A stretch of 64,000 bases of DNA from Burkholderiaceae bacterium. GTDB taxonomy: Bacteria > Pseudomonadota > Gammaproteobacteria > Burkholderiales > Burkholderiaceae_C. Both the position numbers and the translations under genes were made by a program. The notes under the pieces are model-generated. The model did not search any database. It was not told the DNA's origin and saw nothing but the letters and a program-made list of their open reading frames with translations. Positions 1-64,000 of this stretch are shown piece after piece (position 1 is the first letter of the stretch; every line of letters begins with the position of its first letter). The stretch is from positions 62,001 through 126,000 of the forward strand of contig JAKLLA010000012.1 in assembly GCA_023150375.1 (NCBI GenBank). The letters are read 5' to 3'.

Positions 1-2684
1 TGCTGCTGCTGATCGGTGACCCCAAGCAGTCGATCTACGGCTTTCGCGGGGCCGACATCTACAGCTACCTGGCCGCCCGTCAGGCCACCGCCGGCCGGCA
101 GCATGTGCTGGGCACCAACTACCGCTCCACCGAAGCGCTGGTGGCGGCGGTGAACCAGATCTTCGCCCAGGCCGAGGCTGGCTGGCCGGGGGCCGCGGCC
201 TGCCTGGACGAAGTGCCGGACGGCGGGCTCGGCGCCTTCGCGTTGCCGCGTACGGGCCGGCATGCGCTGCCCTTCGAGTCCGTGCGTGCGCAGGGCCGGC
301 GCGAACGGCTGGTGGCCCGGGGGGACGACGGTGCGCCGGCCACGCTGCCGGCACTGACGCTGCAATGGCTGCCCGCGCCCTTGCCGGCGCAGCCGCTGCG
401 GCGCGCCCAGGCCCGGCTGGCCGCGGCCACGCTGGTCGGGCTGCTGAACGATCCGCAGGCCGGCTTTGCCGACGCCGACGGGGGCTGGCGCCGCCTCGGC
501 CCGGGCGACATCGCGGTGCTGGTGCGCAACCGCCGCGAGGCGCAGGCGATGCGCCGCGAGCTGCAGAAGGCCGGCGTGCCCTCGGTGTACCTGTCGGACC
601 AGGACTCGGTGCTGCGCAGCATCGAGGCCGTCGACCTGCTGCGCTGGCTGCAGGCCGTGGCCGACCCGCTCGAGGTCGCGCGGGTGCGCACCGCCTACGC
701 CGGCGCCACCTTCGGACTCGATGCGGCGGACCTGCAGGCCCTGCGCGACGACGAGGACAGCTGGGAGGCCCGCCAGGGCCTGCTGCTGCGCCTGCGTGGC
801 GTCTGGCAGCGCCAGGGCGTGCTGGCCATGCTGCTGCAGACCCTGCATGCGCTGGAACTGCCGGCGCGCTGGCTGGCCGAGCCGGCCGGGCCGGCCGACG
901 GGGCCTTCGCTGACCCCGCCCGCCGCGACGGCGAGCGCCGCCTGACCAACTGGCTGCACCTGGCCGAGCTGCTGCAGGGCGCCGCGGCGACGCTGCAGGG
1001 CGAGCAGGCGCTGATCCGCTGGCTGGCCGAGGAGATCCAGGCCGACGCCGCCAGCGCCGACGAGCGCATCCTGCGCCTGGAAAGCGACGCCGAGCTGGTG
1101 CAGGTGGTCACGGTGCACAAGTCCAAGGGGCTGGAGTACCCGCTGGTCTTCCTGCCCTTTGCCCAGGCGGCCCGCCCGGTGGACCGGCGTGGCCGGCAGA
1201 TGCTCGAGCTGCCGCAGGACGCGGGGGCCGGTCTGCCTCCCGGGGCCGCGACGGGCCAGGCCGGCCGGCGCATCGATTTCCGCCTGGGGAAGGCCGAACT
1301 GGCGCTGGCCGATGCCGAGCGGCTGCGCGAGGAGCTGCGCCTGCTCTACGTGGCGCTGACCCGCGCGCGCCATGCGCTCTGGCTGGGAGTGGGCCTGCCC
1401 GCGCGTGGCACGTCGAACCAGCTGCACGTCGGGGCGCTGGGGCACCTGCTCGGCGCCGGGCAGAAGATGACGCCCGGGCAGGCCGAGGCCCTGCTGCAGG
1501 GCTGGGCGGCCGCCGATCCGGGCACGCGGCTGCAGCGCTTCGAGGCGCTGCCCGATCCGGGCGGCTGGCAGCGCCCGCGGGCGAGCACCGCCCTGCCGCC
1601 GCCGCCCGAGTACCGCGCCACCTTCGCGCGCGACTGGGGCGTGGGCAGTTTCTCGGCCCTGGTGCGCGACCTGGCGCCCATGCTGCCGGCGGCCGTGGCC
1701 GTGCCGGTCGAGGAGGCCGGGGGGGTCCGTGCGCCGGTCGGCGACCTCGACCCGGCCGGACCGGCCGGCCCGGCGGGAGTCGACGAGCTCGACCCGATCG
1801 ACCCGGTCGGCCCGGTGGAGCGCCCCGAGCGGCGCGCCGACGCGCTGCGGGTGGAGCGCTGGCGCGAGGAGCTGCGCAGTGCGTCGGCGCAGGGCGTCGC
1901 GGTCGACGGGGACGAGGCCACGCCGGCGGCGCAGCCCTGGCACCGCTTTCCCAGGGGCGCCCTGCCGGGCAACTTCCTGCACGATCAGCTCGAATGGCTG
2001 GCGCAGGAAGGCGAGGCCGGCGGGCTCGCCTTCGCCGACCCGGCCGACCCGGCGGTGCAGGCGGTGCTGCGGCGGCGTTGTGCCCGCGCCGGCCACGGCG
2101 AGCGCAGCGACGGCCTGCTCGACTGGCTGCAGGCGCTGCTGGCGACCCCCTTGCCGCCGCTGCGAGCGCCGCTGCGCGACCTGCCGGCGCGGCTGCCCGA
2201 GATGGAATTCTGGATGCCCGCCGAGCGGCTCGACAGCGCCCGGCTGGACGCGCTGTGCCGCGCTCACCTCCTGCCAGGGCGGGAGCGGCCGGCCCTGCAG
2301 CCCCGTGTGCTGAACGGGCTGCTGATGGGCTTTGCCGACCTGGTCTTCGAGCACGACGGGCGCTGGTGGGTGCTGGACTACAAGTCCAACGCCCTGGGCG
2401 AGGACGATGCCGCCTATACCCCCGCCGCGCTGGAGGCGGCCATGCTGGCGCATCGCTACGAGCTGCAGGCCGCGCTCTACCTGCTGGCGCTGCACCGCCT
2501 GCTGCGCGCACGCCTGGGCGCAGCCTACGACCCGGCGCAGCACCTGGGCGGGGCGGTCTACCTCTTCCTGCGCGGCATCGCGGCATCGGGCGCCGGCTGT
2601 GTGCACCTGCGCGCCGACGCGGCGCTGCTCGAGGCGCTGGACCAGGCCCTGCACGCAACCCCCACCGCTGAGGGCAGCGCATGA
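1..2684 (+). CDS. recB: RecB, exodeoxyribonuclease V beta subunit (5' end missing)
   Basis: This is the C-terminal part of the RecB helicase-nuclease, which with RecC and RecD unwinds and degrades DNA from double-strand ends and loads RecA. The frame is already open at base 3 and begins inside helicase motif III (GDPKQSIYGFRGADI), so the ATP-binding N-terminus lies outside the window. Further helicase motifs follow: VHKSKGLEYPLVFLP near base 1110 and LRLLYVALTRAR near base 1345. The C-terminal nuclease domain carries GFADLVFEHDGRWW and DYKSN near bases 2325-2390, the metal-binding nuclease core. A Pro/Ala/Asp-rich linker separates helicase and nuclease parts (about bases 1690-1830). The stop codon overlaps the recD start (ATGA), so the two are translationally coupled. 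recC is expected just upstream, outside the window. Confidence 0.95.
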   Translation, partial: LLLIGDPKQSIYGFRGADIYSYLAARQATAGRQHVLGTNYRSTEALVAAVNQIFAQAEAGWPGAAACLDEVPDGGLGAFALPRTGRHALPFESVRAQGRRERLVARGDDGAPATLPALTLQWLPAPLPAQPLRRAQARLAAATLVGLLNDPQAGFADADGGWRRLGPGDIAVLVRNRREAQAMRRELQKAGVPSVYLSDQDSVLRSIEAVDLLRWLQAVADPLEVARVRTAYAGATFGLDAADLQALRDDEDSWEARQGLLLRLRGVWQRQGVLAMLLQTLHALELPARWLAEPAGPADGAFADPARRDGERRLTNWLHLAELLQGAAATLQGEQALIRWLAEEIQADAASADERILRLESDAELVQVVTVHKSKGLEYPLVFLPFAQAARPVDRRGRQMLELPQDAGAGLPPGAATGQAGRRIDFRLGKAELALADAERLREELRLLYVALTRARHALWLGVGLPARGTSNQLHVGALGHLLGAGQKMTPGQAEALLQGWAAADPGTRLQRFEALPDPGGWQRPRASTALPPPPEYRATFARDWGVGSFSALVRDLAPMLPAAVAVPVEEAGGVRAPVGDLDPAGPAGPAGVDELDPIDPVGPVERPERRADALRVERWREELRSASAQGVAVDGDEATPAAQPWHRFPRGALPGNFLHDQLEWLAQEGEAGGLAFADPADPAVQAVLRRRCARAGHGERSDGLLDWLQALLATPLPPLRAPLRDLPARLPEMEFWMPAERLDSARLDALCRAHLLPGRERPALQPRVLNGLLMGFADLVFEHDGRWWVLDYKSNALGEDDAAYTPAALEAAMLAHRYELQAALYLLALHRLLRARLGAAYDPAQHLGGAVYLFLRGIAASGAGCVHLRADAALLEALDQALHATPTAEGSA

Positions 2685-4900
2685 AGACCGACACGATGCT
2701 CCGTCCGGACAGGACCGGGCCCAGCCCCGACGCCGCGACGGTGGACGCGCTGTTCGAGGCCCTGACCCGCTGGTGCGAGGCCGGCTGGCTGCGCCGCCTG
2801 GACCTGGCCTTTGCCCGCTGGCTGCGAGCCGAGCGGCCCGCCGCCCACCCGGCCCTGCTGCTGGCGGCCGCGCTGCTGGCGCAGGCCGAGGGGCAGGGCC
2901 ACAGCTGTCTGGCGCTGGATCGCCTGGCTGCCGGCGCGGGCGGCGACGACGGCTGGCTGGACGGCCCGCCGGCGGCCCAGGCCGAGGTGCGTGCCTGGCT
3001 GGATCGCCTCGGCCTGGGCGTGTCCGACTGGGCCGCCGTGTTGCGCGCCAGCGGTGCGGTCGACGGCGCGATCGGTGGCACCGACGCGGCCTCCGGCGGG
3101 CCGGCGCCGCTGGTGCTGGACATGGGGCGTCTCTACCTTCGCCGCCATTGGCGCGAGGAGACCGGTGTGGCGGCGGCCGTGCTGGCCCGGGTGGCCGAGC
3201 GGGCCGATCCCGGCCCGGGTACCGGCATCGGCACCGTCACGGAAGCGCCGGCGCCCGGGCAGGTGCGCACCTGGCTGACGCGGCTGTTCGGTGCGCTGCC
3301 GGCCAAAGCCGCAGCCGCCGTGGACTGGCAGCGCATGGCCTGCGCGGTGGCCCTGCGCGGCCGGCTGGCACTGATCACCGGCGGCCCGGGCACCGGCAAG
3401 ACCTACACGGTGGCGCGCCTGCTCGCGCTGGTGTGGGCGCTGCAGCCGCAGTCGGCCGGCGGCGACTCGGGCCTGCGCATCGCGCTGGCGGCGCCCACGG
3501 GCAAGGCGGCCGCACGCCTGAAGCAGTCCATCGACCAGGCGCTGGACCAGCTGCAGGCCGATCATCCCGCTGCGCTGGACTGGGCCGCGCTGCGCCGCAC
3601 GCTGGGCACGGCCTGGACGCTGCATAAGCTGCTGGGCGCGCGGCCCGACACCCGGCGCCTGCGCCACGACGCGCAACATCCGCTGGAGGTGGACCTGCTG
3701 GTGGTGGACGAGGCTTCCATGGTCCACCTGGAGCTGATGGCCGCGTTGCTGCAGGCGCTGCCTGCCCGCGCCCGCCTGGTGCTGCTGGGCGATCAGGACC
3801 AGCTGGCCTCGGTGGAAGCGGGCGCGGTGCTGGGCGACCTGTGCAGCGGCGCGAGCGCCGGGCGCTACGGCAGCGCCACGGCCGACTGGGTGCAGGCCTG
3901 CACCGGCCAGGCCCTGCCCGCGGCCCTGTGCGTGCCTGTCGGCCAGGCCGCCCCGCCGCTGGCCCAGCAGACCGTGATGCTGCGCGAGAGCCGGCGCTTT
4001 GCCGGTGCGATCGGCACGCTGGCGACGGCGGTCAACGCGGGCGACGCCGCGGCTGCCTGGGCTGCACTGGCGCCGGTGGCCGCCTGCCTGCGGCCCGCGT
4101 CCGACGCGGCGACCCCGCCCGCGCCGGCCGTGGCGCGCCTGGCCGATGCGCGCGTCGAGCGCCTGCTGGCCCTGGCCCTGCATGGGCGTGAGGGGGCGCC
4201 CGGGGGCTACCGCCTGGCGCTGGCGCTGCTGCGCGCGCGGCCGGCGCCGGCGGCCGGGCCGCAGGCGCACGAGGACTGGGTGCGCGCGCTGCTGCGGGCC
4301 TTCGACCGCTTCCGGTTGCTCTGCGCGCTGCGCCAGGGCGAATGGGGCGTGAGCGGCCTGAACGCAGCGGTGGAGCATGCACTGCGCCAGGCGGGCGTCA
4401 TTGCGCGGGGGAACCCGGCCGGCGGCAGCGGGCCCGGGGCGGGCTGGTACGAAGGGCGGCCGGTGATGGTCACGCGCAACGATCCCGCCTTGGGTGTGTT
4501 CAACGGCGATGTGGGGCTGGCGCTGCGCGCGGCGCCGACGCCCGAGGCGCCCGACCGTCCCGGGCCGCTGCGCGTGTGGTTCGCCGACGGCGACCAGCTG
4601 CGCCACGTGCTGGCCAGCCGGCTGTCGGCGGTGGAGACCGCCTGGGCGATGACGGTGCACAAGTCGCAGGGTTCGGAGTTCGGGCACACCGTGCTGGTGT
4701 TGCCGCCGGTGGCCAGCCCGGTGCTGACCCGCGAGCTGGTCTACACGGGGCTGACGCGCTCGCGCAGCGCCTTCACGCTGGTGGCGCCGCAGCAGGCGGT
4801 GTTCGAAGCGGCCGTGCGGCGCCGGACCCGCCGGGCCAGCGGCCTGGCCGAGCGGCTGGCCGGGCCGCCGGCGCCGGACGGCGTGCCCGACGTGAGGTGA
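2681..4900 (+). CDS. recD: RecD, exodeoxyribonuclease V alpha subunit
   Basis: RecD is the 5'-3' helicase subunit of RecBCD. The 739-residue protein has Walker A GGPGTGKT at about residues 233-240, an APTGKAAARL motif, a Walker B DEASMV, the GDQDQLASVEAGAVLGDL block, and C-terminal VHKSQGSEF and VYTGLTRSR motifs of superfamily 1B helicases. Its ATG overlaps the recB stop by four bases. It is somewhat longer than the E. coli protein (about 600 residues), because of an extended, poorly conserved N-terminal domain and an Ala/Gly-rich insertion near residues 120-200. The gene ends just before an AT-rich intergenic stretch, so it is probably the last gene of a recCBD operon. Confidence 0.95.
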   Translation: MKTDTMLRPDRTGPSPDAATVDALFEALTRWCEAGWLRRLDLAFARWLRAERPAAHPALLLAAALLAQAEGQGHSCLALDRLAAGAGGDDGWLDGPPAAQAEVRAWLDRLGLGVSDWAAVLRASGAVDGAIGGTDAASGGPAPLVLDMGRLYLRRHWREETGVAAAVLARVAERADPGPGTGIGTVTEAPAPGQVRTWLTRLFGALPAKAAAAVDWQRMACAVALRGRLALITGGPGTGKTYTVARLLALVWALQPQSAGGDSGLRIALAAPTGKAAARLKQSIDQALDQLQADHPAALDWAALRRTLGTAWTLHKLLGARPDTRRLRHDAQHPLEVDLLVVDEASMVHLELMAALLQALPARARLVLLGDQDQLASVEAGAVLGDLCSGASAGRYGSATADWVQACTGQALPAALCVPVGQAAPPLAQQTVMLRESRRFAGAIGTLATAVNAGDAAAAWAALAPVAACLRPASDAATPPAPAVARLADARVERLLALALHGREGAPGGYRLALALLRARPAPAAGPQAHEDWVRALLRAFDRFRLLCALRQGEWGVSGLNAAVEHALRQAGVIARGNPAGGSGPGAGWYEGRPVMVTRNDPALGVFNGDVGLALRAAPTPEAPDRPGPLRVWFADGDQLRHVLASRLSAVETAWAMTVHKSQGSEFGHTVLVLPPVASPVLTRELVYTGLTRSRSAFTLVAPQQAVFEAAVRRRTRRASGLAERLAGPPAPDGVPDVR

Positions 4901-5072
4901 ATTTATGGGAAATATTCCCTTAATGTGGCGATAAGATGACTGCTGCAGACTGCCAGTCGTGGATAAAGGCCATGAACGGCGGCCATCGGCCGCTCCCGGA
5001 GTCGACGGCCGGCCGGCCGGGTTCCGGGCAGCGGCGACGCTCTGCCGGGTCTGCAACAAGAAGGAACGCGCG
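4901..5072 (+). promoter_or_regulatory. AT-rich intergenic region with GGGAA-ATA-TTCCC inverted repeat
   Basis: The 172 bases between recD and the next gene start with an unusually AT-rich segment for this genome. A 5-bp inverted repeat (GGGAA, 3-bp gap, TTCCC) lies at 4907-4919. This could be a promoter with a regulator site for the downstream gene. No convincing -35/-10 pair can be named. The translation start of the next gene is supported by an AAGGA ribosome-binding site just before 5073. Confidence 0.35.
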
Positions 5073-5927
5073 ATGACGGAGTCTGCATGGAAGCCCGGGC
5101 TGCAACGCAGCGTCCTGCCGCAACGGCAGGACGCGGCCTGTGCCGAGGCCGTCCTGCCGGCGCTGGCCGATGCGCTGCGGGCGGCGCGCCGCCTGCGCAG
5201 TGCCTCGAGGGCCTGCACGCTGAGCTATGCCGCCGCGCCGTCCGAGCCGCCCGCCCGGGTCGGCGCGGTGCTGATGCAGTCGGCCCGCGCGCTGGCCGGC
5301 TGGGGGCAGGGCGGATGCCTGTCCGTCGATTCCGTGGCTCTGCAGCATGAGGCGCACTGGCTGCGGCCGGCGGCGCTGCTGGCGGCGCGGCAGGGCCATT
5401 GGCTGCAGTTCGATGCGCAGGAGGCAGCGGGCGTGGAGGCCACCCTGGCCATGATGCGGCAGCTGCAGCCCACGGGGGCTGCGCTGGGGTTGACCGTGCC
5501 GGCGCGCTGGCGCCGCAGCGGGGCGGACCTGGCCGTCGCGATGGCGCAGGGCTGGCGGGTGCGCCTGGTCAAGGGGCGGCGTGCCGACCCCGCGCGGGGT
5601 GACCAGGATGCACGGGCCGGCTTTCTGGCCCTGGTCGAGCAGCTCGCCGACGGCCTGTGCACCGTGGCGCTGGCCACGCACGACCTGCCGCTGCTGCGCG
5701 AGGCGCTGTGCCGCCTGCACAGCCGCGGCCTGCCCTGCGAGATCGAGTTCCTCGACGGCATGCCGCCGCGGCAGATCGTGGCGCTGGCGCAGGAGATGCG
5801 CGTGCCGCTGCGCGGCTGCGTGCGCTTCGGCCCGGGCGCGCGGCGCGGGCCGGTCGAGCGGCTGCCCGAGGCCTTCGGCATCCGGCAGCTCGCGCGCGAG
5901 GCCTTCCTGGCGCTGCGTCCGGGCTGA
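5073..5927 (+). CDS. Proline dehydrogenase-like protein (small, divergent)
   Basis: The 284-residue protein resembles the FAD-dependent proline dehydrogenase barrel. It contains RVRLVKGRRAD (compare RLVKGAYW in PutA), an ATHD motif in a VALATHDLPLL strand, and EIEFLDGMPPRQI followed by RVPLRGCVRFG, matching the EFQ-L-G and VRVYVPYG blocks. The ATG at 5073 is chosen over an in-frame upstream ATG because AAGGA stands just before it and the upstream extension is low-complexity. No aldehyde dehydrogenase domain is present, and several PutA residues around the substrate site are changed, so activity on proline is uncertain. It sits alone between recD and a convergent operon. It could equally be a structural relative with another substrate. 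Confidence 0.55.
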   Translation: MTESAWKPGLQRSVLPQRQDAACAEAVLPALADALRAARRLRSASRACTLSYAAAPSEPPARVGAVLMQSARALAGWGQGGCLSVDSVALQHEAHWLRPAALLAARQGHWLQFDAQEAAGVEATLAMMRQLQPTGAALGLTVPARWRRSGADLAVAMAQGWRVRLVKGRRADPARGDQDARAGFLALVEQLADGLCTVALATHDLPLLREALCRLHSRGLPCEIEFLDGMPPRQIVALAQEMRVPLRGCVRFGPGARRGPVERLPEAFGIRQLAREAFLALRPG

Positions 5928-5953
5928 CCACTGCGGCGGGCGTTCCGGGGGCG

Positions 5954-6997
5954 TCAGGCCACACGCCCGTACCAGGCCAGGCTCAGCCCGCTGGCCAGCA
6001 GCAGCAGGGCGGCGGCGGCGGCGGCGAAGACGGCGGTGATCTCGGTCTCGCGGCGCTCGAGCACCAGCCGCGCGCTCAGTGTGTCGTAGACCTTGCGCAG
6101 GTCCTGCGCGCTGCCGGCGCGGAAGTACTCGGCCCGGGTGATCGCGGCGATGTGCTCGAGCGTCGGCTCGTCCAGCCGCACCCGCATGCTCCAGCCGTCG
6201 AAGCCGATCACCTCGCCGTCGACCGTGCCGAAGCCGACGGTATAGACCTTCACGCCGCGTTCGGCGGCCATTCCGGCGGCCTCGATGGGGTCGGGACCGG
6301 TGGTGCGCTGGCCGTCGGTGAGCAGGATGATCGCCGCCGATCCGTAGCTGCCCGGCGCCACCGGGGTGAAGGGCGCGGGCTCGCGCGCCGGCTCGTCCGC
6401 AGCGCGCGGCACGCGGCGCTCGCCGGTCACCTGGCTGAGGTCGATGCCGGCCTGCGGGAACAGCGTGGCCAGCCCGAGCACGATGCCGCTGCCGATCGCG
6501 GTGCCGCGCTGCAGCTGGAAGCGGTCGATGGCGGCCAGCACGTCCTCGCGGCTGTGCGTGGGCGCCTGCACCACGGCGGCGGTGCCGGCGAAGCTGATCA
6601 CGCCGACCCGCACCTGGCGTGGCAGCCCCTGGACGAAGGCCTTGGCGGCGGCCTGGGAGGCGGCCAGGCGGTTGGGCGGCACGTCGGTGGCGCGCATCGA
6701 GCCGGACACGTCCATGGCCAGCAGCAGGGTCTGCTCGCGCAGCGGCAGGGTCAGCGTCGCGGTGGGCCGGGCGCTGGCCAGCAGCAGCAGGCCCAGCGCC
6801 GAGGCCAGCAGCGCGGGCGGCAGGTGGCGCCGCCAGCCGGCCTCCGGGCCCAGCGCCTGGCGCACCCGCAGCAGGCTGGGATGGCTGAGCGCGGCGCGCT
6901 TGCGCCGCCGCAGCAGCGCCCAGTAGGCCAGCGGCAGCAGGGGCCAGATCAGCAGGGCCCAGAGCAGCTGGGGCCAGAGGAAGTCCAGGCGGCCCAT
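5954..6997 (-). CDS. VWA-domain membrane protein (BatA-like)
   Basis: This 347-residue protein has two N-terminal membrane segments (about residues 12-28 and 60-76), a von Willebrand factor A domain with an intact MIDAS motif DVSGS at 96-100 and a later LLTDG strand, and a C-terminal membrane segment near 320-340. This is the layout of BatA-type aerotolerance proteins. In such operons a MoxR AAA+ ATPase, a DUF58 protein and VWA proteins act together, probably as a chaperone or metal-insertion system at the inner membrane. It is the last gene of the minus-strand operon and starts four bases after the DUF58 stop codon. No partner resembling BatB or a TPR protein follows. Confidence 0.85.
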   Translation of the reverse strand: MGRLDFLWPQLLWALLIWPLLPLAYWALLRRRKRAALSHPSLLRVRQALGPEAGWRRHLPPALLASALGLLLLASARPTATLTLPLREQTLLLAMDVSGSMRATDVPPNRLAASQAAAKAFVQGLPRQVRVGVISFAGTAAVVQAPTHSREDVLAAIDRFQLQRGTAIGSGIVLGLATLFPQAGIDLSQVTGERRVPRAADEPAREPAPFTPVAPGSYGSAAIILLTDGQRTTGPDPIEAAGMAAERGVKVYTVGFGTVDGEVIGFDGWSMRVRLDEPTLEHIAAITRAEYFRAGSAQDLRKVYDTLSARLVLERRETEITAVFAAAAAALLLLASGLSLAWYGRVA

Positions 6998-7001
6998 GAT
7001 C

Positions 7002-8282
7002 TCAGCCTTCCGGAGCCGGAGCCGGAGCCGGCGCTGTCGCCGCGGCGGCGCCCTGACCTGTCACGCCGGCGGCCCGGGTCGCGGCCCCGGCCGCTGGTCG
7101 GCCGCGCAGGCGCAGGCGGCGCAGGGCCAGGAAGCGCTGCAGCGCGGCCAGCAGCGGCTCGTTGCTGTCCAGGTCGAAGCGGTCGACGCCCAGGCGCGCC
7201 AGCACCGCGGACAGCTCGGCCTCGCGCGCCTCGGCCTGCGCGGCCAGGCGCTGGCGCAGGCCCGGGTCGTCGGCATCGACCAGCAGGTCGTCACCGGTCT
7301 CGGCGTCCACCAGGCGCAGCAGCCCGCCGGCGGGCAGCTCGTGCAGCAGCGGGTCGTCCAGGCGCACCACGGTGAGATCGTGGCGCAGCGCCAGGCGGCC
7401 CAGCGGCGCCTCCCAGCCGGGGCGGCTGACGAAGTCCGACAGGAGCAGCAGGGTGCAGCGACGTGGCAGCCGGGTCTCGGCCTGGCGCAGCAGTTCGTCC
7501 AGCGCCGTGCCCTCCTGGACGGCCGGGCGCGGCCGGATGGGCCAGCGCAGCCAGCGGCGCCAGCCGCCTGCGCCTGCATCGGCCCCTGCAGCGGCACCCG
7601 CGGCGACACCCGCGGCGACACCCGCGGCGACAACCGCGGCGACAACCGCGGCGACACCCGCGGCGGCACCGGGGCGGGTGCGGCCCGGCGCGGCGCTGTC
7701 GGGCAGGGCGGCCGGGGCGGCCGGGGAAAGCGGCGCGGCCTCGAGCGCCTGCAGCAGCCTCAGCACCTGCAGCCGGCCGCCGCGCGGCGCCAGCCAGCGC
7801 TCCACGCCGCGGCGGTAGACCAGCGCGCCGACGCGGTGGCCGTCCTGGGTGAAGCGCCGCGCCAGCACGCCGGTGAGCTCCACCGCGGCATCGCGCAGGC
7901 GGCGTGGCTCGGCTTCGCCGGCGCGCAGGGGGCCGCGCGCCGAGCCGGTGGACAGCGACTCGCTCAGGTCGAGCAGGAAGACCACCGCCATGTCACGCTC
8001 CTCGAGGAACTCGCGCACATGCGGCACGCCGCTGCGTGCGGTGACGTTCCAGTCGATGTGGCGCACGTCGTCGGCGCTCTGATACTCGCGCAGCTCGGCC
8101 AGGTCCAGCCCGGCGCCGCGCCGGCGGCTGCGCACATCGCCCTGGCGCAGGCCGTCGAGCGGGCGCAGCACGGTCCATTCCAGGCGGCGCAGCAGGCGCT
8201 CGGCCGCGCCGACCGGCGTCGCAGCGGCCGCCGCCGGCGTGCCCGTGCCGGCGCGGGTGGGTTCAGGCCGTGGCGGGGTCAT
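7002..8282 (-). CDS. DUF58 domain protein
   Basis: The 426-residue protein contains the DUF58 signature, including LRPLDGLRQGDVRSRRRGAGLDL, REYQSADDVRHIDWN and a degenerate VWA fold with FLLDLSESL. DUF58 proteins accompany MoxR ATPases, and their substrate is unknown. An alternative GTG start at 8297 would overlap the moxR stop (GTGA). ATG 8282 is reported, but both are possible and neither has a good ribosome-binding site. Odd features are a low-complexity Ala/Val/Gly insert in the middle, encoded by 12-base tandem repeats at 7591-7670, and an Ala/Pro tail encoded by GGAGCC repeats at 7012-7029. Both suggest slippage-driven length change. Confidence 0.85.
   Translation of the reverse strand: MTPPRPEPTRAGTGTPAAAAATPVGAAERLLRRLEWTVLRPLDGLRQGDVRSRRRGAGLDLAELREYQSADDVRHIDWNVTARSGVPHVREFLEERDMAVVFLLDLSESLSTGSARGPLRAGEAEPRRLRDAAVELTGVLARRFTQDGHRVGALVYRRGVERWLAPRGGRLQVLRLLQALEAAPLSPAAPAALPDSAAPGRTRPGAAAGVAAVVAAVVAAGVAAGVAAGAAAGADAGAGGWRRWLRWPIRPRPAVQEGTALDELLRQAETRLPRRCTLLLLSDFVSRPGWEAPLGRLALRHDLTVVRLDDPLLHELPAGGLLRLVDAETGDDLLVDADDPGLRQRLAAQAEAREAELSAVLARLGVDRFDLDSNEPLLAALQRFLALRRLRLRGRPAAGAATRAAGVTGQGAAAATAPAPAPAPEG
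7591..7670. repeat. 12-bp tandem repeat inside the DUF58 gene
   Basis: Five consecutive 12-base units of the form GCGGCGACAMCC occupy 7600-7659, flanked by partial copies at 7591-7599 and 7660-7670. On the coding (minus) strand they encode a run of Gly-Val-Ala-Ala-type tetrapeptides. The unit length keeps the reading frame, so copy-number change would alter only the linker length. Confidence 0.9.
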
Positions 8283-8293
8283 GGGCGCTGGGC

Positions 8294-9316
8294 TCACGGC
8301 GGCTCGGGCCGGGCGGCGGGGTCCAGCGCGGCGGCCGGTGCGGGCAGGGCGGCCAGCAGGGCCTGGATCAGCGCGTCGGCGCTCCAGTCGGCCGCCAGCG
8401 CCTCGTAGCTCAGCACCAGGCGGTGGCGCAGCACGTCCGGGGCGATCTCGACCACATCCTGCGGCAGCACGTAGGCCCGCCCGCGCAGCAGTGCCAGCGC
8501 GCGGGCCGCCTCGACCAGGTGGATGCTGCCGCGCGGGCTGGCGCCCCAGGTGATCAGCGGCGCCAGGTCGGCCCGGCCCACCCGGTCCGGTGCGCGCGTG
8601 GCGGCCACCAGCTTCACCACGTACTGCAGCAGCGCGGGGTCGACGTAGACGCTGCGCCGGCAGAGCTGCTGCAGCGCGGCCAGCTCGTCGGGCCGGATCA
8701 GCCCGGCCACCTCCACCGGGGCGCCGGCCGCGCGCTGGGCGATGACGAACTCCTCCTCCTCGCTGGGGTAGCCCACCTGCACCTTCATCATGAAGCGGTC
8801 CACCTGGGCCTCGGGCAGCGGGTAGGTGCCCTCGGACTCGATCGGGTTCTGCGTGGCCATCACCAGGAAGGGCTCGGGCAGCCGGTGCGTCTGTCCGGCC
8901 AGCGTGACCTGGCGCTCCTGCATCACCTCGAGCAGGGCACTCTGCACCTTGGCCGGGGCGCGGTTGATCTCGTCGGCCAGCAGCAGGTGGGTGAAGACCG
9001 GGCCGAGCACGGTCTGGAACTCGCCGCGCTGCGGCTGGTAGATGCGGTTGCCCAGCAGGTCGGCCGGCAGCAGGTCGGGGGTGAACTGCACCCGCCGCAT
9101 CTGCCCGTGCATGACCTGCGCCAGGGTCTTGACGGTGAGCGTCTTGGCCAGGCCGGGCACGCCCTCGACCAGCAGGTGGCCCTGCGCCAGCAGCGCGACC
9201 ATGACGCGCTCGAGGAAGGCGTCCTGGCCGACCACGACGCGCTTGACCTCGTAGAGAACGCGCTGCATGCGCGGGGCCACGGCGGCGGGGTCGGCAGGCG
9301 CGTCGGTGGGGAGCAT
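8294..9316 (-). CDS. MoxR-family AAA+ ATPase
   Basis: The 340-residue ATPase shows Walker A GVPGLAKT (about residues 52-59), Walker B LLLADEIN (111-118), sensor 1 ATQNPIES and EAQVDRFMM with an arginine-finger region. This is the MoxR subgroup, which acts as a chaperone maturing VWA-containing partners. The downstream DUF58 and VWA genes are such partners. The stop codon overlaps a possible GTG start of the DUF58 gene. The protease gene ends 54 bases away from its start, so the four genes may form one transcript. Confidence 0.92.
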   Translation of the reverse strand: MLPTDAPADPAAVAPRMQRVLYEVKRVVVGQDAFLERVMVALLAQGHLLVEGVPGLAKTLTVKTLAQVMHGQMRRVQFTPDLLPADLLGNRIYQPQRGEFQTVLGPVFTHLLLADEINRAPAKVQSALLEVMQERQVTLAGQTHRLPEPFLVMATQNPIESEGTYPLPEAQVDRFMMKVQVGYPSEEEEFVIAQRAAGAPVEVAGLIRPDELAALQQLCRRSVYVDPALLQYVVKLVAATRAPDRVGRADLAPLITWGASPRGSIHLVEAARALALLRGRAYVLPQDVVEIAPDVLRHRLVLSYEALAADWSADALIQALLAALPAPAAALDPAARPEPP

Positions 9317-9370
9317 CGGGGTGGGGCGGTGAGGGGGGAGGGAGAGCCGGCGGGGCGCAGGGGCGCTTCG

Positions 9371-10354
9371 TCAGAAGGGCGGCAGCCCCACCGCGGCGGC
9401 GGCGCTGTCGATCGGCACGGCAAAGCCGATGCCCAGGAAGGTGGCCGCCGGCGTGGGGTTCAGGATGGCGGTGACGATGCCCACCACCTCGCCCTCGGCC
9501 GTGACCAGCGGTCCACCCGAGTTGCCCGGGTTGGCCGCGGCGTCGAACTGGATCAGGTTCACCAGCGGCGTGCCGCCCTGCGGCGAACGGAAGGCCCGCT
9601 CCAGCCCAGACACCACGCCGGCAGAGACGGAAGGCCCGAGTCCGAAGGGAAAGCCGATGGCCAGCACGCGGTCGCCCGGCGCCAGCCCGGCCACGCTGCG
9701 CAGCGTGGCGGCCTGCAGGTCGTCGGGGCGCTGGCGGGCGCGCAGCACCGCCAGGTCCTGCGCCGGTTCGCGGCGCAGCAGGTCGGCCGGGCTGCGCAGG
9801 CCGTCGTGAAAGGTCACGAAGATGCGCGCCGCGCCCTGCACCACATGCAGGTTGGTCAGGATCAGGCCGCTGTCGACGATCACCACGCCGCTGCCGACGC
9901 CGGATTCGTCGGGATCCCCCTCGCCCTGTTCTCCGGCGGCGCGGCTGCGGCGCGGGCTGCGGCGGCCGGCCTCGCCCTCGGCCTCGGTCTCCACCCGTAC
10001 GACGGAAGGCAGCACCCGCTCGGCGGCCAGCCGTTCGGGCGCCGGCAGCGGCTTTTCGGTCAGAGCGCGGCGCAGCTCGGCCTCGAGCGCGGCGGGCGAG
10101 AGGGGGGCCGCAGGCGGCGCCCAGGGCCGGTTGAGCAGCAGCAGCGCCAGGGCGAGCAGGGCGATCGCGGCGGGTTGAAGCCAGGCCTGCCAGCGCCGGC
10201 CGGGCGTCCGGTCGGCCTCGACCGGCGCCTTCGGGGCCGTTGCGGCGGGGCCCGCTCCGGTCGGCCCGGCCGGCGTGGCAGGGCGGGCCGCAGGCACAGC
10301 GGTCGGCCCCGGGGCGGGCCGGCTGATCAGCGCGCTGCGACGCTTCGGCGGCAT
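9371..10354 (-). CDS. Membrane-anchored trypsin-like serine protease (S1C), no PDZ
   Basis: The 327-residue protein has a Pro/Ala-rich cytoplasmic head, one membrane segment (about residues 60-76) and a trypsin-like domain of the HtrA/DegP kind. The triad is visible as His170 (LTNLHVV), Asp200 (AQDLAVLR) and Ser279 (NPGNSGGP). The protein ends soon after the protease fold, so the PDZ domains that regulate DegP/DegS are missing. ATG 10354 is chosen. An in-frame upstream start at 10417 would add 21 residues that lie in the divergent promoter region. It precedes moxR by 54 bases on the same strand, and a quality-control role at the inner membrane is inferred. Confidence 0.82.
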   Translation of the reverse strand: MPPKRRSALISRPAPGPTAVPAARPATPAGPTGAGPAATAPKAPVEADRTPGRRWQAWLQPAAIALLALALLLLNRPWAPPAAPLSPAALEAELRRALTEKPLPAPERLAAERVLPSVVRVETEAEGEAGRRSPRRSRAAGEQGEGDPDESGVGSGVVIVDSGLILTNLHVVQGAARIFVTFHDGLRSPADLLRREPAQDLAVLRARQRPDDLQAATLRSVAGLAPGDRVLAIGFPFGLGPSVSAGVVSGLERAFRSPQGGTPLVNLIQFDAAANPGNSGGPLVTAEGEVVGIVTAILNPTPAATFLGIGFAVPIDSAAAAVGLPPF

Positions 10355-10508
10355 GACGGATCCTGCGCTCGGCGCCGGCCCGGGCTGGGCCGGTCTGGAT
10401 GGGTGGCAAGTTAGCACGCGGCGCGCGGCTTGTCAGTCGGCGCTGCTCCCGTCCCTGCGGGGCGCCGGGGTGCCGGGACGGCGGCCGGCCCTGCGGCATC
10501 ATCGCGGC
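10355..10508. promoter_or_regulatory. Divergent intergenic region, protease gene / tatD
   Basis: This 154-base region must hold the promoters of the protease-moxR operon (leftward) and tatD (rightward). A perfect 7-bp inverted repeat, CCGGCCC and GGGCCGG with a 5-base loop, lies at 10375-10393. No promoter hexamers are convincing. Confidence 0.25.
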
Positions 10509-11357
10509 ATGACGGCCTGCTGGATCGACACCCACTGCCACCTCGACGCGGCCGAGTTCGACGCCGACCGCGCCGCGGTGCACGCCCGCGCCCGGGCCGC
10601 GGGGGTCGGCCTGCTGGTGCTGCCGGCGGTAAGCAGCGCCAACCTGGCAGCGGTGCGTGCGCTGGCGCAGCAGGGCGGGGACGCCTATGCGCTGGGGGTT
10701 CATCCGCTGTACGTGGCGCAGGAGCCGGCCGACGGTCTGGCGCGGCTGCAGGCGGCGCTGCAGGCCCAGGCCGGCGAGGCGCGGCTGGTGGCGGTGGGCG
10801 AGATCGGCCTGGACGGCTTCGTGCCGGGCGCCGATGCGGCCCTGCAGGCCCGCTGGTGCAGCGCCCAGCTCGGCCTGGCGCGCGAGGCCGGCCTGCCCGT
10901 GCTGCTGCACGTGCGCCGCGCGGTGGACCCGCTGCTGGCGCTGCTGCGGCGCAGCCGCGTGGCCGGCGGCATCGCCCATGCCTTCAACGGCAGTGCGCAG
11001 CAGGCGCGGGCCTTCCTCGACCTGGGCTTCAAGCTCGGCTTCGGCGGGGCGATGACGCAGCCGCGCGCGCTGCAGATCCGCCGCCTGGCCGCCGAGCTGC
11101 CGGCCGATGCCTGGGTGCTCGAGACCGACGCGCCGGACATCCCGCCGGCCTGGCTGTACCGCAGCGCCGCGGACCGTGCGCGCGACGGCGGCGGCCACCA
11201 CCGCAACGAGCCGGCCGAACTGCCCCGCATCGCCGCCACCCTGGCCGGGCTGCGCGGCCTGAGCCTGGACGAGGTGGCACGCCAGTCCGGTGCCAACGCG
11301 CGGGCGGCGCTGCCGAAGCTGGCCGCGCTGTGGCCGACCTCGCAGGCCGCGGCATGA
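10509..11357 (+). CDS. TatD-family metal-dependent deoxyribonuclease
   Basis: The 282-residue protein has all the metal ligands of the TatD family: His9 and His11 (DTHCHLD), Glu98 (VGEIGLD), His134 (LLHVRR), His157 (IAHAFNG) and Asp207 (LETDAPD). TatD proteins are 3'-5' DNases acting in DNA repair or processing. The ATG at 10509 starts directly with the conserved beta strand, while upstream in-frame starts would run into the divergent promoter. It overlaps the following DNA glycosylase gene by ATGA, and pairing with a base-excision enzyme supports a DNA repair role. Confidence 0.92.
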   Translation: MTACWIDTHCHLDAAEFDADRAAVHARARAAGVGLLVLPAVSSANLAAVRALAQQGGDAYALGVHPLYVAQEPADGLARLQAALQAQAGEARLVAVGEIGLDGFVPGADAALQARWCSAQLGLAREAGLPVLLHVRRAVDPLLALLRRSRVAGGIAHAFNGSAQQARAFLDLGFKLGFGGAMTQPRALQIRRLAAELPADAWVLETDAPDIPPAWLYRSAADRARDGGGHHRNEPAELPRIAATLAGLRGLSLDEVARQSGANARAALPKLAALWPTSQAAA

Positions 11358-11866
11358 CCGACGCCCCGCCGTCCGACAAGCTCACCGGCCTGGCGCCGGT
11401 GCTGGGCCCGCAGACCCGGCTGATCGTGCTGGGCAGCTTCCCCAGCGTGGCCTCGCTGGCTGCGCAGCAGTACTACGCCCATCCGCGCAACCAGTTCTGG
11501 CCGTTGCTGGGCGCGCTCTGGGGCGTCGACCTGGCTGCGCGGCCCTATGCCGAGCGGCTGGCGCAGGTGCGCGCACGTGGCCTGGGCATCTGGGATGTCT
11601 ACGCGCGCTGCCGCCGCGCCGGCAGCCTGGACAGCGCCATCGAGGCTGCCGAGCTGAACGACCTCGCCGGCCTGCGCGGGCGCGCCCCCGCACTGCAGGC
11701 CCTGGCGCACAACGGCGGCGAATCGGCCCGTGCGATGCGCATCACCCGCAGCCTGGGCCTGCCGGTGTACCGCCTGCCCTCCACCAGCCCGGCCAACGCG
11801 AGCTGGAGCTTCGAGCGCAAGCTGGCCGCCTGGCGCGAGGTGTTCCAGCGGTACGGGCTGGCCTGA
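11354..11866 (+). CDS. Hypoxanthine/uracil-DNA glycosylase family protein
   Basis: The 170-residue protein belongs to the small uracil-DNA-glycosylase superfamily, of the hypoxanthine-DNA glycosylase (family 6) kind. It has VLGSFPS at about residues 25-31, YYAHPRNQFW at 40-49, GIWDVY and a C-terminal LPSTSPANA block. Family members remove deaminated bases (hypoxanthine, in some cases uracil) from DNA. Its start overlaps the tatD stop codon, indicating coupled translation of two DNA repair genes. The assignment between hypoxanthine and G:U/T specificity is by motif only. Confidence 0.82.
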   Translation: MTDAPPSDKLTGLAPVLGPQTRLIVLGSFPSVASLAAQQYYAHPRNQFWPLLGALWGVDLAARPYAERLAQVRARGLGIWDVYARCRRAGSLDSAIEAAELNDLAGLRGRAPALQALAHNGGESARAMRITRSLGLPVYRLPSTSPANASWSFERKLAAWREVFQRYGLA

Positions 11867-11879
11867 TGGGCGCCTGAGG

Positions 11880-11903
11880 GGCGGGCGGCTTGCCAGGCCC
11901 GCC
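11880..11903. terminator. GC hairpin between convergent genes
   Basis: GGCGGGC (11880-11886) pairs with GCCCGCC (11897-11903) around a 10-base loop, in the 40-base gap between the convergent glycosylase and hypothetical genes. It may terminate both transcripts, but no T-run follows on either strand. Confidence 0.35.
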
Positions 11904-11906
11904 GGC

Positions 11907-12299
11907 TCAGCAGGCCAGCGATTCGCGGAAGTCCGGCTCGCCCTCCACGACGCCGTGCAGCGACGTGGCGTGCAGCCGCAGGCTGCCGCAGCCGGCGAAG
12001 CTCAGGTCCAGTTCGAGCGGGCCTTCCAGAGTGACCGGCAGGGGCAGGCGGCCGAACCACTGCCCGGCGCGGCCGACCCGTCCCTGCGCCAGCCGGCCGA
12101 TGCAGTCCGCCAGCGGCGGCAGTGCGCTGCCCGGCGCGGTCCGCAGCTCCAGCCGGACGCCGCGCAGATGCCCCAGCGTGGCCGGTGCCGCACCCGCAGC
12201 GCGCCAGACCGTGGCCGCGGAGAAGCGCAGGCGAAGGCCGCCGTCGAGGGCCTCGACCGCGGCGACCTCCGAATCGGCGAGCTGGAGAAGCAGATCCAT
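11907..12299 (-). CDS. Hypothetical protein
   Basis: This 130-residue protein has no recognised motif. It is rich in short alternating hydrophobic/polar strands (LRLRFSAATVW, VRLELRTAP, LELDLSFAGCGSLRLHA), so an all-beta fold is likely, and it has no signal peptide or membrane segment. Coding bias and the clean fit between the glycosylase and the spermidine-synthase-like gene support it as a real gene. It is convergent to the former and divergent from the latter. Confidence 0.6.
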   Translation of the reverse strand: MDLLLQLADSEVAAVEALDGGLRLRFSAATVWRAAGAAPATLGHLRGVRLELRTAPGSALPPLADCIGRLAQGRVGRAGQWFGRLPLPVTLEGPLELDLSFAGCGSLRLHATSLHGVVEGEPDFRESLAC

Positions 12300-12358
12300 G
12301 ATCCTCGCATGCTAGTGCAGCGCGGGATCCATCCGGCGCGCCTGCAATACCATCCGGC

Positions 12359-13324
12359 ATGGATTCGATTCTGAACAATCTGCCGGGCGGGGAACGGGGC
12401 CGGGCGAAACGAACGGCGCGGCAGCGTGCCGGGGCGCCGGCCCTGCCGGAGGCGTCGATCTCGGAGTTCGACGGGGTGCGCTACCTGCACCTCGGCCACA
12501 CGCCCTGGGTGCAGGGCGCCATGCGCATCCACCGGCCGCGCAAGCTGGAGCTGGAATACGTGCAGCGCATGATGGCCTGGCTGCTGCTGTTCGAGCCCGA
12601 GGCGGCGCCGGCCGACTGGAGCCGGCTGCGGGTGACCCAGTTCGGCCTGGGCGCGGCGGCGCTGGCGCGCTTCTGCCACGGCGAGCTGCGCACGCCCACC
12701 ACGGTGGTGGAGCTGAACCCGCAGGTGCTGGCGGCCTGCCGGCAGTGGTTCCGCCTGCCGGCCGACGACGCGCGGCTGCAGGTGCACCTGGACGACGCCG
12801 GGCGCTGGGCCGCAGCGGCGCCGGCGGGCAGCACCGACGTGCTCTGCGTCGACCTGTACGACCACGAGGCGGCCGCGCCGGTGCTCGACGACGAGGCCTT
12901 CTACCGCCACTGCCATGCGCTGCTGGACGTCGGCGGCGTGATGAGCGTGAACCTGTTCGGCCGCAACGCCAGCTTCGCGCGCAGCGCCCGGCGCATCGCG
13001 TGTGCCTTCGGCGTGCCGGGGGCGGGAGAGGGTGGGAGCGGGGGGGGGAGCGAGGGGGCGGGCGACCCTGCGGCCGGCCAGCTCTGGATGCTCGAGCCGA
13101 CCGACGAGGGCAACACCGTGGTCCTGGCGATCAAGGCCGGCGCGATGCCCGATGCCGAGACCCTGGCGCGCCGTGCCGAGGCGGTGCAGGCCCGTACCGC
13201 GCTGAAGGCGCCGCGCTGGCTGCCGCTGCTGCGCCCGGTGCCGCTGGGGGGGGCCGGGCGGGGCCGCGCGGCGGCGGCGGCGCCGCAGGACGATGTCGCC
13301 GGCGCTCAGGAGGGCGGCGCGTGA
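12359..13324 (+). CDS. Spermidine/spermine synthase-like methyltransferase-fold protein
   Basis: The 321-residue protein has the Rossmann core of polyamine aminopropyltransferases: a glycine motif QFGLGAAAL, the acidic strand end VVELNP, and VLCVDLYDHEAAAPVLDDEAFYRHC. The active-site aspartates that bind the amine in true SpeE proteins are not obvious, so an actual aminopropyltransferase activity is uncertain. A Gly/Ser-rich insert near residues 220-240 and an Ala-rich tail are low-complexity. The stop overlaps the next gene (GTGA), so it is co-translated with the GspE-like ATPase. The functional link between the two is not known. Confidence 0.75.
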   Translation: MDSILNNLPGGERGRAKRTARQRAGAPALPEASISEFDGVRYLHLGHTPWVQGAMRIHRPRKLELEYVQRMMAWLLLFEPEAAPADWSRLRVTQFGLGAAALARFCHGELRTPTTVVELNPQVLAACRQWFRLPADDARLQVHLDDAGRWAAAAPAGSTDVLCVDLYDHEAAAPVLDDEAFYRHCHALLDVGGVMSVNLFGRNASFARSARRIACAFGVPGAGEGGSGGGSEGAGDPAAGQLWMLEPTDEGNTVVLAIKAGAMPDAETLARRAEAVQARTALKAPRWLPLLRPVPLGGAGRGRAAAAAPQDDVAGAQEGGA

Positions 13325-15123
13325 AGCCCGCGGCGGCGCATCCGCCCGGCGCGCTGAACTGGCGCGTGCTGCTGGGCTGGCTGGTGGAAGACGGCTGGGT
13401 GGACGGCGCGCAGGCGGCTCGGCTGATGCAGCGCCTGTCGGCCGGCAGCTCCACCCTGCATCCGCTGGTGCGCCTGGGCAGTGCCGAGCTGCGCCATGCG
13501 CGCAGCGGCGAGGCGCTGGACACCGAGGTGCTGACCCGCTGGCTGGCGCAGCGGCTGAAGCTGCCCTACCTGCGCATCGACCCGCTGAAGGTGGATGTCT
13601 CGCGCGTCACCGAGGTGATGTCGGCCGCCTATGCCGAGAAGCGCCGGGTGCTGCCGGTGCAGGTGGGCGCCGGCGAGGTGACGGTGGCCACCGCCGAGCC
13701 CTTCCAGCTCGACTGGGTGCCCGAGATCGCCGCGCACACGCGCAGGACGGTGCGGGTGGTGCTGGCCAACCCGCTGGACATCGTGCGCTACAACGGCGAG
13801 TTCTACTCGGTGGCGCGTTCGGTGCGCGCGGCGCAGAAGAGCGGCGAGACCAGCGCGACGGTGAACTTCGAGCAGCTGGTCGAGCTGGGCAAGCTCAAGC
13901 AGCTCGATGCCAACGACCAGGGCGTGGTGCAGCTGGTGGACTGGCTCTGGGGCTATGCCTTCGAGCAGCGTGCCAGCGACATCCACCTCGAGCCGCGGCG
14001 CGACCAGTGCGTGATCCGCTTCCGCATCGACGGGGTGCTGCACAACGTCTACCAGCTGCCGGCCACGGTGATGGCCGCGGTGACCGCGCGCATCAAGCTG
14101 CTGGGCCGCATGGACGTGGTGGAGCGCCGCCGCGCGCAGGACGGGCGCATCAAGACCCGCAGCCCGCGCGGCGACGAGATCGAGATGCGCCTGTCGACCC
14201 TGCCCACCGCCTTCGGCGAGAAGCTGGTGATGCGCATCTTCGACCCCGAGACGGCCGTCAAGCCGGTGGCCGCGCTGGGTTTCGAGCCGGCCGACGCACT
14301 GCGCTGGCAGGCGCTGATGGCCGCGCCGCACGGCATCGTGCTGGTCACCGGCCCTACCGGCAGCGGCAAGACCACCACGCTGTACGCCACGCTCAAGCGC
14401 CTGGCCACCGAGCAGGTGAACGTCTGCACCGTCGAGGACCCGATCGAGATGATCGAGCCGGCCTTCAACCAGACCCAGGTGCAGCCGGCGCTGGAGCTGG
14501 ACTTCGCCGCCAGCGTGCGCGCGCTGATGCGCCAGGACCCGGACATCATCATGGTCGGCGAGATCCGCGACCTCGAGACCGCCGAGATGGCGGTGCAGGC
14601 GGCACTCACCGGCCACCTGGTGTTCTCGACGCTGCACACCAACGACTCGGCCAGTGCGGTGACCCGCCTGCTGGACCTGGGCGTGCCGGCCTACCTGATC
14701 GGCGCGACGCTGATCGGCGTGCTGGCGCAGCGGCTGGTGCGCACGCTCTGCCCGGACTGCCGTCAGCCCGATGCGGCGCTCACGCCCGAGCAGCTCGCCG
14801 CGGCGCTGCCGGGCTGCCGCCCCGAGCAGCTGCACGAGACCGGCGCAGGCGCGGCGCCGGGCAGCTTCCGGCCCATGCGTGCGGTGGGCTGCGCGGCCTG
14901 CCGGATGACCGGCTTTCGCGGCCGCTGCGGCCTGTTCGAACTGCTCGGCCTGGACGAAGGCGTGCGAGGCGCGATCGGCGAGCGCCCCGACCTGGCCCAG
15001 TTGCGCCGCGCCGCGCTGCGCCAGGGGCTCACCCCGCTGCGCCTGGCCGGCCTGCGCAAGGTGGCGCAGGGGCTCACCACCCTCGACGAGGTGCTGCGCG
15101 CGACGCCGGACTTTCCGATCTGA
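13321..15123 (+). CDS. GspE/PilB-family secretion or pilus ATPase
   Basis: The 600-residue protein is a type II secretion/type IV pilus assembly ATPase. It has an N-terminal MshEN-like domain, then RASDIHLEP, Walker A GPTGSGKT (about residues 344-351), an Asp box VEDPIE, Walker B IIMVGEIRDLETAE, the His box TLHTNDS, and two zinc-binding pairs, CPDC near 478 and CAAC near 526. It starts with GTG inside the preceding stop codon (GTGA). No other secretion or pilus gene is next to it, so its membrane partners must be elsewhere. Whether it serves type II secretion or pili cannot be decided from this context. Confidence 0.88.
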   Translation: MKPAAAHPPGALNWRVLLGWLVEDGWVDGAQAARLMQRLSAGSSTLHPLVRLGSAELRHARSGEALDTEVLTRWLAQRLKLPYLRIDPLKVDVSRVTEVMSAAYAEKRRVLPVQVGAGEVTVATAEPFQLDWVPEIAAHTRRTVRVVLANPLDIVRYNGEFYSVARSVRAAQKSGETSATVNFEQLVELGKLKQLDANDQGVVQLVDWLWGYAFEQRASDIHLEPRRDQCVIRFRIDGVLHNVYQLPATVMAAVTARIKLLGRMDVVERRRAQDGRIKTRSPRGDEIEMRLSTLPTAFGEKLVMRIFDPETAVKPVAALGFEPADALRWQALMAAPHGIVLVTGPTGSGKTTTLYATLKRLATEQVNVCTVEDPIEMIEPAFNQTQVQPALELDFAASVRALMRQDPDIIMVGEIRDLETAEMAVQAALTGHLVFSTLHTNDSASAVTRLLDLGVPAYLIGATLIGVLAQRLVRTLCPDCRQPDAALTPEQLAAALPGCRPEQLHETGAGAAPGSFRPMRAVGCAACRMTGFRGRCGLFELLGLDEGVRGAIGERPDLAQLRRAALRQGLTPLRLAGLRKVAQGLTTLDEVLRATPDFPI

Positions 15124-15202
15124 AGCCCCCGCGGCGGCGGGGGAGATGCTTCCATGCCGGAACCATCTGCATGCGGCCGATCCGGCGGTGTCTTCCCGCT
15201 AA

Positions 15203-15243
15203 GTGGAATCCACAGTCGGCCGCCAGGGGGCGCTGCCTAGAAT
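15203..15243 (+). promoter_or_regulatory. Putative tctB promoter/operator
   Basis: A perfect inverted repeat GTGGA-A-TCCAC lies at 15203-15213, and a TAGAAT hexamer resembling a -10 box is at 15238-15243, 66 bases before the tctB start. The repeat would fall near the -35 region, a typical operator position. The -35 hexamer itself is weak, so this is a tentative assignment. Confidence 0.35.
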
Positions 15244-15308
15244 CGCCGCGACCATGAGGAAGTGCGGCGAACCGTGACCGCGCTCGGATGGATGACCGAG
15301 GAGATGCA

Positions 15309-15773
15309 GTGAAGATCAAGAGCCAGAAAGACTTCTGGTCGGGGCTGATGTTCATCGCCGTGGGCGTCGGTTTCGCCTGGGGTGCCCTGAACTACAGCTT
15401 CGGCAATTCCGCCCGGCCGGGGCCGGGCTACTTCCCCTTCGGCCTGGGCGTGCTGATGGCCGTGCTGGGCGCGGTGATCCTGTTCAGCGCGCTGACGGTG
15501 GAGACCGACGACGGCCAGCCCATCGGCAAGTGGGCCTGGCGGCCGCTGATCATCGTGGTGCTGTCGCTGGTGGGCTTCGGCCTGCTGCTGCCGCGCCTGG
15601 GCCTGGTGATCACGCTGCCGTTGCTGGTCTTCGCGGTGTCCACCGCCGGCGACGAGTTCCACTGGAAGGACGCGCTGCTCAACGCCACCGTCCTGACCGT
15701 GGGCTCGTACCTGGTGTTCATCAAGGGTCTGAGCCTGACCCTGCCGGTCTGGCCGGCCTTCATCACCGGCTGA
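15309..15773 (+). CDS. tctB: TctB, tripartite tricarboxylate transporter small membrane subunit
   Basis: The 154-residue protein has four predicted membrane helices (FWSGLMFIAVGVGFAWG; YFPFGLGVLMAVLGAVILF; LIIVVLSLVGFGLLLPRLGLVITLP; the last near the C-terminus) and the TctB-like ARPGPGYFPFG segment. It works with TctA and a periplasmic TctC/Bug protein in secondary uptake of citrate-like carboxylates. The GTG start at 15309 is preferred because GAGGAG lies at 15298-15303. An in-frame ATG at 15288 would add seven residues. It is followed by tctA after 13 bases. No tctC gene is adjacent. Confidence 0.88.
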   Translation: MKIKSQKDFWSGLMFIAVGVGFAWGALNYSFGNSARPGPGYFPFGLGVLMAVLGAVILFSALTVETDDGQPIGKWAWRPLIIVVLSLVGFGLLLPRLGLVITLPLLVFAVSTAGDEFHWKDALLNATVLTVGSYLVFIKGLSLTLPVWPAFITG

Positions 15774-15786
15774 GGGGCGCCGCACC

Positions 15787-17301
15787 ATGGAACTGTTGAA
15801 CAACCTGGCGCTGGGCTTCGGTGTCGCCTTCACGCTGCAGAACATCCTCTACGCGCTGTTCGGGGCCATCCTCGGCACCCTGATCGGCGTGCTGCCCGGC
15901 CTCGGCCCGGTGGCCACCATCGCGATGCTGCTGCCCAGCATCTACGCGCTGGACGCCACGCCGGCACTGATCATGCTGGCGGGCATCTACTACGGCGCGC
16001 AGTACGGCGGCTCGACCACCGCGATCCTGATCAACGTGCCCGGCGAAGCCTCGTCGGTGGTCACGGCGCTGGACGGCTACCAGATGGCCCGCAAGGGCCG
16101 CGCGGGCCCGGCGCTGGCCGCCGCCGGTCTGGGCTCCTTCTTCGCCGGCTGCGTGGGCACGGTGATCATCGCCGCCTTCGCGCCGCCGCTGACCGAGCTG
16201 GCCTTCGAGTTCGGCCCGGCCGAGTACTTCAGCCTGATGGTCCTGGGCCTGATCGGCGCGGTGGTGCTGGCCTCGGGCTCGCTGGTCAAGGCCATCGCGA
16301 TGATCGTGCTGGGCCTGCTGCTCGGCCAGATCAACACCGACGTGATCTCGGGCGTGCCGCGCTACAGCTTCGACATCCCGGAGCTGACCGACGGCATCGG
16401 CTTCGTCACCATCGCCATGGGCGTGTTCGGCTTCGGCGAGATCATCGCCAACCTGAGCCGTCCGGCCGAGCACCGCGAGGTCTTCACGAAGGACGTCAAG
16501 GGCCTGTGGCCCACCGCGCAGGACTTCCGCGACGCCGGCCCGGCCGTGCTGCGCGGCACCACGCTGGGCTCGATCCTCGGCGTGCTGCCCGGTGGCGGAG
16601 CGCTGCTGGCCTCCTTCGCGGCCTACACGCTGGAGAAGAAGGTGCGCGGCCGCCCGGGCGAGGTGCCCTTCGGCCAGGGCAACATCCGCGGCGTGGCCGG
16701 TCCCGAGTCGGCCAACAATGCCGGCTCGCAGACCAGCTTCATCCCGATGCTGACGCTGGGCATCCCGCCCAACGCGGTGATGGCGCTGATGGTCGGCGCG
16801 ATGACCATCAAGGGCATCCAGCCCGGCCCGCAGGTGATGACCAGCAACCCGGACCTGTTCTGGGGCCTGATCGCCTCGATGTGGATCGGCAACGCGATGC
16901 TGATCATCCTGAACCTGCCGCTGATCGGCATCTGGATCCGCCTGCTGACGGTGCCCTACCGCTTCCTCTTCCCGGCCATCACGGTGTTCTGCGGCATCGG
17001 CCTGTACACCCTGAACAACAACAACTGGGATGTGTTCATGGGGGCGGGCTTCGCCGTCGTCGGCTATGTCTTCTACAAGCTGGGCTGCGAGCCGGCACCG
17101 CTGCTGCTGGGCTTCATCCTCGGGCCGATGATGGAGGAGAACCTGCGCCGCGCCCTGCTGCTTTCGCGCGGGGACTGGACCACCTTCATGACGCGGCCAC
17201 TGTCGGCCGGCCTGCTGGTCGCGGCACTGCTGATGATCGTGGTGGTGATGCTGCCGGCCATCCGCAACAAGCGCGAGGAGGCCTTCCAGGACGAGGCCTG
17301 A
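15787..17301 (+). CDS. tctA: TctA, tripartite tricarboxylate transporter large permease
   Basis: The 504-residue polytopic protein matches TctA throughout: an N-terminal GTLIGVLPGLGPVATIAMLLP block, YYGAQYGGSTTAILINVPGE, and a repeated LPGGGALLASFAAY plus GIPPNAVMALMVGAM half. This is the main translocation subunit for tricarboxylates or other organic acids. It is the second gene of a tctBA operon and is closed by a strong terminator. The periplasmic binding protein must come from elsewhere, and an orphan Bug protein is encoded at 60273-61277. Confidence 0.93.
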   Translation: MELLNNLALGFGVAFTLQNILYALFGAILGTLIGVLPGLGPVATIAMLLPSIYALDATPALIMLAGIYYGAQYGGSTTAILINVPGEASSVVTALDGYQMARKGRAGPALAAAGLGSFFAGCVGTVIIAAFAPPLTELAFEFGPAEYFSLMVLGLIGAVVLASGSLVKAIAMIVLGLLLGQINTDVISGVPRYSFDIPELTDGIGFVTIAMGVFGFGEIIANLSRPAEHREVFTKDVKGLWPTAQDFRDAGPAVLRGTTLGSILGVLPGGGALLASFAAYTLEKKVRGRPGEVPFGQGNIRGVAGPESANNAGSQTSFIPMLTLGIPPNAVMALMVGAMTIKGIQPGPQVMTSNPDLFWGLIASMWIGNAMLIILNLPLIGIWIRLLTVPYRFLFPAITVFCGIGLYTLNNNNWDVFMGAGFAVVGYVFYKLGCEPAPLLLGFILGPMMEENLRRALLLSRGDWTTFMTRPLSAGLLVAALLMIVVVMLPAIRNKREEAFQDEA

Positions 17302-17346
17302 GCGTGGCGCGCTGCGCGGCTGCGCAGCGCTGACCCGATCCGGCCG

Positions 17347-17371
17347 GCCCCACCCTGCGGTGGGGCTTTTT
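17347..17371 (+). terminator. Rho-independent terminator of tctBA
   Basis: GCCCCAC (17347-17353) pairs perfectly with GTGGGGC (17360-17366) around a 6-base loop and is followed at once by five T residues. It lies 46 bases after the tctA stop codon. Confidence 0.9.
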
Positions 17372-17462
17372 GCTGGCGGGTCGCACGCGCGCCGCGCAGG
17401 CATCATCCGCACGGCCAGCCTGGTCCGCCGATGCGGTCGAGCCCGCCTGTTCCTCCCTGCCG

Positions 17463-19100
17463 ATGACGACCTCCGAGCCTTCCTCGCCACCGCCTGCCGC
17501 CGCACCCGCCTGGGTGGAGCGGCTGCCGCCCACGCTGCAGGCGCTGCGCCTGCCGGTGTTCCGCATGCTCTGGCTGGCCTGGCTGGCGGCCAACATGACG
17601 ATGTGGATGAACGACGTCGCAGCCGCCTGGCTGATGACGCAGCTCACCGACAGCGTGGTGATGGTGGCGCTGGTGTCGGCGGCCTCGACCCTGCCGGTGT
17701 TCCTGCTGGGCCTGCCCAGTGGCGCGCTGGCCGACATCGTCGACCGGCGGCGCTGGTTCGCCAGCACGCAGCTCTGGGTGGCCAGTGTGGCCGTCCTGCT
17801 GGCGCTGCTGTCGCTGGCCGGTGCCCTGACGGCGCCGCTGCTGCTGGCGCTGACCTTCGTCAACGGGGTCGGCCTGGCGATGCGCTGGCCGGTGTTCGCG
17901 GCCATCGTGCCCGACATCGTGCCGCGCGAGCGGCTCTCGGCCGCACTGGCGCTGCAGGCGCTGGCGATGAACCTGTCGCGGGTGCTCGGACCGGTGGCCG
18001 CCGGCGCATTGCTGGCCGCGGCCGGCAGCGCGGCGGTGTTCGTGGTCAATGCGCTGCTGTCGCTGGCGGCCTTCGTGCAGATCCTGCGCTGGAAGAGCCA
18101 GCCGCGCAGCAGCACGCTGCCGGGCGAGCGCTTCGTCGGCGCGATGCGCGTGGGCCTGCAGCATGTGCGGCAGAGCCCGCGCATGAAGGTGGTGCTGCTG
18201 CGCGTCTTCCTGTTCTTCCTGCAGAGTTCGGCGATCACCGCGCTGATGCCGCTGGTGGCGCGCCGGCTCGGCGGCGACGCAGGCTCGTTCACGCTGCTGG
18301 TCTCGTCGATGGGGCTGGGAGCCATCGTCGCGGCGCTCACGGTGCCCAGCCTGCGCGAGCGCGTCTCGCGCGACCGCATCGTGATGCTGGGCATCGCGGC
18401 GATCTCGCTGATGACGCTGGCGGTGGCCTGGGCGCCGTCGATCTGGCTGGCGGCACTGGCGGTGATGCTGGCCGGCGTGGCCTGGATCAGCACGGCCAAC
18501 ACGCTGACCGTCTCGGCCCAGTTCACCCTGCCCAACTGGGTGCGCGCGCGCGGCATGTCGATCTACCAGATGGCGCTGATGGGCGGTGCGGCGGCCGGCT
18601 CGGCGCTGTGGGGCCAGGTCGCGCAGTGGAGCGACGTGCCCACCGCGCTGATCGCCGCGGCCCTGGCCGGCCCGCTGCTGTGGCTGGCCACGCGCCGGCT
18701 GAGTCTGGATGCCCATCAGGACGAGGACGTGCGTCCCGCGCCGCCGGTGGCGGTGGCCCCGCCGGTGATCCCGATCGAGCCGCAGGAGGGCCCGGTGATG
18801 GTCACCGTGGAGTACCTGATCGAGCCGGCGCAGGCCGAGGCCTTCCACGCCGTGATGCAGCAGACTCGCCGCGCCCGGCTGCGCCAGGGCGCGCTGTCCT
18901 GGGGGCTGTTCCGCGACACCGCGGTGCCGGGGCGCTACATCGAGTACTTCGTCGACGAGTCCTGGGTGGAGCACCAGCGGCGACTCGAGCGTTTCACCGC
19001 CGCCGATGTCGAACTGCGCCAGCGCCGCGCGGCCTTCCACCGCGGCGAGGAGAACCCGCGGGTGCAGCGCTACGTGGCCGAGCCGCTGGACTCGCCTTGA
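17463..19100 (+). CDS. MFS transporter with C-terminal monooxygenase-like domain
   Basis: The 545-residue protein is an EntS-type (MFS_3) major facilitator. Twelve hydrophobic segments are spread over residues 25-410, with MFS loop motifs such as SGALADIVDRRR between helices 2 and 3. After residue 430 comes a soluble tail (MVTVEYLIEPAQAEAFHAVMQQ... GLFRDTAVPGRYIEYFVDESWVEH) resembling an antibiotic-biosynthesis monooxygenase (ABM) fold. This fusion is known in the family, and the tail's role is unclear. The ATG at 17463 is chosen because upstream in-frame codons run into the tct terminator. The substrate is unknown; siderophores or small hydrophobic compounds are the usual candidates. Confidence 0.82.
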   Translation: MTTSEPSSPPPAAAPAWVERLPPTLQALRLPVFRMLWLAWLAANMTMWMNDVAAAWLMTQLTDSVVMVALVSAASTLPVFLLGLPSGALADIVDRRRWFASTQLWVASVAVLLALLSLAGALTAPLLLALTFVNGVGLAMRWPVFAAIVPDIVPRERLSAALALQALAMNLSRVLGPVAAGALLAAAGSAAVFVVNALLSLAAFVQILRWKSQPRSSTLPGERFVGAMRVGLQHVRQSPRMKVVLLRVFLFFLQSSAITALMPLVARRLGGDAGSFTLLVSSMGLGAIVAALTVPSLRERVSRDRIVMLGIAAISLMTLAVAWAPSIWLAALAVMLAGVAWISTANTLTVSAQFTLPNWVRARGMSIYQMALMGGAAAGSALWGQVAQWSDVPTALIAAALAGPLLWLATRRLSLDAHQDEDVRPAPPVAVAPPVIPIEPQEGPVMVTVEYLIEPAQAEAFHAVMQQTRRARLRQGALSWGLFRDTAVPGRYIEYFVDESWVEHQRRLERFTAADVELRQRRAAFHRGEENPRVQRYVAEPLDSP

Positions 19101-19259
19101 GTCGGACCGCCTGATTCCTTGCCCCGCTCGTTCGGCCGATCCCTGCCGGATCCTGCGCGGACCGGCCGGCAGCACCGCGTCACGACCGTCGGGCATCGGC
19201 GGCGCTCCCGTAGACTTCCCGCCGCTGTGTCCCGTCGAACCGTTCCCCCTCCTGCCTGC

Positions 19260-20420
19260 ATGCCAACGTTCCCGCGTGTCTCTCCCCCGGCCGAACGGCC
19301 GGTGTCTGCCGACGGCGGCGAGCCGACCTCCCGGACCGAACCGCAGGAGGCCGGTGGCGCGGTCCCCGTGGCCACCGGGGTGACGGCACTGCGCGGCGGG
19401 CGCGACCGGCTGACCCTGCTGGACGTGGCCCGGGCGCTGGGAGTGAGCCGCACGACGGTGTCGAACGCCTTCAACCGGCCGGAGAAGCTGTCGGTGGCGC
19501 TGCGCGAGGAGATCCTGGCGCGTTCACACCAGCTGGGTTATTACGGCCCCGAGGCCACGGCCCGCGCCCAGCGTCGCCGCGACCTGGCGGCCGTCGGGGT
19601 GGTGTTCCACCACGACCTGTCGTTCGCGCTCACCGACCCCACGGCGCAGGCCTTCCTGCAGGGCGTGGCCGCGGAGCTCGACCGGCGCCAGCTGGCCCTG
19701 CACCTGATCCCGAAAATGGGGCGTCGGGTGATCTGGGCCGCCGCGTTCCAGTCCACCGCCGATGCGCTGATCGTGCATGCCCAGATCGGCCCCGCCGTCG
19801 TGCGCGAGCTGCAGAACATGTCCAAGCCGGTCGTGCTGGTGGACGCACAGGTCGAGGGGGTGCCCGCGGTGCTCACCGACGACCGCCAGGGTGCGGAGCT
19901 GGCCATGCGCTATGCGCTGCAGGCCCGACCGGACTGGGTGGTCGTGCTCGGCTTCGAGGTGACGACGCGGCGGCGTGCCCAGGCCGGTGCCGGCAGCGAC
20001 CCGCCGCGCAGCGGCTACGTCGGCGACGAGCGCATGGTCGGCTACCTGCGGGCGGCCGAAGCGGCCGGCTTTCCCACCGACCGGCTCTGGTGGGTCGAGG
20101 TCGACGACCACTTTCCCGATGCGGCCGGGGAGCGGCTGCTGGCGTTGCACTCCCGCCTGCCGGCCGAGGCCCGGGTGGCGATCGTCGCGATGACCGACCG
20201 CATGGCGCTGTCGGCGCAGCAGGTGACTGCGCACTGGGGCCGACCGGCGCCGGTGGCGGTGGTGGGCTTCGACGACATTCCGGCGGCGGCGCAGGCCGGC
20301 CTGACCTCGGTGCGTCAGGACAGCCGCGACAAGGGCGAGCGGGCCGTGCGGCTGCTGCTCGATGCGGCGGGGTCGGCTTCCGTCACCGTGCCCACCGAAC
20401 TCGTCGTGCGTGCGACCTGA
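19260..20420 (+). CDS. LacI-family transcriptional regulator
   Basis: The 386-residue protein has a LacI DNA-binding helix-turn-helix at about residues 51-77 (LTLLDVARALGVSRTTVSNAFNRP) and a periplasmic-binding-protein-like sensor domain ending with VAVVGFDDIPAAAQAGLTSVRQD. The first 50 residues are a Pro/Ala-rich extension not usual in LacI. The start is uncertain, but no ATG or GTG nearer to the HTH is well placed. It stands at the edge of the glucan island, convergent with pulA, and is a likely local sugar-responsive repressor. No operator for it could be identified, and the four inverted repeats in the island fit HexR better. Confidence 0.85.
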   Translation: MPTFPRVSPPAERPVSADGGEPTSRTEPQEAGGAVPVATGVTALRGGRDRLTLLDVARALGVSRTTVSNAFNRPEKLSVALREEILARSHQLGYYGPEATARAQRRRDLAAVGVVFHHDLSFALTDPTAQAFLQGVAAELDRRQLALHLIPKMGRRVIWAAAFQSTADALIVHAQIGPAVVRELQNMSKPVVLVDAQVEGVPAVLTDDRQGAELAMRYALQARPDWVVVLGFEVTTRRRAQAGAGSDPPRSGYVGDERMVGYLRAAEAAGFPTDRLWWVEVDDHFPDAAGERLLALHSRLPAEARVAIVAMTDRMALSAQQVTAHWGRPAPVAVVGFDDIPAAAQAGLTSVRQDSRDKGERAVRLLLDAAGSASVTVPTELVVRAT

Positions 20421-20438
20421 ACCTCCCGCCGGCGGCGC

Positions 20439-23400
20439 CTACTCGACCACGAACACCACCGCCGTGCGGGCCGGCACCGTGAAGGCGCCGGAGGCGGGCG
20501 TGTAGCTGGCCGTGGCAGCACGGCGGTCGGCCGCGCCGGGCGCGCGGTGCACCGGGTGCAGCACGAAGGCTCGCCCCTTCAGCGCGTCCAGCGTCAGCGT
20601 CTGCGCTGTCTTGTCGACGTTGACCAGATACACCAGCTCCCGGAAGTTCGCACCGGCATAGCCGTTGCCGTCCACATGACCGACCAGCACCGTCGGCACC
20701 TGGTCGGGGCCGGTGTTGTGGAAGGTCAGTCGTGCCTGGATGTCCGCGGCGCTGCGCAGGCGCAGCAGCGTGCTGCTGGCGCGGATCCTCAGCAGGTCGC
20801 GGAAGGCGTCGCGGGTCCAGACGATCTCGTCGGGGCCGGGCTTGATGGCCGGGTTGCGCAGCAGCGGCGCGATGATCGACCAGTTGTCGCCGTTCTTCTC
20901 GTGTACCGGCAGGCCCACGCCGAAGTAGTTGTCCCGGTAGGTCCAGTCCAGCCGGTTGAACCAGTCGCCCGAGTTGTAGCTGTCGCGGTCCATCGACTTG
21001 CTGCGCAGGATGTCGATGCCGGCGTGGAAGTAGGCGATGCCCTGGCTGAAGCTGTTGATCGCCGCCCCCAGGATCTGCACCCGCGCCCGGTCCTCGCGGC
21101 TGGTCGTGGTCGGCAGCCGGTAGGCGTTGATGTCGAACAGCGTCTGGTTGTCGTGGTTTTCGACGTAGTTCACCACCTCCCCGGGCGCGCTGACGTAGCC
21201 GGCCGGCTGGCCGTTGTAGTTCACCTGCTCGAGGGGAAGGCGCGCATCCCAGTGGGTGTGCAGCGTGTAGCTGCGGATCGAGCCGGCCAGACCCACCTTG
21301 ATCATGTCGCCCGACCACATCAGGTCGGTGCGCGACTTGTTGGCCCCGCTGCCGTTGTCGTCGTAGAACAGGCCGTTGATGTAGCCCTGGTTCTTCACCA
21401 GCCATTCGCCGCCGTCGAAGGGGCTGCCGCCGCGCACATGGTCGCGTGCCCGGTCGCTGAAGGTGCCGATGCCCGAGCCGTTGAGCTCCAGCTGGCTGGC
21501 CTGGCGGAAGCGCGCGTTGTCGGCCACTTCGCCGAAGTTCCAGCCTTCGCCGATCAGGTGGATATGGCGACCCGTCGCGGCGTTCACGGCCGCCTGCAGC
21601 TGCTCCATCACCTCGCGCGGCTGGTGCCCCATCAGGTCGAAGCGGAAGGAGTCGATGCCGTACTCGCGCGCCCAGAGCACCGCCGAGTCGATCATCAGCC
21701 TGGCCATCATCCGGTGCTCGGTGGCCGTGTTGTCGCAGCAGGTGCTGCGTTCCACATCGCCGCTGGCGTTCAGGCGGTGGTAGTAGCCCGGCACCACCCG
21801 GTCGAGCACCGACTTGTCGTTCTGCCCGCTGGCGGTGGTGTGGTTGTAGACCACGTCCATGCCCACGCGCAGGCCGAGGCGGTGCAGCGCCTGCACCATC
21901 GCGCGCAGCTCGCGCACCCGCGCCGCGCCGTCGTGGGCGGTGGAGGCGAAGCTGCCTTCCGGCGCGTTGAAGTGGAAGGGATCGTAGCCCCAGTTGAAGC
22001 AGTCGCTGTCCTTCACCGCCGTGACCGCGGCCTGCTGTGCCTGCCCGTCGGGCGGCCCTCCGGTGGCCACGGCCGCGCAGCCGGCCTCCGGTACCGTGGC
22101 CAGGTCGAACACCGGCAGCAGATGCACGTCGGTCAGGCCGGCCTCCGACAGGGCGCGCAGGTGGCGCATGCCGTGGCTGTCGGTTTCGGTGAAGGCGAGG
22201 TACTTGCCGCGGTTGACCGTCGAGACACTGAAGTCGTTGGCGGAAAAGTCCCGTACGTGCAGCTCGTAGATCACCATGTCGGTGGGCTGCGCCACCCTGG
22301 CGGGTCGCGGGGTGTCGTCCCAGCCGGCCGGCTTCAGGGCGGGCGACCTCAGGTCGGCGATGTAGCTGCGCTTCGAGTCGGCGCCCAGGCTGATCGAGTA
22401 GGGGTCCGACACCAGGTTGCGCACCAGGCCGACGCCGCGGGCGAAGACCTCGACGATGTAGACGTAGTATTTGCCGCTGAGGTCGGCCGCGGCACTGGCC
22501 GACCAGACGCCGCTGGCCGCATCGAAGCTGGCCGGCAGGATCCGGGAGGCCGGTCCGCTGCCGCGGTCGTAGACGGCCACCGAGACCTTCTGGGCCGTCG
22601 GCGCCCAGAGCTTGAAGGTCGTGCTGCCGTCGCCGGCCTTCACGCCCAGGTCGGGCACGGCCGTCGCGCCGGCGTACAGGTCGTCGAGCACGCCGGGCAG
22701 CTGGGCGGTGGTGGCGTTCTGCACCTTGCCCTCGGCGTTCTCCTGCACCAGCACCAGCTGGCTGCGCAGCAGCTCGCCCAGGCGGGCCTGATCGGCCGGG
22801 CGCAGCTGCAGCACCACACCGGCGCCGACGAAGCGGAAGCGCTGTGCGAGCGCGGTCGGCACGCTGCCGGAGAAGACATCGAGCGTGATCGAGCCGTCGG
22901 CCCCGCCGACGCTGCCGTCCTTCTCGGCCACGATCTGGCCGCGCGCCGAGTGATAGAGCTTCCAGGTGCCGGCCACGCTGCCGTCGGGCACCTGGATCAG
23001 CGAGCGGTCGAGCCAGTAGGCGCGGGCATCGCGGGTGGATACCTTGCGCAGGTCGGGCCGGGCGGTGTAGACGGTGGGGTCTCCCTGCACCAGCCAGATC
23101 TGGCCGACCTTGCCGACGATGTTCAGCGAGGCGTAGGCGACGCGGATGTTGCTGTCGCGGCCGTCCTTGTGGTTGGGGTCGCCACCGGGCGGGCGGCCGT
23201 GGAGGATGAACTCCAGCGCCGTGCGGCCGGCATCGCCCTGCGGATTGAGCACGGGGATGTCGAACACCACCTCGTCGCCGCTGGCGCTGTAGCCGTCGAA
23301 CTCGGAGAAGGCCAGGGCGTTGTTCCAGTCGTTGATGCGGGCCTGGGCGGGGGCGGGCAGTCCGGCCACGTTCAGGCCGCTGCCGTCCCAGAGGTGCACG

Positions 23401-23975
23401 CCCCAGTCGGTGTAGCGGCCGTCCAGGCGGCTGTAGTGCACCCGCAGCGTCTCGATGTCGGGCGTGGCCGCCTCGATCGGGTTGCGCGTGTAGGTGGTCG
23501 GATCGCCCTCGATGCGCCAGATCTCGTTGGCGCCGGCCACCAGGGTCCAGCTCTGGTCGGCGCCGCCGTGGTCCTTGCTGTCGCCCTGGTGGAAGAGGTA
23601 GCCCACCGCACCGCTGGCGGCTTGCAGGGGCACCTCGTAGATCACGCCGAAGGCGTCGCTGCCGGTCGGGTTGTGCCCGGCGTTCCAGCCCGGGTCGCGC
23701 GCGGCACCCCAGGTGTGGATCTGCCAGCCCGCGTAGTCGCCCGCCGTGCGCCGGTAGTGCACCTTCAGCGTCGTGTCGCCCCCTGTGCCCCCACCGCCGC
23801 CGCCTGCCGAGGGCACTGCCGCCAGCACCGTGCTGGCGCTGCCCGAATTGGCTTCGGCCAGGGGGTCGCCGCCGCTGTCGATGCCGCCGCCCCCACAGGC
23901 GGACAGCAAGGACAGGGTGAACAGCATCAAGGCGCCGAGGACGCGTGTCCACAGCGCCGTCGCGAGTCGGTTCAT
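20439..23975 (-). CDS. pulA: Pullulanase-type alpha-1,6-glucosidase, lipoprotein
   Basis: The 1178-residue protein is a debranching enzyme that cleaves alpha-1,6 links in pullulan, starch or glycogen fragments. It has a lipobox with Cys27 (LLSAC), two successive CBM41-like modules (about residues 68-165 and 170-290, each starting L(K/R)VHY and ending GDPT-YT), a CBM48/N-domain with the YELHVRDFSA strand, FNWGYDPFHFN, and GH13 catalytic blocks DVVYNHT, SFRFDLMGH (nucleophile Asp), LIGEGW (acid/base Glu) and ENHDNQ. AGGAGA precedes the ATG. Surface or outer-membrane location is expected from the lipoprotein signal. A HexR-like site lies 87-101 bases upstream of the start codon. Confidence 0.93.
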   Translation of the reverse strand: MNRLATALWTRVLGALMLFTLSLLSACGGGGIDSGGDPLAEANSGSASTVLAAVPSAGGGGGGTGGDTTLKVHYRRTAGDYAGWQIHTWGAARDPGWNAGHNPTGSDAFGVIYEVPLQAASGAVGYLFHQGDSKDHGGADQSWTLVAGANEIWRIEGDPTTYTRNPIEAATPDIETLRVHYSRLDGRYTDWGVHLWDGSGLNVAGLPAPAQARINDWNNALAFSEFDGYSASGDEVVFDIPVLNPQGDAGRTALEFILHGRPPGGDPNHKDGRDSNIRVAYASLNIVGKVGQIWLVQGDPTVYTARPDLRKVSTRDARAYWLDRSLIQVPDGSVAGTWKLYHSARGQIVAEKDGSVGGADGSITLDVFSGSVPTALAQRFRFVGAGVVLQLRPADQARLGELLRSQLVLVQENAEGKVQNATTAQLPGVLDDLYAGATAVPDLGVKAGDGSTTFKLWAPTAQKVSVAVYDRGSGPASRILPASFDAASGVWSASAAADLSGKYYVYIVEVFARGVGLVRNLVSDPYSISLGADSKRSYIADLRSPALKPAGWDDTPRPARVAQPTDMVIYELHVRDFSANDFSVSTVNRGKYLAFTETDSHGMRHLRALSEAGLTDVHLLPVFDLATVPEAGCAAVATGGPPDGQAQQAAVTAVKDSDCFNWGYDPFHFNAPEGSFASTAHDGAARVRELRAMVQALHRLGLRVGMDVVYNHTTASGQNDKSVLDRVVPGYYHRLNASGDVERSTCCDNTATEHRMMARLMIDSAVLWAREYGIDSFRFDLMGHQPREVMEQLQAAVNAATGRHIHLIGEGWNFGEVADNARFRQASQLELNGSGIGTFSDRARDHVRGGSPFDGGEWLVKNQGYINGLFYDDNGSGANKSRTDLMWSGDMIKVGLAGSIRSYTLHTHWDARLPLEQVNYNGQPAGYVSAPGEVVNYVENHDNQTLFDINAYRLPTTTSREDRARVQILGAAINSFSQGIAYFHAGIDILRSKSMDRDSYNSGDWFNRLDWTYRDNYFGVGLPVHEKNGDNWSIIAPLLRNPAIKPGPDEIVWTRDAFRDLLRIRASSTLLRLRSAADIQARLTFHNTGPDQVPTVLVGHVDGNGYAGANFRELVYLVNVDKTAQTLTLDALKGRAFVLHPVHRAPGAADRRAATASYTPASGAFTVPARTAVVFVVE

Positions 23976-24061
23976 GGCGGTCTCCTGTCGGGCGCCGGCG
24001 TGAGCACCGCATCGAGGCGGGCGCGGATCCGGTCGAATGCTCGGCGTAGATTGGATGTTAA

Positions 24062-24076
24062 TGAAGTATTGCTACA
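24062..24076. promoter_or_regulatory. HexR-like site upstream of pulA
   Basis: TGAAG-TATTG-CTACA matches the TGTAG-N5-CTACA pattern at nine of ten half-site positions. It lies in the divergent region between pulA (start 23975, leftward) and the GH13 lipoprotein gene (rightward), closer to pulA. The same pattern occurs at 24171, 37228 and 37370. Confidence 0.55.
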
Positions 24077-24164
24077 TGAAAAACTGCGAGCTAACCCTAG
24101 TACCCTTCAAACGACTGGCGGGCAAGATCGTGAAACGCGCCGAATTCTGACAAGGAGAGATTTT

Positions 24165-24254
24165 GTGATCTGTAGCTGCACTACATGCAATCGGCCTGGT
24201 CTGCCCGGTGGTCTCGCTTCGCCCGCGGCTCGGGCCCTCCGGTGGATGCCATGA
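24165..24254 (+). CDS. Possible 29-residue leader peptide before the GH13 lipoprotein gene
   Basis: A GTG codon at 24165 follows a strong Shine-Dalgarno sequence (AAGGAGAG, 24152-24159) at ideal spacing and opens a 29-codon frame. Its TGA stop (24252-24254) overlaps the ATG of the GH13 gene (ATGA). The peptide is rich in Cys, Pro and Gly and resembles nothing known. The HexR-like inverted repeat lies within codons 3-7. It may couple translation to the GH13 gene, whose own start lacks a good ribosome-binding site. The frame could also be fortuitous. Confidence 0.4.
   Translation: MICSCTTCNRPGLPGGLASPAARALRWMP
24171..24185. promoter_or_regulatory. HexR-like site (perfect inverted repeat)
   Basis: TGTAG-CTGCA-CTACA is a perfect 5-5-5 inverted repeat 66 bases before the GH13 lipoprotein start. 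It agrees with the known HexR consensus of proteobacteria (TGTAR...YTACA). A glucokinase-HexR fusion is encoded 13 kb away in the same island. Confidence 0.7.
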
Positions 24255-25903
24255 CGCGGGCCCTGCGCAGCGGCGCGGCCGTCTGTCTGCTGGCGCTGGT
24301 CCTCGCCGGCTGTGGTGGGGGCGGTGGCGGGGGGGGCTCGGGCAGCACGACGCCGGAGCCCACGCCGCTGCCGCCGGTGGCGGCCGACCTGTCGCCGGTG
24401 GCCGCGCGCGACGGCGGCTCGGCCCTGCCGGCCCAGTGGCAGGGCGGCGCCTTCATGCAGATCTTCGTGCGCAGCTACCAGGACAGCGACGGCGACGGCA
24501 TCGGCGACCTGCGCGGGCTGATCCAGCGCCTGGACTACCTGCAGGACCTGGGGGTCAAGGGTCTGTGGCTGATGCCCATCGGCCCGAGCCAGGACCGCGA
24601 CCATGGCTACGCGGTCACCGACTACCGCGCGGTGGAGCCCCGCTACGGCACGCTGGCCGACTTCGACGAACTGCTTCGCCAGGCCCATGCCCGCGGCATC
24701 GGCGTGATCGTCGACTACGTGATCAACCACAGTGCCGCACAGCATCCGCTGTTCGTCCACGCCGGCACCTGGCCGACCAGCCCGGTGCGCGACTGGTATC
24801 TCTGGCAGCAGATCTCCAAGCCTGCCGGCTGGAGCATCTACGGCAGCGACCCCTGGCGCCGCCACCCCGCCGGGGGCTGGTACTTTGCCGCCTTCTGGGA
24901 CCAGATGCCCGACTTCGACCTGCGCAACCCCGAGGTGGTCCGCTGGCACCACGACAACCTGCGCTTCTGGCTGAACCGCGGGGTGGACGGGTTCCGCTTC
25001 GATGCGGTGGGCCATCTGGTCGAGAACGGCCCCGGCGCCTGGGACAACCAGCCCGAGAACCTGACGCTGCTGCGCGCGGTGCGCGACGAGGTGCTGGGCG
25101 CCTATGCGCGGCGCTACCTGGTCTGCGAGGGGCCGGGCGCGCCGCTGGCCTACCAGTCGGCCTGCGGCAGTGCCTTCGCCTTCGGCCACCATGCCCGCGT
25201 GCTGCAGGCCGCGCGCGGGGATGTGGCGGCCATCGCCGCGGTGGCCGACCACTTCCGCAGCGCGCCCCTGGGCATGGCCACCCTGCTGGCGAACCACGAC
25301 AGCTTCGCCGGCCAGCGCGTGCACGACCAGCTGGGCGGCAACCTGGCGCAGTACCGGCTGGCCGCGGCAACCTATCTGCTGATGCCCGGCACGCCCTTCA
25401 TCTACTACGGCGAGGAGATCGGCATGGCCGGGGCGGCCTCGCTGAGCGGCGATCCGAAGCTGCGCACGCCGATGAGCTGGAGCGGCGATGTCCGCCACGC
25501 CGGTTTCACCACCGGCATTCCCTACCGGGCGCTGTCGGCCAACGTGACGACGATGAATGTGGCGGCCCAGCAGGCCGACCCGGCCTCGCTGCTGTCCTTC
25601 TACCGCGCCATGCTGGCGCTGCGCAACGGCCTGGCGCCGCTGGCGCGCGGCAGCTGGGAGGCCGCCCGGCAGGAGGGTCAGGTGCTGAGCTTCCAGCGCG
25701 CGCTGGACGGCGAGCGGGTGCTGGTGGCGATCAACTACGGCAGCTCGGCGGCCCAGGCCCGGGTGAGCGGTCTGGCCGCCTCGGCCCGGCTCGAGAGCCG
25801 CTTCCCGTCCGGCGCCGCCGATCTGGCGGCCGACGCGGCCGGGGCCCTGGGCATCGACCTGCCGGCGCAGTCGCTGCGGGTCTTCGTGGTTCGCGAACCC
25901 TGA
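24251..25903 (+). CDS. GH13 alpha-amylase-family lipoprotein
   Basis: The 550-residue enzyme has a lipoprotein signal (VLAGC, Cys21) followed by a Gly/Ser/Pro linker. The GH13 barrel then shows QIFVRSYQDSDGDGIGDL (a calcium-site-like loop), HGYAVTDY, GVIVDYVINHS, GFRFDAVGHL (nucleophile Asp), a CEG acid/base candidate and ANHDSF. The GDGIGDL loop is typical of oligo-1,6-glucosidase, trehalose synthase and neopullulanase groups, so it probably trims maltodextrins outside the inner membrane. The ATG at 24251 is chosen for the signal peptide. It is divergent from pulA and shares the regulatory region with two HexR-like sites. Exact bond specificity is not determined. Confidence 0.88.
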   Translation: MTRALRSGAAVCLLALVLAGCGGGGGGGGSGSTTPEPTPLPPVAADLSPVAARDGGSALPAQWQGGAFMQIFVRSYQDSDGDGIGDLRGLIQRLDYLQDLGVKGLWLMPIGPSQDRDHGYAVTDYRAVEPRYGTLADFDELLRQAHARGIGVIVDYVINHSAAQHPLFVHAGTWPTSPVRDWYLWQQISKPAGWSIYGSDPWRRHPAGGWYFAAFWDQMPDFDLRNPEVVRWHHDNLRFWLNRGVDGFRFDAVGHLVENGPGAWDNQPENLTLLRAVRDEVLGAYARRYLVCEGPGAPLAYQSACGSAFAFGHHARVLQAARGDVAAIAAVADHFRSAPLGMATLLANHDSFAGQRVHDQLGGNLAQYRLAAATYLLMPGTPFIYYGEEIGMAGAASLSGDPKLRTPMSWSGDVRHAGFTTGIPYRALSANVTTMNVAAQQADPASLLSFYRAMLALRNGLAPLARGSWEAARQEGQVLSFQRALDGERVLVAINYGSSAAQARVSGLAASARLESRFPSGAADLAADAAGALGIDLPAQSLRVFVVREP

Positions 25904-25969
25904 CCCTGACGGCCCCGCTGCTCGGGCGACGCAGCGGCGGCCCGGCCGGTGCACGCCGGGCTCGCTCTC

Positions 25970-27337
25970 TCAGAGCGCGTCGATGATTTCCTTGCGCTTG
26001 CGCTGGAACTCCTCTTCGGTGATCAGGCCGTGGTCGCGCAGGCGGCGCAGGGTCTTCAGGCGCAGTTCCTGTTCTTCCAGGAAGGCCGGATCGCGTCGCG
26101 CGGGCGGGGCGCTGGCGCGTGCCGCGCCACTGGCCGCGGGTGCCGCGACGGGCGCGGCCGCGGCTGCGACCGCCGGCGGTGAGGCCGGAGTTGTGGCAGC
26201 GGGTGGGGTCGGTGCGGCGGCTGCGGCGGCTGCGGGTGGTGCGGCCGGGGCAGCGCTGGGGGTGCTGGCGGCGCCTGGGGCGGCCACGACCGGCCGGGGC
26301 GGGGCGACGGCCGGGGCAGGCGGCGTGTCCGTTTCACCCACCCCGGTGAGGACGGCCAGCGCCTGCGCCAGCCGCTGCGCCGCCGGGTCCGCCGTGGGCG
26401 GCTTCGCGGCGCCGGGCAGGGTCGGGGCCGCAACCCGGCCACCCAGGCCGACCAGCGTGCCGCTGCCGAGCTGCGCCGTCTGGGCCGCGGCGTCGGGGGC
26501 CAGCAGGTCGACGATGGCGGTGGCGGGGGGGCGGCTGCCGGTCCAGCCCATCGTGGTGGCCGGCTGGCCGGCCTGCGGCTGGGCCACGCCGAGCGACAGC
26601 CGCGGCGCAGCCTCTGCGGCGCCGGCCGGGCTGCTGCTCCAGCGGGCCGACCGGCCGAGCTCGGCCGGGATGGTGAGCTGGGCGGCGGTGAGTACCGCGA
26701 TCAGCGACGACTGCGGCAGCGCTCGGGCGGCCACGAAGCGCTGCGGCACGGTGAAGCTCAGGCTGCGCCCGCGTACGCGCAGGTCGCGCACGAAGTGCAC
26801 CGCGGCGGCCACGGTGGCCTCGGCAGTGGCTTCGTCGCTGCCGGTGGCTTCGGCCACGGCATCGCGCAGCTGGCGCTGCATCAGCTCCGGCCGGGGCGTG
26901 ACGACGATGGCGCGCTCCCAGGCATGGGCCGGGTCGATGCGCCCGCCGCGTCCGGGCAGCAGGGCCTGCTGGCCCGAGCCGGTGCGGCGGTCGGTGTCGA
27001 GGTAGAGATCGAGGTTGAAGGCGTAGAAGCCGCGCCGTGCGAAGACCGACAGGTCCTCGTTGCCCAGCGTGCCCGACTTCAGCGAGGCGGGGTGGCGAAT
27101 CGGCTGGGCCAGGCCGATCTCGAAGCGCAGCTGATCGCCTTCCTCGTGCACCTGCAGGCTGCGCAGGTCCAGGTCGCCGCTCTCGTAGACGGCTTCACGG
27201 GGGTAGAGCAGGCGGCCGTCGCCGCGGTCGTCCCCGGGCGGATCGGCGTATTGCAGCAGGGGCGGCAGCAGGGGCGCCGACTGCGCGGCGAGGGTGGCCG
27301 GCAGCAGCGCGGCAAGGGCAAGCAGGCGCAGGTTCAT
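25970..27337 (-). CDS. Secreted DOMON/glucodextranase-C-like protein with C-terminal SHOCT
   Basis: The 455-residue protein has a cleavable signal peptide (ending LAAQS). A domain like the C-terminal DOMON-type module of glucodextranase and archaeal amylopullulanases follows (ADPPGDDRGDG... YPREAVYESGDLDLRSLQV... NLDLYLDTD). Then come about 120 residues of Ala/Pro-rich linker and a C-terminal SHOCT motif (about the last 35 residues, RLKTLRRLRDHGLITEEEF). SHOCT is a short helical oligomerisation module more usual in membrane or cytoplasmic proteins. The gene stands alone behind a terminator that ends the mal operon. It is a paralogue of the gene at 29354 and may bind glucan. The function is inferred only from domain and place. 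Confidence 0.72.
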   Translation of the reverse strand: MNLRLLALAALLPATLAAQSAPLLPPLLQYADPPGDDRGDGRLLYPREAVYESGDLDLRSLQVHEEGDQLRFEIGLAQPIRHPASLKSGTLGNEDLSVFARRGFYAFNLDLYLDTDRRTGSGQQALLPGRGGRIDPAHAWERAIVVTPRPELMQRQLRDAVAEATGSDEATAEATVAAAVHFVRDLRVRGRSLSFTVPQRFVAARALPQSSLIAVLTAAQLTIPAELGRSARWSSSPAGAAEAAPRLSLGVAQPQAGQPATTMGWTGSRPPATAIVDLLAPDAAAQTAQLGSGTLVGLGGRVAAPTLPGAAKPPTADPAAQRLAQALAVLTGVGETDTPPAPAVAPPRPVVAAPGAASTPSAAPAAPPAAAAAAAPTPPAATTPASPPAVAAAAAPVAAPAASGAARASAPPARRDPAFLEEQELRLKTLRRLRDHGLITEEEFQRKRKEIIDAL

Positions 27338-27477
27338 CGTTCAGGGGGGTCGAGCAGGCCCGGGGCCGAGGAGCACAGCCTCGCACAGCCAGGCCGGGGC
27401 CGGTGTCCGGGGGAACGCGCATCGCCGCCGCGGTGCCGGCCGGCCGGTGCCGCGGCGGCGACCGCGCGCCGGAAGCA

Positions 27478-27511
27478 GAAAAGGCCCGGCTCCGGGTCGG
27501 AGACGGGCCTT
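27478..27511 (-). terminator. Terminator of the mal operon
   Basis: Read on the minus strand, AAGGCCCG (27511-27504) pairs with CGGGCCTT (27488-27481) and is followed by further T residues (27482-27479). It lies 29 bases downstream of the outer-membrane barrel gene and separates it from the DOMON-SHOCT gene. Confidence 0.85.
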
Positions 27512-27539
27512 GCCGCAGGCAGGCCGTGCTGGCCCGGGA

Positions 27540-29321
27540 TCAGAAGATCGCCTTGACGAAGGCCTTCATGCGGTACTGCTTGATGTCGCTGGTCGCGCCG
27601 GTCTCGCCCGGATCGCCGTCGCCCTTGATCCACTGCGACAGCAGCCCGGTCTCGAAGCCGGCCAGGTTGTACGACAGGCGCAGGCTCAGGATGTCCTTGT
27701 CGTTGGCGAAGCGCGCCCCTGGACGGGTGATGTCGCGGCTGTAGCGGCCCCAGGAGACGCTGCCGTACAGGTCGCTGAAGAGCTGGTTGCCCACGCTCAG
27801 GGTCAGGCCCTTGTCCTTGGTGTCGCGGTCGTCGGTGGCGTTGGCGGCCTGGCCGTCGTTGCTGTCGCTCACCGTCTTGTACTTCGCGTTCAGCTCCAGT
27901 CCGCCCATCACCGGGACCACGTAGCCGATCTTGAAGACGGCCAGGTTGGTGCGGCGGTCGTTGTTGGCGGCGAAGAAGTTCGACAGCGGACCGGTGGCCG
28001 AGTAGTTCTGCCAGTTGTAGTTGTAGCCGATGCGGGTCAGCTCCAGCGACATCGGGATCTTGGCGACCTCGTAGTTGACCAGCAGGGTGTGGCCCTTCCA
28101 GCCCTGCACCGACTCGTTGGGCGCCTCGTCGAAGTCCATGAAGGCGTTGTCGACCAGGCCGTTCGCGCCGGCGGCCAGGCCGCTGTCGCTGCGGCAGACG
28201 CCGCCACCGGAGACCGCGCACTTGGCCGAGGAGGGCGCCTGCTGGTAGTCCCGTGCCGCGCCACCCAGCCACAGCGACTGGCCCCAGCCATACCAGGCGG
28301 CCTCGGAGCCTTCGGTCAGCAGCACGTCGGTCTCACGCCGGGCGGCGGTGTTGCTGTAGAAGCCCGCACCGATGTTGAAGTACTGGTAGTTGACCGACAG
28401 ACCCGGCACCGGCAGCGCGTTCAGGCCGATGTCCAGCTTGACGGCGTTGCCGTTGATGTCGGACTTCGGGCTGTTGATCCAGGCCTGGTCGAACAGCGGG
28501 GCCTTGTACTGGGAGCGGTAGAACGAGCCCTTCAGGTCGACGCCAGCCACGGTGCTTTCGCCCTTGAGCATCAGCACGTTGTTCTTGGCGAAGGTGCGGG
28601 TGGAGCGACCGTTCAGGTCGGTGCCATCCGTGTCGTCCAGGATGCGGTCGTTGAACCACTGGTAGCTGCCCGAGAGCTTGACGTCCGCCACGCTGGCCTT
28701 GACCTGGCCGATGTAGACGCCCTCGTTGTACTGGGTCTCGTCACTGCTGCAGCAGCTCGCGCCCTGGCCGTAGTTGGACTGCAGGTAGTTCGGCAGCGAC
28801 AGCCGCGCGGCCTCCCAGGTCAGCCCGGGTGCGCCCAGCGAGCCCTTGAAGTACAGGCCGTTGTAGTTGTCGCGGTCGATGTAGCGCACCTGGCCGATCG
28901 TGAAGGGGTCGAACTGGCCCCAGTCGCTCGAGCCGATCAGCGCGGTGTTCAGCCAGCCGTAGCCGGGGGTCAGCAGCACGTAGGCGCCGCGCAGCTTCAT
29001 CCACTTGGCGCGCGTGGCCGCCGTCTCGTCGGCGAAGCCGAAGTCGGTCCAGTAGGCCGCCGGGCTGCGGCTCTGCAGGCGGATGCCGGCTTCGACCTGC
29101 TTGGAGATGGTGGCCTTCATGCGCAGTTCGAACTCGGTCCACTGGCCGTTGTCGCTGCCGGTGGCGGTGTCGCCGCTGCTGGTGCTGACACGGCGCTGGT
29201 CACCGTCGAGGAACTTCATGTAGATGTTGGAGCCGCTGAAGTCGAGCGTGACGGCCATTGCCGGCGCGGTCAGCGCCAGGCCGACGGCGGCGGCCAGGGG
29301 CTTGAGGGTGAGCTTCTTCAT
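27540..29321 (-). CDS. Outer-membrane beta-barrel protein, putative maltodextrin porin
   Basis: The 593-residue protein starts with a classic signal peptide (MKKLTLKPLAAAVGLALTA, cleavage after AMA), continues as many amphipathic strands with aromatic girdles, and ends in a terminal Phe (FVKAIF), the mark of BAM-assembled barrels. It is not an evident LamB homologue by motif, and it resembles large porins described for alginate or oligosaccharide export/uptake. AGGAG stands seven bases before the ATG at 29321. Its place between the DOMON protein and the end of the mal operon suggests passage of maltodextrins across the outer membrane. A Cys-Cys pair and other Cys residues in predicted loops could form disulfides. 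Confidence 0.75.
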   Translation of the reverse strand: MKKLTLKPLAAAVGLALTAPAMAVTLDFSGSNIYMKFLDGDQRRVSTSSGDTATGSDNGQWTEFELRMKATISKQVEAGIRLQSRSPAAYWTDFGFADETAATRAKWMKLRGAYVLLTPGYGWLNTALIGSSDWGQFDPFTIGQVRYIDRDNYNGLYFKGSLGAPGLTWEAARLSLPNYLQSNYGQGASCCSSDETQYNEGVYIGQVKASVADVKLSGSYQWFNDRILDDTDGTDLNGRSTRTFAKNNVLMLKGESTVAGVDLKGSFYRSQYKAPLFDQAWINSPKSDINGNAVKLDIGLNALPVPGLSVNYQYFNIGAGFYSNTAARRETDVLLTEGSEAAWYGWGQSLWLGGAARDYQQAPSSAKCAVSGGGVCRSDSGLAAGANGLVDNAFMDFDEAPNESVQGWKGHTLLVNYEVAKIPMSLELTRIGYNYNWQNYSATGPLSNFFAANNDRRTNLAVFKIGYVVPVMGGLELNAKYKTVSDSNDGQAANATDDRDTKDKGLTLSVGNQLFSDLYGSVSWGRYSRDITRPGARFANDKDILSLRLSYNLAGFETGLLSQWIKGDGDPGETGATSDIKQYRMKAFVKAIF

Positions 29322-29353
29322 GATCGGGATCTCCTCTTGTGGCAATCGGGGGG

Positions 29354-30139
29354 TCACTTCTTGACCATCTTCAGCGTGGCCGGCTTGGTGGCCTTGCCGT
29401 CGGCGGCGCATTCGTGGGCGAGCATCTCGGCCTGCTTGGCGTCGGGGCCGTCGAGCACGTCCATCGTGTGCGGGTCGCAGTCGCCGTCGTTGCCGCCGCC
29501 GAAGCGGTGCTGGCCCTCGTACTCGTTGACCTTGCGGGTCAGGAAGTCGGTGGCGGCCGGGAAGCCCTCGTTGGACTGCATCACCACCTGGTAGCTCCAG
29601 CCGTCGACGTTGCCGTCGCCGCCCAGTTCGGACAGCGGCACCGAGCCGGAGATGGTCCGGCCGCGCCCGCGCGTGATGTTGGGCACCACGACGTCCTTGG
29701 CCAGGGCGCCGAGCTTGGCCTCGGCCTCGGCGGTGACGCGGGCCTTCTTCTGCGGCGACAGCACCACCACCTTGTTCCATTCGCTGCCCGGGGCGAACTT
29801 CATGTTCAGGCCGGTCCAGGTGTCGGCACGGGCATCGGGCGCGCCGGTCTTGATGAAGATGAAGACCATCTGCACCGCGAAGCCGCCGCCCATGCCCCAG
29901 GGATCCTCGAGGTTGGCGGCCACGTCCACCGAGAAGTCGACGTTGGCGCCGCTCTTCTCGGCCTTGAGCTTGACCAGGTCGAAGGAGCCGGCCTTGTAGA
30001 CGCCGTCGGTGGGGTAGGTGTAGCCGCCGGGGCCCTTGTCGTCGCCGCGCGGGTCGGTGAACTCGACCGCGTGGGCGGAAAAGCCGAGCGCCAGGGCGGC
30101 GGCCAGGGCAGCGGTGCGCAACGGAACGAACTTGCTCAT
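29354..30139 (-). CDS. Secreted DOMON/glucodextranase-C-like protein
   Basis: The 261-residue protein has a signal peptide (cleavage after SAHA) and one domain similar to the C-terminal DOMON-like module of glucodextranase: FTDPRGDDKGPGGYTYPT, then GSFDLVKLKAEKSGANVDFSV and later QMVFIFIKTG. The same DPxGDDxG...YP block occurs in the protein encoded at 25970-27337. ATG 30139 is preferred over an upstream in-frame ATG because GAGGAAA lies at the right distance. It is encoded between malG and the porin gene in one operon, so a periplasmic or surface glucan-binding role is reasonable, but there is no enzymatic motif. Confidence 0.72.
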   Translation of the reverse strand: MSKFVPLRTAALAAALALGFSAHAVEFTDPRGDDKGPGGYTYPTDGVYKAGSFDLVKLKAEKSGANVDFSVDVAANLEDPWGMGGGFAVQMVFIFIKTGAPDARADTWTGLNMKFAPGSEWNKVVVLSPQKKARVTAEAEAKLGALAKDVVVPNITRGRGRTISGSVPLSELGGDGNVDGWSYQVVMQSNEGFPAATDFLTRKVNEYEGQHRFGGGNDGDCDPHTMDVLDGPDAKQAEMLAHECAADGKATKPATLKMVKK

Positions 30140-30215
30140 GGTGGGTTTCCTCATGCTGTGCCTCGACAGGCGACGGGAGACGTCCTCGAGGTCATCCTCT
30201 CGGCGGGGTGGGGAT

Positions 30216-31088
30216 TCACTTGACGCTGCCGGCGGTCAGGCCGGAGACCAGGTACTTCTGCAGGTACATGAACAGGATCACGACCGGCAGCGACACGATG
30301 ACCGACCCGGCCGCGAAGAATCCCCACTGGGAGCTGAAGCCCCCGACGAAGAACCGCAGCCCGACCGGCGCCGTGTAGTTGGACTCGCTCTCCATGAACA
30401 CGGAGGCGAGGATGAATTCGTTCCACGCCGTCATGAACGAGAACAGCGCGGTGATCGCGATGGCCGGCTTGGCCAGCGGCAGGATGATGCGAAAGAAGAT
30501 GGTCTGCGGGCTGGCCCCGTCGATGCGCGCGGACTCCTCGATGTCCACCGGAATGGTGTCGAAGTAGCCCTTGAGCATCCACACGCAGAAGGGGATCGCG
30601 GTGGTGGCGTAGACGATCACCAGGCCCCAGAAGGTGTTGCCCAGGCCCAGCCACTTGACGATGATGATGAACAGCGGGATCAGCATCAGCGTGCCCGGGA
30701 ACATCTGGCTGACCAGGAAGGCCAGCATGCCCTGCTCACGCCCCGGGAAGCGGAAGCGGCTGAAGGCGTAGGCGGCGGTGCAGGCCAGGAACACCCCCAG
30801 CACGGTGGTCATCAGCGAGACGATCACGCTGTTGAGCAGCCAGCGGCCGAAGGGCTGCTCGGTCATCACCTCGACGAAGTTGCGCAGCGAGAACTGCGCC
30901 GGCCAGGGCAGCACGCCGCGGGCGCGCTCGAGGAAGGTCGGGTCCTTCGGCAGGTCGACGATGCCCACGCTCTGCTGGCCCGAGAAGGCCAGCGCCAGCA
31001 CCCACAGCACCGGGTACAGGGTCAGCAGCGTGAAGCTGATCAGCCCGGCGTGCAGCCAGAGCGGGTTGCGGGGTCGGCCGAGTGCCAT
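30216..31088 (-). CDS. malG: MalG-like maltodextrin ABC transporter permease
   Basis: The 290-residue inner-membrane protein has six hydrophobic segments and the EAA loop EESARIDGASPQTIFFRIILP that contacts the ATPase. This is the MalG/type I carbohydrate permease family. ATG 31088 follows the malF stop by eight bases, so the two permease genes are coupled. With MalF, MalE and MalK it forms the maltodextrin importer of this operon. Confidence 0.92.
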   Translation of the reverse strand: MALGRPRNPLWLHAGLISFTLLTLYPVLWVLALAFSGQQSVGIVDLPKDPTFLERARGVLPWPAQFSLRNFVEVMTEQPFGRWLLNSVIVSLMTTVLGVFLACTAAYAFSRFRFPGREQGMLAFLVSQMFPGTLMLIPLFIIIVKWLGLGNTFWGLVIVYATTAIPFCVWMLKGYFDTIPVDIEESARIDGASPQTIFFRIILPLAKPAIAITALFSFMTAWNEFILASVFMESESNYTAPVGLRFFVGGFSSQWGFFAAGSVIVSLPVVILFMYLQKYLVSGLTAGSVK

Positions 31089-31096
31089 GGCTTGCC

Positions 31097-33022
31097 TCAG
31101 TAGCTTTCGGTCGCGCGGGTCAGGCGGGTCTGGAAGTAGCCGTAGACGAGCAGGATCACGAAGATCACCGTCGAGTAGGCGGCCGCGTAGGCGTACTGGT
31201 ACTGCTCGAACGCAATCTTGTAGGCCTTGGTGATCAGGATCTCGTTGGCGCCGCCGGGCTCGCCGCCGCTGACCAGGAAGATGATGTTGAACATGTTGAA
31301 GGTCCACACCACCGACAGCACCACCGCCGGCACCAGGGTGGGCCGCAGCAGCGGCAGCGTGATGCTGCGGAACTGCTGCCAGCGGCTGGCGCCCTCCACC
31401 TCGGCGGCTTCGTACATGTCCTTCGGGATGGACTGCAGCGCGCCCAGGATCACCACCATCATGAAGGGGAAGCTCAGCCAGCCGTTGGTGATCAGGCCGG
31501 TCATGAAGGCGCTGACCACGCCGTCGAACCAGCGCACCGGCTCGAGGCCGAACATCTGCAGGAACTGGTTGATCACGCCGAACTGCGGGTGGAACATGCC
31601 GCGCCAGACCAGCGCGGTGATGTAGTTCGGGATGGCCCAGGGCAGGATCAGCAGCACCCGGTAGATCGTCTTGCCCTTGAAGCCCTCGGTGTTCAGCGCC
31701 AGCGCGAGCAGGAAGCCGAAGGTCACCCCCACGGTGACGTTGGTGATCGTCCAGATCACCGTCGTCATCAAGGTCCAGTAGAAGTTCGAGTAGTTCACCA
31801 CCGTGCCTTCGGCGGTGTGTCGCACGACGTCGAAGTCGCCCAGGATGGCGAAGAAGTTCTGCAGCCCGATCCAGCGTTCCCGGAAGGGCAGCTGCTCGTT
31901 GAACAGCGTGGTGTCGGTGAAGGCCAGCGCGATGCCGTAGAAGAAGGGGAAGAACACCAGCACCAGCATGCCCAGCATGGCCGGCGTGATGTAGGCATAG
32001 GCCGTGGCGTTGTCGCGCAGCGCACGCACCGTGCGGGCCGCCCAGCCCTGCAGGAAGAAGGCCAGCAGCAGCAGGCCCAGGGCATCGAGGGCCCAGAAGC
32101 TGCGCGACAGGAAGCGCTCGTGGCTGGCCAGCGCCGCGTCGGCCTTCGGCAGCAGGCGGCCGTCACCGGCCAGCAGCCCGAGCGGGCGGCCGTAGGCGTC
32201 GGTGTCCCAGGCGCTGGTGGCGGCCTGGGCGGCGGCGGCCGAGCCGGTGACCGCCGCATGCGTGGCGGCCACGCCGGCCTGCAGCCGGGCGGTGTGCTGC
32301 AGGTCGGCGGCATGGCGCTCGGCCAGCGCCTGCAGCTGGCTGTGCTGGAAGAAGCCGGCCGCCCCCAGCAGCAGCACGGCGGCCAGCGCCCGGCCGAGGT
32401 CGAAGCGCCGGCCGGCCGCGTCCACGCGCAGGAAGGCGCCGACGATCAGGGCCGCAGCCAGCAGCGCCAGCGCGGTGCCCGTGCCGGTGCCCATGCCGCG
32501 GGTTGCCCCGTCGGCACCGGTGGCCGCGGCGCGCAGCTGCGCCTGCACCATGCCGGTGACCTGGTCGCCGCTGCGCAGCGGCACGCTGACGGTGATGCGG
32601 CCGTCGCGGGCGGTCTCCACGCGCAGCGTCTTCTTGGTGACGCGGCCGTCCTGGCGGTGCGTCTCCTCGGCGCTGCGCAGCTCGCTGGCCAGGTCGAAGA
32701 GCGGCTTTTCCTCGCGCTGCAGGCCGCGCGGGGCCCCGTCCTGCGGATCGGACGACGCCACGAGTTCCCGGCCGGCGACCACCCGCACCGACTCGAGGGC
32801 CGGCTGTGCGGCGCGGAACTGCGCCAGCCGCCGGGCGGTGTCGTCCGCGTCCGTGTCGGCCAGCGCAGCCGCCAGGGCCTGGGTGAGCAGCAGGGCGTCG
32901 CGCTGCTGCTGGGCCTGTGCCAGATCGCGGCCGACGCTCGAGGCCAGCCAGGCCGACAGCGCCAGCACGACGGCCAGGGCGACACCCAGGCCGAGCGAGG
33001 CGGTACCGGAGAGCCGTTTCAT
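31097..33022 (-). CDS. malF: MalF-like permease with long N-terminal membrane extension
   Basis: The C-terminal 300 residues are a normal MalF-type permease: ITPAMLGMLVLVFFPFFYG, LILPWAIPNYITALVWRGMF, and the EAA loop YEAAEVEGASRWQQFRSITLP. The first 340 residues are unusual. A signal-anchor helix (about 8-27) is followed by about 155 periplasmic residues looking like a sensor/Cache-type segment, two helices (about 183-199 and 212-227), about 80 more periplasmic residues, and a helix at 308-326 before the permease. The total of 641 residues far exceeds E. coli MalF (514), whose extra P2 loop sits elsewhere. The start codon context is simple (ATG 33022), and the frame is open throughout without sign of fusion by frameshift. 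Confidence 0.88.
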   Translation of the reverse strand: MKRLSGTASLGLGVALAVVLALSAWLASSVGRDLAQAQQQRDALLLTQALAAALADTDADDTARRLAQFRAAQPALESVRVVAGRELVASSDPQDGAPRGLQREEKPLFDLASELRSAEETHRQDGRVTKKTLRVETARDGRITVSVPLRSGDQVTGMVQAQLRAAATGADGATRGMGTGTGTALALLAAALIVGAFLRVDAAGRRFDLGRALAAVLLLGAAGFFQHSQLQALAERHAADLQHTARLQAGVAATHAAVTGSAAAAQAATSAWDTDAYGRPLGLLAGDGRLLPKADAALASHERFLSRSFWALDALGLLLLAFFLQGWAARTVRALRDNATAYAYITPAMLGMLVLVFFPFFYGIALAFTDTTLFNEQLPFRERWIGLQNFFAILGDFDVVRHTAEGTVVNYSNFYWTLMTTVIWTITNVTVGVTFGFLLALALNTEGFKGKTIYRVLLILPWAIPNYITALVWRGMFHPQFGVINQFLQMFGLEPVRWFDGVVSAFMTGLITNGWLSFPFMMVVILGALQSIPKDMYEAAEVEGASRWQQFRSITLPLLRPTLVPAVVLSVVWTFNMFNIIFLVSGGEPGGANEILITKAYKIAFEQYQYAYAAAYSTVIFVILLVYGYFQTRLTRATESY

Positions 33023-33089
33023 GGAGGGGCAGTGCCTGGAAGGGTCGGTCAGGGTCGGGACGCGGGGGGACGGAAGCCGGCCGCAGCGC

Positions 33090-34310
33090 TCACTTGCCCT
33101 TGCGCAGGGCCGTGATGCCTTCCTGGATCGTGCCGGCCGCCTCCTTCAGCGCCGCGTCCACCGTGGCATTGCCCTTGACGATCTTGTTCATCGCCGTGGT
33201 GGCAGGCGACCAGACCATGGTCATCTCCGGGCGGTTGGGCATCGGCTCGGCGTTCTCCAGCTGCTCGCGGAAGGCCTTCAGGACCGGGTCGCCGGCCACC
33301 TTCGGATTGGCGTAGACGGCCTTGTTGGTGTGCAACTGCCGACCCTCGGTGGCCAGCACCAGCCCGGCCTCCTCGCTGGTCAGGTGCTTGACCAGTTCGT
33401 AGGCCACCTCCTTGTGCGCCGAGCTGGCGGCGATGTAGGCGCCCTCGATGGTCATCCAGGGCCGCATCGGCTTCTTCGTGGCGTCCACCACCGGCAGCGG
33501 GGCGAAGCCCACGTTGATCTTCCTGTCGATGTCGCCGACGAACCAGGGGCCGTTGATGACCATGGCGGCCTTGCCCTCGTTGAACATCGAGGCGATCAGC
33601 GCCTCGCTGGGCTCGGTGGGCATCACGCCGTCGGTCTTGTACCAGGTCATCATCTGGTTCAGCGACGCGGCAGTGGCCCGGCTGTCGAGCGTGAGCTTGC
33701 CGTCCTTGTCGAACACCGCGCCGCCGAAGGCGTTCATCAGCGCCGAATGGAAGTAGAAGTTGGTGTACCAGTAGGCCAGCCCGTAGCGCCCGCTGCCGGC
33801 GTTGGTCAGGGACTTGGCCAGCTTGACCATCTCGCCGGTGGTCTTCGGCGGGGTCTTGACCAGGTCCTTGTTGTAGATCAGCGTGGGCATCTTGTAGTTG
33901 ATCGGCAGGCCCCAGACGCTGCCCTTGTAGGTCATCGCGTCGATCATTCCGGGCAGCAGCCGCTCGCGGGTGGCCTTGTCGACGAAGAAGTCGATCGACT
34001 CCACCGTCTTGCCTGCCTCGATCCAGCCGCCCAGCCGGTCCTGGGCGTAGATGAACACGTCCGGGCCCTTGCCGCGCGGCACGGCGGCGCTGATCTTGTC
34101 GGCGTAGGCGTCGTAGGGGATGGCCAGCGCGGACACCTTCATGCCCTTGGCGGCCGGGGACTTCGCGAACTGCTCGAGCACCTTCTCGAAGGCGGCCTTC
34201 TCGGCGGCGCGGTAGGCGTGCCAGATCACGATTTCCTTGCCCTGGGCCAGGGCCGGGCCGGTCAGGGCGAACACGGCGGCGGCGATCAGGGTGCGGGTGG
34301 GCAACTTCAT
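33090..34310 (-). CDS. malE: MalE-like maltodextrin-binding protein
   Basis: The 406-residue periplasmic protein starts with a signal peptide (cleavage after ALAQ) and shows the MalE/group 1 solute-binding fold: IVIWHAYRAAEKAAFEKVLEQF, DVFIYAQDRLGGWIEAGK, AAMVINGPWFVGDI and GAYIAASSAHKEVAYELVKHL. It delivers maltose or maltodextrin to MalFG. It lies between malK and malF. Strong expression relative to the permeases is typical, but no separate promoter or attenuator is visible in the 67-base gap to malF. Confidence 0.92.
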   Translation of the reverse strand: MKLPTRTLIAAAVFALTGPALAQGKEIVIWHAYRAAEKAAFEKVLEQFAKSPAAKGMKVSALAIPYDAYADKISAAVPRGKGPDVFIYAQDRLGGWIEAGKTVESIDFFVDKATRERLLPGMIDAMTYKGSVWGLPINYKMPTLIYNKDLVKTPPKTTGEMVKLAKSLTNAGSGRYGLAYWYTNFYFHSALMNAFGGAVFDKDGKLTLDSRATAASLNQMMTWYKTDGVMPTEPSEALIASMFNEGKAAMVINGPWFVGDIDRKINVGFAPLPVVDATKKPMRPWMTIEGAYIAASSAHKEVAYELVKHLTSEEAGLVLATEGRQLHTNKAVYANPKVAGDPVLKAFREQLENAEPMPNRPEMTMVWSPATTAMNKIVKGNATVDAALKEAAGTIQEGITALRKGK

Positions 34311-34392
34311 GATGGGGTCTTCTCCGGAAGGCGTTGGCAGGGGGCGTGTCGGACATGGGCCGCGGCGCGCGGGGCGCGCCCGGCGGCCGGCG

Positions 34393-35511
<1,119 letters not shown>

Positions 35512-35570
35512 GGTCGGGTCGCGGCAGGGCGGGTTGACGGGCGGTTGACGGGGCGGACGGACCGGGCGGT

Positions 35571-37133
35571 TCAGCGCGGCGTGGCGCCGGCCGGCACGAG
35601 GATGCGCACCGAGCGGGGGGGCAGTTCGGTCTTCAGCCGGCCCTCCGCCGCCTCGGCCGAGCCGCCCCCGAGGCGGTCGATCCAGGCGCCGGCGGGCCAG
35701 CCGGCGGGCAGGGTGACCTCGGCGGGAACGGCCTCGTCCTCGCGGTTGGCCAGCACGATCACCCGGTCGTCCCCGGCGGCGGTCTCGCGGCCGAAGGCCA
35801 GCGCGCGGTCGGCCGGCCGGGTCAGCATCTCGTAGCGGCCCGTGCTCAGCGCGGGATGCTGACGGCGGATCTCGATCAGGCGCTTGTAGTAAGCCCGCAT
35901 GGCCTCGTCGCGCGCCACGCCCTGGCCGGGCAGGATCGTCCGATCGCCCCAGGGCATGTCGTTGCGGTTGAAGGGCCAGTCGTGTCCGCCGCGGGCGACT
36001 TCCTCGCCGTAGTAGATCACCGGCATACCCAGCGAGGTCATCTGCAGCGCCACGCACAACCGCATGCGGCTGCGGTTCCCTTGCAGGTTGCCCAGCATCA
36101 TCGGCTCGTCGTGCGAGGACAGGTAGTGCGCCAGCAGGTAGCCCGGCCGCACCTTGTGGCGCCCGCGCAGGTAGGCGGCATAGGCGACGCTGCGGCCGCG
36201 GCCGGTGACCCAGGACTCGCAGTTGCCCTTGAAGCTGAAATCGAAGCCTGCGTCCACCTCGTCGCGCTCGAAGAAGCCGTCCAGCGACTGGGCATCGCCG
36301 CCCCAGTGCTCGGCCAGCAGGAAGAAGTCCTGCCCCAGGGCCTCGCGGGTGCGGCGGCGGTGCTCGGCCCAGACGTCGCTGGACACATGCTTGTAGGTGT
36401 CGAGCCGGAAGCCGGCCACGCCGGCGCGCCGGGCCAGGGCGATGTTCGCGCCGATCAGGTGGTCGCGCACCTCGGGGATCTCGGTGCGGAAGTCGGGCAG
36501 GCCGCCGACCGCGCAGCGGATCGGATCGACCTCGCACTGGCCTTCGCCGCGACGCAGCCAGGGCTCGCCGTCGGCCGTCTTGCGGTCGGTGTAGCGGCTG
36601 CTGTAGCCGGCGTGGTTGATCACCACGTCCAGCACCACCTTGATGCCGCGCTGGCGGGCCTCGTCGACCAGGCGCTTCAGGTCGGCCTCGTCGCCGAAGT
36701 GCGGATCCATCTTCTCGAAGTCCTGGATCCAGTAGCCGTGGAAGCCTTCGTGGGTGAACCACTCGGCCCCGGCGGCCTGCGCCGTCATGCCCTTGGCCTG
36801 CTGCAGCTGCACCGGGTTGATCCACAGCGCGGTGACGCCCAGGTCGCGCAACTCGTCGAGCTGCTGCGTCAGGCCTTTCAGGTCGCCGCCGTGCCAGCCG
36901 CCGGGGTTGCGCCGGTCCACGCCCTGGTTGTTGGTCGGGTCGCCGTCGGCAAAGCGGTCGATCAGCACGAAGTACATCACCTCGCGCGACCAGTCCGCTG
37001 CCGCGTGGGCCGGGGCCCACAGCGCCAGACAGCAGGCGGCCAGGAGGGCGCGCCAGAGACCGCCCCGCGCCCTGCGCGGTGCGGTGGTGGAGCAATCGGC
37101 GAGGTGGCGCAACGGCATCGGTTCAGGCGGCAT
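35571..37133 (-). CDS. Periplasmic GH13 alpha-amylase-family enzyme
   Basis: The roughly 520-residue enzyme carries a signal peptide (hydrophobic LLAACCLALWA, cleavage after AHA). Its GH13 blocks are VMYFVLIDRFADGD, VVLDVVINHAG, AGFRLDTYKH (nucleophile Asp), FFLLAEHWGG (acid/base Glu) and LSSHDEP (transition-state Asp). ADGDPTNNQGVD near the N-terminus is the calcium-binding type loop seen in cyclomaltodextrinase-like and secreted amylases. Start choice between 37133 and 37118 is open, and neither has a strong Shine-Dalgarno. It is the first gene of the mal operon, with a HexR-like site about 95 bases upstream. Confidence 0.85.
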   Translation of the reverse strand: MPPEPMPLRHLADCSTTAPRRARGGLWRALLAACCLALWAPAHAAADWSREVMYFVLIDRFADGDPTNNQGVDRRNPGGWHGGDLKGLTQQLDELRDLGVTALWINPVQLQQAKGMTAQAAGAEWFTHEGFHGYWIQDFEKMDPHFGDEADLKRLVDEARQRGIKVVLDVVINHAGYSSRYTDRKTADGEPWLRRGEGQCEVDPIRCAVGGLPDFRTEIPEVRDHLIGANIALARRAGVAGFRLDTYKHVSSDVWAEHRRRTREALGQDFFLLAEHWGGDAQSLDGFFERDEVDAGFDFSFKGNCESWVTGRGRSVAYAAYLRGRHKVRPGYLLAHYLSSHDEPMMLGNLQGNRSRMRLCVALQMTSLGMPVIYYGEEVARGGHDWPFNRNDMPWGDRTILPGQGVARDEAMRAYYKRLIEIRRQHPALSTGRYEMLTRPADRALAFGRETAAGDDRVIVLANREDEAVPAEVTLPAGWPAGAWIDRLGGGSAEAAEGRLKTELPPRSVRILVPAGATPR

Positions 37134-37227
37134 GGGACAGCGGACGAGCGGCGGATGAGCAGCGGATGAGCGACTGACCGGCCGGTGTCGGCTCGGTTGG
37201 GCGTCGGTTGGACTTCGAAAGGATTCT

Positions 37228-37242
37228 TGTAGCTGAACTACG
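37228..37242. promoter_or_regulatory. HexR-like site in front of the mal operon
   Basis: TGTAG-CTGAA-CTACG matches nine of ten half-site positions of TGTAG-N5-CTACA. It is 95 bases before the reported start of the GH13 gene that heads the mal operon. Confidence 0.65.
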
Positions 37243-37369
37243 AAATGACACCCGGTGGAAACCCGCATGCATCACAACTCAGGCGGAACCATAGTGATTT
37301 GACGTGCCACAATTTTTGTTCTCGGCCTCGGTTCCTGCCGAGATGGCTCTCCTTGTGAGGGAGCATGTT

Positions 37370-37384
37370 TGTTGTTTCACTACA
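37370..37384. promoter_or_regulatory. HexR-like site in front of glk-hexR
   Basis: TGTTG-TTTCA-CTACA matches nine of ten half-site positions of TGTAG-N5-CTACA. It lies 65 bases before the start of the gene for the HexR-type regulator itself, which fits autoregulation. Confidence 0.6.
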
Positions 37385-37448
37385 TCATTTCCGTGCCGGT
37401 GGCCGGATTGGGTAGGCTGTACGGCTCTGAACGATCGATGGACGGGAC

Positions 37449-39374
37449 ATGACGACGGTGGATTTCGAATCGCCACGCCTGGTGGCGGACATCGACGGGG
37501 CGCGCGCGCGCTTCGCCCTCGAGATCCGGCGCGGCGTGCTGCGCCAGACGATGGTGCTGGCCTGCGCCGCCTATCCGGACTTCGTGTCGGCCGTGCGGGC
37601 CTACCTGGCGCGGGCGCAGCCGGCCCAGCCGGTGGTCCATGCCGCGGTGGCCATCGCCAATCCGGTCGTGGGCGACTGGGTGCAGATGACCAACCACGAC
37701 TGGCAGTTCTCGATCGAGCAGGCACGCGACCAGCTGGGTCTGACCACGCTGGTGGTGGTGAACGATTTCACCGCCCTGGCCTCGGCCATTCCGAAGCTGG
37801 GGCGCGAACAGCTGCGCCAGGTCGGCGGCGGCCTGGTGCGCGAGAACAGCGTGCTGGCCGTGCTGGGCGCCGGCACCGGGCTGGGCGTCTCGGGACTGGT
37901 GCCGGGGGAGCAGGCCTGGACGTCGCTGGGCTCCGAAGGCGGGCACTGCGCCTTCGCCCCCTGCGACGCGCGGGAGGATCGCATCCTGGCCCATGTGCGG
38001 CGGCGCTTCGCGCATGTGTCCTTCGAGCGCCTGTTGTCGAGCAGCGGGCTGCCGCTGATCCACGAAGCGCTGGCGTGCGACGACCGGGACGGCAGCGCCG
38101 AGGCGACCCCGACGCCCGATGCGGCGCAGATCCTGAGCCGGGCGCTGGAGGACGGCGATGCCCATTGCCTGGAGGTGCTCGACGCCTTCTGCTGCATGCT
38201 CGGCACCGTGGCCGCCAACCTGGCGGTGACGCTCGGGGCCTTCGGCGGCGTCTACATCGGCGGCGAGATCGTGCAGCGCCTGGGCGAGCGCTTCGACCGC
38301 TCGGGCTTCCGGGCCCGCTTCGAGGCCAAGGGGCGCTTCCGGGCCTACGTGTCGGGCATCCCGACCTTCGTCATCACCGACGAGGATGCGGCGCTGCGCG
38401 GTGCGGCCGAGATTCTCGACACGCAGCTGCGCCGGGTGGGGCCGGGGTCGAGCCTGCTGGACCGCATCCGGCGCGCCCGCGACGCGCTGACCAAGGCCGA
38501 GCGGCGCGTGGCCGACCGCGTGCTGGAGATGCCGCGCCAGGTGCTCAACGAACCGATCGCCGAGATCGCCCGCCTGGCCGATGTGAGCCAGCCCACCGTG
38601 ATCCGCTTCTGCCGCTCGCTGGGCTGCGAGGGCCTGTCGGACTTCAAGCTGCGGCTGGCCTCGGGCCTGGCCGGATCGGTGGCGGTGACGCACAGCCAGG
38701 TGCGTGACGACGACTCGATGCTGGAGCTGGGCACCAAGGTGCTGGACAACACCTCCACCGCGATCCGCCAGGTGCGTGAGAGCCTGGGCGAGGAGGCGCT
38801 GGAGCAGGCGCTGGAGGGACTGCTGAGGGCCTCGCGGGTCGAGTTCTTCGCGCTCAGCCACTACGGCATGGTGGCGCAGGACGCGCACATCAAGTTCCTG
38901 CGCCTGGGCGTGCCCAGCGGCGTGCACACCGACGCCGGGCTGCTGCGTCCGGCCGCCGCAGTGCTGCGGCGCGGCGACGCCGCGGTGTTCATCAGCGCGA
39001 GCGGCTCGGCGACCGATCTGCTCGAGGCCGCGGAACAGGCCCGTGCGCAGGGCGCGGTGGTCATCGCGATCACCGGCAGCCACACGCCGCTGGCGCGGCG
39101 GGCCGACCTGACGCTGGTGGTCGACCACGCGGAGGACCAGGACACGCCGCTGGTGATGATCAGCCGCATCCTCTATCTGCTGGTGATCGACGTCCTGGCG
39201 CTGGGCATGGCGCTGCGCCGGGGCCTGCACGGTCCGCTGGCACAGGCCGCCGCGACCCGCTCGGCCGGGCTGCCGTCCCCGCCCGTCGACGCCACCGAGG
39301 CCCCCGCCGGCGAGGCTGCAGGGCCGGACAGTGCCGGCGTGGCCCTGGCGCACTGGAGCCTGCACGGCCGCTGA
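37449..39374 (+). CDS. Glucokinase-HexR (RpiR-family) fusion protein
   Basis: The 641-residue protein joins a bacterial glucokinase domain (about residues 10-330) to an RpiR/HexR-type regulator: helix-turn-helix with IAEIARLADVSQPTVIRFCRSLG near 365-395, and a sugar-phosphate-binding SIS domain near 455-590 with VFISASGSATDLLEA. Such fusions occur in Burkholderiales, where HexR responds to KDPG. The kinase part keeps the catalytic Asp106 (VNDFTAL), GAGTGLG (140-146) and EGGH (163-166). The first phosphate-binding motif, usually GGTNAR, reads DGARAR at 16-21, which may weaken ATP binding. A short Pro/Ala-rich tail follows the SIS domain. A HexR-like site sits upstream of the gene. Confidence 0.9.
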   Translation: MTTVDFESPRLVADIDGARARFALEIRRGVLRQTMVLACAAYPDFVSAVRAYLARAQPAQPVVHAAVAIANPVVGDWVQMTNHDWQFSIEQARDQLGLTTLVVVNDFTALASAIPKLGREQLRQVGGGLVRENSVLAVLGAGTGLGVSGLVPGEQAWTSLGSEGGHCAFAPCDAREDRILAHVRRRFAHVSFERLLSSSGLPLIHEALACDDRDGSAEATPTPDAAQILSRALEDGDAHCLEVLDAFCCMLGTVAANLAVTLGAFGGVYIGGEIVQRLGERFDRSGFRARFEAKGRFRAYVSGIPTFVITDEDAALRGAAEILDTQLRRVGPGSSLLDRIRRARDALTKAERRVADRVLEMPRQVLNEPIAEIARLADVSQPTVIRFCRSLGCEGLSDFKLRLASGLAGSVAVTHSQVRDDDSMLELGTKVLDNTSTAIRQVRESLGEEALEQALEGLLRASRVEFFALSHYGMVAQDAHIKFLRLGVPSGVHTDAGLLRPAAAVLRRGDAAVFISASGSATDLLEAAEQARAQGAVVIAITGSHTPLARRADLTLVVDHAEDQDTPLVMISRILYLLVIDVLALGMALRRGLHGPLAQAAATRSAGLPSPPVDATEAPAGEAAGPDSAGVALAHWSLHGR

Positions 39375-39381
39375 ACGCCGG

Positions 39382-39400
39382 GCCACGGCGCGGCCGTGGC
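39382..39400 (+). terminator. Hairpin after glk-hexR
   Basis: GCCACGG (39382-39388) pairs with CCGTGGC (39394-39400) around a 5-base loop, eight bases after the stop codon. There is no T-run, so termination by this hairpin alone is uncertain. Confidence 0.4.
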
Positions 39401-39503
39401 GCTGTCGCCGGGCTGCCGCACCGTTGCCACAGGGCCGTCGAAGCCGCCGGCGCGCACAATCGACGCCTTCGCCGCCTGTGGCGGTCGACCTGGGTGAGGC
39501 GTG

Positions 39504-41138
39504 ATGCAGACCTTTTCCTATCGGGGCGGCTATGCCAGCCGTCGAGTGCCGGTGTTCGGCCGCAACCTGGTGGCCACCTCCCACCCGCTGGCCGCGCAGG
39601 CCGGGTTGCAGATGCTGCGCCAGGGCGGCAGCGCGGTGGACGCCGCGGTGGCCGCCGCGGCGGTGATGACGGTGGTGGAGCCCTGCAGCAACGGGCTGGG
39701 CTCGGACGCCTTCGCGATCGTCTGGGACGGCGCGCAGCTGCAGGGGCTGAACGCCTCCGGCCGGGCACCGCAGGCCTGGACGCCGGCCTACTTTGCCGCG
39801 CGCAGCGGCGAAGGCGCGCAGCAGCCGCCCGCGCGCGGCTGGGACAGCGTGACCGTGCCGGGCGCCGTCTCCGCCTGGGTGGCGCTGTGGGAGCGCCACG
39901 GCCGGTTGCCCTTCGAGGATCTGATGGCGCCCGCGGCCGAGGTGGCCGAGCGCGGTTACGCCGTGCCGGTGGTGGTGCAGCACAAATGGGCCGCCGCTGC
40001 CGCCCAGCCGGCGCTGACTTCGCAGCCCGGCTTTGCCGAGGCCTTCCTGCCGCGCGGCCGGGCGCCCGAGGTGGGCGAGCGCTTCTGTCTGCCCGGCGCG
40101 GCCCGCGCCCTGCGCGCCATCGGTGCCAGCCGCGGCGAGGCCTTTTACCGCGGCGAGATCGCGCAGGCGCTGGTGCGGGCCGCACAGGCCGGCGGCGCTG
40201 CGCTGGGCCTGGAGGACCTGGCGGCGCACCGGGTCGACTGGGTGGCGCCCATCGGCCTGGACCTGCTGGGCCACCGGGTGCACGAGCTGCCCCCCAATGG
40301 ACAGGGCATCGCCGCGCTGATCGCGCTGGGCCTGCTGCGCGAGTCCGGCCGGCTCGACGAACTGCACGGCCTGGACCCGGACGGCGCGAGCGCCCAGCAC
40401 CTGCAGATCGAGGCGATGAAGCTGGCCTTCGCCGACCTCTATGCCCACGTCGCCGACCCTGCGGCGATGCGCGTGGGCGTGGCGGACCTGCTGGATGCGG
40501 GCTACCTGCGCGAGCGTGCCCGGCTCATCCGGCCGGACCGGGCCGGCGACTTCGGCCCCGGCTGGGTCGGCCGCGGCGGCACGATCTACCTGTGCACCGC
40601 CGACGAGCGCGGGCAGATGGTCAGCTTCATCCAGAGCAACTACATGGGTTTCGGCTCGGGTGTGGTGCTGCCCGAGTGGGGCCTGAGCCTGCAGAACCGC
40701 GGCCATGGCTTCAGCCTGGACCTGGCCAGCCCGAACGTGGTCGCGCCGGGCAAGCGGCCCTTTCACACCATCATCCCGGCCTTCCTGACCCGTGACGGCC
40801 AGGCGCAGATGGCCTTCGGCGTGATGGGCGCGCACATGCAGCCGCAGGGTCACCTGCAGACGCTGCTGCGCATGCTGGTGCACGGCCAGGACCCGCAGAC
40901 CGCCTGCGACGCGCCGCGCTGGCGCTGCAACCCCGACGGCTCGCTCGACCTGGAAACGAACTGGCCTGCGGCGACGGTCCAGGCCCTGCAGCGCCTGGGC
41001 CACCGTTTCGGTGCGGTCGGCGATCCCTCGCAGGATTTCGGGGCCGGCCAGTTCATCTGGCGCCTGGGTGCGCCGGACCAGTCGGGCTATGTCGCCGCCA
41101 GCGACCCCCGCCGCGACGGTCTGGTGGCCGCCTGGTGA
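39504..41138 (+). CDS. Gamma-glutamyltransferase family protein
   Basis: The protein of about 544 residues is an Ntn hydrolase of the gamma-glutamyltransferase family, which self-cleaves at a Thr that becomes the nucleophile. Thr360 in GRGGTIYLCTADERG fits this position, followed by SFIQSNYMGFGSG and the PFHTIIPAF block. The N-terminal half has NLVATSHPLAAQAG, GGSAVDAAVAAAAVM and NGLGSDAFAI. No signal peptide is visible, unlike secreted glutathione hydrolases, so a cytoplasmic member (for example an oxamate- or gamma-glutamyl-amide hydrolase) is possible. GTG 39501 is an alternative start one codon upstream. It is a single gene with no operon partner. Confidence 0.85.
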   Translation: MQTFSYRGGYASRRVPVFGRNLVATSHPLAAQAGLQMLRQGGSAVDAAVAAAAVMTVVEPCSNGLGSDAFAIVWDGAQLQGLNASGRAPQAWTPAYFAARSGEGAQQPPARGWDSVTVPGAVSAWVALWERHGRLPFEDLMAPAAEVAERGYAVPVVVQHKWAAAAAQPALTSQPGFAEAFLPRGRAPEVGERFCLPGAARALRAIGASRGEAFYRGEIAQALVRAAQAGGAALGLEDLAAHRVDWVAPIGLDLLGHRVHELPPNGQGIAALIALGLLRESGRLDELHGLDPDGASAQHLQIEAMKLAFADLYAHVADPAAMRVGVADLLDAGYLRERARLIRPDRAGDFGPGWVGRGGTIYLCTADERGQMVSFIQSNYMGFGSGVVLPEWGLSLQNRGHGFSLDLASPNVVAPGKRPFHTIIPAFLTRDGQAQMAFGVMGAHMQPQGHLQTLLRMLVHGQDPQTACDAPRWRCNPDGSLDLETNWPAATVQALQRLGHRFGAVGDPSQDFGAGQFIWRLGAPDQSGYVAASDPRRDGLVAAW

Positions 41139-41281
41139 GGGCGCGAGGCGCGCGGATCGCTGCCGAGATCCGGCGTCGCAAAAAAAGTTTCGCTCCCGTC
41201 GTCAACGCCGTGCCAGGTTGGCCCGTTGTGGTGCACGAGTGGATCGCACTCAGTGTTCGAACGACAAACGGAGTTTTTTAC

Positions 41282-41473
41282 ATGACCAAGATCCTGGCCG
41301 CCCTGATCGCCTCCCTGTTCGCCGCCGGCGCCTTCGCCGCCGATGCCAAGCCGGCCGAAGCCGCTTCGGCGCCCGCCAAGGTGGAAAAGAAGGCCGAGAA
41401 GAAGGCTGAGAAGAAGGCCGAGAAGAAGGCCGAGAAGGCTGCCCCGGCTGCCGCCCCGGCCGCCTCGAAGTGA
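41282..41473 (+). CDS. Small secreted Lys/Ala/Glu repeat protein
   Basis: This 63-residue protein has a clear signal peptide (MTKILAALIASLFAAGAFA, cleavage before ADAK). The mature part of about 43 residues is Ala, Lys and Glu only in its core: four EKKA units encoded by 12-base repeats at 41384-41431, flanked by Ala/Pro-rich ends. A GGAG ribosome-binding site precedes the ATG by eight bases, and a very strong terminator follows 51 bases after the stop, so it is expressed as a single-gene unit. The repeat would form a highly charged helix. The function is unknown; similar small Lys/Ala-rich periplasmic proteins are annotated only as hypothetical. Confidence 0.8.
   Translation: MTKILAALIASLFAAGAFAADAKPAEAASAPAKVEKKAEKKAEKKAEKKAEKAAPAAAPAASK
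41384..41431 (+). repeat. 12-bp in-frame repeats (EKKA units)
   Basis: Four units of GARAAGAAGGCY in tandem encode Glu-Lys-Lys-Ala each. The unit length preserves the frame, so copy number could vary between strains. Confidence 0.85.
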
Positions 41474-41524
41474 TGTGACGCGGCCCGGCGCTGCGGCGCC
41501 GGGTTCGCCGACATCCTTGCCATG

Positions 41525-41550
41525 CAAAGGGCCCCTCGCGGGGCCCTTTG
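41525..41550 (+). terminator. Strong rho-independent-type hairpin
   Basis: CAAAGGGCCCC and GGGGCCCTTTG form a perfect 11-bp stem around a TCGC tetraloop, followed by TCTTTCTGTC on the plus strand. It ends the small-protein transcript and, being symmetrical, may also stop leftward transcription from the dctQM genes, which converge on it. Confidence 0.88.
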
Positions 41551-41592
41551 TCTTTCTGTCCAGCGCGTCGGCCCCCCTGGGGGGGCCTGCGT

Positions 41593-43299
41593 TCACTTGA
41601 ACAGGCTGGCCGGGTCGCTTTCCGAGGCCGCGCCGCTGGCCGCACCGGCCGGCGGGCTGCCGTACAGGTCGCCGGCGCCGCCGCCGCCCTGCTCGGCCGG
41701 GATCTCGATCTGCACGCCCTCGAGGCTCTGTTCCTTCTTGTCCAGGCCGCCCGAGACCAGGTTCGGGAAGGCGATCACCAGGCAGACCATGAGGATCTGG
41801 ATCACCACGAAGGGCACGGCACCCCAGTAGATCTGTCCGGTCGTGACCTTGGGGATCAGCTTCTGCGTCAGGCGGTCCTTGTAGTCCTGGTTCGGCGCGA
41901 CGCTGCGCAGGTAGAACAGCGCGAAGCCGAAGGGCGGGTGCATGAACGAGGTCTGCATGTTGATCGCCAGCAGCACGCCGAACCAGACCAGGTCGATGCC
42001 CAGCTTCTCGGCCACCGGTGCGAGCAGCGGCACGACGATGAAGCTCAGCTCGAAGAAGTCCAGGAAGAAGGCCAGCACGAAGATCAGGATGTTCACCACG
42101 ATCAGGAAGCCGAGCTGACCGCCGGGCAGGCTGGTGAGCAGGTGCTCCACCCACTTCGGGCCGTCGACGCCCTGGAAGGTCAGGCTGAACACCGTCGAGC
42201 CGATCAGGATGAACACGACGAAGCAGGACAGCTTCATCGTCGAGTCCATCGCCTGGCGTATCAGCTTCATGCTCAGGCGGCGCCGGCTGACGGCCATCAC
42301 CAGCGCGCCGACCGCACCCATCGCGCCGCCTTCGGTGGGCGTGGCGATGCCCAGGAAGATCGTGCCCAGCACCAGGAAGATCAGCGCCAGCGGCGGGATG
42401 AGCACGAAGGTGACCCGCTCGGCCATCTTCGACAGCAGCTTCAGGCCGGTCAGCTTGTTCGTCACGGCCAGCACGAAGGCCACGCCGATGCCCACGCACA
42501 TCGACAGCACGATGGTCTCGTCGGTGGCCGTGCCTTCGGGGCGGGTCTGCGCGAAGGCCACTGCGCAGCCCACCGACAGCAGGGTCAGGAAGCCCAGCGA
42601 GGGCAGGCCGGCGCTGCCGTCGTCCTCGCGGATCGTGCGCGCCTCGGCCGGCAGGGCGGGTGCCCAGGTGGGCCGGAACATCGTCACCAGGAAGACGTAG
42701 CCCACGTACAGGCCGGTCAGGACGAAGCCGGGCAGGAAGGCCCCCTTGTACAGGTCGCCGACGCTGCGGCCGAGCTGGTCGGCCATGATGATCAGCACCA
42801 GCGAGGGCGGGATGATCTGCGCCAGCGTGCCCGAGGCGGCGATCACGCCGGTGGCCACGCGCCGGTCGTAGCCGTAGCGCAGCATGATCGGCAGCGAGAT
42901 CAGGCCCATCGAGATCACCGACGCTGCCACCACGCCCGTGGTCGCCGCGAGCATGGCGCCCACGAAGATCACCGCATAGGCCAGGCCGCCGCGGATCGGG
43001 CCGAACAGCTGGCCGATGGTGTCCAGCAGGTCTTCGGCCATGCCGGAGCGCTCCAGGATCAGCCCCATGAAGGTGAAGAACGGAATCGCCAGCAGCGTGT
43101 CGTTCTGCATGATGCCGATCATGCGCAGCGGCAGAGCCTGCAGCAGCGACTCCGGCAGCAGCCCCAGCTCGATGCCGATGAAGCCGAAGAACAGACCACA
43201 GGCGCCCAGCGAGAACGCCACCGAGAAGCCCATCAGCAGGAAGCAGATCAGCCCCAGGAACATGATCGGGGCCATGTTGGCGGAGAGGAACTCGATCAC
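41593..43299 (-). CDS. TRAP transporter large permease (DctM family)
   Basis: The 568-residue protein has the many-helix DctM layout: QNDTLLAIPFFTFMGLILERSG, AVIFVGAMLAATTGVVAASVISMGLISLP, SGTLAQIIPPSLVLIIMADQ, and a second half with ATPTEGGAMGAVGALVM. It is the transport subunit of a TRAP system that takes up organic acids with sodium or proton symport. It begins with GTG overlapping the dctQ stop (GTGA). A C-terminal tail of about 60 residues rich in Ala, Gly and Ser is cytoplasmic and not usual for the family. No binding-protein gene (DctP) adjoins it. Confidence 0.92.
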   Translation of the reverse strand: MIEFLSANMAPIMFLGLICFLLMGFSVAFSLGACGLFFGFIGIELGLLPESLLQALPLRMIGIMQNDTLLAIPFFTFMGLILERSGMAEDLLDTIGQLFGPIRGGLAYAVIFVGAMLAATTGVVAASVISMGLISLPIMLRYGYDRRVATGVIAASGTLAQIIPPSLVLIIMADQLGRSVGDLYKGAFLPGFVLTGLYVGYVFLVTMFRPTWAPALPAEARTIREDDGSAGLPSLGFLTLLSVGCAVAFAQTRPEGTATDETIVLSMCVGIGVAFVLAVTNKLTGLKLLSKMAERVTFVLIPPLALIFLVLGTIFLGIATPTEGGAMGAVGALVMAVSRRRLSMKLIRQAMDSTMKLSCFVVFILIGSTVFSLTFQGVDGPKWVEHLLTSLPGGQLGFLIVVNILIFVLAFFLDFFELSFIVVPLLAPVAEKLGIDLVWFGVLLAINMQTSFMHPPFGFALFYLRSVAPNQDYKDRLTQKLIPKVTTGQIYWGAVPFVVIQILMVCLVIAFPNLVSGGLDKKEQSLEGVQIEIPAEQGGGGAGDLYGSPPAGAASGAASESDPASLFK

Positions 43300-43889
43300 T
43301 TGCGCTCTCCTTCGGCCTGGGCGCGGATCGCCTCGGCCAGTTCTTCCTCGGCGGTCTTGGTCGACAGCTTCTTCGCCGGATCGTCGGCCAGGCCCATCAG
43401 GAAGCCCAGGCGCTTGATGGTCTCCGACAGGCCCTGCAGGCCCAGCAGCGCGAAGCCCAGCGGCAGCAGCGCATACACCGGCCAGCGCACCAGGCCGCCG
43501 GCGTTGGAGGACATCTCACCGCTGGTGTAGGCGCGCAGCACCACCGGCAGCGACAGGTGCACCACGATCACCACCAGCGGCATCAGGAAGGCCAGCAGGC
43601 CGAAGACCTCCACCTTCACCTGCGTGCGCCGCGAGAAGCGGCCCAGGATCACGTCGATCTTGACGTGCTCCTGGCGCAGCAGGGTGTAGCCGGCGGCCAG
43701 CAGGAAGATGGCCGCGAAGAGGTACCACTGGATTTCGAGGTAGGCGTTCGAACTGGTGTTGAACAGCTTGCGCACCACGGCGTTGGCCGCGGAGATCAGC
43801 ACGGCGGCCAGCACCAGCCAGGATGTCCAGCGGCCGACGCGCTCGGTGAGCGCGTCGATCCACCGCGACAGTTGCAGCAGGGCAGTCAA
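43296..43889 (-). CDS. TRAP transporter small permease (DctQ family)
   Basis: The 197-residue protein has four membrane helices and the DctQ hallmark LEIQWYLFAAIFLLAAGYTLLRQEHVKIDVILGRFSRR spread over helices two and three. It pairs with the DctM protein, whose gene overlaps its stop codon. The QM pair is encoded behind a Cache-domain two-component system on the same strand, which may sense the transported substrate. A hairpin-forming sequence lies in its leader (43921-43948). Confidence 0.9.
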   Translation of the reverse strand: MTALLQLSRWIDALTERVGRWTSWLVLAAVLISAANAVVRKLFNTSSNAYLEIQWYLFAAIFLLAAGYTLLRQEHVKIDVILGRFSRRTQVKVEVFGLLAFLMPLVVIVVHLSLPVVLRAYTSGEMSSNAGGLVRWPVYALLPLGFALLGLQGLSETIKRLGFLMGLADDPAKKLSTKTAEEELAEAIRAQAEGERK

Positions 43890-43920
43890 GGGTCGGCTCC
43901 GGTTGTTCGGAAGGAAGAGG

Positions 43921-43948
43921 GTGGGCAGGCTGCAGCGGCACTGCCCAC
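43921..43948 (-). promoter_or_regulatory. Hairpin in the dctQ leader
   Basis: GTGGGCAG (43921-43928) pairs with CTGCCCAC (43941-43948) around a 12-base loop, 32 bases upstream of the dctQ start. It could be an operator or an mRNA structure; nothing further is known. Confidence 0.35.
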
Positions 43949-43987
43949 GACGCGGGAAGCGCCAGCATGCCTGACGAAGTTCACATC

Positions 43988-44021
43988 ACACCCGAAATTC
44001 CCGTCCGGGCCCATCGGGTGT
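43988..44021. terminator. Inverted repeat after the response regulator gene
   Basis: ACACCCGA (43988-43995) and TCGGGTGT (44014-44021) form a perfect 8-bp stem with an 18-base loop. It lies 16 bases beyond the response regulator stop codon (minus strand), so it may terminate the two-component operon. It has no good T-run on that strand. Confidence 0.4.
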
Positions 44022-44036
44022 TTCGTCTACGCGGCA

Positions 44037-44669
44037 CTACGCAGGACCGGGCGGCTTGCCAGCGGCGCCGCAGCGCTGCACCGCCAGGCGGATCAGCTCG
44101 GCCTGGCCGGCCACCTTGAGCTTGCGGCGGATGTTCTGGCGGTGCGTCTCCACGGTGCGCACGCTCAGGTCGTACTGCGCGGCGATCTGCTTGCTCGACA
44201 GGCCGCGCGCCAGCGCGGCGAGGATCTCGCTCTCGCGTTCGGACAGCAGCGGCCGGGCTTCGTCGCCGCGCGGCGTCGGGCGCGCCAGCCGCGCGGCGAT
44301 GTAGCTGCCGCCGGCGGCCACCGCGTCGATGGCGGCCAGGATCTCGCTGGACGGGCCGTCCTTGAGGACGTAGCCGCGCGCGCCGGCCTGCAGCGCCTGG
44401 TGCACGTACTCGGGGTTGTCGTACATGCTCAGCATCAGCACCGCCAGGGTCGGATGCGCGCGCAGCAGCTCGGCCGCCAGCGCGATGCCGTGGCCGTCGC
44501 GCAGGCCGATGTCCATCAGCACCAGCTCGGGCTGCAGCCGCGCGACGGCCTCGCGGGCCTGGGGGGCGTCGGCGGCCTCGCCGATCACCTCGGTGCCGGG
44601 ATGGGCGGCCAGCAGGGTGCGCAGGCCCTCGCGCACCAGTGCGTGGTCGTCGACGAGCAGGATGCGCAT
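44037..44669 (-). CDS. NarL/FixJ-family response regulator
   Basis: The 210-residue protein has a receiver domain with the acidic pair at residues 7-8 (LLVDDH), the phosphorylation site LVLMDIGLRDG and Lys in GYVLKDG, and a LuxR-type helix-turn-helix (LSERESEILAALARGLSSKQIAAQYDLS, then TVETH). The start at 44669 begins directly with the first receiver strand. It is encoded 58 bases after its cognate sensor kinase and immediately upstream of the TRAP transporter genes, which are its likely target. Confidence 0.92.
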   Translation of the reverse strand: MRILLVDDHALVREGLRTLLAAHPGTEVIGEAADAPQAREAVARLQPELVLMDIGLRDGHGIALAAELLRAHPTLAVLMLSMYDNPEYVHQALQAGARGYVLKDGPSSEILAAIDAVAAGGSYIAARLARPTPRGDEARPLLSERESEILAALARGLSSKQIAAQYDLSVRTVETHRQNIRRKLKVAGQAELIRLAVQRCGAAGKPPGPA

Positions 44670-44727
44670 GGCGATCTCCGGAAAAGGTGGGGTTGGGGCG
44701 CGCTGGGCGGGGGCGGCCGTCGTGGGC

Positions 44728-46203
44728 TCAGGCACGCGCCGGCGTGGCGAAGCGGGCAATGGCCTGGGCCGGCACGTCGGCCACCACGCGGGTGGCGCCG
44801 GGGCGGGACTGCAGGCGCAGCCGGCCGCCCACGGAGGCCAGCCGCTCGCTCATGTTGCGCAGGCCGATGCCGCGGCCCGGGTCGTCGCGCAGCGCCTCCA
44901 GGTCGAAGCCCCGGCCGTCGTCCTGCACGCTCAGGCGCACCCCGCCGCGCTGGAAGATCAGCCGCAGGTCCACCCGGCTGGCGCCGGCATGCTTGCCGAT
45001 GTTGGCCAGCGCCTCCTGCGTGATGCGAAACAGCACGGTCTTGATCTCCTCGGGCAGGTCCTGCTCGGGGCCGTGGCTGCGCATGAAGAAGGCCAGCTCG
45101 GCGTGCTCGGCGAATTCCTCGCCGGTCTGGCGCAGCGCACTGGGCAGCCCCAGCGTGTCCAGCAGCGCCGGGCGCAGCCGGTGCGACAGGCGGCGCACCT
45201 CGCCCAGGGCCTCCTCGAGGCGGTCGCGTGCGCGCAGCAGCGCCGGCGAGCGCGCCGGGTCGGCGCTGCCGCGCTGCATGCGGTCGAGCTCGCTTTCGAG
45301 CAGCAGCTTGATCGACACCAGGGTCTGGCCGGTGCCGTCGTGCAGCTCGCGCGACAGGTAGGCGCGCTCGTCCTCCTGCGAGCGCACCACCCGCCGCGCC
45401 ATCGCCTGCAGCTGGGCGTCGGCGGCGCGGTACTCGCTCAGGTTGAGCGCCAGCGCACTGCCGCCCACCAGCCCCAGCGCGAGCAGCGAGATGCCGCCGA
45501 TCCACAGCAGCGTGGTCCAGATGTGCTCGTTGCCCTGCCGGTCCAGCTCGTCCAGCGTGGCCTGGATGTCGTCCAGATACAGGCCGGTGCCGACCATCCA
45601 CTGCCAGCGCGGCAGGCCGACCACGTAGCCCAGCTTGGGGGCCACCTGGCGCCGCGAGGGCTTGTTCCAGACGTAGCGGAAGAAGCCCTCGCCCGCGCGG
45701 GCCTTCGCCACCAGCTCCTGCACCACGTAGCGGCCGTCGCGGTCGCGCACCTCCCAGAGGTTGCTGCCCACCAGCTCGGGCTGGGGCGGCAGCACCAGGC
45801 AGTTGCCCTGGAAGTCGTAGGCGAAGAAGTAGCCGTCGGCGCTCACCTCGCCCGGCGCGCCGTAGAGCAGCGAGGCCAGCAGCCGGGCCGCCTCGGCGCG
45901 GATCTGCGGGTCGTCGCGGCCGGTGTCGTACAGCGGCCGCAGCACGCTCATCGCGATCGCCAGGTGGTTGCGCAGCTCGCTTTCCTTGGCGGCCATGTAG
46001 GCCGACTCGACCAGCGCATGCTCTCGCCGGGCCAGGTCGCTGGCCTGCTGGCGCACCGCCAGCGCGATCAGCAGGGCGGCGGCCAGCAGCGGCACCACCG
46101 CCAGCAGCAGGATGCGCCGGCGCAGCCGACGCGGCCCGGCTGGCTCGCGCGGGGCGATCGCCGGGGCGCCGCCGCTGGTCTGCGCAGCCGTGCCCCGGCG
46201 CAT
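44728..46203 (-). CDS. Cache-domain sensor histidine kinase (NarX/HisKA_3 type)
   Basis: The 491-residue kinase has a membrane helix near residues 30-47, a periplasmic single-Cache-type domain (GYFFAYDFQGNCLVLPPQPELVGSN, then WQWMVGTGLYLDDI), a second helix near 230-250, a HisKA_3 box with the phospho-acceptor in LSRELHDGTGQTL and an HATPase domain with RITQEALANIGKHAGAS (N box), DDGRGFD and GRGIGLRNMSERL (G boxes). Cache domains often bind carboxylates. Its position before a TRAP transporter suggests organic-acid sensing. It pairs with the response regulator at 44037-44669. Confidence 0.92.
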   Translation of the reverse strand: MRRGTAAQTSGGAPAIAPREPAGPRRLRRRILLLAVVPLLAAALLIALAVRQQASDLARREHALVESAYMAAKESELRNHLAIAMSVLRPLYDTGRDDPQIRAEAARLLASLLYGAPGEVSADGYFFAYDFQGNCLVLPPQPELVGSNLWEVRDRDGRYVVQELVAKARAGEGFFRYVWNKPSRRQVAPKLGYVVGLPRWQWMVGTGLYLDDIQATLDELDRQGNEHIWTTLLWIGGISLLALGLVGGSALALNLSEYRAADAQLQAMARRVVRSQEDERAYLSRELHDGTGQTLVSIKLLLESELDRMQRGSADPARSPALLRARDRLEEALGEVRRLSHRLRPALLDTLGLPSALRQTGEEFAEHAELAFFMRSHGPEQDLPEEIKTVLFRITQEALANIGKHAGASRVDLRLIFQRGGVRLSVQDDGRGFDLEALRDDPGRGIGLRNMSERLASVGGRLRLQSRPGATRVVADVPAQAIARFATPARA

Positions 46204-46241
46204 CGCGAGCCGTCTGCTGCCTGCGCCCGGATGCCCGACGC

Positions 46242-46592
46242 TCAGCCGAGCGCGCGGGCCGCGCGGTACAGCTTGGTCGAGCGCGCGCCGCTGCGGCAGA
46301 AGGCCAGGATCGGGCGCGGCAGCGTGGCCAGCAGCCGTGCGAAGGCGGCGATTTCCTCGGGGCTCTGGTAGCCGCCGGAGACCGGCAGGTGCACGTATTC
46401 CAGGCCGGCGGCCCGGGCGGCCGCCTCGATCGCCGCGGAGGTGGGCTGTTCCGGGCCCTCTTCGTAGTCGGGGCGGTTGTTCACCACGCTGCGAAAGCCC
46501 GCCTGCGCCGCGGCGGCCATCGCGGCCGGCACGAGCTGGGGGGCGACGCAGAGGTCGGGGTCGAGCGGTTGCAGGGGCAGCAGGTCGTCCAT
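46242..46592 (-). CDS. DUF442/TIGR01244-type phosphatase-like protein
   Basis: The 116-residue protein matches the small phosphatase-fold family also found fused in Blh/BigR-type proteins: VNNRPDYEEGPEQPT, EYVHLPVSGG and the P-loop FCRSGARS with a Cys nucleophile. The family is linked to sulfur transfer/persulfide metabolism or phosphatase activity, and the actual substrate is unknown. It is encoded downstream of yqeY on the same strand (34-base gap) and may be co-transcribed. Confidence 0.82.
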   Translation of the reverse strand: MDDLLPLQPLDPDLCVAPQLVPAAMAAAAQAGFRSVVNNRPDYEEGPEQPTSAAIEAAARAAGLEYVHLPVSGGYQSPEEIAAFARLLATLPRPILAFCRSGARSTKLYRAARALG

Positions 46593-46626
46593 GGCGGTGT
46601 GGTCTCGGTTCGGTCGATGCGGGCGC

Positions 46627-47073
46627 TCAGCCCTGCAGGGCGCGCTTGACGGCGGCGGACACCCCGGCCATGTCGGCCTGGCCGGCGAAGCGCTGCTTGG
46701 CTGCGCCCATCACGCGGCCCATGTCCGCCGGTCCCTTCGCGCCGAGTTCTGCCACCAGCGCAGCCACCGCCGCGTCGATCGCCTCGGCGCTCAGACGGGC
46801 CGGCAGATAGGCCTCCAGCACGGTCAGCTCGGCCGACTCCTTGGCGACCAGGTCGTCGCGTCCGGCCTGGGCGAACTGGGCAATCGAGTCCTTGCGCTGC
46901 TTGATCAGCCGGTCGACCACCGCCACGACGGCGGCGTCGTCCAGCGTCACGCGCTCGTCGACTTCCTTCTGTTTCAGGGCCGCCAGCAGCAGGCGGATCG
47001 TGCCCAGCCGCTCGGCTTCCTTGGCGCGCATGGCCGCCTTCATGTCTTCGGTGATGCGGTCCTTCAGGCTCAC
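46627..47073 (-). CDS. yqeY: GatB/YqeY domain protein
   Basis: The 148-residue protein is YqeY-like, similar to the tRNA-binding tail domain of GatB: LKDRITEDMKAAMRAKEAERLGTIRLLLAA at the start and GPADMGRVMGAAKQRFAGQADM near the end. The GTG start at 47073 has GGAGAG at a good distance, and upstream in-frame codons are low-complexity. It follows rpsU, as in many bacteria. A role in tRNA-linked metabolism is assumed but not proven for stand-alone YqeY. Confidence 0.88.
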   Translation of the reverse strand: MSLKDRITEDMKAAMRAKEAERLGTIRLLLAALKQKEVDERVTLDDAAVVAVVDRLIKQRKDSIAQFAQAGRDDLVAKESAELTVLEAYLPARLSAEAIDAAVAALVAELGAKGPADMGRVMGAAKQRFAGQADMAGVSAAVKRALQG

Positions 47074-47197
47074 GGGCTCGCTCTCCAGGGTTCGCAGGGA
47101 CGATGGGAAGGGCCGGCAGTCGGCAGGGCGACCGGATCCGGCGGCAGGGCTGCCCGTGGCGACGCAGCAAGGCGCATGCACCCCGGACGTCCGCACA

Positions 47198-47241
47198 GGC
47201 AGAAATGACAAGAGCCCGCAGCGGCGTCCCGCGCGGGCTCT
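47198..47241 (-). terminator. Putative rpsU terminator
   Basis: On the minus strand, AGAGCCCGC (47241-47233) pairs with GCGGGCTCT (47219-47211) over 9 bp, followed by a moderately T-rich tail. It lies about 95 bases downstream of rpsU, before yqeY. Confidence 0.6.
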
Positions 47242-47333
47242 GTACGAGTCGGTCCGACGCAGGGCATCGGAGGCTGCAGCTGCGGGAACCGGCCCGCTGC
47301 GGGCCGCGTCCTCGCGGGCTGCCCCGCTCGGGT

Positions 47334-47546
47334 TCAGTACAGCTTCTTGGGCAGCTGCATCGAACGCACGCGCTTGTAGTGGCGCTTGACGGCAGCAGCC
47401 TTCTTGCGCTTGCGCTCGGCGGTGGGCTTCTCGTAGAACTCGCGGGCGCGCAGCTCGGTCAGCAGGCCCAGCTTCTCGATGGTCCGCTTGAAGCGGCGCA
47501 TCGCGACGTCGAACGGTTCGTTTTCCTTGACTCGGATGGTCGTCAT
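47334..47546 (-). CDS. rpsU: 30S ribosomal protein S21
   Basis: The 70-residue basic protein is S21: [21 protein letters not shown] at the start and a Lys/Arg-rich [20 protein letters not shown] tail. S21 takes part in mRNA start-site recognition on the small ribosomal subunit. The length matches the family, so ATG 47546 is certain; an upstream in-frame extension is not part of S21. Confidence 0.97.
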
Positions 47547-47689
47547 GAACTGAAGGATCCTTCGGTTACAGCCCTCGATGGCCGGCGTGGGATTCCGGTT
47601 ATCCGCGAGTTCCCCAACTCGAACGGGCTCTCTTTGCCAGCAAAGCCGGGGATTATAGTCATTCATCCCGGCCTTGTCACCCGAATCCG

Positions 47690-48535
47690 TCAGACCGGCT
47701 GCCAGCGCAGCCCGCCGCGCGCAAAGATCGCGGCCAGCTCGCCGTTTCGGCCCAGTTCGTCGACGGCCTGGCGCAGGGCCTGGGCGAGGTCGGTGGCGCT
47801 GCGGCGCACCGCCATGCCCACGGCCCAGCCGTCGCGTGGCGCGCGCGGGATCGGCAGCGGTCCGATGGCGAAGCGGGCATCGCCGCCGAGCGTGGCCTCC
47901 AGCTCCGAGCGCATGCCGGCCGCCGCGATCACCTTGCCCTCGCGCAGCAGCTGTGCGGCTGCGACGCCGTTGTCCAGCTTGGTGACGAGGTGATCGCGCA
48001 GGCGGCCGCCCTCGGCACCGATCATCAGCCAGCCGGCCAGGGTGAGACCAGCGGCGGCCACCGGCTGGCCCACCAGCGGATCGAGGCTGTCGAGTTCGGG
48101 CAGCCGGGACAGGTCGCGCGCGATCAGCACGCGCTCGCGCCAGTAGGGCGCGAAGATGCTGACCTGCGGGTTGGCCTCCATCAGCGGGCGGTCGACCGGC
48201 ACGTGCAGCAGCACGTCGGCCGGTCCCCAGCCGAGGTAATGGCCGCGCCAGACCATGTGGCGCAGGTCGTCCTCCATGCTCTCGTCGGCGTGGAAGGGCA
48301 GCAGCGAGGGCTGCACACCCAGCTGGCGGGCCAGCGCGGCGGCCAGCTCGACCTCGATGCCCTGGCCCTTCACATGGAAGGGGGGCAGCTCGTGGTACAC
48401 GCCGATGCTCAGCCGGCCGAGCCGGCGCACGCGTTCGAGGGCGGTTTCCTCGGCCCGGGCCAGGGCGGGCAGGGTGGCCAGGGCGCCCAGGCCGCCGAGC
48501 TGGGCGAGGAGGCGGCGGCGATTCGGTGGTGTCAC
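47690..48535 (-). CDS. Periplasmic solute-binding protein of a quinoprotein system (MoxJ/XoxJ-like)
   Basis: The 281-residue protein has an export signal with an arginine cluster ([22 protein letters not shown]) that may be a Tat signal, followed by a family 3 solute-binding fold: [35 protein letters not shown] and [14 protein letters not shown]. Similar proteins are encoded next to PQQ-dependent alcohol or methanol dehydrogenases, where they are thought to aid dehydrogenase maturation rather than transport. It follows the cytochrome gene by 59 bases, on the same strand, and is probably co-expressed from the sigma-54 promoter at 49114. Confidence 0.78.
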
Positions 48536-48594
48536 GCGGTGTTCCAGGCTGGAGCGGTTGCTAGGGGTGGACCCGGAGGGCAGGCGTCGGCCGG

Positions 48595-49068
48595 TCAGAG
48601 CGGCTTCTCGCGGCGGGTTTCCAGGTAGCTCTTGATCGACCAGATGGCTTCCTGGTTCAGCATGCCTTCGAAGGGCGGCATGTAGACCGCGCCGTTGCGC
48701 ACCTTGCCGCGCCGCACGCTGGTCAGATAGTACTCGTCGATCTCCTTCACGCAGGCGTTCTTGCGTCGCTCGTCACGCAGGCTGGCGCAGTCGGCATCGA
48801 GCTTGCGCAGGTCCGGCGCGATGCCGCCCGAGACCGCTTCGAGGCCGTGGCAGCGCGCACAGTTCTGGTTGTACGCGGAGCCGCCGATGCGGATCGCGAT
48901 GTCGTTCTTGCGGTAGGGGTTCTCCGCGCGCCATTCGTCGCCGAGCGACGGCAGTTCGCGCGTGTCGACTGCCTGGGGCGTGACGTCGCCGTGCGCGCCG
49001 GCGTACTGTCCCAGCGTGGCGCAGGCCACGGCCAGCACGGCCGCACGGAGGAAGTCTCCTTTGCTCAT
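48595..49068 (-). CDS. Cytochrome c-550, PedF-like
   Basis: The 157-residue protein has a signal peptide (cleavage near AGAHG) and one haem site NCARCH, with a likely axial Met in VYMPPF. Four extra Cys residues outside the haem site may form disulfides or bind copper. PedF-type cytochromes accept electrons from PQQ alcohol dehydrogenases in the periplasm. The start at 49068 has GGAG at nine bases. A strong sigma-54 promoter match lies about 46-61 bases upstream, and the divergent gene encodes a sigma-54 activator. Confidence 0.88.
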   Translation of the reverse strand: MSKGDFLRAAVLAVACATLGQYAGAHGDVTPQAVDTRELPSLGDEWRAENPYRKNDIAIRIGGSAYNQNCARCHGLEAVSGGIAPDLRKLDADCASLRDERRKNACVKEIDEYYLTSVRRGKVRNGAVYMPPFEGMLNQEAIWSIKSYLETRREKPL

Positions 49069-49101
49069 CTCTTTGCACTCCGGTAGAGGGTGGGTTGGGG
49101 C

Positions 49102-49117
49102 TGGCATCGAAACTGCA
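49102..49117 (+). promoter_or_regulatory. Weaker sigma-54 promoter match toward the activator gene
   Basis: TGGCATCGAAACTGCA has GG and GC at exactly 10-base spacing, as in -24/-12 promoters, and 9 of 12 consensus bases. It points toward the activator gene at 49359 and overlaps the opposite, better promoter by four bases. It may allow autoregulation but could be chance. Confidence 0.35.
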
Positions 49118-49129
49118 ATGAACATGCCA
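49114..49129 (-). promoter_or_regulatory. Sigma-54 promoter of the cytochrome c gene
   Basis: Read on the minus strand, the sequence is TGGCATG-TTCA-TTGCA, matching the consensus TGGCACG-N4-TTGCA at 11 of 12 bases, with GG and GC 10 bases apart. Transcription would start about 35 bases before the cytochrome ATG. Confidence 0.82.
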
Positions 49130-49222
49130 CAACAGCCCGGAGCAGCGATCGCTGCCCCGGTCTGCGGGTCAGTCCGGGGCGGCTGCTGCGCGTTGGCACG
49201 CTGCCGGGACCTCCGGACGGTC

Positions 49223-49264
49223 CATTGGGACATGTCACCAGGCGGTGACTGTTCATTGGAGACA
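49223..49264. promoter_or_regulatory. Putative upstream activating sites for the sigma-54 activator
   Basis: A perfect inverted repeat GTCACC-AGGC-GGTGAC (49234-49249) is flanked by near-identical direct repeats CATTGGGACA (49223-49232) and CATTGGAGACA (49254-49264), 31 bases apart (about three helical turns). It lies roughly 100-140 bases upstream of the cytochrome promoter, the usual distance for enhancer-binding proteins. The words TGTCAC and GAACAGTC (opposite strand here) recur at 52717-52750. Confidence 0.6.
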
Positions 49265-49358
49265 CAATGTGCGGCTGCACGGCGGACCTCGGTCCTGCCG
49301 AGTGCCGGAGACGATCGAAAGGCGGCGCGCGCCCGCGCCCGCCGTGAAGGAGACAGAC

Positions 49359-51632
49359 ATGCCGGGACCCTACTCGTCAGCTGGTGCCGCACTGCGCCCG
49401 CGCTCGGGCGTCGAGGACGCGCGCCGGCCGATCGCCTCGGCGCTGCCGCTGGGCGGCGGGCACGTGGCCAAGATCGAGGAATCGCACGAGCGCTGTCAGG
49501 CGCTGGGCCTGTCGCGCATCGAGCGGCCCGACTTCTCGCCGATCGGCCGCTCCGACCTCGGCGTGGTGCGCGAGCGCAACCAGCGCCTGTACCAGCATGC
49601 CGCGCCGGTGATGGAGATGCTCTACGAGCAGATCGTCAACACGCAGAGCATGGTCGTGCTCACCGACGCCACCGGCACGATCCTGCATTCGATCGGCGAC
49701 GATGACTTCCTGGCCCGCGCCACGAAGGTGGCCCTGCAGCCCGGGGTGAACTGGTCGGAGCAGTCCAAGGGCACCAATGCCGTGGGCACCGCGCTGATCG
49801 AGGAGACGCCCACCCTCGTGCACGCCGACGAGCACTTCCTGCATGCCAACCACTTCCTGACCTGCTCGGCCGCGCCCATCCTCGACCCGCGCGGCAACAT
49901 CCTGGGCGTGCTCGACGTCAGCGGTGACCGGCAGGGCTATCACCAGCACACCATGGGGCTGGTGAAGATGTCGGCCCGCATGATCGAGAACCACTGGCTG
50001 ACCGACGACTACCGCAACGTGATGCGGCTGCACTTCCACAGCCGGGTGGAGTTCATCGGCACGCTGATGGAGGGCATCCTGGCCGTCAGCCAGGACGGCA
50101 AGTTCGTCGGCGCCAACCGCGGGGCGCTCGAACAGCTCGGCCTGTCCGGCGCCGCGCTGCGCATGCACACGCTGCCTTCGCTGCTGGGCACCACGGTGGC
50201 CGCGCTGGTGGAGCGCTTCCGCTCGCCGCTGGCCACGCCGGTGCAGGTGGTGATGCCCAACGGGCGGCAGTTCCACGTGTACGCGCGCTTCAACTGGCCG
50301 GTCTGGCACAGCCTGGGCGAGAGCGCGGCGGCCGAGCCGGAAACGGGACCCCCGGGCGGTGCCGGCAGCCTGCCGCCGGAGGCCCGCCCGGTCCTGCCGG
50401 GGAGGGCCCCCGCCGCGCGCGAGGCCGAGACCCTGCCGGCCGCTGCGCAACGCGGTGGCCTGGCCAGCCTCACCACCGGCGATGCGCAGGTCGGCACGGT
50501 CATCGACAAGATCCGCCGTGTGCTCAACCGCGACATCCCGATCCTGGTGCTGGGCGAGACCGGCACCGGCAAGGAGCTGCTGGCCCGCGCGATCCACCAG
50601 GACTCCGACCGGGCCAAGCAGCCCTTCGTGGCGGTGAACTGCGCCTCGATTCCCGAGACCCTGATCGAGGCCGAACTGTTCGGCTACGAGGAAGGCGCCT
50701 TCACCGGCGCGCGGCGCAAGGGCGCCGTGGGCAAGATCGTGCAGGCCAACGGCGGCACGCTCTTTCTGGACGAGATCGGCGACATGCCCATCGGCCTGCA
50801 GGCCCACCTGCTGCGCGTGCTGCAGGAGCGCCAGGTCACGCCGCTGGGCAGCAGCAAGCCGGTGGCGGTGGACGTGACCCTGGTCTGCGCCACGCACCGC
50901 AACCTGCGCGAGATGATCGAGCACAAGTCCTTCCGCGAGGACCTGTACTACCGGCTCAACGGTCTGGCGGTGCGCCTGCCGCCGCTGCGCGAGCGCAGCG
51001 ACCTGATGGCGCTGGTCGAGCGCATCCTCGAGCGCGAGAGCCCGGGGCGCCGCCTGCGCCTGGATGCCGAGGTGGTGCGGCTGTTCCAGGCCTACCAGTG
51101 GCCGGGCAACGTGCGCCAGCTCTTCAACGTGCTGCGCACCGCCACCGTGATGGCCGCCGGCGAGAGCGTGATCACGCGCGACCATCTTTCCGACGACTTC
51201 CTCGAGGACGCGCGCCGCGCAGCCCTGGCCTGCGCCGAGGCGCCCGCTCCGTCGGCCCGGGCGGCCTCCCCGGTCGGGGGCGAGCCGGCCGTCGCGGCGC
51301 CCGCCTGGCCGCTGCGCAGCCCCTTGCCCGCCGAGGCGGTGCCGCCGGCCGCCGCTGCGGGGCCGCTGCCGCCGGCCTGGCCGGGCGGCGTGGGCCGTGT
51401 CGCGGGGCCGGCCGCAGCGGCGCCCGAGCCCGGGCGCGGGGCGGCCGAGGGCTTCGGCGTCGGTCAGCCGGTGGCGGCTCCGCCCGGCTCGCTGTCGCTG
51501 GAGGACATCGAGATCCAGACCATCCGCCAGGTGCTCGAGGCGGTGGGGGGCAACATCTCGCTGGCGGCCAAGCGCCTGGGCATCAGCCGCAACACCATCT
51601 ACCGCAAGCTGCGCTGGAACGGGCCGCGCTGA
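49359..51632 (+). CDS. Sigma-54-dependent activator, AcoR/BmoR-like
   Basis: The 757-residue protein has an N-terminal GAF-type sensor region (about residues 60-240), and an AAA+ domain with Walker A GETGTGKE (about 400-407), the sigma-54 contact loop EGAFTGA (about 444-450) and Walker B GGTLFLDEIGD. A Fis-type helix-turn-helix sits at the end (NISLAAKRLGISRNTIYRKLR). It belongs to the AcoR group, whose member BmoR responds to alcohols. The ATG at 49359 has AAGGAG at good spacing. A Pro/Ala-rich linker of about 90 residues between AAA+ and HTH is unusually long. It is divergent from the cytochrome gene and likely activates both sigma-54 promoters in this cluster. Confidence 0.92.
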   Translation: MPGPYSSAGAALRPRSGVEDARRPIASALPLGGGHVAKIEESHERCQALGLSRIERPDFSPIGRSDLGVVRERNQRLYQHAAPVMEMLYEQIVNTQSMVVLTDATGTILHSIGDDDFLARATKVALQPGVNWSEQSKGTNAVGTALIEETPTLVHADEHFLHANHFLTCSAAPILDPRGNILGVLDVSGDRQGYHQHTMGLVKMSARMIENHWLTDDYRNVMRLHFHSRVEFIGTLMEGILAVSQDGKFVGANRGALEQLGLSGAALRMHTLPSLLGTTVAALVERFRSPLATPVQVVMPNGRQFHVYARFNWPVWHSLGESAAAEPETGPPGGAGSLPPEARPVLPGRAPAAREAETLPAAAQRGGLASLTTGDAQVGTVIDKIRRVLNRDIPILVLGETGTGKELLARAIHQDSDRAKQPFVAVNCASIPETLIEAELFGYEEGAFTGARRKGAVGKIVQANGGTLFLDEIGDMPIGLQAHLLRVLQERQVTPLGSSKPVAVDVTLVCATHRNLREMIEHKSFREDLYYRLNGLAVRLPPLRERSDLMALVERILERESPGRRLRLDAEVVRLFQAYQWPGNVRQLFNVLRTATVMAAGESVITRDHLSDDFLEDARRAALACAEAPAPSARAASPVGGEPAVAAPAWPLRSPLPAEAVPPAAAAGPLPPAWPGGVGRVAGPAAAAPEPGRGAAEGFGVGQPVAAPPGSLSLEDIEIQTIRQVLEAVGGNISLAAKRLGISRNTIYRKLRWNGPR

Positions 51633-51678
51633 GACGGTCCGGGCCGGCCGTGGGCGTGGAGGGTTCGTGCATGCAGTC

Positions 51679-52737
51679 TCAGCGCCCCGGCGCGTCGAAG
51701 CTGCGTTGCTCGGCCTCGCGCCAGGCGCGCTGCCAGTTCAGGCCGTGGCGCTCGCCCACCGCCAGCGCGGCGGCGGCACCTTGCAGGCGCATGTCGGCCT
51801 CGGCCGCGTTGTCGCCGCGGGCCACGGCTGCGTCTGCCGCGGCGCGCAGCGCCCGCAGGTAGTCCTGCTGCCGGCGTGCGGCCCCGGCGTCCAGCCAGTC
51901 GCCCTGCTCGGGCAGCCAGCGCAGCGCGCCCGGCGCTGCCAGACGCGTCTGCAGCGCATCCGCCTGGGCCAGCGTTGCGTCGAGCGCATCGAGCGTGCTG
52001 TCGCGCAGGTCGGGTGGGCCGTCGCCCCAGAGCAGCCCGTGCGCGGCGCCCAGGCCCGCGCCGGGCAGCCACCACAGCGTGATCGTCTGCGCCGGCGCAC
52101 GCTGCAGGCGCCACCACTGCCAGGGGCCGAGCCGGCCGGCTTCGCCCTGCAGCAGCTGCTGCGGCAGCGGGGCGGGGGCATCCTCCAGGTCGGCGGCGGC
52201 GGTGCCGAGCCGCTGGCGCAGCCGCTCGATGCACTGCGCGCAGCGGCTGCGCATGGCTGCGGCGACGTCCGCATGGGCCCAGTGTCGCGGCGCGTTCAGG
52301 CCGGCCTGGCCGAGCACCAGTTCCGGACGCGCCCAGGGCGAGATCACGTCGGTCACGGCCTGCCCAGTCAGGCGCCGCAGGTGGCAGCCCAGTGCCCGGC
52401 CGAAGGCGGCGCTGGGTCCGCTGCCCAGCAGCCAGAGCCGCTCGCCGTCCTGCACCGCCAGCAGGTTGGAGATGCGGCCCCGGTTGGTCGCATTGGCATC
52501 GCCGGGCGATCCGGGGATCCACCAGATGCCTGCGGCGACCGGCTCGATGCGCAGGGCCGGGCCGGGGCAGGGCCCTGCCGGATCGGTGGGCGGGGCCGCC
52601 CGGACGATGCCGCAGGCCAGCAGGGCGGCCAGGCCGACTGCGCGCCATCGCCGCCTCCGGAGCGATCGCGGGCTCCCGCAGAGGGTCCGCGGCGCCGCGT
52701 CGGGTGCTTCACAGGTTGTCACAGAGTGGAACAGCAT
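51679..52737 (-). CDS. Quinoprotein-relay metallohydrolase-like protein, metal site lost
   Basis: The 352-residue protein has a signal peptide region (LAALLACGIVRA) and aligns in layout with the SoxH-like metallo-beta-lactamase proteins found beside PQQ dehydrogenases: WWIPGSPGDANATNRGRISN, then a core strand, then a long C-terminal helical region. Where the family has the zinc motif HxHxDH, this protein reads SPWARPELVLG, and no other HxH-type motif is present. It is therefore probably a non-catalytic relative. ATG 52737 is chosen for the signal peptide; longer in-frame starts reach into the regulatory region. It converges with the activator gene. Confidence 0.65.
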   Translation of the reverse strand: MLFHSVTTCEAPDAAPRTLCGSPRSLRRRRWRAVGLAALLACGIVRAAPPTDPAGPCPGPALRIEPVAAGIWWIPGSPGDANATNRGRISNLLAVQDGERLWLLGSGPSAAFGRALGCHLRRLTGQAVTDVISPWARPELVLGQAGLNAPRHWAHADVAAAMRSRCAQCIERLRQRLGTAAADLEDAPAPLPQQLLQGEAGRLGPWQWWRLQRAPAQTITLWWLPGAGLGAAHGLLWGDGPPDLRDSTLDALDATLAQADALQTRLAAPGALRWLPEQGDWLDAGAARRQQDYLRALRAAADAAVARGDNAAEADMRLQGAAAALAVGERHGLNWQRAWREAEQRSFDAPGR

Positions 52738-52750
52738 GGCTGGAACAGTC
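52717..52750. promoter_or_regulatory. Putative activator sites upstream of the pqqB-like operon
   Basis: TGTCAC (52717-52722) and GAACAGTC (52743-52750), with a TGGAACAG direct repeat (52727 and 52741), lie about 100-135 bases upstream of the sigma-54 promoter at 52851. The same two words occur at a similar distance from the cytochrome promoter. Confidence 0.45.
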
Positions 52751-52850
52751 GGCTCGGCAGGCCCTGCCGTGATGGCCGGTGCCCCCATGATCGTGCCATG
52801 GCCTCCGACACAACCCTGATGCCGGCGCCCCTTCGGACGCTTCGCGGCGG

Positions 52851-52866
52851 CGGCATGGCTCTTGCA
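52851..52866 (+). promoter_or_regulatory. Sigma-54 promoter of the pqqB-like/ABC operon
   Basis: CGGCATGGCTCTTGCA matches TGGCACG-N4-TTGCA at 10 of 12 bases, with GG (52852) and GC (52864) at the strict 10-base spacing. The start would be near 52877, about 95 bases before the pqqB-like gene. Confidence 0.72.
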
Positions 52867-52971
52867 CGAACGTTCGTCCATTCACGGCAGCGCCTGCAAC
52901 CTCTTCATGCCTTCGATGTCTGCGTCGACCTCCACGCCCGTCCCGGGCTCGGCCTGCCGGGAGGTCCGTCC

Positions 52972-53808
52972 ATGAAACTCGTCGTCCTCAAGGGCGGTGA
53001 CGAGAGCGTGCCGCTGGCGCAGGCCGCGCGCAGCCATCCGCCCAGCCGCGCGGCCGGCGCCGTGGCGCTGTCCGGCGACGGGCGCCACTGGGTGTTGCTG
53101 AACGTCTCGCCGCTGGTGGCCGACCAGCTGGCCACCGACGCGCGCCTGCTGCGACACCACGGGCTGCCCGACGCCGCGGTGCGGGCGGTGGTGCTGACCG
53201 ACGCCCAGGTGGACCATGTCACCGGCCTGCTCAGCCTGCGCGACGGCGCGCCGATCCACCTCTACGCCACGCCGGCGGTGTTCGAGGAGCTCACCCACGC
53301 GCTGCCGGTGCTGCCGCTGCTCGAGCACTACTGCGGCGTGCACTGGCACGTCATTCCGGTGGCCGGCGAGTGCCGCACCGCGGTGTTCCGCGTCGAGGGC
53401 CAGCCCACGCTGGAGTTCACCGCGATCGCCACCGACGGGCCGCTGCCGCCGCATGCGGTGCGGCCGGACAGCCCGGCGATCGGCGAGACCATCGCGCTGG
53501 CGGTGCGCGACACCGTCACCGGCCAGCGTCTGTTCTGCGCCAGCCAGATCCAGCGCGCCGGCGCCGCGGCGGTGGAGTGGATGCGCGAGGCCGACTGCGT
53601 GCTGGTGGGCGCGGCGCCTCCGGCGCAGACGGAAGGCGCCGTCGTGGGCGGGCGCGAGGAGGTCCTGGCGCTGCTGGACGGCATCCGCGCGCCGCGCAAG
53701 CTGCTGATGTGCCGCCAGGCCTGGGCCGATGCACCCTGTCGCGTGCCGGAGGAGTGGCAGCGCCGCGGCATCGAGTTCGCCGCCGACCGCATGGAGATCG
53801 AACTGTGA
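52972..53808 (+). CDS. PqqB-like protein, divergent paralogue
   Basis: The 278-residue protein follows PqqB over most of its length: HWVLLNVSP, VVLTDAQVDHVTGLLSLRDG, ATPAVFEELTHALPVLPLLEHY and the ending IEFAADRMEIEL. PqqB is a metallo-beta-lactamase-fold protein needed for PQQ maturation. Two PqqB hallmarks are missing: the N-terminal GGGFPQWNCNC zinc-binding segment (here GGDESVPLAQ) and the INNTNPIL block (here CRQAWADAPC). It is therefore not a standard PqqB and may have another task in the quinoprotein relay. It overlaps the ABC ATPase gene (GTGA) and lies behind a sigma-54 promoter. Confidence 0.8.
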   Translation: MKLVVLKGGDESVPLAQAARSHPPSRAAGAVALSGDGRHWVLLNVSPLVADQLATDARLLRHHGLPDAAVRAVVLTDAQVDHVTGLLSLRDGAPIHLYATPAVFEELTHALPVLPLLEHYCGVHWHVIPVAGECRTAVFRVEGQPTLEFTAIATDGPLPPHAVRPDSPAIGETIALAVRDTVTGQRLFCASQIQRAGAAAVEWMREADCVLVGAAPPAQTEGAVVGGREEVLALLDGIRAPRKLLMCRQAWADAPCRVPEEWQRRGIEFAADRMEIEL

Positions 53809-54572
53809 CCTTGTCGAGCGTTGCCGCTGCCCCCGCCGGCTCCAGGGCCGGTCCGGCCCTGCGGCTGGACCGCCTGGTCAAGCGCTACGGCGAGCGCCGT
53901 GCCCTCGACGGCCTGAGCCTGAGCCTGGCGCCGGGCTGCTTCGTCGCGCTGCTGGGCCCCAACGGCGCGGGCAAGTCGACCCTGTTCCAGGTGCTCACCG
54001 GCCTGTTCGTCGCCGACGAGGGCGAGGTCGAGGTGGCCGGCTGCTCGCTGCGTCACGACGCGGTGGCGGCGCTGCGCCACATCGGCGTGGTGTTCCAGCA
54101 GATGTCGCTGGACCTGGACCTGAGCGTGGAGCGCAACCTGCGCTTCCACGCCGACCTGCACGGCCTGCCGCGGGCGCTGGCCGGCGAGCGCCTGCGCGCG
54201 GGCTGTCAGGCGCTGGGGCTGGAGAAGGACCTGGCGCGGCCGGTGCGCGAGCTCTCCGGCGGCAACCGCCGCAAGGTCGAGCTGGTGCGCGCCCTGCTGC
54301 ACCAGCCGCGCGTGCTGCTGATGGACGAACCGACCGTCGGGCTGGACCCCAAGTCGCGCCGCGACCTGCTGGCGGCCATCCGCGCCGACATCACCGCACG
54401 GGCCAGCACGGTGCTCTGGGCCACCCACCTGGTCGAGGAGGCCGAGGCGGCCGACCGCGTGCTGGTGCTGCACCGTGGGCGCCTGCTTGCCGACGGCACG
54501 CCGGCCGAGGTCACCGCCACGCTGGGCGGCCGCACGCTCGAGGAGGCCTTCATCGGCGCCACACAATCGTGA
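53805..54572 (+). CDS. ABC transporter ATPase of the PQQ-alcohol system
   Basis: The 255-residue ATPase has Walker A GPNGAGKST, Q-loop GVVFQQMSLDLDLSV, signature LSGGNRRKVELVRAL, Walker B VLLMDEPTVGLDP and H-loop WATHLVEEAE. It is of the drug-export/DrrA type typical for clusters around PQQ alcohol dehydrogenases (PedA-like). It begins with GTG inside the preceding stop. Its permease is encoded at 56879, and the beta-propeller and binding protein lie between. Confidence 0.88.
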   Translation: MTLSSVAAAPAGSRAGPALRLDRLVKRYGERRALDGLSLSLAPGCFVALLGPNGAGKSTLFQVLTGLFVADEGEVEVAGCSLRHDAVAALRHIGVVFQQMSLDLDLSVERNLRFHADLHGLPRALAGERLRAGCQALGLEKDLARPVRELSGGNRRKVELVRALLHQPRVLLMDEPTVGLDPKSRRDLLAAIRADITARASTVLWATHLVEEAEAADRVLVLHRGRLLADGTPAEVTATLGGRTLEEAFIGATQS

Positions 54573-54661
54573 TTCCCCCCGCCGAGGGGCCGCGCAGACC
54601 GGCCCCCGGCTTCCCGGCACCGAGTGCCCGATCGCCGTTCACCGACAGGAGACATGAGACG

Positions 54662-55669
54662 ATGAACCGCCCCGATTCCTGCCCCGATGGCCGCCTGCCG
54701 GGCCGCCGCGTGCGGCTCGCCGCGCTGCCGCTGGCCCTGCTGATGGCCGCTGGCCTGAGCCAGGCCCAGGTCGCCTACGTATCCAGCGAGAAGGACAACG
54801 CGCTGGCCATCGTCGACCTGAAGAGCCAGTCCATCGTCGGCCACGTGCCCACCTGCAAGCGCCCGCGCCACATGGTGCGCACGCCCGACGGCAAGCAGCT
54901 GATGGTGGCCTGCGGCGACTCCGGCCAGGCCGACGTGATCGACCTGGCCACACGCAAGTCGGTGCGCAAGGTCAGCCTGGGCGACGACCCCGAGATCTTC
55001 GACCTCACGCCCGACGGCCGCACGCTGTACGTCAGCAACGAGGAGGACGGCGAGGTCGGCGTGATCGACGTGGCCAGCGGCAAGCGCAGCGCCGCGATCA
55101 AGGTGGGCGAGGAGCCCGAAGGCGTCAAGGTCAGCGGGGACGGCAAGACGGTCTACGTCACCTCCGAGGTGGCCAGCATGGTGCACGTCATCGACGCGGC
55201 CAGCGGCAAGGTGGTGAAGAACATCCAGGTCGGCAAGCGCCCGCGCCGTTTCGCGATGACGCCCGACGGCCGCGAGCTCTGGGTCACCAACGAACTGGGC
55301 GCCAGCGTCACCGTGATCTCCACGGCCGACCACAGCGTGGCCGCCACGATCAAGTTCGAGGTCAAGGGCGCACGCGCGGCCGACATCACGCCGGTGGGCA
55401 TCACGATGAGTGCGGACGGCAAGCGCGCCTTCGTCGGCCTGGGCAAGGCCAACCATGTGGCCTTCGTCGACGTGGCCAGCCGCAAGGTCGACAGGCTGGT
55501 GCTGGTGGGCAAGCGCGCCTGGGGCGTGGGCCTGAACCGCGCCGAGGACCGCCTGCTGGTGGTCAACGGCCTGTCCGACGATCTGAGCATCGTCGACGTC
55601 GCCGCCGGCAAGGCGATCAAGACGATTCCCGTCGGCCGCGTGCCGCACAGCGTGATGGTGATCGAATGA
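54662..55669 (+). CDS. YVTN beta-propeller protein of the PQQ-alcohol system
   Basis: The 335-residue periplasmic protein has a signal peptide (LALLMAAGLSQA) followed by seven repeats of the YVTN kind (for example LYVSNEEDGEVGVIDVASGK and VYVTSEVASMVHVIDAASGK). The family is found next to PQQ-dependent alcohol dehydrogenases, with unknown exact role, possibly as a scaffold or in redox relay. The stop overlaps the next gene (ATGA). The 89-base gap upstream contains no obvious promoter. Confidence 0.88.
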   Translation: MNRPDSCPDGRLPGRRVRLAALPLALLMAAGLSQAQVAYVSSEKDNALAIVDLKSQSIVGHVPTCKRPRHMVRTPDGKQLMVACGDSGQADVIDLATRKSVRKVSLGDDPEIFDLTPDGRTLYVSNEEDGEVGVIDVASGKRSAAIKVGEEPEGVKVSGDGKTVYVTSEVASMVHVIDAASGKVVKNIQVGKRPRRFAMTPDGRELWVTNELGASVTVISTADHSVAATIKFEVKGARAADITPVGITMSADGKRAFVGLGKANHVAFVDVASRKVDRLVLVGKRAWGVGLNRAEDRLLVVNGLSDDLSIVDVAAGKAIKTIPVGRVPHSVMVIE

Positions 55670-56838
55670 GGGCGCGGCGGCGCAGGTTCGCGGGCCGGCT
55701 GGCGGGTCTGGCGGCGCTGGCGCTGGCCGGCACCGCCCAGGCGGCCGCCTTCAAGGCGGTGCTGCTGCTGCCGGCCGACGACCCCCGGCTCGAGCGCAGC
55801 CGCGTCGAGCGGGCCTACCTCGGCCATCCGGTGGGGCCGGCCTCCGGCGCGGTGGCCGCGGCGCTGGCCGAGGCCCGCATGGAGCTGGACGCTGCCGGTG
55901 CCAGCCTCGCGGTCGAGACCGTGGAGGTCGGCGATGCCGCCCAGGCCCGTGCGGCCGCCCAGCGTGCCGAGAAGGCCGGCGCGGTGGCCCTGCTGACCGA
56001 CCTGCCGGCCGACCAGACGCTCGCGGTGGCCGACGCGGTCAAGCTGCCGGTGCTCAACCTCGGCGCCTCGTCCGACCGGCTGCGCCAGCAGGACTGCCGG
56101 GCGCGCCTGTACCACGTCGCCCCCAGCGAGCGCATGCGCGCCGACGCGCTGGCGCAGACCCTGGTGGCGCGCAAGTGGAGCCAGGTGCTGCTGCTCACCG
56201 GGCCGTCGGCGGCCGATGCCGAGCGGGCTGCGGTGGTGCAGGCCGCGCTCAAGCGCTACGGCCTGAAGGTCACGGCCACGCGGCCCTACAAGCTCTCGGG
56301 CGACCCGCGCGAGCGCGACCTGGCCAACCCGCTGCTGCTCACCCAGGGCAGCCACGACGTGGTCTGGGTGGTCGACACCGATGGCGAGTTCGCCCGCACG
56401 CTGCCCTACCGCACCGCCACGCCGCGGCCGGTGGTGGGCGACGCGGGCCTGGTGGCACTGGCCTGGCATGCGCAGTTCGAGCGCTTCGGTGCGCCGCAGG
56501 TCAGCCGCCGCATCGCGCGCAAGCTCGAGCGCCCGATGGTGGCGGCCGACTGGACCGCCTGGCTGGGTGGCAAGGCCCTGGCCGCCGCGGTGGTGGCCGC
56601 GCCGAAGGGCCCGGCCGCCGCGGTGCAGCGGGCGCTGGCCGCCGGCGAGGTGGACGGCTCGCAGGGCGTGGCGATGAGCTTCCGGCCCTGGGACGGCCAG
56701 CTGCGCCAGCCGCTGCTGCTCAGCGATGGCCAGGGCGTGATCGGCTCGGCCCCGGTGGACGGCGTGCTGCACCCGAAGAACTCGCTCGACACCCTCGGTG
56801 CCGATGCGCCGGAGAAACTGTGCAAGGCGCGCGGATGA
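55666..56838 (+). CDS. Branched-chain-type binding protein of the PQQ-alcohol ABC system
   Basis: The 390-residue protein has a signal peptide (LAGLAALALAGTAQA) and a LivK-like periplasmic binding fold (FKAVLLLPADDPRLERSRVE..., then WSQVLLLTGPSAADAERA). It is unusual that an importer-type binding protein accompanies an exporter-type ATPase and permease, but this set is conserved in PQQ-alcohol clusters. It starts within the stop of the propeller gene and is followed by the permease after 40 bases. Confidence 0.86.
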   Translation: MRARRRRFAGRLAGLAALALAGTAQAAAFKAVLLLPADDPRLERSRVERAYLGHPVGPASGAVAAALAEARMELDAAGASLAVETVEVGDAAQARAAAQRAEKAGAVALLTDLPADQTLAVADAVKLPVLNLGASSDRLRQQDCRARLYHVAPSERMRADALAQTLVARKWSQVLLLTGPSAADAERAAVVQAALKRYGLKVTATRPYKLSGDPRERDLANPLLLTQGSHDVVWVVDTDGEFARTLPYRTATPRPVVGDAGLVALAWHAQFERFGAPQVSRRIARKLERPMVAADWTAWLGGKALAAAVVAAPKGPAAAVQRALAAGEVDGSQGVAMSFRPWDGQLRQPLLLSDGQGVIGSAPVDGVLHPKNSLDTLGADAPEKLCKARG

Positions 56839-56878
56839 GCGCGCCGCACCGCGCCGCCCGGTCGTGCAGGAGCCTGTC

Positions 56879-57733
56879 ATGAGCGCCGGACATCTGCTGC
56901 AGGCCCTCTGGGCCATCGTCGCGCGTGAACTGCTCAAGTTCAGCCGCCAGACCGGCCGGCTGGTTTCGGCGCTGGTGCGGCCGCTGCTGTGGCTGGCGGT
57001 GTTCGCGGCGGGCTTTCGCAACGTCTTCGGCATGGCGATCGCCGAGCCCTACGACACCTACATCTCCTACGACGTCTACATCGCCCCCGGGCTGATCGGC
57101 ATGGTGCTGCTGTTCAACGGCATGCAGTCGAGCCTGGCGATGGTCTACGACCGCGAGATGGGGCTGATGCGCCTGCTGCTCACCGCACCGCTGCCGCGCG
57201 CCTGGATCCTGTTCGCCAAGCTCTGCGCCACCGCGGTGCTGTCGCTGGCGCAGGCGCTGGCCTTCGTGGCGGTGGCCTGGCTGATCGGCACCGAGCTGCC
57301 GCTGCTGGGGCCGCAGACGCCGCAGGTGCTGCTGGCGGCGGTGAGCGCGGCGCTGCTGCTCGGGGCGCTGGGGCTGCTGCTGTCGGTCTACATCCGGCAG
57401 CTGGAGAACTTCGCCGGCACGATGAACTTCGTCATCTTCCCGATGTACTTCCTCTCCACCGCGCTGTATCCGCTGTGGAAGCTGGAGGAGTCCGGGGCGG
57501 CCTGGGTGTACTGGATCGCCCGCGTCAACCCCTTCACCCATGCGGTGGAGTGGCTGCGCTACGCCATGTACGGCAAGGACCCCGGCTGGGCGCCCTGGAT
57601 CGTGCTGGGCACGCTGGCGTTGTGCTTCGCGCTGGCGGCCTGGGGCTATGACCCGCAGCGCGGCTTCGGCGCGCTCACCAAGCGCGGCGGCGGCGGGCCG
57701 CCCGGCGGGGCCGCGGCCGCGGCAGGAGGCTGA
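56879..57733 (+). CDS. ABC-2-type permease of the PQQ-alcohol system
   Basis: The 284-residue inner-membrane protein has six helices and ABC-2 family features (MVYDREMGLMRLLLTAPLPR, then ARVNPFTHAVEWLRYAMYG). It forms an exporter-like pair with the ATPase encoded at 53805. The substrate is unknown. A Gly/Ala-rich cytoplasmic tail ends the protein. It is followed after three bases by the ExbB-like gene, so the next operon is probably co-transcribed. Confidence 0.88.
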   Translation: MSAGHLLQALWAIVARELLKFSRQTGRLVSALVRPLLWLAVFAAGFRNVFGMAIAEPYDTYISYDVYIAPGLIGMVLLFNGMQSSLAMVYDREMGLMRLLLTAPLPRAWILFAKLCATAVLSLAQALAFVAVAWLIGTELPLLGPQTPQVLLAAVSAALLLGALGLLLSVYIRQLENFAGTMNFVIFPMYFLSTALYPLWKLEESGAAWVYWIARVNPFTHAVEWLRYAMYGKDPGWAPWIVLGTLALCFALAAWGYDPQRGFGALTKRGGGGPPGGAAAAAGG

Positions 57734-57736
57734 GCC

Positions 57737-58417
57737 ATGCGTCTGTGGAAACACCTGCGGCGGCGCTCGCAGGCGGCCGCCGGCCTGCCTGCCGATTTCC
57801 TGACCGCGCCGGCCGATGCGCTGCCGCGTGTGGCCGAGCGGCTGGCCTGGGCCTGGATGCTGATGGCCGGGCTGATGCTCTTCGTGGCCTGGTGGATGCA
57901 CGAGCAGGGCTGGTGGCGCCGCCTGGTCGACGGCGACCCCAGCGGCATCAGCTGGGTGATCGTGCTGCTGGCGGTGGCGGTGACCGGCTGGTGCGGGCAG
58001 CGCGTGCGCGTGCTGCAGGCCGAGGCGCGTGCGCCCGCCGGGCCCTGGCGCCAGGCCTACCGGCGCGAGCTGGCACAGGGCCCGGCCGAGGCCGGCCAGC
58101 TGCTGGCCGAGCGCAGCCACGGCCCGCACGAAACCGCCTGGTGGTTCGCCGCCGCGACCCTCAAGCTCGGCCTGCTGGGCACCGTGGTCGGCTTCATCGT
58201 GATGGCCGCACAGCTCGGCCGCTCGCAGAGCTTCGAGCTGGCCGAGGTGCAGCAGCTGCTGCAGCAGATGACCGCGGGCATGGCGATCGCGCTGTACACC
58301 ACGCTGGTGGGGCTGGTGGCCAATCTCTGGCTGGGGCTGCAGCTGCTGCTGCTCGACCGCCTGGCCGACCGGCTCGCCGCGGACATCCTGGCCGGCCGCG
58401 ACGGCCGCGCCGGTTGA
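57737..58417 (+). CDS. MotA/TolQ/ExbB-type proton channel subunit
   Basis: The 226-residue protein has four predicted helices (about residues 38-56, 72-90, 140-163 and 180-205). It carries the two conserved patches of the family, KLGLLGTVVGFIVMAAQ and MAIALYTTLVGLVANLWLGL. It probably forms the five-subunit stator ring of an ion-driven motor with the small membrane protein encoded next. It shows no special similarity to flagellar MotA or to TonB-linked ExbB. It starts three bases after the ABC permease. Confidence 0.82.
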   Translation: MRLWKHLRRRSQAAAGLPADFLTAPADALPRVAERLAWAWMLMAGLMLFVAWWMHEQGWWRRLVDGDPSGISWVIVLLAVAVTGWCGQRVRVLQAEARAPAGPWRQAYRRELAQGPAEAGQLLAERSHGPHETAWWFAAATLKLGLLGTVVGFIVMAAQLGRSQSFELAEVQQLLQQMTAGMAIALYTTLVGLVANLWLGLQLLLLDRLADRLAADILAGRDGRAG

Positions 58418-58427
58418 GGGCCACGCC

Positions 58428-59030
58428 ATGGCCGTGCTGCGCAAGCGTCGCTCCGACGAGATCGACCCCTTCAGCGACCTGCTGTTCAACACCCTGCTGA
58501 TCTTCGTGCTGCTGTTCGCGGTGGCCCTGATCGCGATGAACCCGAAGGCGCGCACCGGCGTGATCGACGCCAAGGCCGAGTTCATCGTCACCGTCACCTG
58601 GCCGGACCTGAACCCCAACGACATCGACACCTGGGTGCAGGACCCGGGCGGCAACCTGGTCTGGTTCCGCCAGCGCGAGGCCGGGCTGATGCACCTGGAC
58701 CGTGACGACCGCGGCGTCTCCAACGACAGCCTGGTGATCGACGGCCAGCAGGTGGTCAACCCGCTGAACCAGGAGGTGGTGACCGTGCGCGGCTTCGCCC
58801 CCGGCGAGTACACCGTGAACCTCTTCTACTACGAGAGCAAGAACGGCGAGCCCGTGCCGGTGAACGTCTCGGTGGTCAAGGTCAACCCGCGCGCCGAGGT
58901 GGTCTTCTACGGCAGCCTGACGCTGGCGCGCAAGGGCGACGAGGCCACCGCGGTGCGCTTCACCACCGACCGCGACGGCCGCGTCACCACCGTCAACACC
59001 CTGCCCAAGACCCTGGTCGAGAGGATCTGA
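58428..59030 (+). CDS. ExbD/MotB-like single-helix protein with beta domain
   Basis: The 200-residue protein has one N-terminal helix with a membrane-proximal Asp (DEIDPFSDLLFNTLLIFVLL), as in ExbD/TolR/MotB. A periplasmic beta-rich domain follows with VTVTWPDLNPNDIDTWVQDPGGNLVWF and GFAPGEYTVNLFYYESKNGE. This domain recalls beta-sandwich modules (DUF2135-like) rather than the ExbD fold or the OmpA-like peptidoglycan-binding domain. It is the likely rotor/plug partner of the preceding ExbB-like subunit, 10 bases away. The target of this motor is unknown. Confidence 0.7.
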   Translation: MAVLRKRRSDEIDPFSDLLFNTLLIFVLLFAVALIAMNPKARTGVIDAKAEFIVTVTWPDLNPNDIDTWVQDPGGNLVWFRQREAGLMHLDRDDRGVSNDSLVIDGQQVVNPLNQEVVTVRGFAPGEYTVNLFYYESKNGEPVPVNVSVVKVNPRAEVVFYGSLTLARKGDEATAVRFTTDRDGRVTTVNTLPKTLVERI

Positions 59031-59036
59031 GCCCAT

Positions 59037-59537
59037 ATGACCGACACCGATTCGCTGCTGTGGCTCTTCGTGGCCCTGCTGTTCCTGCTGGGGCTGGCGC
59101 TGGTGGCCTCGCCCTGGGGCCGGATGCGCAAGCTCGCCCTGGTGCTGGCCGTCACGGCGCTGTACTTCCACAGCGACAGCGTGCTGCAGGGGGTGTGGGG
59201 CTGGCCGTCGCGCCAGGCGCTGCCCGAGCGCTTCGTGCTGCTGGCCACCGTCATCGAGGAGCCCGCCAAGGGCCGCGAGGGCGCGCTGTACGTCTGGGTC
59301 AACGCGATCGAGGACGGCAAGCCGGTGGCGCAGCCGCGTGCCTACCGCCTGCCCTACAGCAAGGACCTGCATGCCCTGCTCGGCGAGGCGATGAAGAAGG
59401 TGCGCCAGGGCGTCAGCCAGATGGGCAGCGCGGTGCCCCGTGCCGGGCGCAGCGGCCTGAACTGGCTGCGCCCCGGCGCCGACGAGCAGCAGGTCAAGAT
59501 CCGCGACCTGCCGCTGCCGCAGCTGCCGGAGAAATGA
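59037..59537 (+). CDS. Hypothetical membrane-anchored protein
   Basis: This 166-residue protein is unrecognised. Two hydrophobic segments at the N-terminus (about residues 7-25 and 33-45) are followed by a soluble region with ERFVLLATVIEEPAKGREGALYVWVNAIEDGKPV and a short basic/amphipathic stretch. It is encoded six bases after the ExbD-like gene and overlaps the lipoprotein gene (ATGA), so it is a firm member of the same operon and probably part of the same envelope complex. Confidence 0.72.
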   Translation: MTDTDSLLWLFVALLFLLGLALVASPWGRMRKLALVLAVTALYFHSDSVLQGVWGWPSRQALPERFVLLATVIEEPAKGREGALYVWVNAIEDGKPVAQPRAYRLPYSKDLHALLGEAMKKVRQGVSQMGSAVPRAGRSGLNWLRPGADEQQVKIRDLPLPQLPEK

Positions 59538-60265
59538 GCATGCGAGGCGACCGGACCGCAGGCGCGGCCCGCCTGGCGCTGCTCGCAGTGGCCGTGCTGG
59601 CTGCGGCGGGCTGCAGCCGGCCGGCCGGCGAGTCCTTCTTTCCGCTGGAGGAGGGGCGCCGCTGGACCTACCACGTCGTCAACGAGTGGGAGAACGGCAG
59701 CGTCGAGCGCGAGACCCTGGTGCTGAGGAATCTCGGCGTCGAGCACCTCGAGACCAGCGGCCGCAGCTGGCGGCGGCGCAGCGACGACGGCGTGGACTAC
59801 TGGCTCAGGAGCGACGAGACCGGCATCTACCGCGTGGCGGCCAAGAGCGACCTGGAGGCGCTGCCGCGCCGCGACGCCGCGCCGCGCTACGTGCTCAAGG
59901 CGCCCCTTGCGGTGGGCAGCCAGTGGCGCGCCGACACCACCGCCTACCTGCTGCGGCGCCGGCAGGAGTTTCCGCCGGAGATCCGCCACAGCCATCCGGC
60001 CGTGCCGATGCAGTACACGGTCGAGGCGGTCGGCGAGCCGCTGCAGACCGCGGCCGGCCGTTTCGAGGACTGCCTGCGCGTCAAGGGCGTGGCCACGCTG
60101 CGCCTGTTCGCCGACCCGGTGGTCGGCTGGAAGGACCTGCCGCTGACCACCCTCGAGTGGTACTGCCGCGGCGTCGGGCTGGTGCGCGTCGAGCGCCGCG
60201 AGCCGGCCCACTCCACCTTCCTGGTCGGCGGCACGACGACCCTGGAACTCATCGCATGGGAATGA
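59534..60265 (+). CDS. Hypothetical lipoprotein
   Basis: The 243-residue protein has a lipoprotein signal (LAAAGC) and a beta-rich body with SFFPLEEGRRWTYHVVNEWENG, repeated strand pairs and two further Cys residues. It is translationally coupled to the preceding gene. Together with the ExbB/ExbD-like pair this gives a four-gene set spanning the inner membrane to probably the outer membrane. The function is not known. Confidence 0.75.
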   Translation: MSMRGDRTAGAARLALLAVAVLAAAGCSRPAGESFFPLEEGRRWTYHVVNEWENGSVERETLVLRNLGVEHLETSGRSWRRRSDDGVDYWLRSDETGIYRVAAKSDLEALPRRDAAPRYVLKAPLAVGSQWRADTTAYLLRRRQEFPPEIRHSHPAVPMQYTVEAVGEPLQTAAGRFEDCLRVKGVATLRLFADPVVGWKDLPLTTLEWYCRGVGLVRVERREPAHSTFLVGGTTTLELIAWE

Positions 60266-60272
60266 ACGCATC

Positions 60273-61277
60273 ATGGCCCTGAACGCTTCGCGTCGCCGCC
60301 TGCTGGCCTCCTCGCTGACCGCGCTGGCCATCGGGCCGGCCGCGGCCCGGGTGCTGGCCCAGCCGCCGGCGGTCTTCCCGCAGCGGCCGATCACCCTCTG
60401 GGTGCCCTGGCCGGCCGGCGGCGCCACCGACCTGACGATGCGCGTGCTCGCCGAGCTGGCCAGCCAGCGCCTCGGGCAGAAGGTCATCGTCGAGAACCGC
60501 GGCGGTGCCGGCGGTACGCTGGTGATGCCGATCCTGCAGCAGGCTGCGCCGGACGGCTACACCATCGCCCAGATGCCCCAGCCGGTGTTCCGCGCGCCGC
60601 ACATGCGCCGGCTGCTGTGGGATCCGATCCGCGACACCACGCCGATCCTGCAGCTCACCGGCGTCACCTTCGGGGTGGTGGTGCCCGCCGGCAGCCCCTT
60701 CCGCCAGCTCGACGACCTGTTCGCCTGGGCGCGTGCCCATCCCGGCGAGCTGACGGTGGCCACCAACGGCGCGGGCACCACGCCGCATGTGGTGATGGAC
60801 GAGCTCTTCGAGCGCCGCGGCCTGAGCTACGTGCACGTGCCCTACAAGGGCACGGCCGAGCAGATGATCGCGGTCAGCTCCGGCCAGGTGATGGTGGGGG
60901 TGAACTCCAACGGCTTCGCCCCCTTCGTCGACAACGGCCAGCTGCGCCTGCTGGTGACCTTCGGCGAGCGGCGCAGCCGGCGCTGGCCGCAGGTGCCCAC
61001 GCTCGAGGAGCTGGGCCATGGCATCGTCGCCAACTCGCCCTACGGCCTGGCCGCGCCGCGCGGCACCCCGGCCGCGGTGGTGAAGGTGCTGCACGATGCC
61101 TTCAAGGCCGCACTGTTCGACCCCGCCCACCTGGCCGAACTGGCCAAGTACGACCAGGAAAGCGCCTACCTCGGCACGGAGGACTACGGCCGCGCGATGC
61201 GCGAGACCTACGCGGCCGAGCGCCGCGTGGTCGAGCGCCTCGGCCTGGCCCGGCCGGAAAGCGCCGCCTCGCGCTGA
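60273..61277 (+). CDS. TctC/Bug-family periplasmic binding protein
   Basis: The 334-residue protein has an N-terminal twin-arginine-like signal (SRRRLLASSLTALAIG) and the Bug fold: FPQRPITLWVPWPAGGATDLTMRVLAELASQRLG, VENRGGAGGTL, and GTTPHVVMDELFERRG. Bug proteins bind carboxylates, amino acids or aromatic acids for TctAB permeases. It follows the lipoprotein gene by seven bases but no TctAB lies here. The tctBA genes at 15.3-17.3 kb lack a binding protein, so the two could work together, which is only inference. Confidence 0.88.
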   Translation: MALNASRRRLLASSLTALAIGPAAARVLAQPPAVFPQRPITLWVPWPAGGATDLTMRVLAELASQRLGQKVIVENRGGAGGTLVMPILQQAAPDGYTIAQMPQPVFRAPHMRRLLWDPIRDTTPILQLTGVTFGVVVPAGSPFRQLDDLFAWARAHPGELTVATNGAGTTPHVVMDELFERRGLSYVHVPYKGTAEQMIAVSSGQVMVGVNSNGFAPFVDNGQLRLLVTFGERRSRRWPQVPTLEELGHGIVANSPYGLAAPRGTPAAVVKVLHDAFKAALFDPAHLAELAKYDQESAYLGTEDYGRAMRETYAAERRVVERLGLARPESAASR

Positions 61278-61307
61278 GGGCAGGCCGCGCCCGACCGCCG
61301 CGGTGCC

Positions 61308-62405
61308 TCAGGCCAGCTCGCGCAGCGCGGCGATCACCTGGTCGGCCTGCTCCAGCGTCATGGTCGGGCCGATCGGCAGGCTCAGCAGCTGCGCGGCCAT
61401 CGCCTCGGCCTGCGGCAGCCGGCCGGCGGGCCAGCCCAGGTCGGCATAGGCGCCCTGCAGGTGCGGTGGCAGCGGGTAGTGCACGCCGGTGGCGATGCCG
61501 CGCTGCTGCAGCGCCTGCGCCAGCGCGTCGCGCTGCGGATGGCGCAGCGCGAAGAGGTGCCACACCGGCTCGGCGCCCGCGCGCACCTCGGGCAGGCGCA
61601 GCCGTGGGTGGCCGGCCAGACCCGCCAGGTAGCGCGCGGCGATGCGCTGGCGCTGCGCGTTGTCGGCTTCCAGCAGTGGCAGCTTGGCGCGCAGGAAGGC
61701 CGCCTGCAGCTCGTCCAGGCGCGAATTCACGCCCACCGTCTCGTGGCGGTACTTCTGCGTCGAGCCGTAGTTGCGCAGCAGGCGCAGCCGCTCGGCCAGC
61801 CCGGCGTCGTCGGTGGTGACCGCGCCGCCGTCGCCCAGCGCCCCCAGGTTCTTGCCCGGGTAGAAGCTCCAGGCCACCAGGTCGCCGTGCGCGCCGATGC
61901 GCCGTCCCCGGTAGCGCGCGCCGTGCGCCTGCGCGGCGTCCTCGATGACGCGCAGGCCGTGCCGGCGGGCGAGGTCGAGGATCGGCGCCAGATCGGCGGG
62001 CTGGCCGTACAGGTGCACCGGCAGCACCGCGCGGCTGCGCGGCGTCAGCGCCGCCTCGAGCTGCCGCGGGTCCATCGTCATGCAGCCTTCCAGCGGCTCG
62101 ACCGGCACGATCGTCGCCCCCACCTGGGTGACCGCCAGCCAGGTGGCGATGAAGGTGTGCGAGGGCACCAGCACCTCGTCGCCCGGGCCGATGCCGCAGG
62201 CGCGCAGCGCCAGCACCAGCGCATCCAGCCCGCTGCCCACGCCCACCGCCTCGCCGGCCTGGCAGAAGGCGGCGAATTCGCGCTCGAAGGCGGCCACCTC
62301 GTCACCGAGGATGAACCAGCCGCGGTCGAGCACGCGGTCGAGCGCCTCGTGCAGCGCCCGGCGCTGGCGAAGCTGGATGGCAGGCAGGTCGAGAAAGGGA
62401 ATCAT
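61308..62405 (-). CDS. DegT/DnrJ-family sugar aminotransferase (FdtB-like)
   Basis: The 365-residue PLP enzyme starts IPFLDLPAIQLRQR and shows VGVGSGLDALVLAL, VIEDAAQAHGA, SFYPGKNLGALGDGGAV (the PLP lysine in YPGKNLG) and NSRLDELQAAFLRAKL. FdtB/QdtB-type enzymes transaminate dTDP-3-keto-6-deoxyhexose. The ketoisomerase gene upstream at 62526 makes that substrate, so a dTDP-3-amino-3,6-dideoxyhexose for a surface polysaccharide is the likely product. The ATG at 62405 begins at the family's normal N-terminus. Confidence 0.88.
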   Translation of the reverse strand: MIPFLDLPAIQLRQRRALHEALDRVLDRGWFILGDEVAAFEREFAAFCQAGEAVGVGSGLDALVLALRACGIGPGDEVLVPSHTFIATWLAVTQVGATIVPVEPLEGCMTMDPRQLEAALTPRSRAVLPVHLYGQPADLAPILDLARRHGLRVIEDAAQAHGARYRGRRIGAHGDLVAWSFYPGKNLGALGDGGAVTTDDAGLAERLRLLRNYGSTQKYRHETVGVNSRLDELQAAFLRAKLPLLEADNAQRQRIAARYLAGLAGHPRLRLPEVRAGAEPVWHLFALRHPQRDALAQALQQRGIATGVHYPLPPHLQGAYADLGWPAGRLPQAEAMAAQLLSLPIGPTMTLEQADQVIAALRELA

Positions 62406-62451
62406 CGGGGCATCGGGGCCGTCCAGGCCGGGGATTGGCAGGGCAGAAATC

Positions 62452-62485
62452 GGAGCCGGAGCCGGGGCCGGGGCCGCAGCCGCAG
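62452..62485. repeat. Hexanucleotide repeat between the two sugar genes
   Basis: Degenerate GGAGCC/GGGGCC/GCAGCC units in tandem occupy this part of the 120-base gap between the FdtA-like and FdtB-like genes. The same hexamer is repeated at 7012-7029 in the DUF58 gene. No promoter was recognised in the gap. Confidence 0.7.
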
Positions 62486-62525
62486 TGCGGCGCTGCAGCC
62501 TGCGTGGCAGGACCGGCCCCACCGC

Positions 62526-63083
62526 TCAGGCGCGCCAGCGCGCGCGCATGAACTCGGCGTAGTCGCGGTAGTAGTCGGCCTCGTCGTACCGGTTCGAGGC
62601 GATCACCATGCACACCGAGCCGGAAGAGAAGTTGTCCAGCTCGCGCCAGATCATCGGGCAGACGTACAGGCCGTAGTTCGAGCGGGCCAGGTGCACGCGG
62701 CGGCGGTGGCGGCCGTCGTCGAGCAGCACGTCGAAGCTGCCCGACATCGCGATGATGAGCTGGCGCAGCTCCTTGTGCGCATGCCCGCCGCGCTCGGAGC
62801 CGCCCGGCACGTCGTAGAGGTAGTAGACCCGCTCGATGGCGAAGGGCACGTGCACCTCCGACTCGATGAACGACAGGTTGCCGCGCGGATCGTGCACCTT
62901 GGGCAGGTCGATCATGCGGCAGGCCGCCAGGCTGCCGCGGGCCTGCATCCAGTCGGCCGCGACGCCGGCGTCGTCGCCGGCCTGCCGCGGTGGTGGCGGC
63001 ACCGAGTAGAGCGAGCGGTTGTGCAGCGCCCGGGCCTCGACGGGCGGGCGCGGCGGCAGGGGGGCGGCGGTCGGTTCAGGCAT
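62526..63083 (-). CDS. WxcM/FdtA-like sugar 3,4-ketoisomerase
   Basis: The 185-residue protein has a cupin barrel of the FdtA/QdtA/WxcM group: LPKVHDPRGNLSFIE, VYYLYDVPGGSERGGHAHKELRQ (metal/active-site His residues) and FSSGSVCMVIASNRYDEADYYRDY. It converts dTDP-4-keto-6-deoxyglucose to the 3-keto sugar. The first 55 residues are a non-conserved Pro/Ala-rich extension, and the conserved part begins at about residue 58, near an internal ATG. The start overlaps the end of the dehydrogenase gene by eight bases. Confidence 0.85.
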   Translation of the reverse strand: MPEPTAAPLPPRPPVEARALHNRSLYSVPPPPRQAGDDAGVAADWMQARGSLAACRMIDLPKVHDPRGNLSFIESEVHVPFAIERVYYLYDVPGGSERGGHAHKELRQLIIAMSGSFDVLLDDGRHRRRVHLARSNYGLYVCPMIWRELDNFSSGSVCMVIASNRYDEADYYRDYAEFMRARWRA

Positions 63084-63897
63084 GGGGCAGGCTCCGGCCA
63101 GGGGTGAAGAAGGGGGCAGGCGCCGCTGCGGCGGGCGCGGGGGCCTCCAGGCGCAGGCAGGCACCGGCGGCCAGATGGGGGGCGCGCAGCGTGGCGACGA
63201 TCGCCGCAGCGGCATCGGCGGGGTCGCGCAGCTGGGGGCGGCGGGCGACGAAGTCGGCGGCGTGGCGCAGGTCGCCCGGCGCGGCACCGCGCAGCTGTGC
63301 CTGCATGCCGGTGTCCAGCGCACCGGGGTCCAGGCAGACCGGCACGAAGGGGTGGCGCTCGTCCTGCTGCTCGGCGGCGAGCACGCGCATGAACTGCTCC
63401 ATGCCGGCCTTGGCCGCGGCGTAGAGCGACAGCCCGGGGTGCGGCCGATGCGCGGCCGCACTGCTGATCTGCGCCAGCACCTTGCGCCCCGGCGTGTCCT
63501 GCAACTGGGCCTGGATGGCTGCGATCCACGCGATGGCGCCGGCCAGATTGGTCGCCAGGCTGTCCTGCACGGCGTGCGGGGGCTGCCGCCAGGCCGGCCC
63601 GATGGGCTGCAGCGTGGCGGCGTTGTTCAGCACGATCAGGTCGATCGGTGCGCTGTGGTCCAGACCCTGCAGCGCGGTCCGGACCGCCCCGGCGGCCTGC
63701 TCGGGGCGGGCCAGGTCGAGCGCCACCGCATCGGGGCCGCAGGCCCGGCGCGAGAACTCGACGACCCGAAAGCCCTCGCGTCCAAGCGCCGCCTTCAGGG
63801 CCGCGCCGAGCCCGCGCGAGGCTCCGCTGAGCAGCGCCAGGCGCGGCGCGTCAGGAAGGTCGAGCGGAAGGTCTGGCGGCAATGTCCCCGGCGGCAT
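63076..63897 (-). CDS. Short-chain dehydrogenase/reductase
   Basis: The 273-residue protein is a classical SDR: SGASRGLG cofactor loop near residues 24-31, LNNAA, ISSAAAHRPHPGLSLYAAAKAG (catalytic Ser, Tyr and Lys) and a LDPGALDTGM loop. It is co-encoded with the FdtA and FdtB-like genes, so it may act on a sugar or lipid precursor, although substrates of SDR enzymes cannot be read from sequence. ATG 63897 gives the usual N-terminus, and a longer start at 63963 is possible. A Pro/Ala-rich tail ends the protein. Confidence 0.82.
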   Translation of the reverse strand: MPPGTLPPDLPLDLPDAPRLALLSGASRGLGAALKAALGREGFRVVEFSRRACGPDAVALDLARPEQAAGAVRTALQGLDHSAPIDLIVLNNAATLQPIGPAWRQPPHAVQDSLATNLAGAIAWIAAIQAQLQDTPGRKVLAQISSAAAHRPHPGLSLYAAAKAGMEQFMRVLAAEQQDERHPFVPVCLDPGALDTGMQAQLRGAAPGDLRHAADFVARRPQLRDPADAAAAIVATLRAPHLAAGACLRLEAPAPAAAAPAPFFTPGRSLPHA

Positions 63898-64000
63898 GGC
63901 GCTTGCGTGCACCGACCGGGTCGGCACATCGTGTGATGAAGTTCGCACAATGTTACATGCCAATCACGCAAAGCGGCGAAATACCGGCTGAACCGGGCGC
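63898..64000. other. Window end, upstream region of the SDR gene
   Basis: About 100 bases with some A/T-rich words (ATGTTACATGCCAATCACGC) that probably hold the promoter of the minus-strand sugar operon. No coding start can be seen before the window ends. Confidence 0.3.

What the first reader, a model, noticed from the sequence alone, without database searches (positions are those of the whole stretch)
24062..37384. A HexR-type regulon read from four shared inverted repeats around a glucan island
Four copies of TGTAG-N5-CTACA (24062, 24171, 37228, 37370; 9-10 of 10 half-site matches) lie in the control regions of pulA, the GH13 lipoprotein gene, the mal operon and the gene of a Glk-HexR fusion. 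Seen in sequence: sites and gene order. Established: HexR proteins of proteobacteria bind a TGTAR...YTACA palindrome and respond to KDPG. Inferred: extracellular starch/maltodextrin use here is placed under the central-sugar regulator, besides a LacI protein.
Basis: partly seen in the sequence, partly recalled or inferred. Interest (0 to 1): 0.75.

Follow-up and report, generated by a model that had tools for sequence, protein, structure and literature searches.

The report
Starch-gene switch built on glucokinase
Four short DNA signs in front of this bacterium's starch genes are very probably landing sites for a protein that joins a glucokinase-like part to a gene switch, and this switch looks separate from the cell's ordinary central-sugar switch.

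Summary
TGTAG-N5-CTACA occurs at 24062, 24171, 37228 and 37370 (9, 10, 9, 9 of 10 bases), two in each divergent promoter region of a starch/maltodextrin island; none of 20,000 shuffles gave two. In relatives the sites lie before the same fusion gene (50 of 60 loci), before malKEFG, and in one genome between pulA and the GH13 gene. Perfect TGTAGYNNNRCTACA occurs in 12 of 12 genomes with such a fusion and in 0 of 13 others.

The sites track the glucokinase-RpiR fusion, but a separate HexR lies beside zwf, and zwf/tal and edd carry TGTAA-N5-TTACA, the only two such sites in this genome at up to one mismatch. The fusion lacks six of nine KDPG contacts known from RccR, so KDPG control is doubtful. 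Its glucokinase part keeps the sugar-binding residues but has altered ATP motifs.

Best reading: an autoregulated glucan regulon of a HexR paralogue with its own operator, perhaps sensing glucose. In Burkholderia-group genomes the same operator precedes zwf. Binding and ligand are untested.

The parts
24062..24076 (.). operator, 9/10, between pulA and the GH13 lipoprotein gene (87 bp before pulA ATG)
24171..24185 (.). operator, 10/10, the only perfect TGTAGN5CTACA in the genome; 66 bp before ATG 24251
37228..37242 (.). operator, 9/10, about 95 bp before the GH13-malKEFG operon (ATG 37133)
37370..37384 (.). operator, 9/10, 65 bp before the fusion gene (autoregulation, inferred)
37449..39374 (+). 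glucokinase-RpiR fusion (Glk 11-324, HTH_6 336-408, SIS 458-584), the proposed regulator
35571..37133 (-). GH13 alpha-amylase-type protein, first gene of the mal operon
34393..35511 (-). MalK-type ABC ATPase (UgpC model above cut-off; MalK model below)
33090..34310 (-). MalE-type sugar-binding protein (best NCBIfam model MalE, below its cut-off)
31097..33022 (-). MalF-type permease (best model MalF, below its cut-off)
30216..31088 (-). MalG-type permease (best model MalG, below its cut-off)
20439..23975 (-). pullulanase-type alpha-1,6-glucosidase (TIGR02103, above cut-off)
24251..25903 (+). GH13 lipoprotein gene (start chosen by signal peptide)
19260..20420 (+). LacI-family regulator, rival regulator; not claimed as part of the system

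Best explanation
The four palindromes are operators of the glucokinase-RpiR fusion encoded at 37449-39374. The fusion represses (inferred from HexR and RccR, which repress) its own gene, the GH13-malKEFG operon, pulA and the GH13 lipoprotein gene, and lets go when starch sugars reach the cell. Its operator TGTAGY-N3-RCTACA differs by one base per half-site from TGTAAY-N3-RTTACA, found before zwf/tal and edd and presumably bound by the stand-alone HexR; so two paralogous switches split the genome into a glucan and a central-sugar regulon. Sites often come in pairs (77-281 bp apart in relatives), which would suit a tetramer holding two operators (inferred; no helical phasing seen). The effector is probably not KDPG; another phosphosugar in the remodelled SIS pocket, or glucose held by the glucokinase domain, is more likely. 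Shown: sites, statistics, conservation, co-occurrence, paralogue split, residue losses. Inferred: binding, sign of regulation, ligand.
For: Chance excluded in the two regions. 50 of 60 fusion loci not linked to zwf have the site at <=1 mismatch within 600 bp upstream, 25 perfect; seven other spacers 0-1; best of 29 other half-site permutations 12. Perfect TGTAGYNNNRCTACA in 12 of 12 fusion genomes (33 sites), 0 of 13 others; 29 of the 33 stand before the fusion/glk pair or glucan uptake and breakdown genes. Same pair between pulA and GH13 in G108. Burkholderia-group zwf-fusion loci: perfect TGTAGTTAAACTACA before zwf in 16 of 16. Own genome: TGTAAYNNNRTTACA at <=1 mismatch only at zwf/tal and edd; zwf 12 of 13 and edd 12 of 13 genomes with the TGTAA type at <=2 mismatches. 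Recognition helices differ.
Against: No binding or expression data. 10 of 60 loci lack a site at <=1 mismatch. 14 of 60 also match TGTAA-N5-TTACA at <=1 mismatch, none perfectly, so the two operators are not far apart and cross-binding is possible. The total number of sites in fusion genomes (33) is below the reversed control (47). The same-genus genome G058 has no perfect site; its fusion is distant (42%) and has a TGTAA-type site. G108's edd carries two TGTAG-type sites. Only one of the four window sites is perfect. In the tree the grouping of all fusions apart from HexR/RccR is weak (90/66), though both inner clades are strong.
Confidence: 0.8

Rival explanations
1. One reading: the fusion is the HexR that answers to KDPG and puts starch use under the central-sugar regulator.
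For: RpiR/HexR-type domain (228.7 bits to the HexR model); in the Burkholderia group the fusion is encoded with zwf; KDPG is the ligand of both HexR and RccR in Pseudomonas (passages).
Against: Separate zwf-linked HexR with 8 of 9 KDPG residues in the same genome; zwf and edd carry another operator; the fusion keeps 3 of 9 KDPG residues and its tail has no lysine; score below the HexR cut-off of 296.
Confidence: 0.12
2. The stand-alone HexR binds both operator types, so the island is in fact under the central regulator and the fusion plays another part.
For: The operators differ by one base per half-site; 14 of 60 fusion loci also match the TGTAA type at <=1 mismatch.
Against: Where the stand-alone protein's presumed targets are seen, the TGTAA type is kept (12 of 13 zwf, 12 of 13 edd at <=2 mismatches). 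The TGTAG type is absent in perfect form from 13 of 13 genomes without a glucan-type fusion, among them genomes with a stand-alone RpiR match such as G010, G018 and G058.
Confidence: 0.08
3. The LacI-type protein encoded at 19260-20420 binds the four sites.
For: Its gene lies beside pulA.
Against: Odd-length palindrome without a central CG (LacI rule recalled); no CG-centred palindrome shared by the two regions; the sites follow the fusion gene in other genomes. Presence of a LacI gene in those genomes was not scored.
Confidence: 0.05

Closest known systems
Bifunctional glucokinase/RpiR regulator (NCBIfam PRK14101; Burkholderia-group fusions)
   Same: Same domain order; 51-54% identity; same operator, there before zwf
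   Different: There encoded 3' of zwf; here a glucan island, with a separate HexR at zwf; the window protein scores 714 against a cut-off of 920; different residues in the KDPG pocket
HexR of proteobacteria (RpiR family)
   Same: HTH_6 and SIS domains, 15-bp palindrome of related sequence
   Different: Operator TGTAG not TGTAA (the zwf/edd type here); target genes; KDPG contacts mostly lost; fused glucokinase
RccR of Pseudomonas (8K3B)
   Same: Published 15-bp sites of the form TGTAGT-N3-ACTACA match this operator (passages)
   Different: RccR controls pyruvate and glyoxylate genes, is not fused, keeps all nine KDPG contacts, and does not group with the fusions
ROK repressors such as NagC and Mlc (recalled)
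   Same: Analogy only: sugar-kinase fold joined to a DNA-binding domain, kinase activity lost in some
   Different: Different kinase family and DNA-binding domain (recalled); not tested

Membership tests
HexR (canonical) | HTH_6 plus SIS architecture | tested here: met
HexR (canonical) | Score above the NCBIfam HexR cut-off (296 bits) | tested here: not met
   228.7 bits; the stand-alone protein is also below it (267.9)
HexR (canonical) | Its operator at zwf and edd in the same genome | tested here: not met
   TGTAA type there
HexR (canonical) | KDPG contact residues | tested here: not met
   3 of 9 in the window fusion
HexR (canonical) | DNA binding relieved by KDPG | not testable with these tools
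   needs gel shift
Bifunctional glucokinase/RpiR (PRK14101) | Glucokinase followed by HTH_6 and SIS | tested here: met
Bifunctional glucokinase/RpiR (PRK14101) | Score above cut-off (920 bits) | tested here: not met
   714.1 bits
Bifunctional glucokinase/RpiR (PRK14101) | Working glucokinase | tested here: inconclusive
   sugar residues kept, ATP motifs altered; activity not testable
RccR | 15-bp operator TGTAGT-N3-ACTACA | tested here: met
   sites of this form; published form from passages
RccR | KDPG contact residues | tested here: not met
RccR | Operators at aceE, aceA, glcB | not tested
   those genes were not located; the genome has no perfect TGTAGN5CTACA outside the island
LacI operator | CG-centred even palindrome shared by the two regions | tested here: not met

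The most novel reading that the evidence does not exclude
A glucokinase turned glucose sensor: in this organism the fusion's kinase part binds glucose from maltodextrin breakdown but no longer phosphorylates it, and passes the signal to a HexR-derived DNA-binding part whose own KDPG pocket has been abandoned. A metabolic enzyme would have replaced the ligand domain of a central-sugar repressor, with a one-base operator shift keeping the two paralogous regulons apart, convergent with ROK repressors.
Probability: 0.3. Interest if true: 0.72.

Novelty: new variant of a known kind. Interest (0 to 1): 0.52.

Why it matters
It offers a clean natural case of how one regulator family splits: same scaffold, a one-base operator change, a new regulon (uptake and breakdown of alpha-glucans) and a changed effector pocket, with the central regulon still in the same genome. 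The Burkholderia-group arrangement (same operator, zwf) suggests that the operator stayed while the regulon moved. It also warns against calling these fusions KDPG-responsive HexR from annotation alone.

Tried and rejected
LacI operator: no CG-centred palindrome shared by the two regions. Helical phasing of paired sites at 10.5 bp: not seen (37 spacings). Sigma-70 promoters: none found by the consensus scan in either region. A single recognition-helix residue as cause of the operator shift (Cys in RccR and most fusions, Tyr in the stand-alone HexR, Phe in the G058 fusion): attractive, but F_L195 has Tyr with TGTAG-type sites, and the fusions L039, L040, L042, L044, L045 have Phe with no assigned motif, so not claimed. 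The first genome-contig scan with the window protein alone gave no relative.

Errors made and mended: one search failed on a wrong frame and was repeated. Searches read several zwf/edd loci on the wrong strand; one search replaces them. The RpiR query was out of frame, so its hits are ignored. In one search rows S_L031, S_L033 and S_L044 are wrong-frame reads and are ignored; L016, L021 and L041 were left out there. One search tested the wrong one of two sites in L241; one search tested the right one, which is unclear. In one search rows F_L162 and F_L196 are single glucokinases lying before the fusion and give no residues. In one search the 80 named loci were split by hand into 19 set aside (16 Burkholderia-group, L192, and L228/L229, which do not lie directly in a zwf operon) and 61 others, one of which (L199) was dropped for lack of upstream DNA; with L228 and L229 back in, the count is 50 of 62. 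Some named loci are the same contigs as unnamed G genomes (for example L205 and L038), so searches are not independent sets. The 13 genomes were picked by hand: 12 without a full-length fusion, plus G058. The 12 genomes were the best fusion matches, not a random draw. The tree holds 55 rows, 34 of the 80 named fusions.

Papers: PMC5343134, PMC3223726, PMC5489143, PMC8546961, PMC5507952: passages; PMC10810197: abstract, section list and passages; all others: search listings only. Leyn et al. 2011 (PMC3195618) is not held, so its motifs could not be compared. I found no paper on a glucan regulon of this fusion in the searches (open-licence papers only; of the 8 papers I looked into two).

Full report
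OBSERVATION. The four copies of TGTAG-N5-CTACA are in the sequence at the given places. They fall two and two into the divergent regions pulA/GH13 lipoprotein (23976-24250) and mal operon/fusion (37134-37448). In 20,000 dinucleotide shuffles of these regions the most found was one hit at <=1 mismatch, against four observed, and among 8 x 1024 gapped palindromes TGTAG-N5 stood alone. Genome-wide the loose pattern is common (81 at <=1 mismatch; reversed control 174). The refined form TGTAGYNNNRCTACA gives 23 (control 84); of the 19 outside the island 18 lie in coding-type frames and one is unclear.

WHAT THE GENES ARE. Pullulanase (TIGR02103, 1004 bits), a GH13 lipoprotein, a GH13-MalKEFG operon followed by two proteins with glucodextranase-C domains and a 593-aa protein without a Pfam match, a LacI-type regulator, and the fusion: glucokinase PF02685 (residues 11-324), HTH_6 (336-408), SIS (458-584). 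Elsewhere the genome has a stand-alone RpiR protein directly downstream of zwf and divergent from two genes that read as transaldolase and glucose-6-phosphate isomerase (these two names by eye), edd at C5:123196 and a second glucokinase at C10 with intact motifs.

THE SITES FOLLOW THE FUSION. Of 150 family genomes searched, 128 match the protein at all and 32 rows, own genome included, cover both domains. Eighty named loci were fetched (Roseateles, Rubrivivax, Pelomonas, Ideonella, Undibacterium, Limnohabitans, Burkholderia and others). Upstream of 60 not linked to zwf, 50 carry the site at <=1 mismatch, 25 perfect; seven other spacers gave 0-1, the best of 29 other half-site permutations 12, and TGTAA-N5 gave 14 at <=1 mismatch and none perfect. 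Positions 6 and 10, not part of that pattern, are pyrimidine in 100% and purine in 98% of 87 sites. Perfect TGTAGYNNNRCTACA: 33 sites in 12 of 12 fusion genomes (reversed control 47), 0 in 13 of 13 others (reversed control 26). Of the 33, 29 stand before the fusion or its divergent glk, malKEFG (with divergent glgP in the two genomes checked, glgB behind it), pulA/GH13, a TonB-dependent receptor, an ExbB operon or an amylase; 2 lie in the receptor position with the gene not called; 2 (G077 C3, inside an open frame; G028 C168, before a trpE-like gene) look like chance. G067's receptor was named by likeness only, and G007's ExbB site was assigned by analogy with G077. All 8 malK regions with upstream DNA and both have a site (MalK hits of 47% identity or more). 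In G108 the same pair lies between pulA and the GH13 gene as in the window (L082:6083 and 6162). The nearest operon relative, L162 (67-92% identical Mal proteins, same order), has one site.

TWO PARALOGUES, TWO OPERATORS. Upstream of zwf 12 of 13 genomes, and upstream of edd 12 of 13, carry TGTAA-N5-TTACA at <=2 mismatches (7 and 11 at <=1); none of the 13 zwf regions and one of the 13 edd regions (G108) has the TGTAG type at <=1. In the own genome the refined TGTAA type at <=1 mismatch occurs twice only: zwf/tal and edd. Recognition helices differ: the window fusion and most relatives VSQPTVIRFCRSLGCEG, stand-alone VSKPTVVRFCRSVGYDG; the Gln is in 77 of 78 named fusions. The same-genus genome G058 has a distant fusion (42%) with helix VSTPTVMRFCRSLGFKG and a perfect TGTAA-type site about 0.1 kb upstream of its longest frame: an independent hint that operator and helix change together. 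In Burkholderia-group genomes the fusion is encoded 3' of zwf, and a perfect TGTAGTTAAACTACA stands before zwf in 16 of 16 loci. The TGTAG operator thus seems to belong to the fusion lineage, whichever genes it controls. The tree puts the window fusion in a 26-row fusion clade (100/98) and stand-alone HexR in another (100/100); the join of all fusion groups is weak (90/66), and the window row has a long branch (0.98).

EFFECTOR. P. aeruginosa RccR holds KDPG with S139, H148, R152, H164, S183, S185, S188, K270, R277; R152A, K270A and R277A abolish binding (PMC10810197, abstract and passages). Stand-alone zwf-linked HexR proteins keep 9 of 9 in 10 of 10 relatives read, the own one 8 of 9; E. coli HexR has S,N,R,V,S,T,T,K,R. 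The window fusion has Y,I,R,G,S,S,A there and no lysine in its tail. Of 62 other fusions outside the Burkholderia group, S139 is kept in 2, H148 in 2, R152 in 61, H164 in 6, S183 in 62, S185 in 39, S188 in 0, K270 in 1; of 16 in the Burkholderia group S139, R152, S183 and S185 in 16 each, H148, H164, S188 and K270 in 0. An Arg falls in the R277 column in 29 and 12, but the tails align poorly. Two serines that contact the phosphate remain in the window protein, so a phosphosugar is possible, but KDPG in the known manner is not supported.

GLUCOKINASE DOMAIN. Sugar-binding residues known from E. coli Glk (recalled) are kept (NDFT, EGGH, SFER), but the phosphate-1 motif reads DIDGARAR (E. coli DVGGTNAR) and the adenosine motif GGEIVQR (E. 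coli AGGIVPR) (motif names recalled). Similar changes are seen in L037 and L038, and L039, L040, L042-L045 have NNFT, the catalytic aspartate (recalled) replaced. Most fusions keep GGT, so this is a trait of some members. With a second, intact-looking Glk in the genome, a glucose-binding, non-phosphorylating sensor is a fair inference, not a result.

MECHANISM. Most likely: repression by a tetramer bridging paired operators, autoregulated, relieved by a starch-derived sugar signal. Shown: sites, conservation, co-occurrence, paralogue split, residue losses. Inferred: binding, sign, ligand.

VERDICT. A new variant of a known kind.

Noticed in passing
L094:8833-10773 (G058, same genus as the window): A distant glucokinase-RpiR fusion (42% identity) beside sugar ABC genes, with another recognition helix and a perfect TGTAA-type site instead of TGTAG.
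   Followed up: partly
L039, L040, L042, L043, L044, L045: A group of fusions whose glucokinase has NNFT in place of NDFT, i.e. the presumed catalytic aspartate replaced; operator not identified.
   Followed up: partly
L192:3658 and 3786; L120 (G108 edd): TGTAG-type sites before edd in two genomes where the fusion lies near edd or carries glucan genes: possible mixed regulons.
   Followed up: partly
L073:7726-10596, L069:2134-4959, L083:14349-17117, L080:11202-14102, L067:3090-5891: Sites of the same type lie before TonB-dependent receptor genes in relatives, and before an ExbB operon in L086: outer-membrane uptake seems to be part of the regulon.
   Followed up: partly
L162:10001-11945, L196: A separate intact-looking glucokinase gene directly before the fusion in an otherwise window-like island (L162); the window lacks it and has its second glucokinase on contig C10.
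   Followed up: no
window 27540-29321: A 593-aa protein in the mal operon with no Pfam or NCBIfam match, conserved at 76% in L162; perhaps an outer-membrane porin.
   Followed up: no
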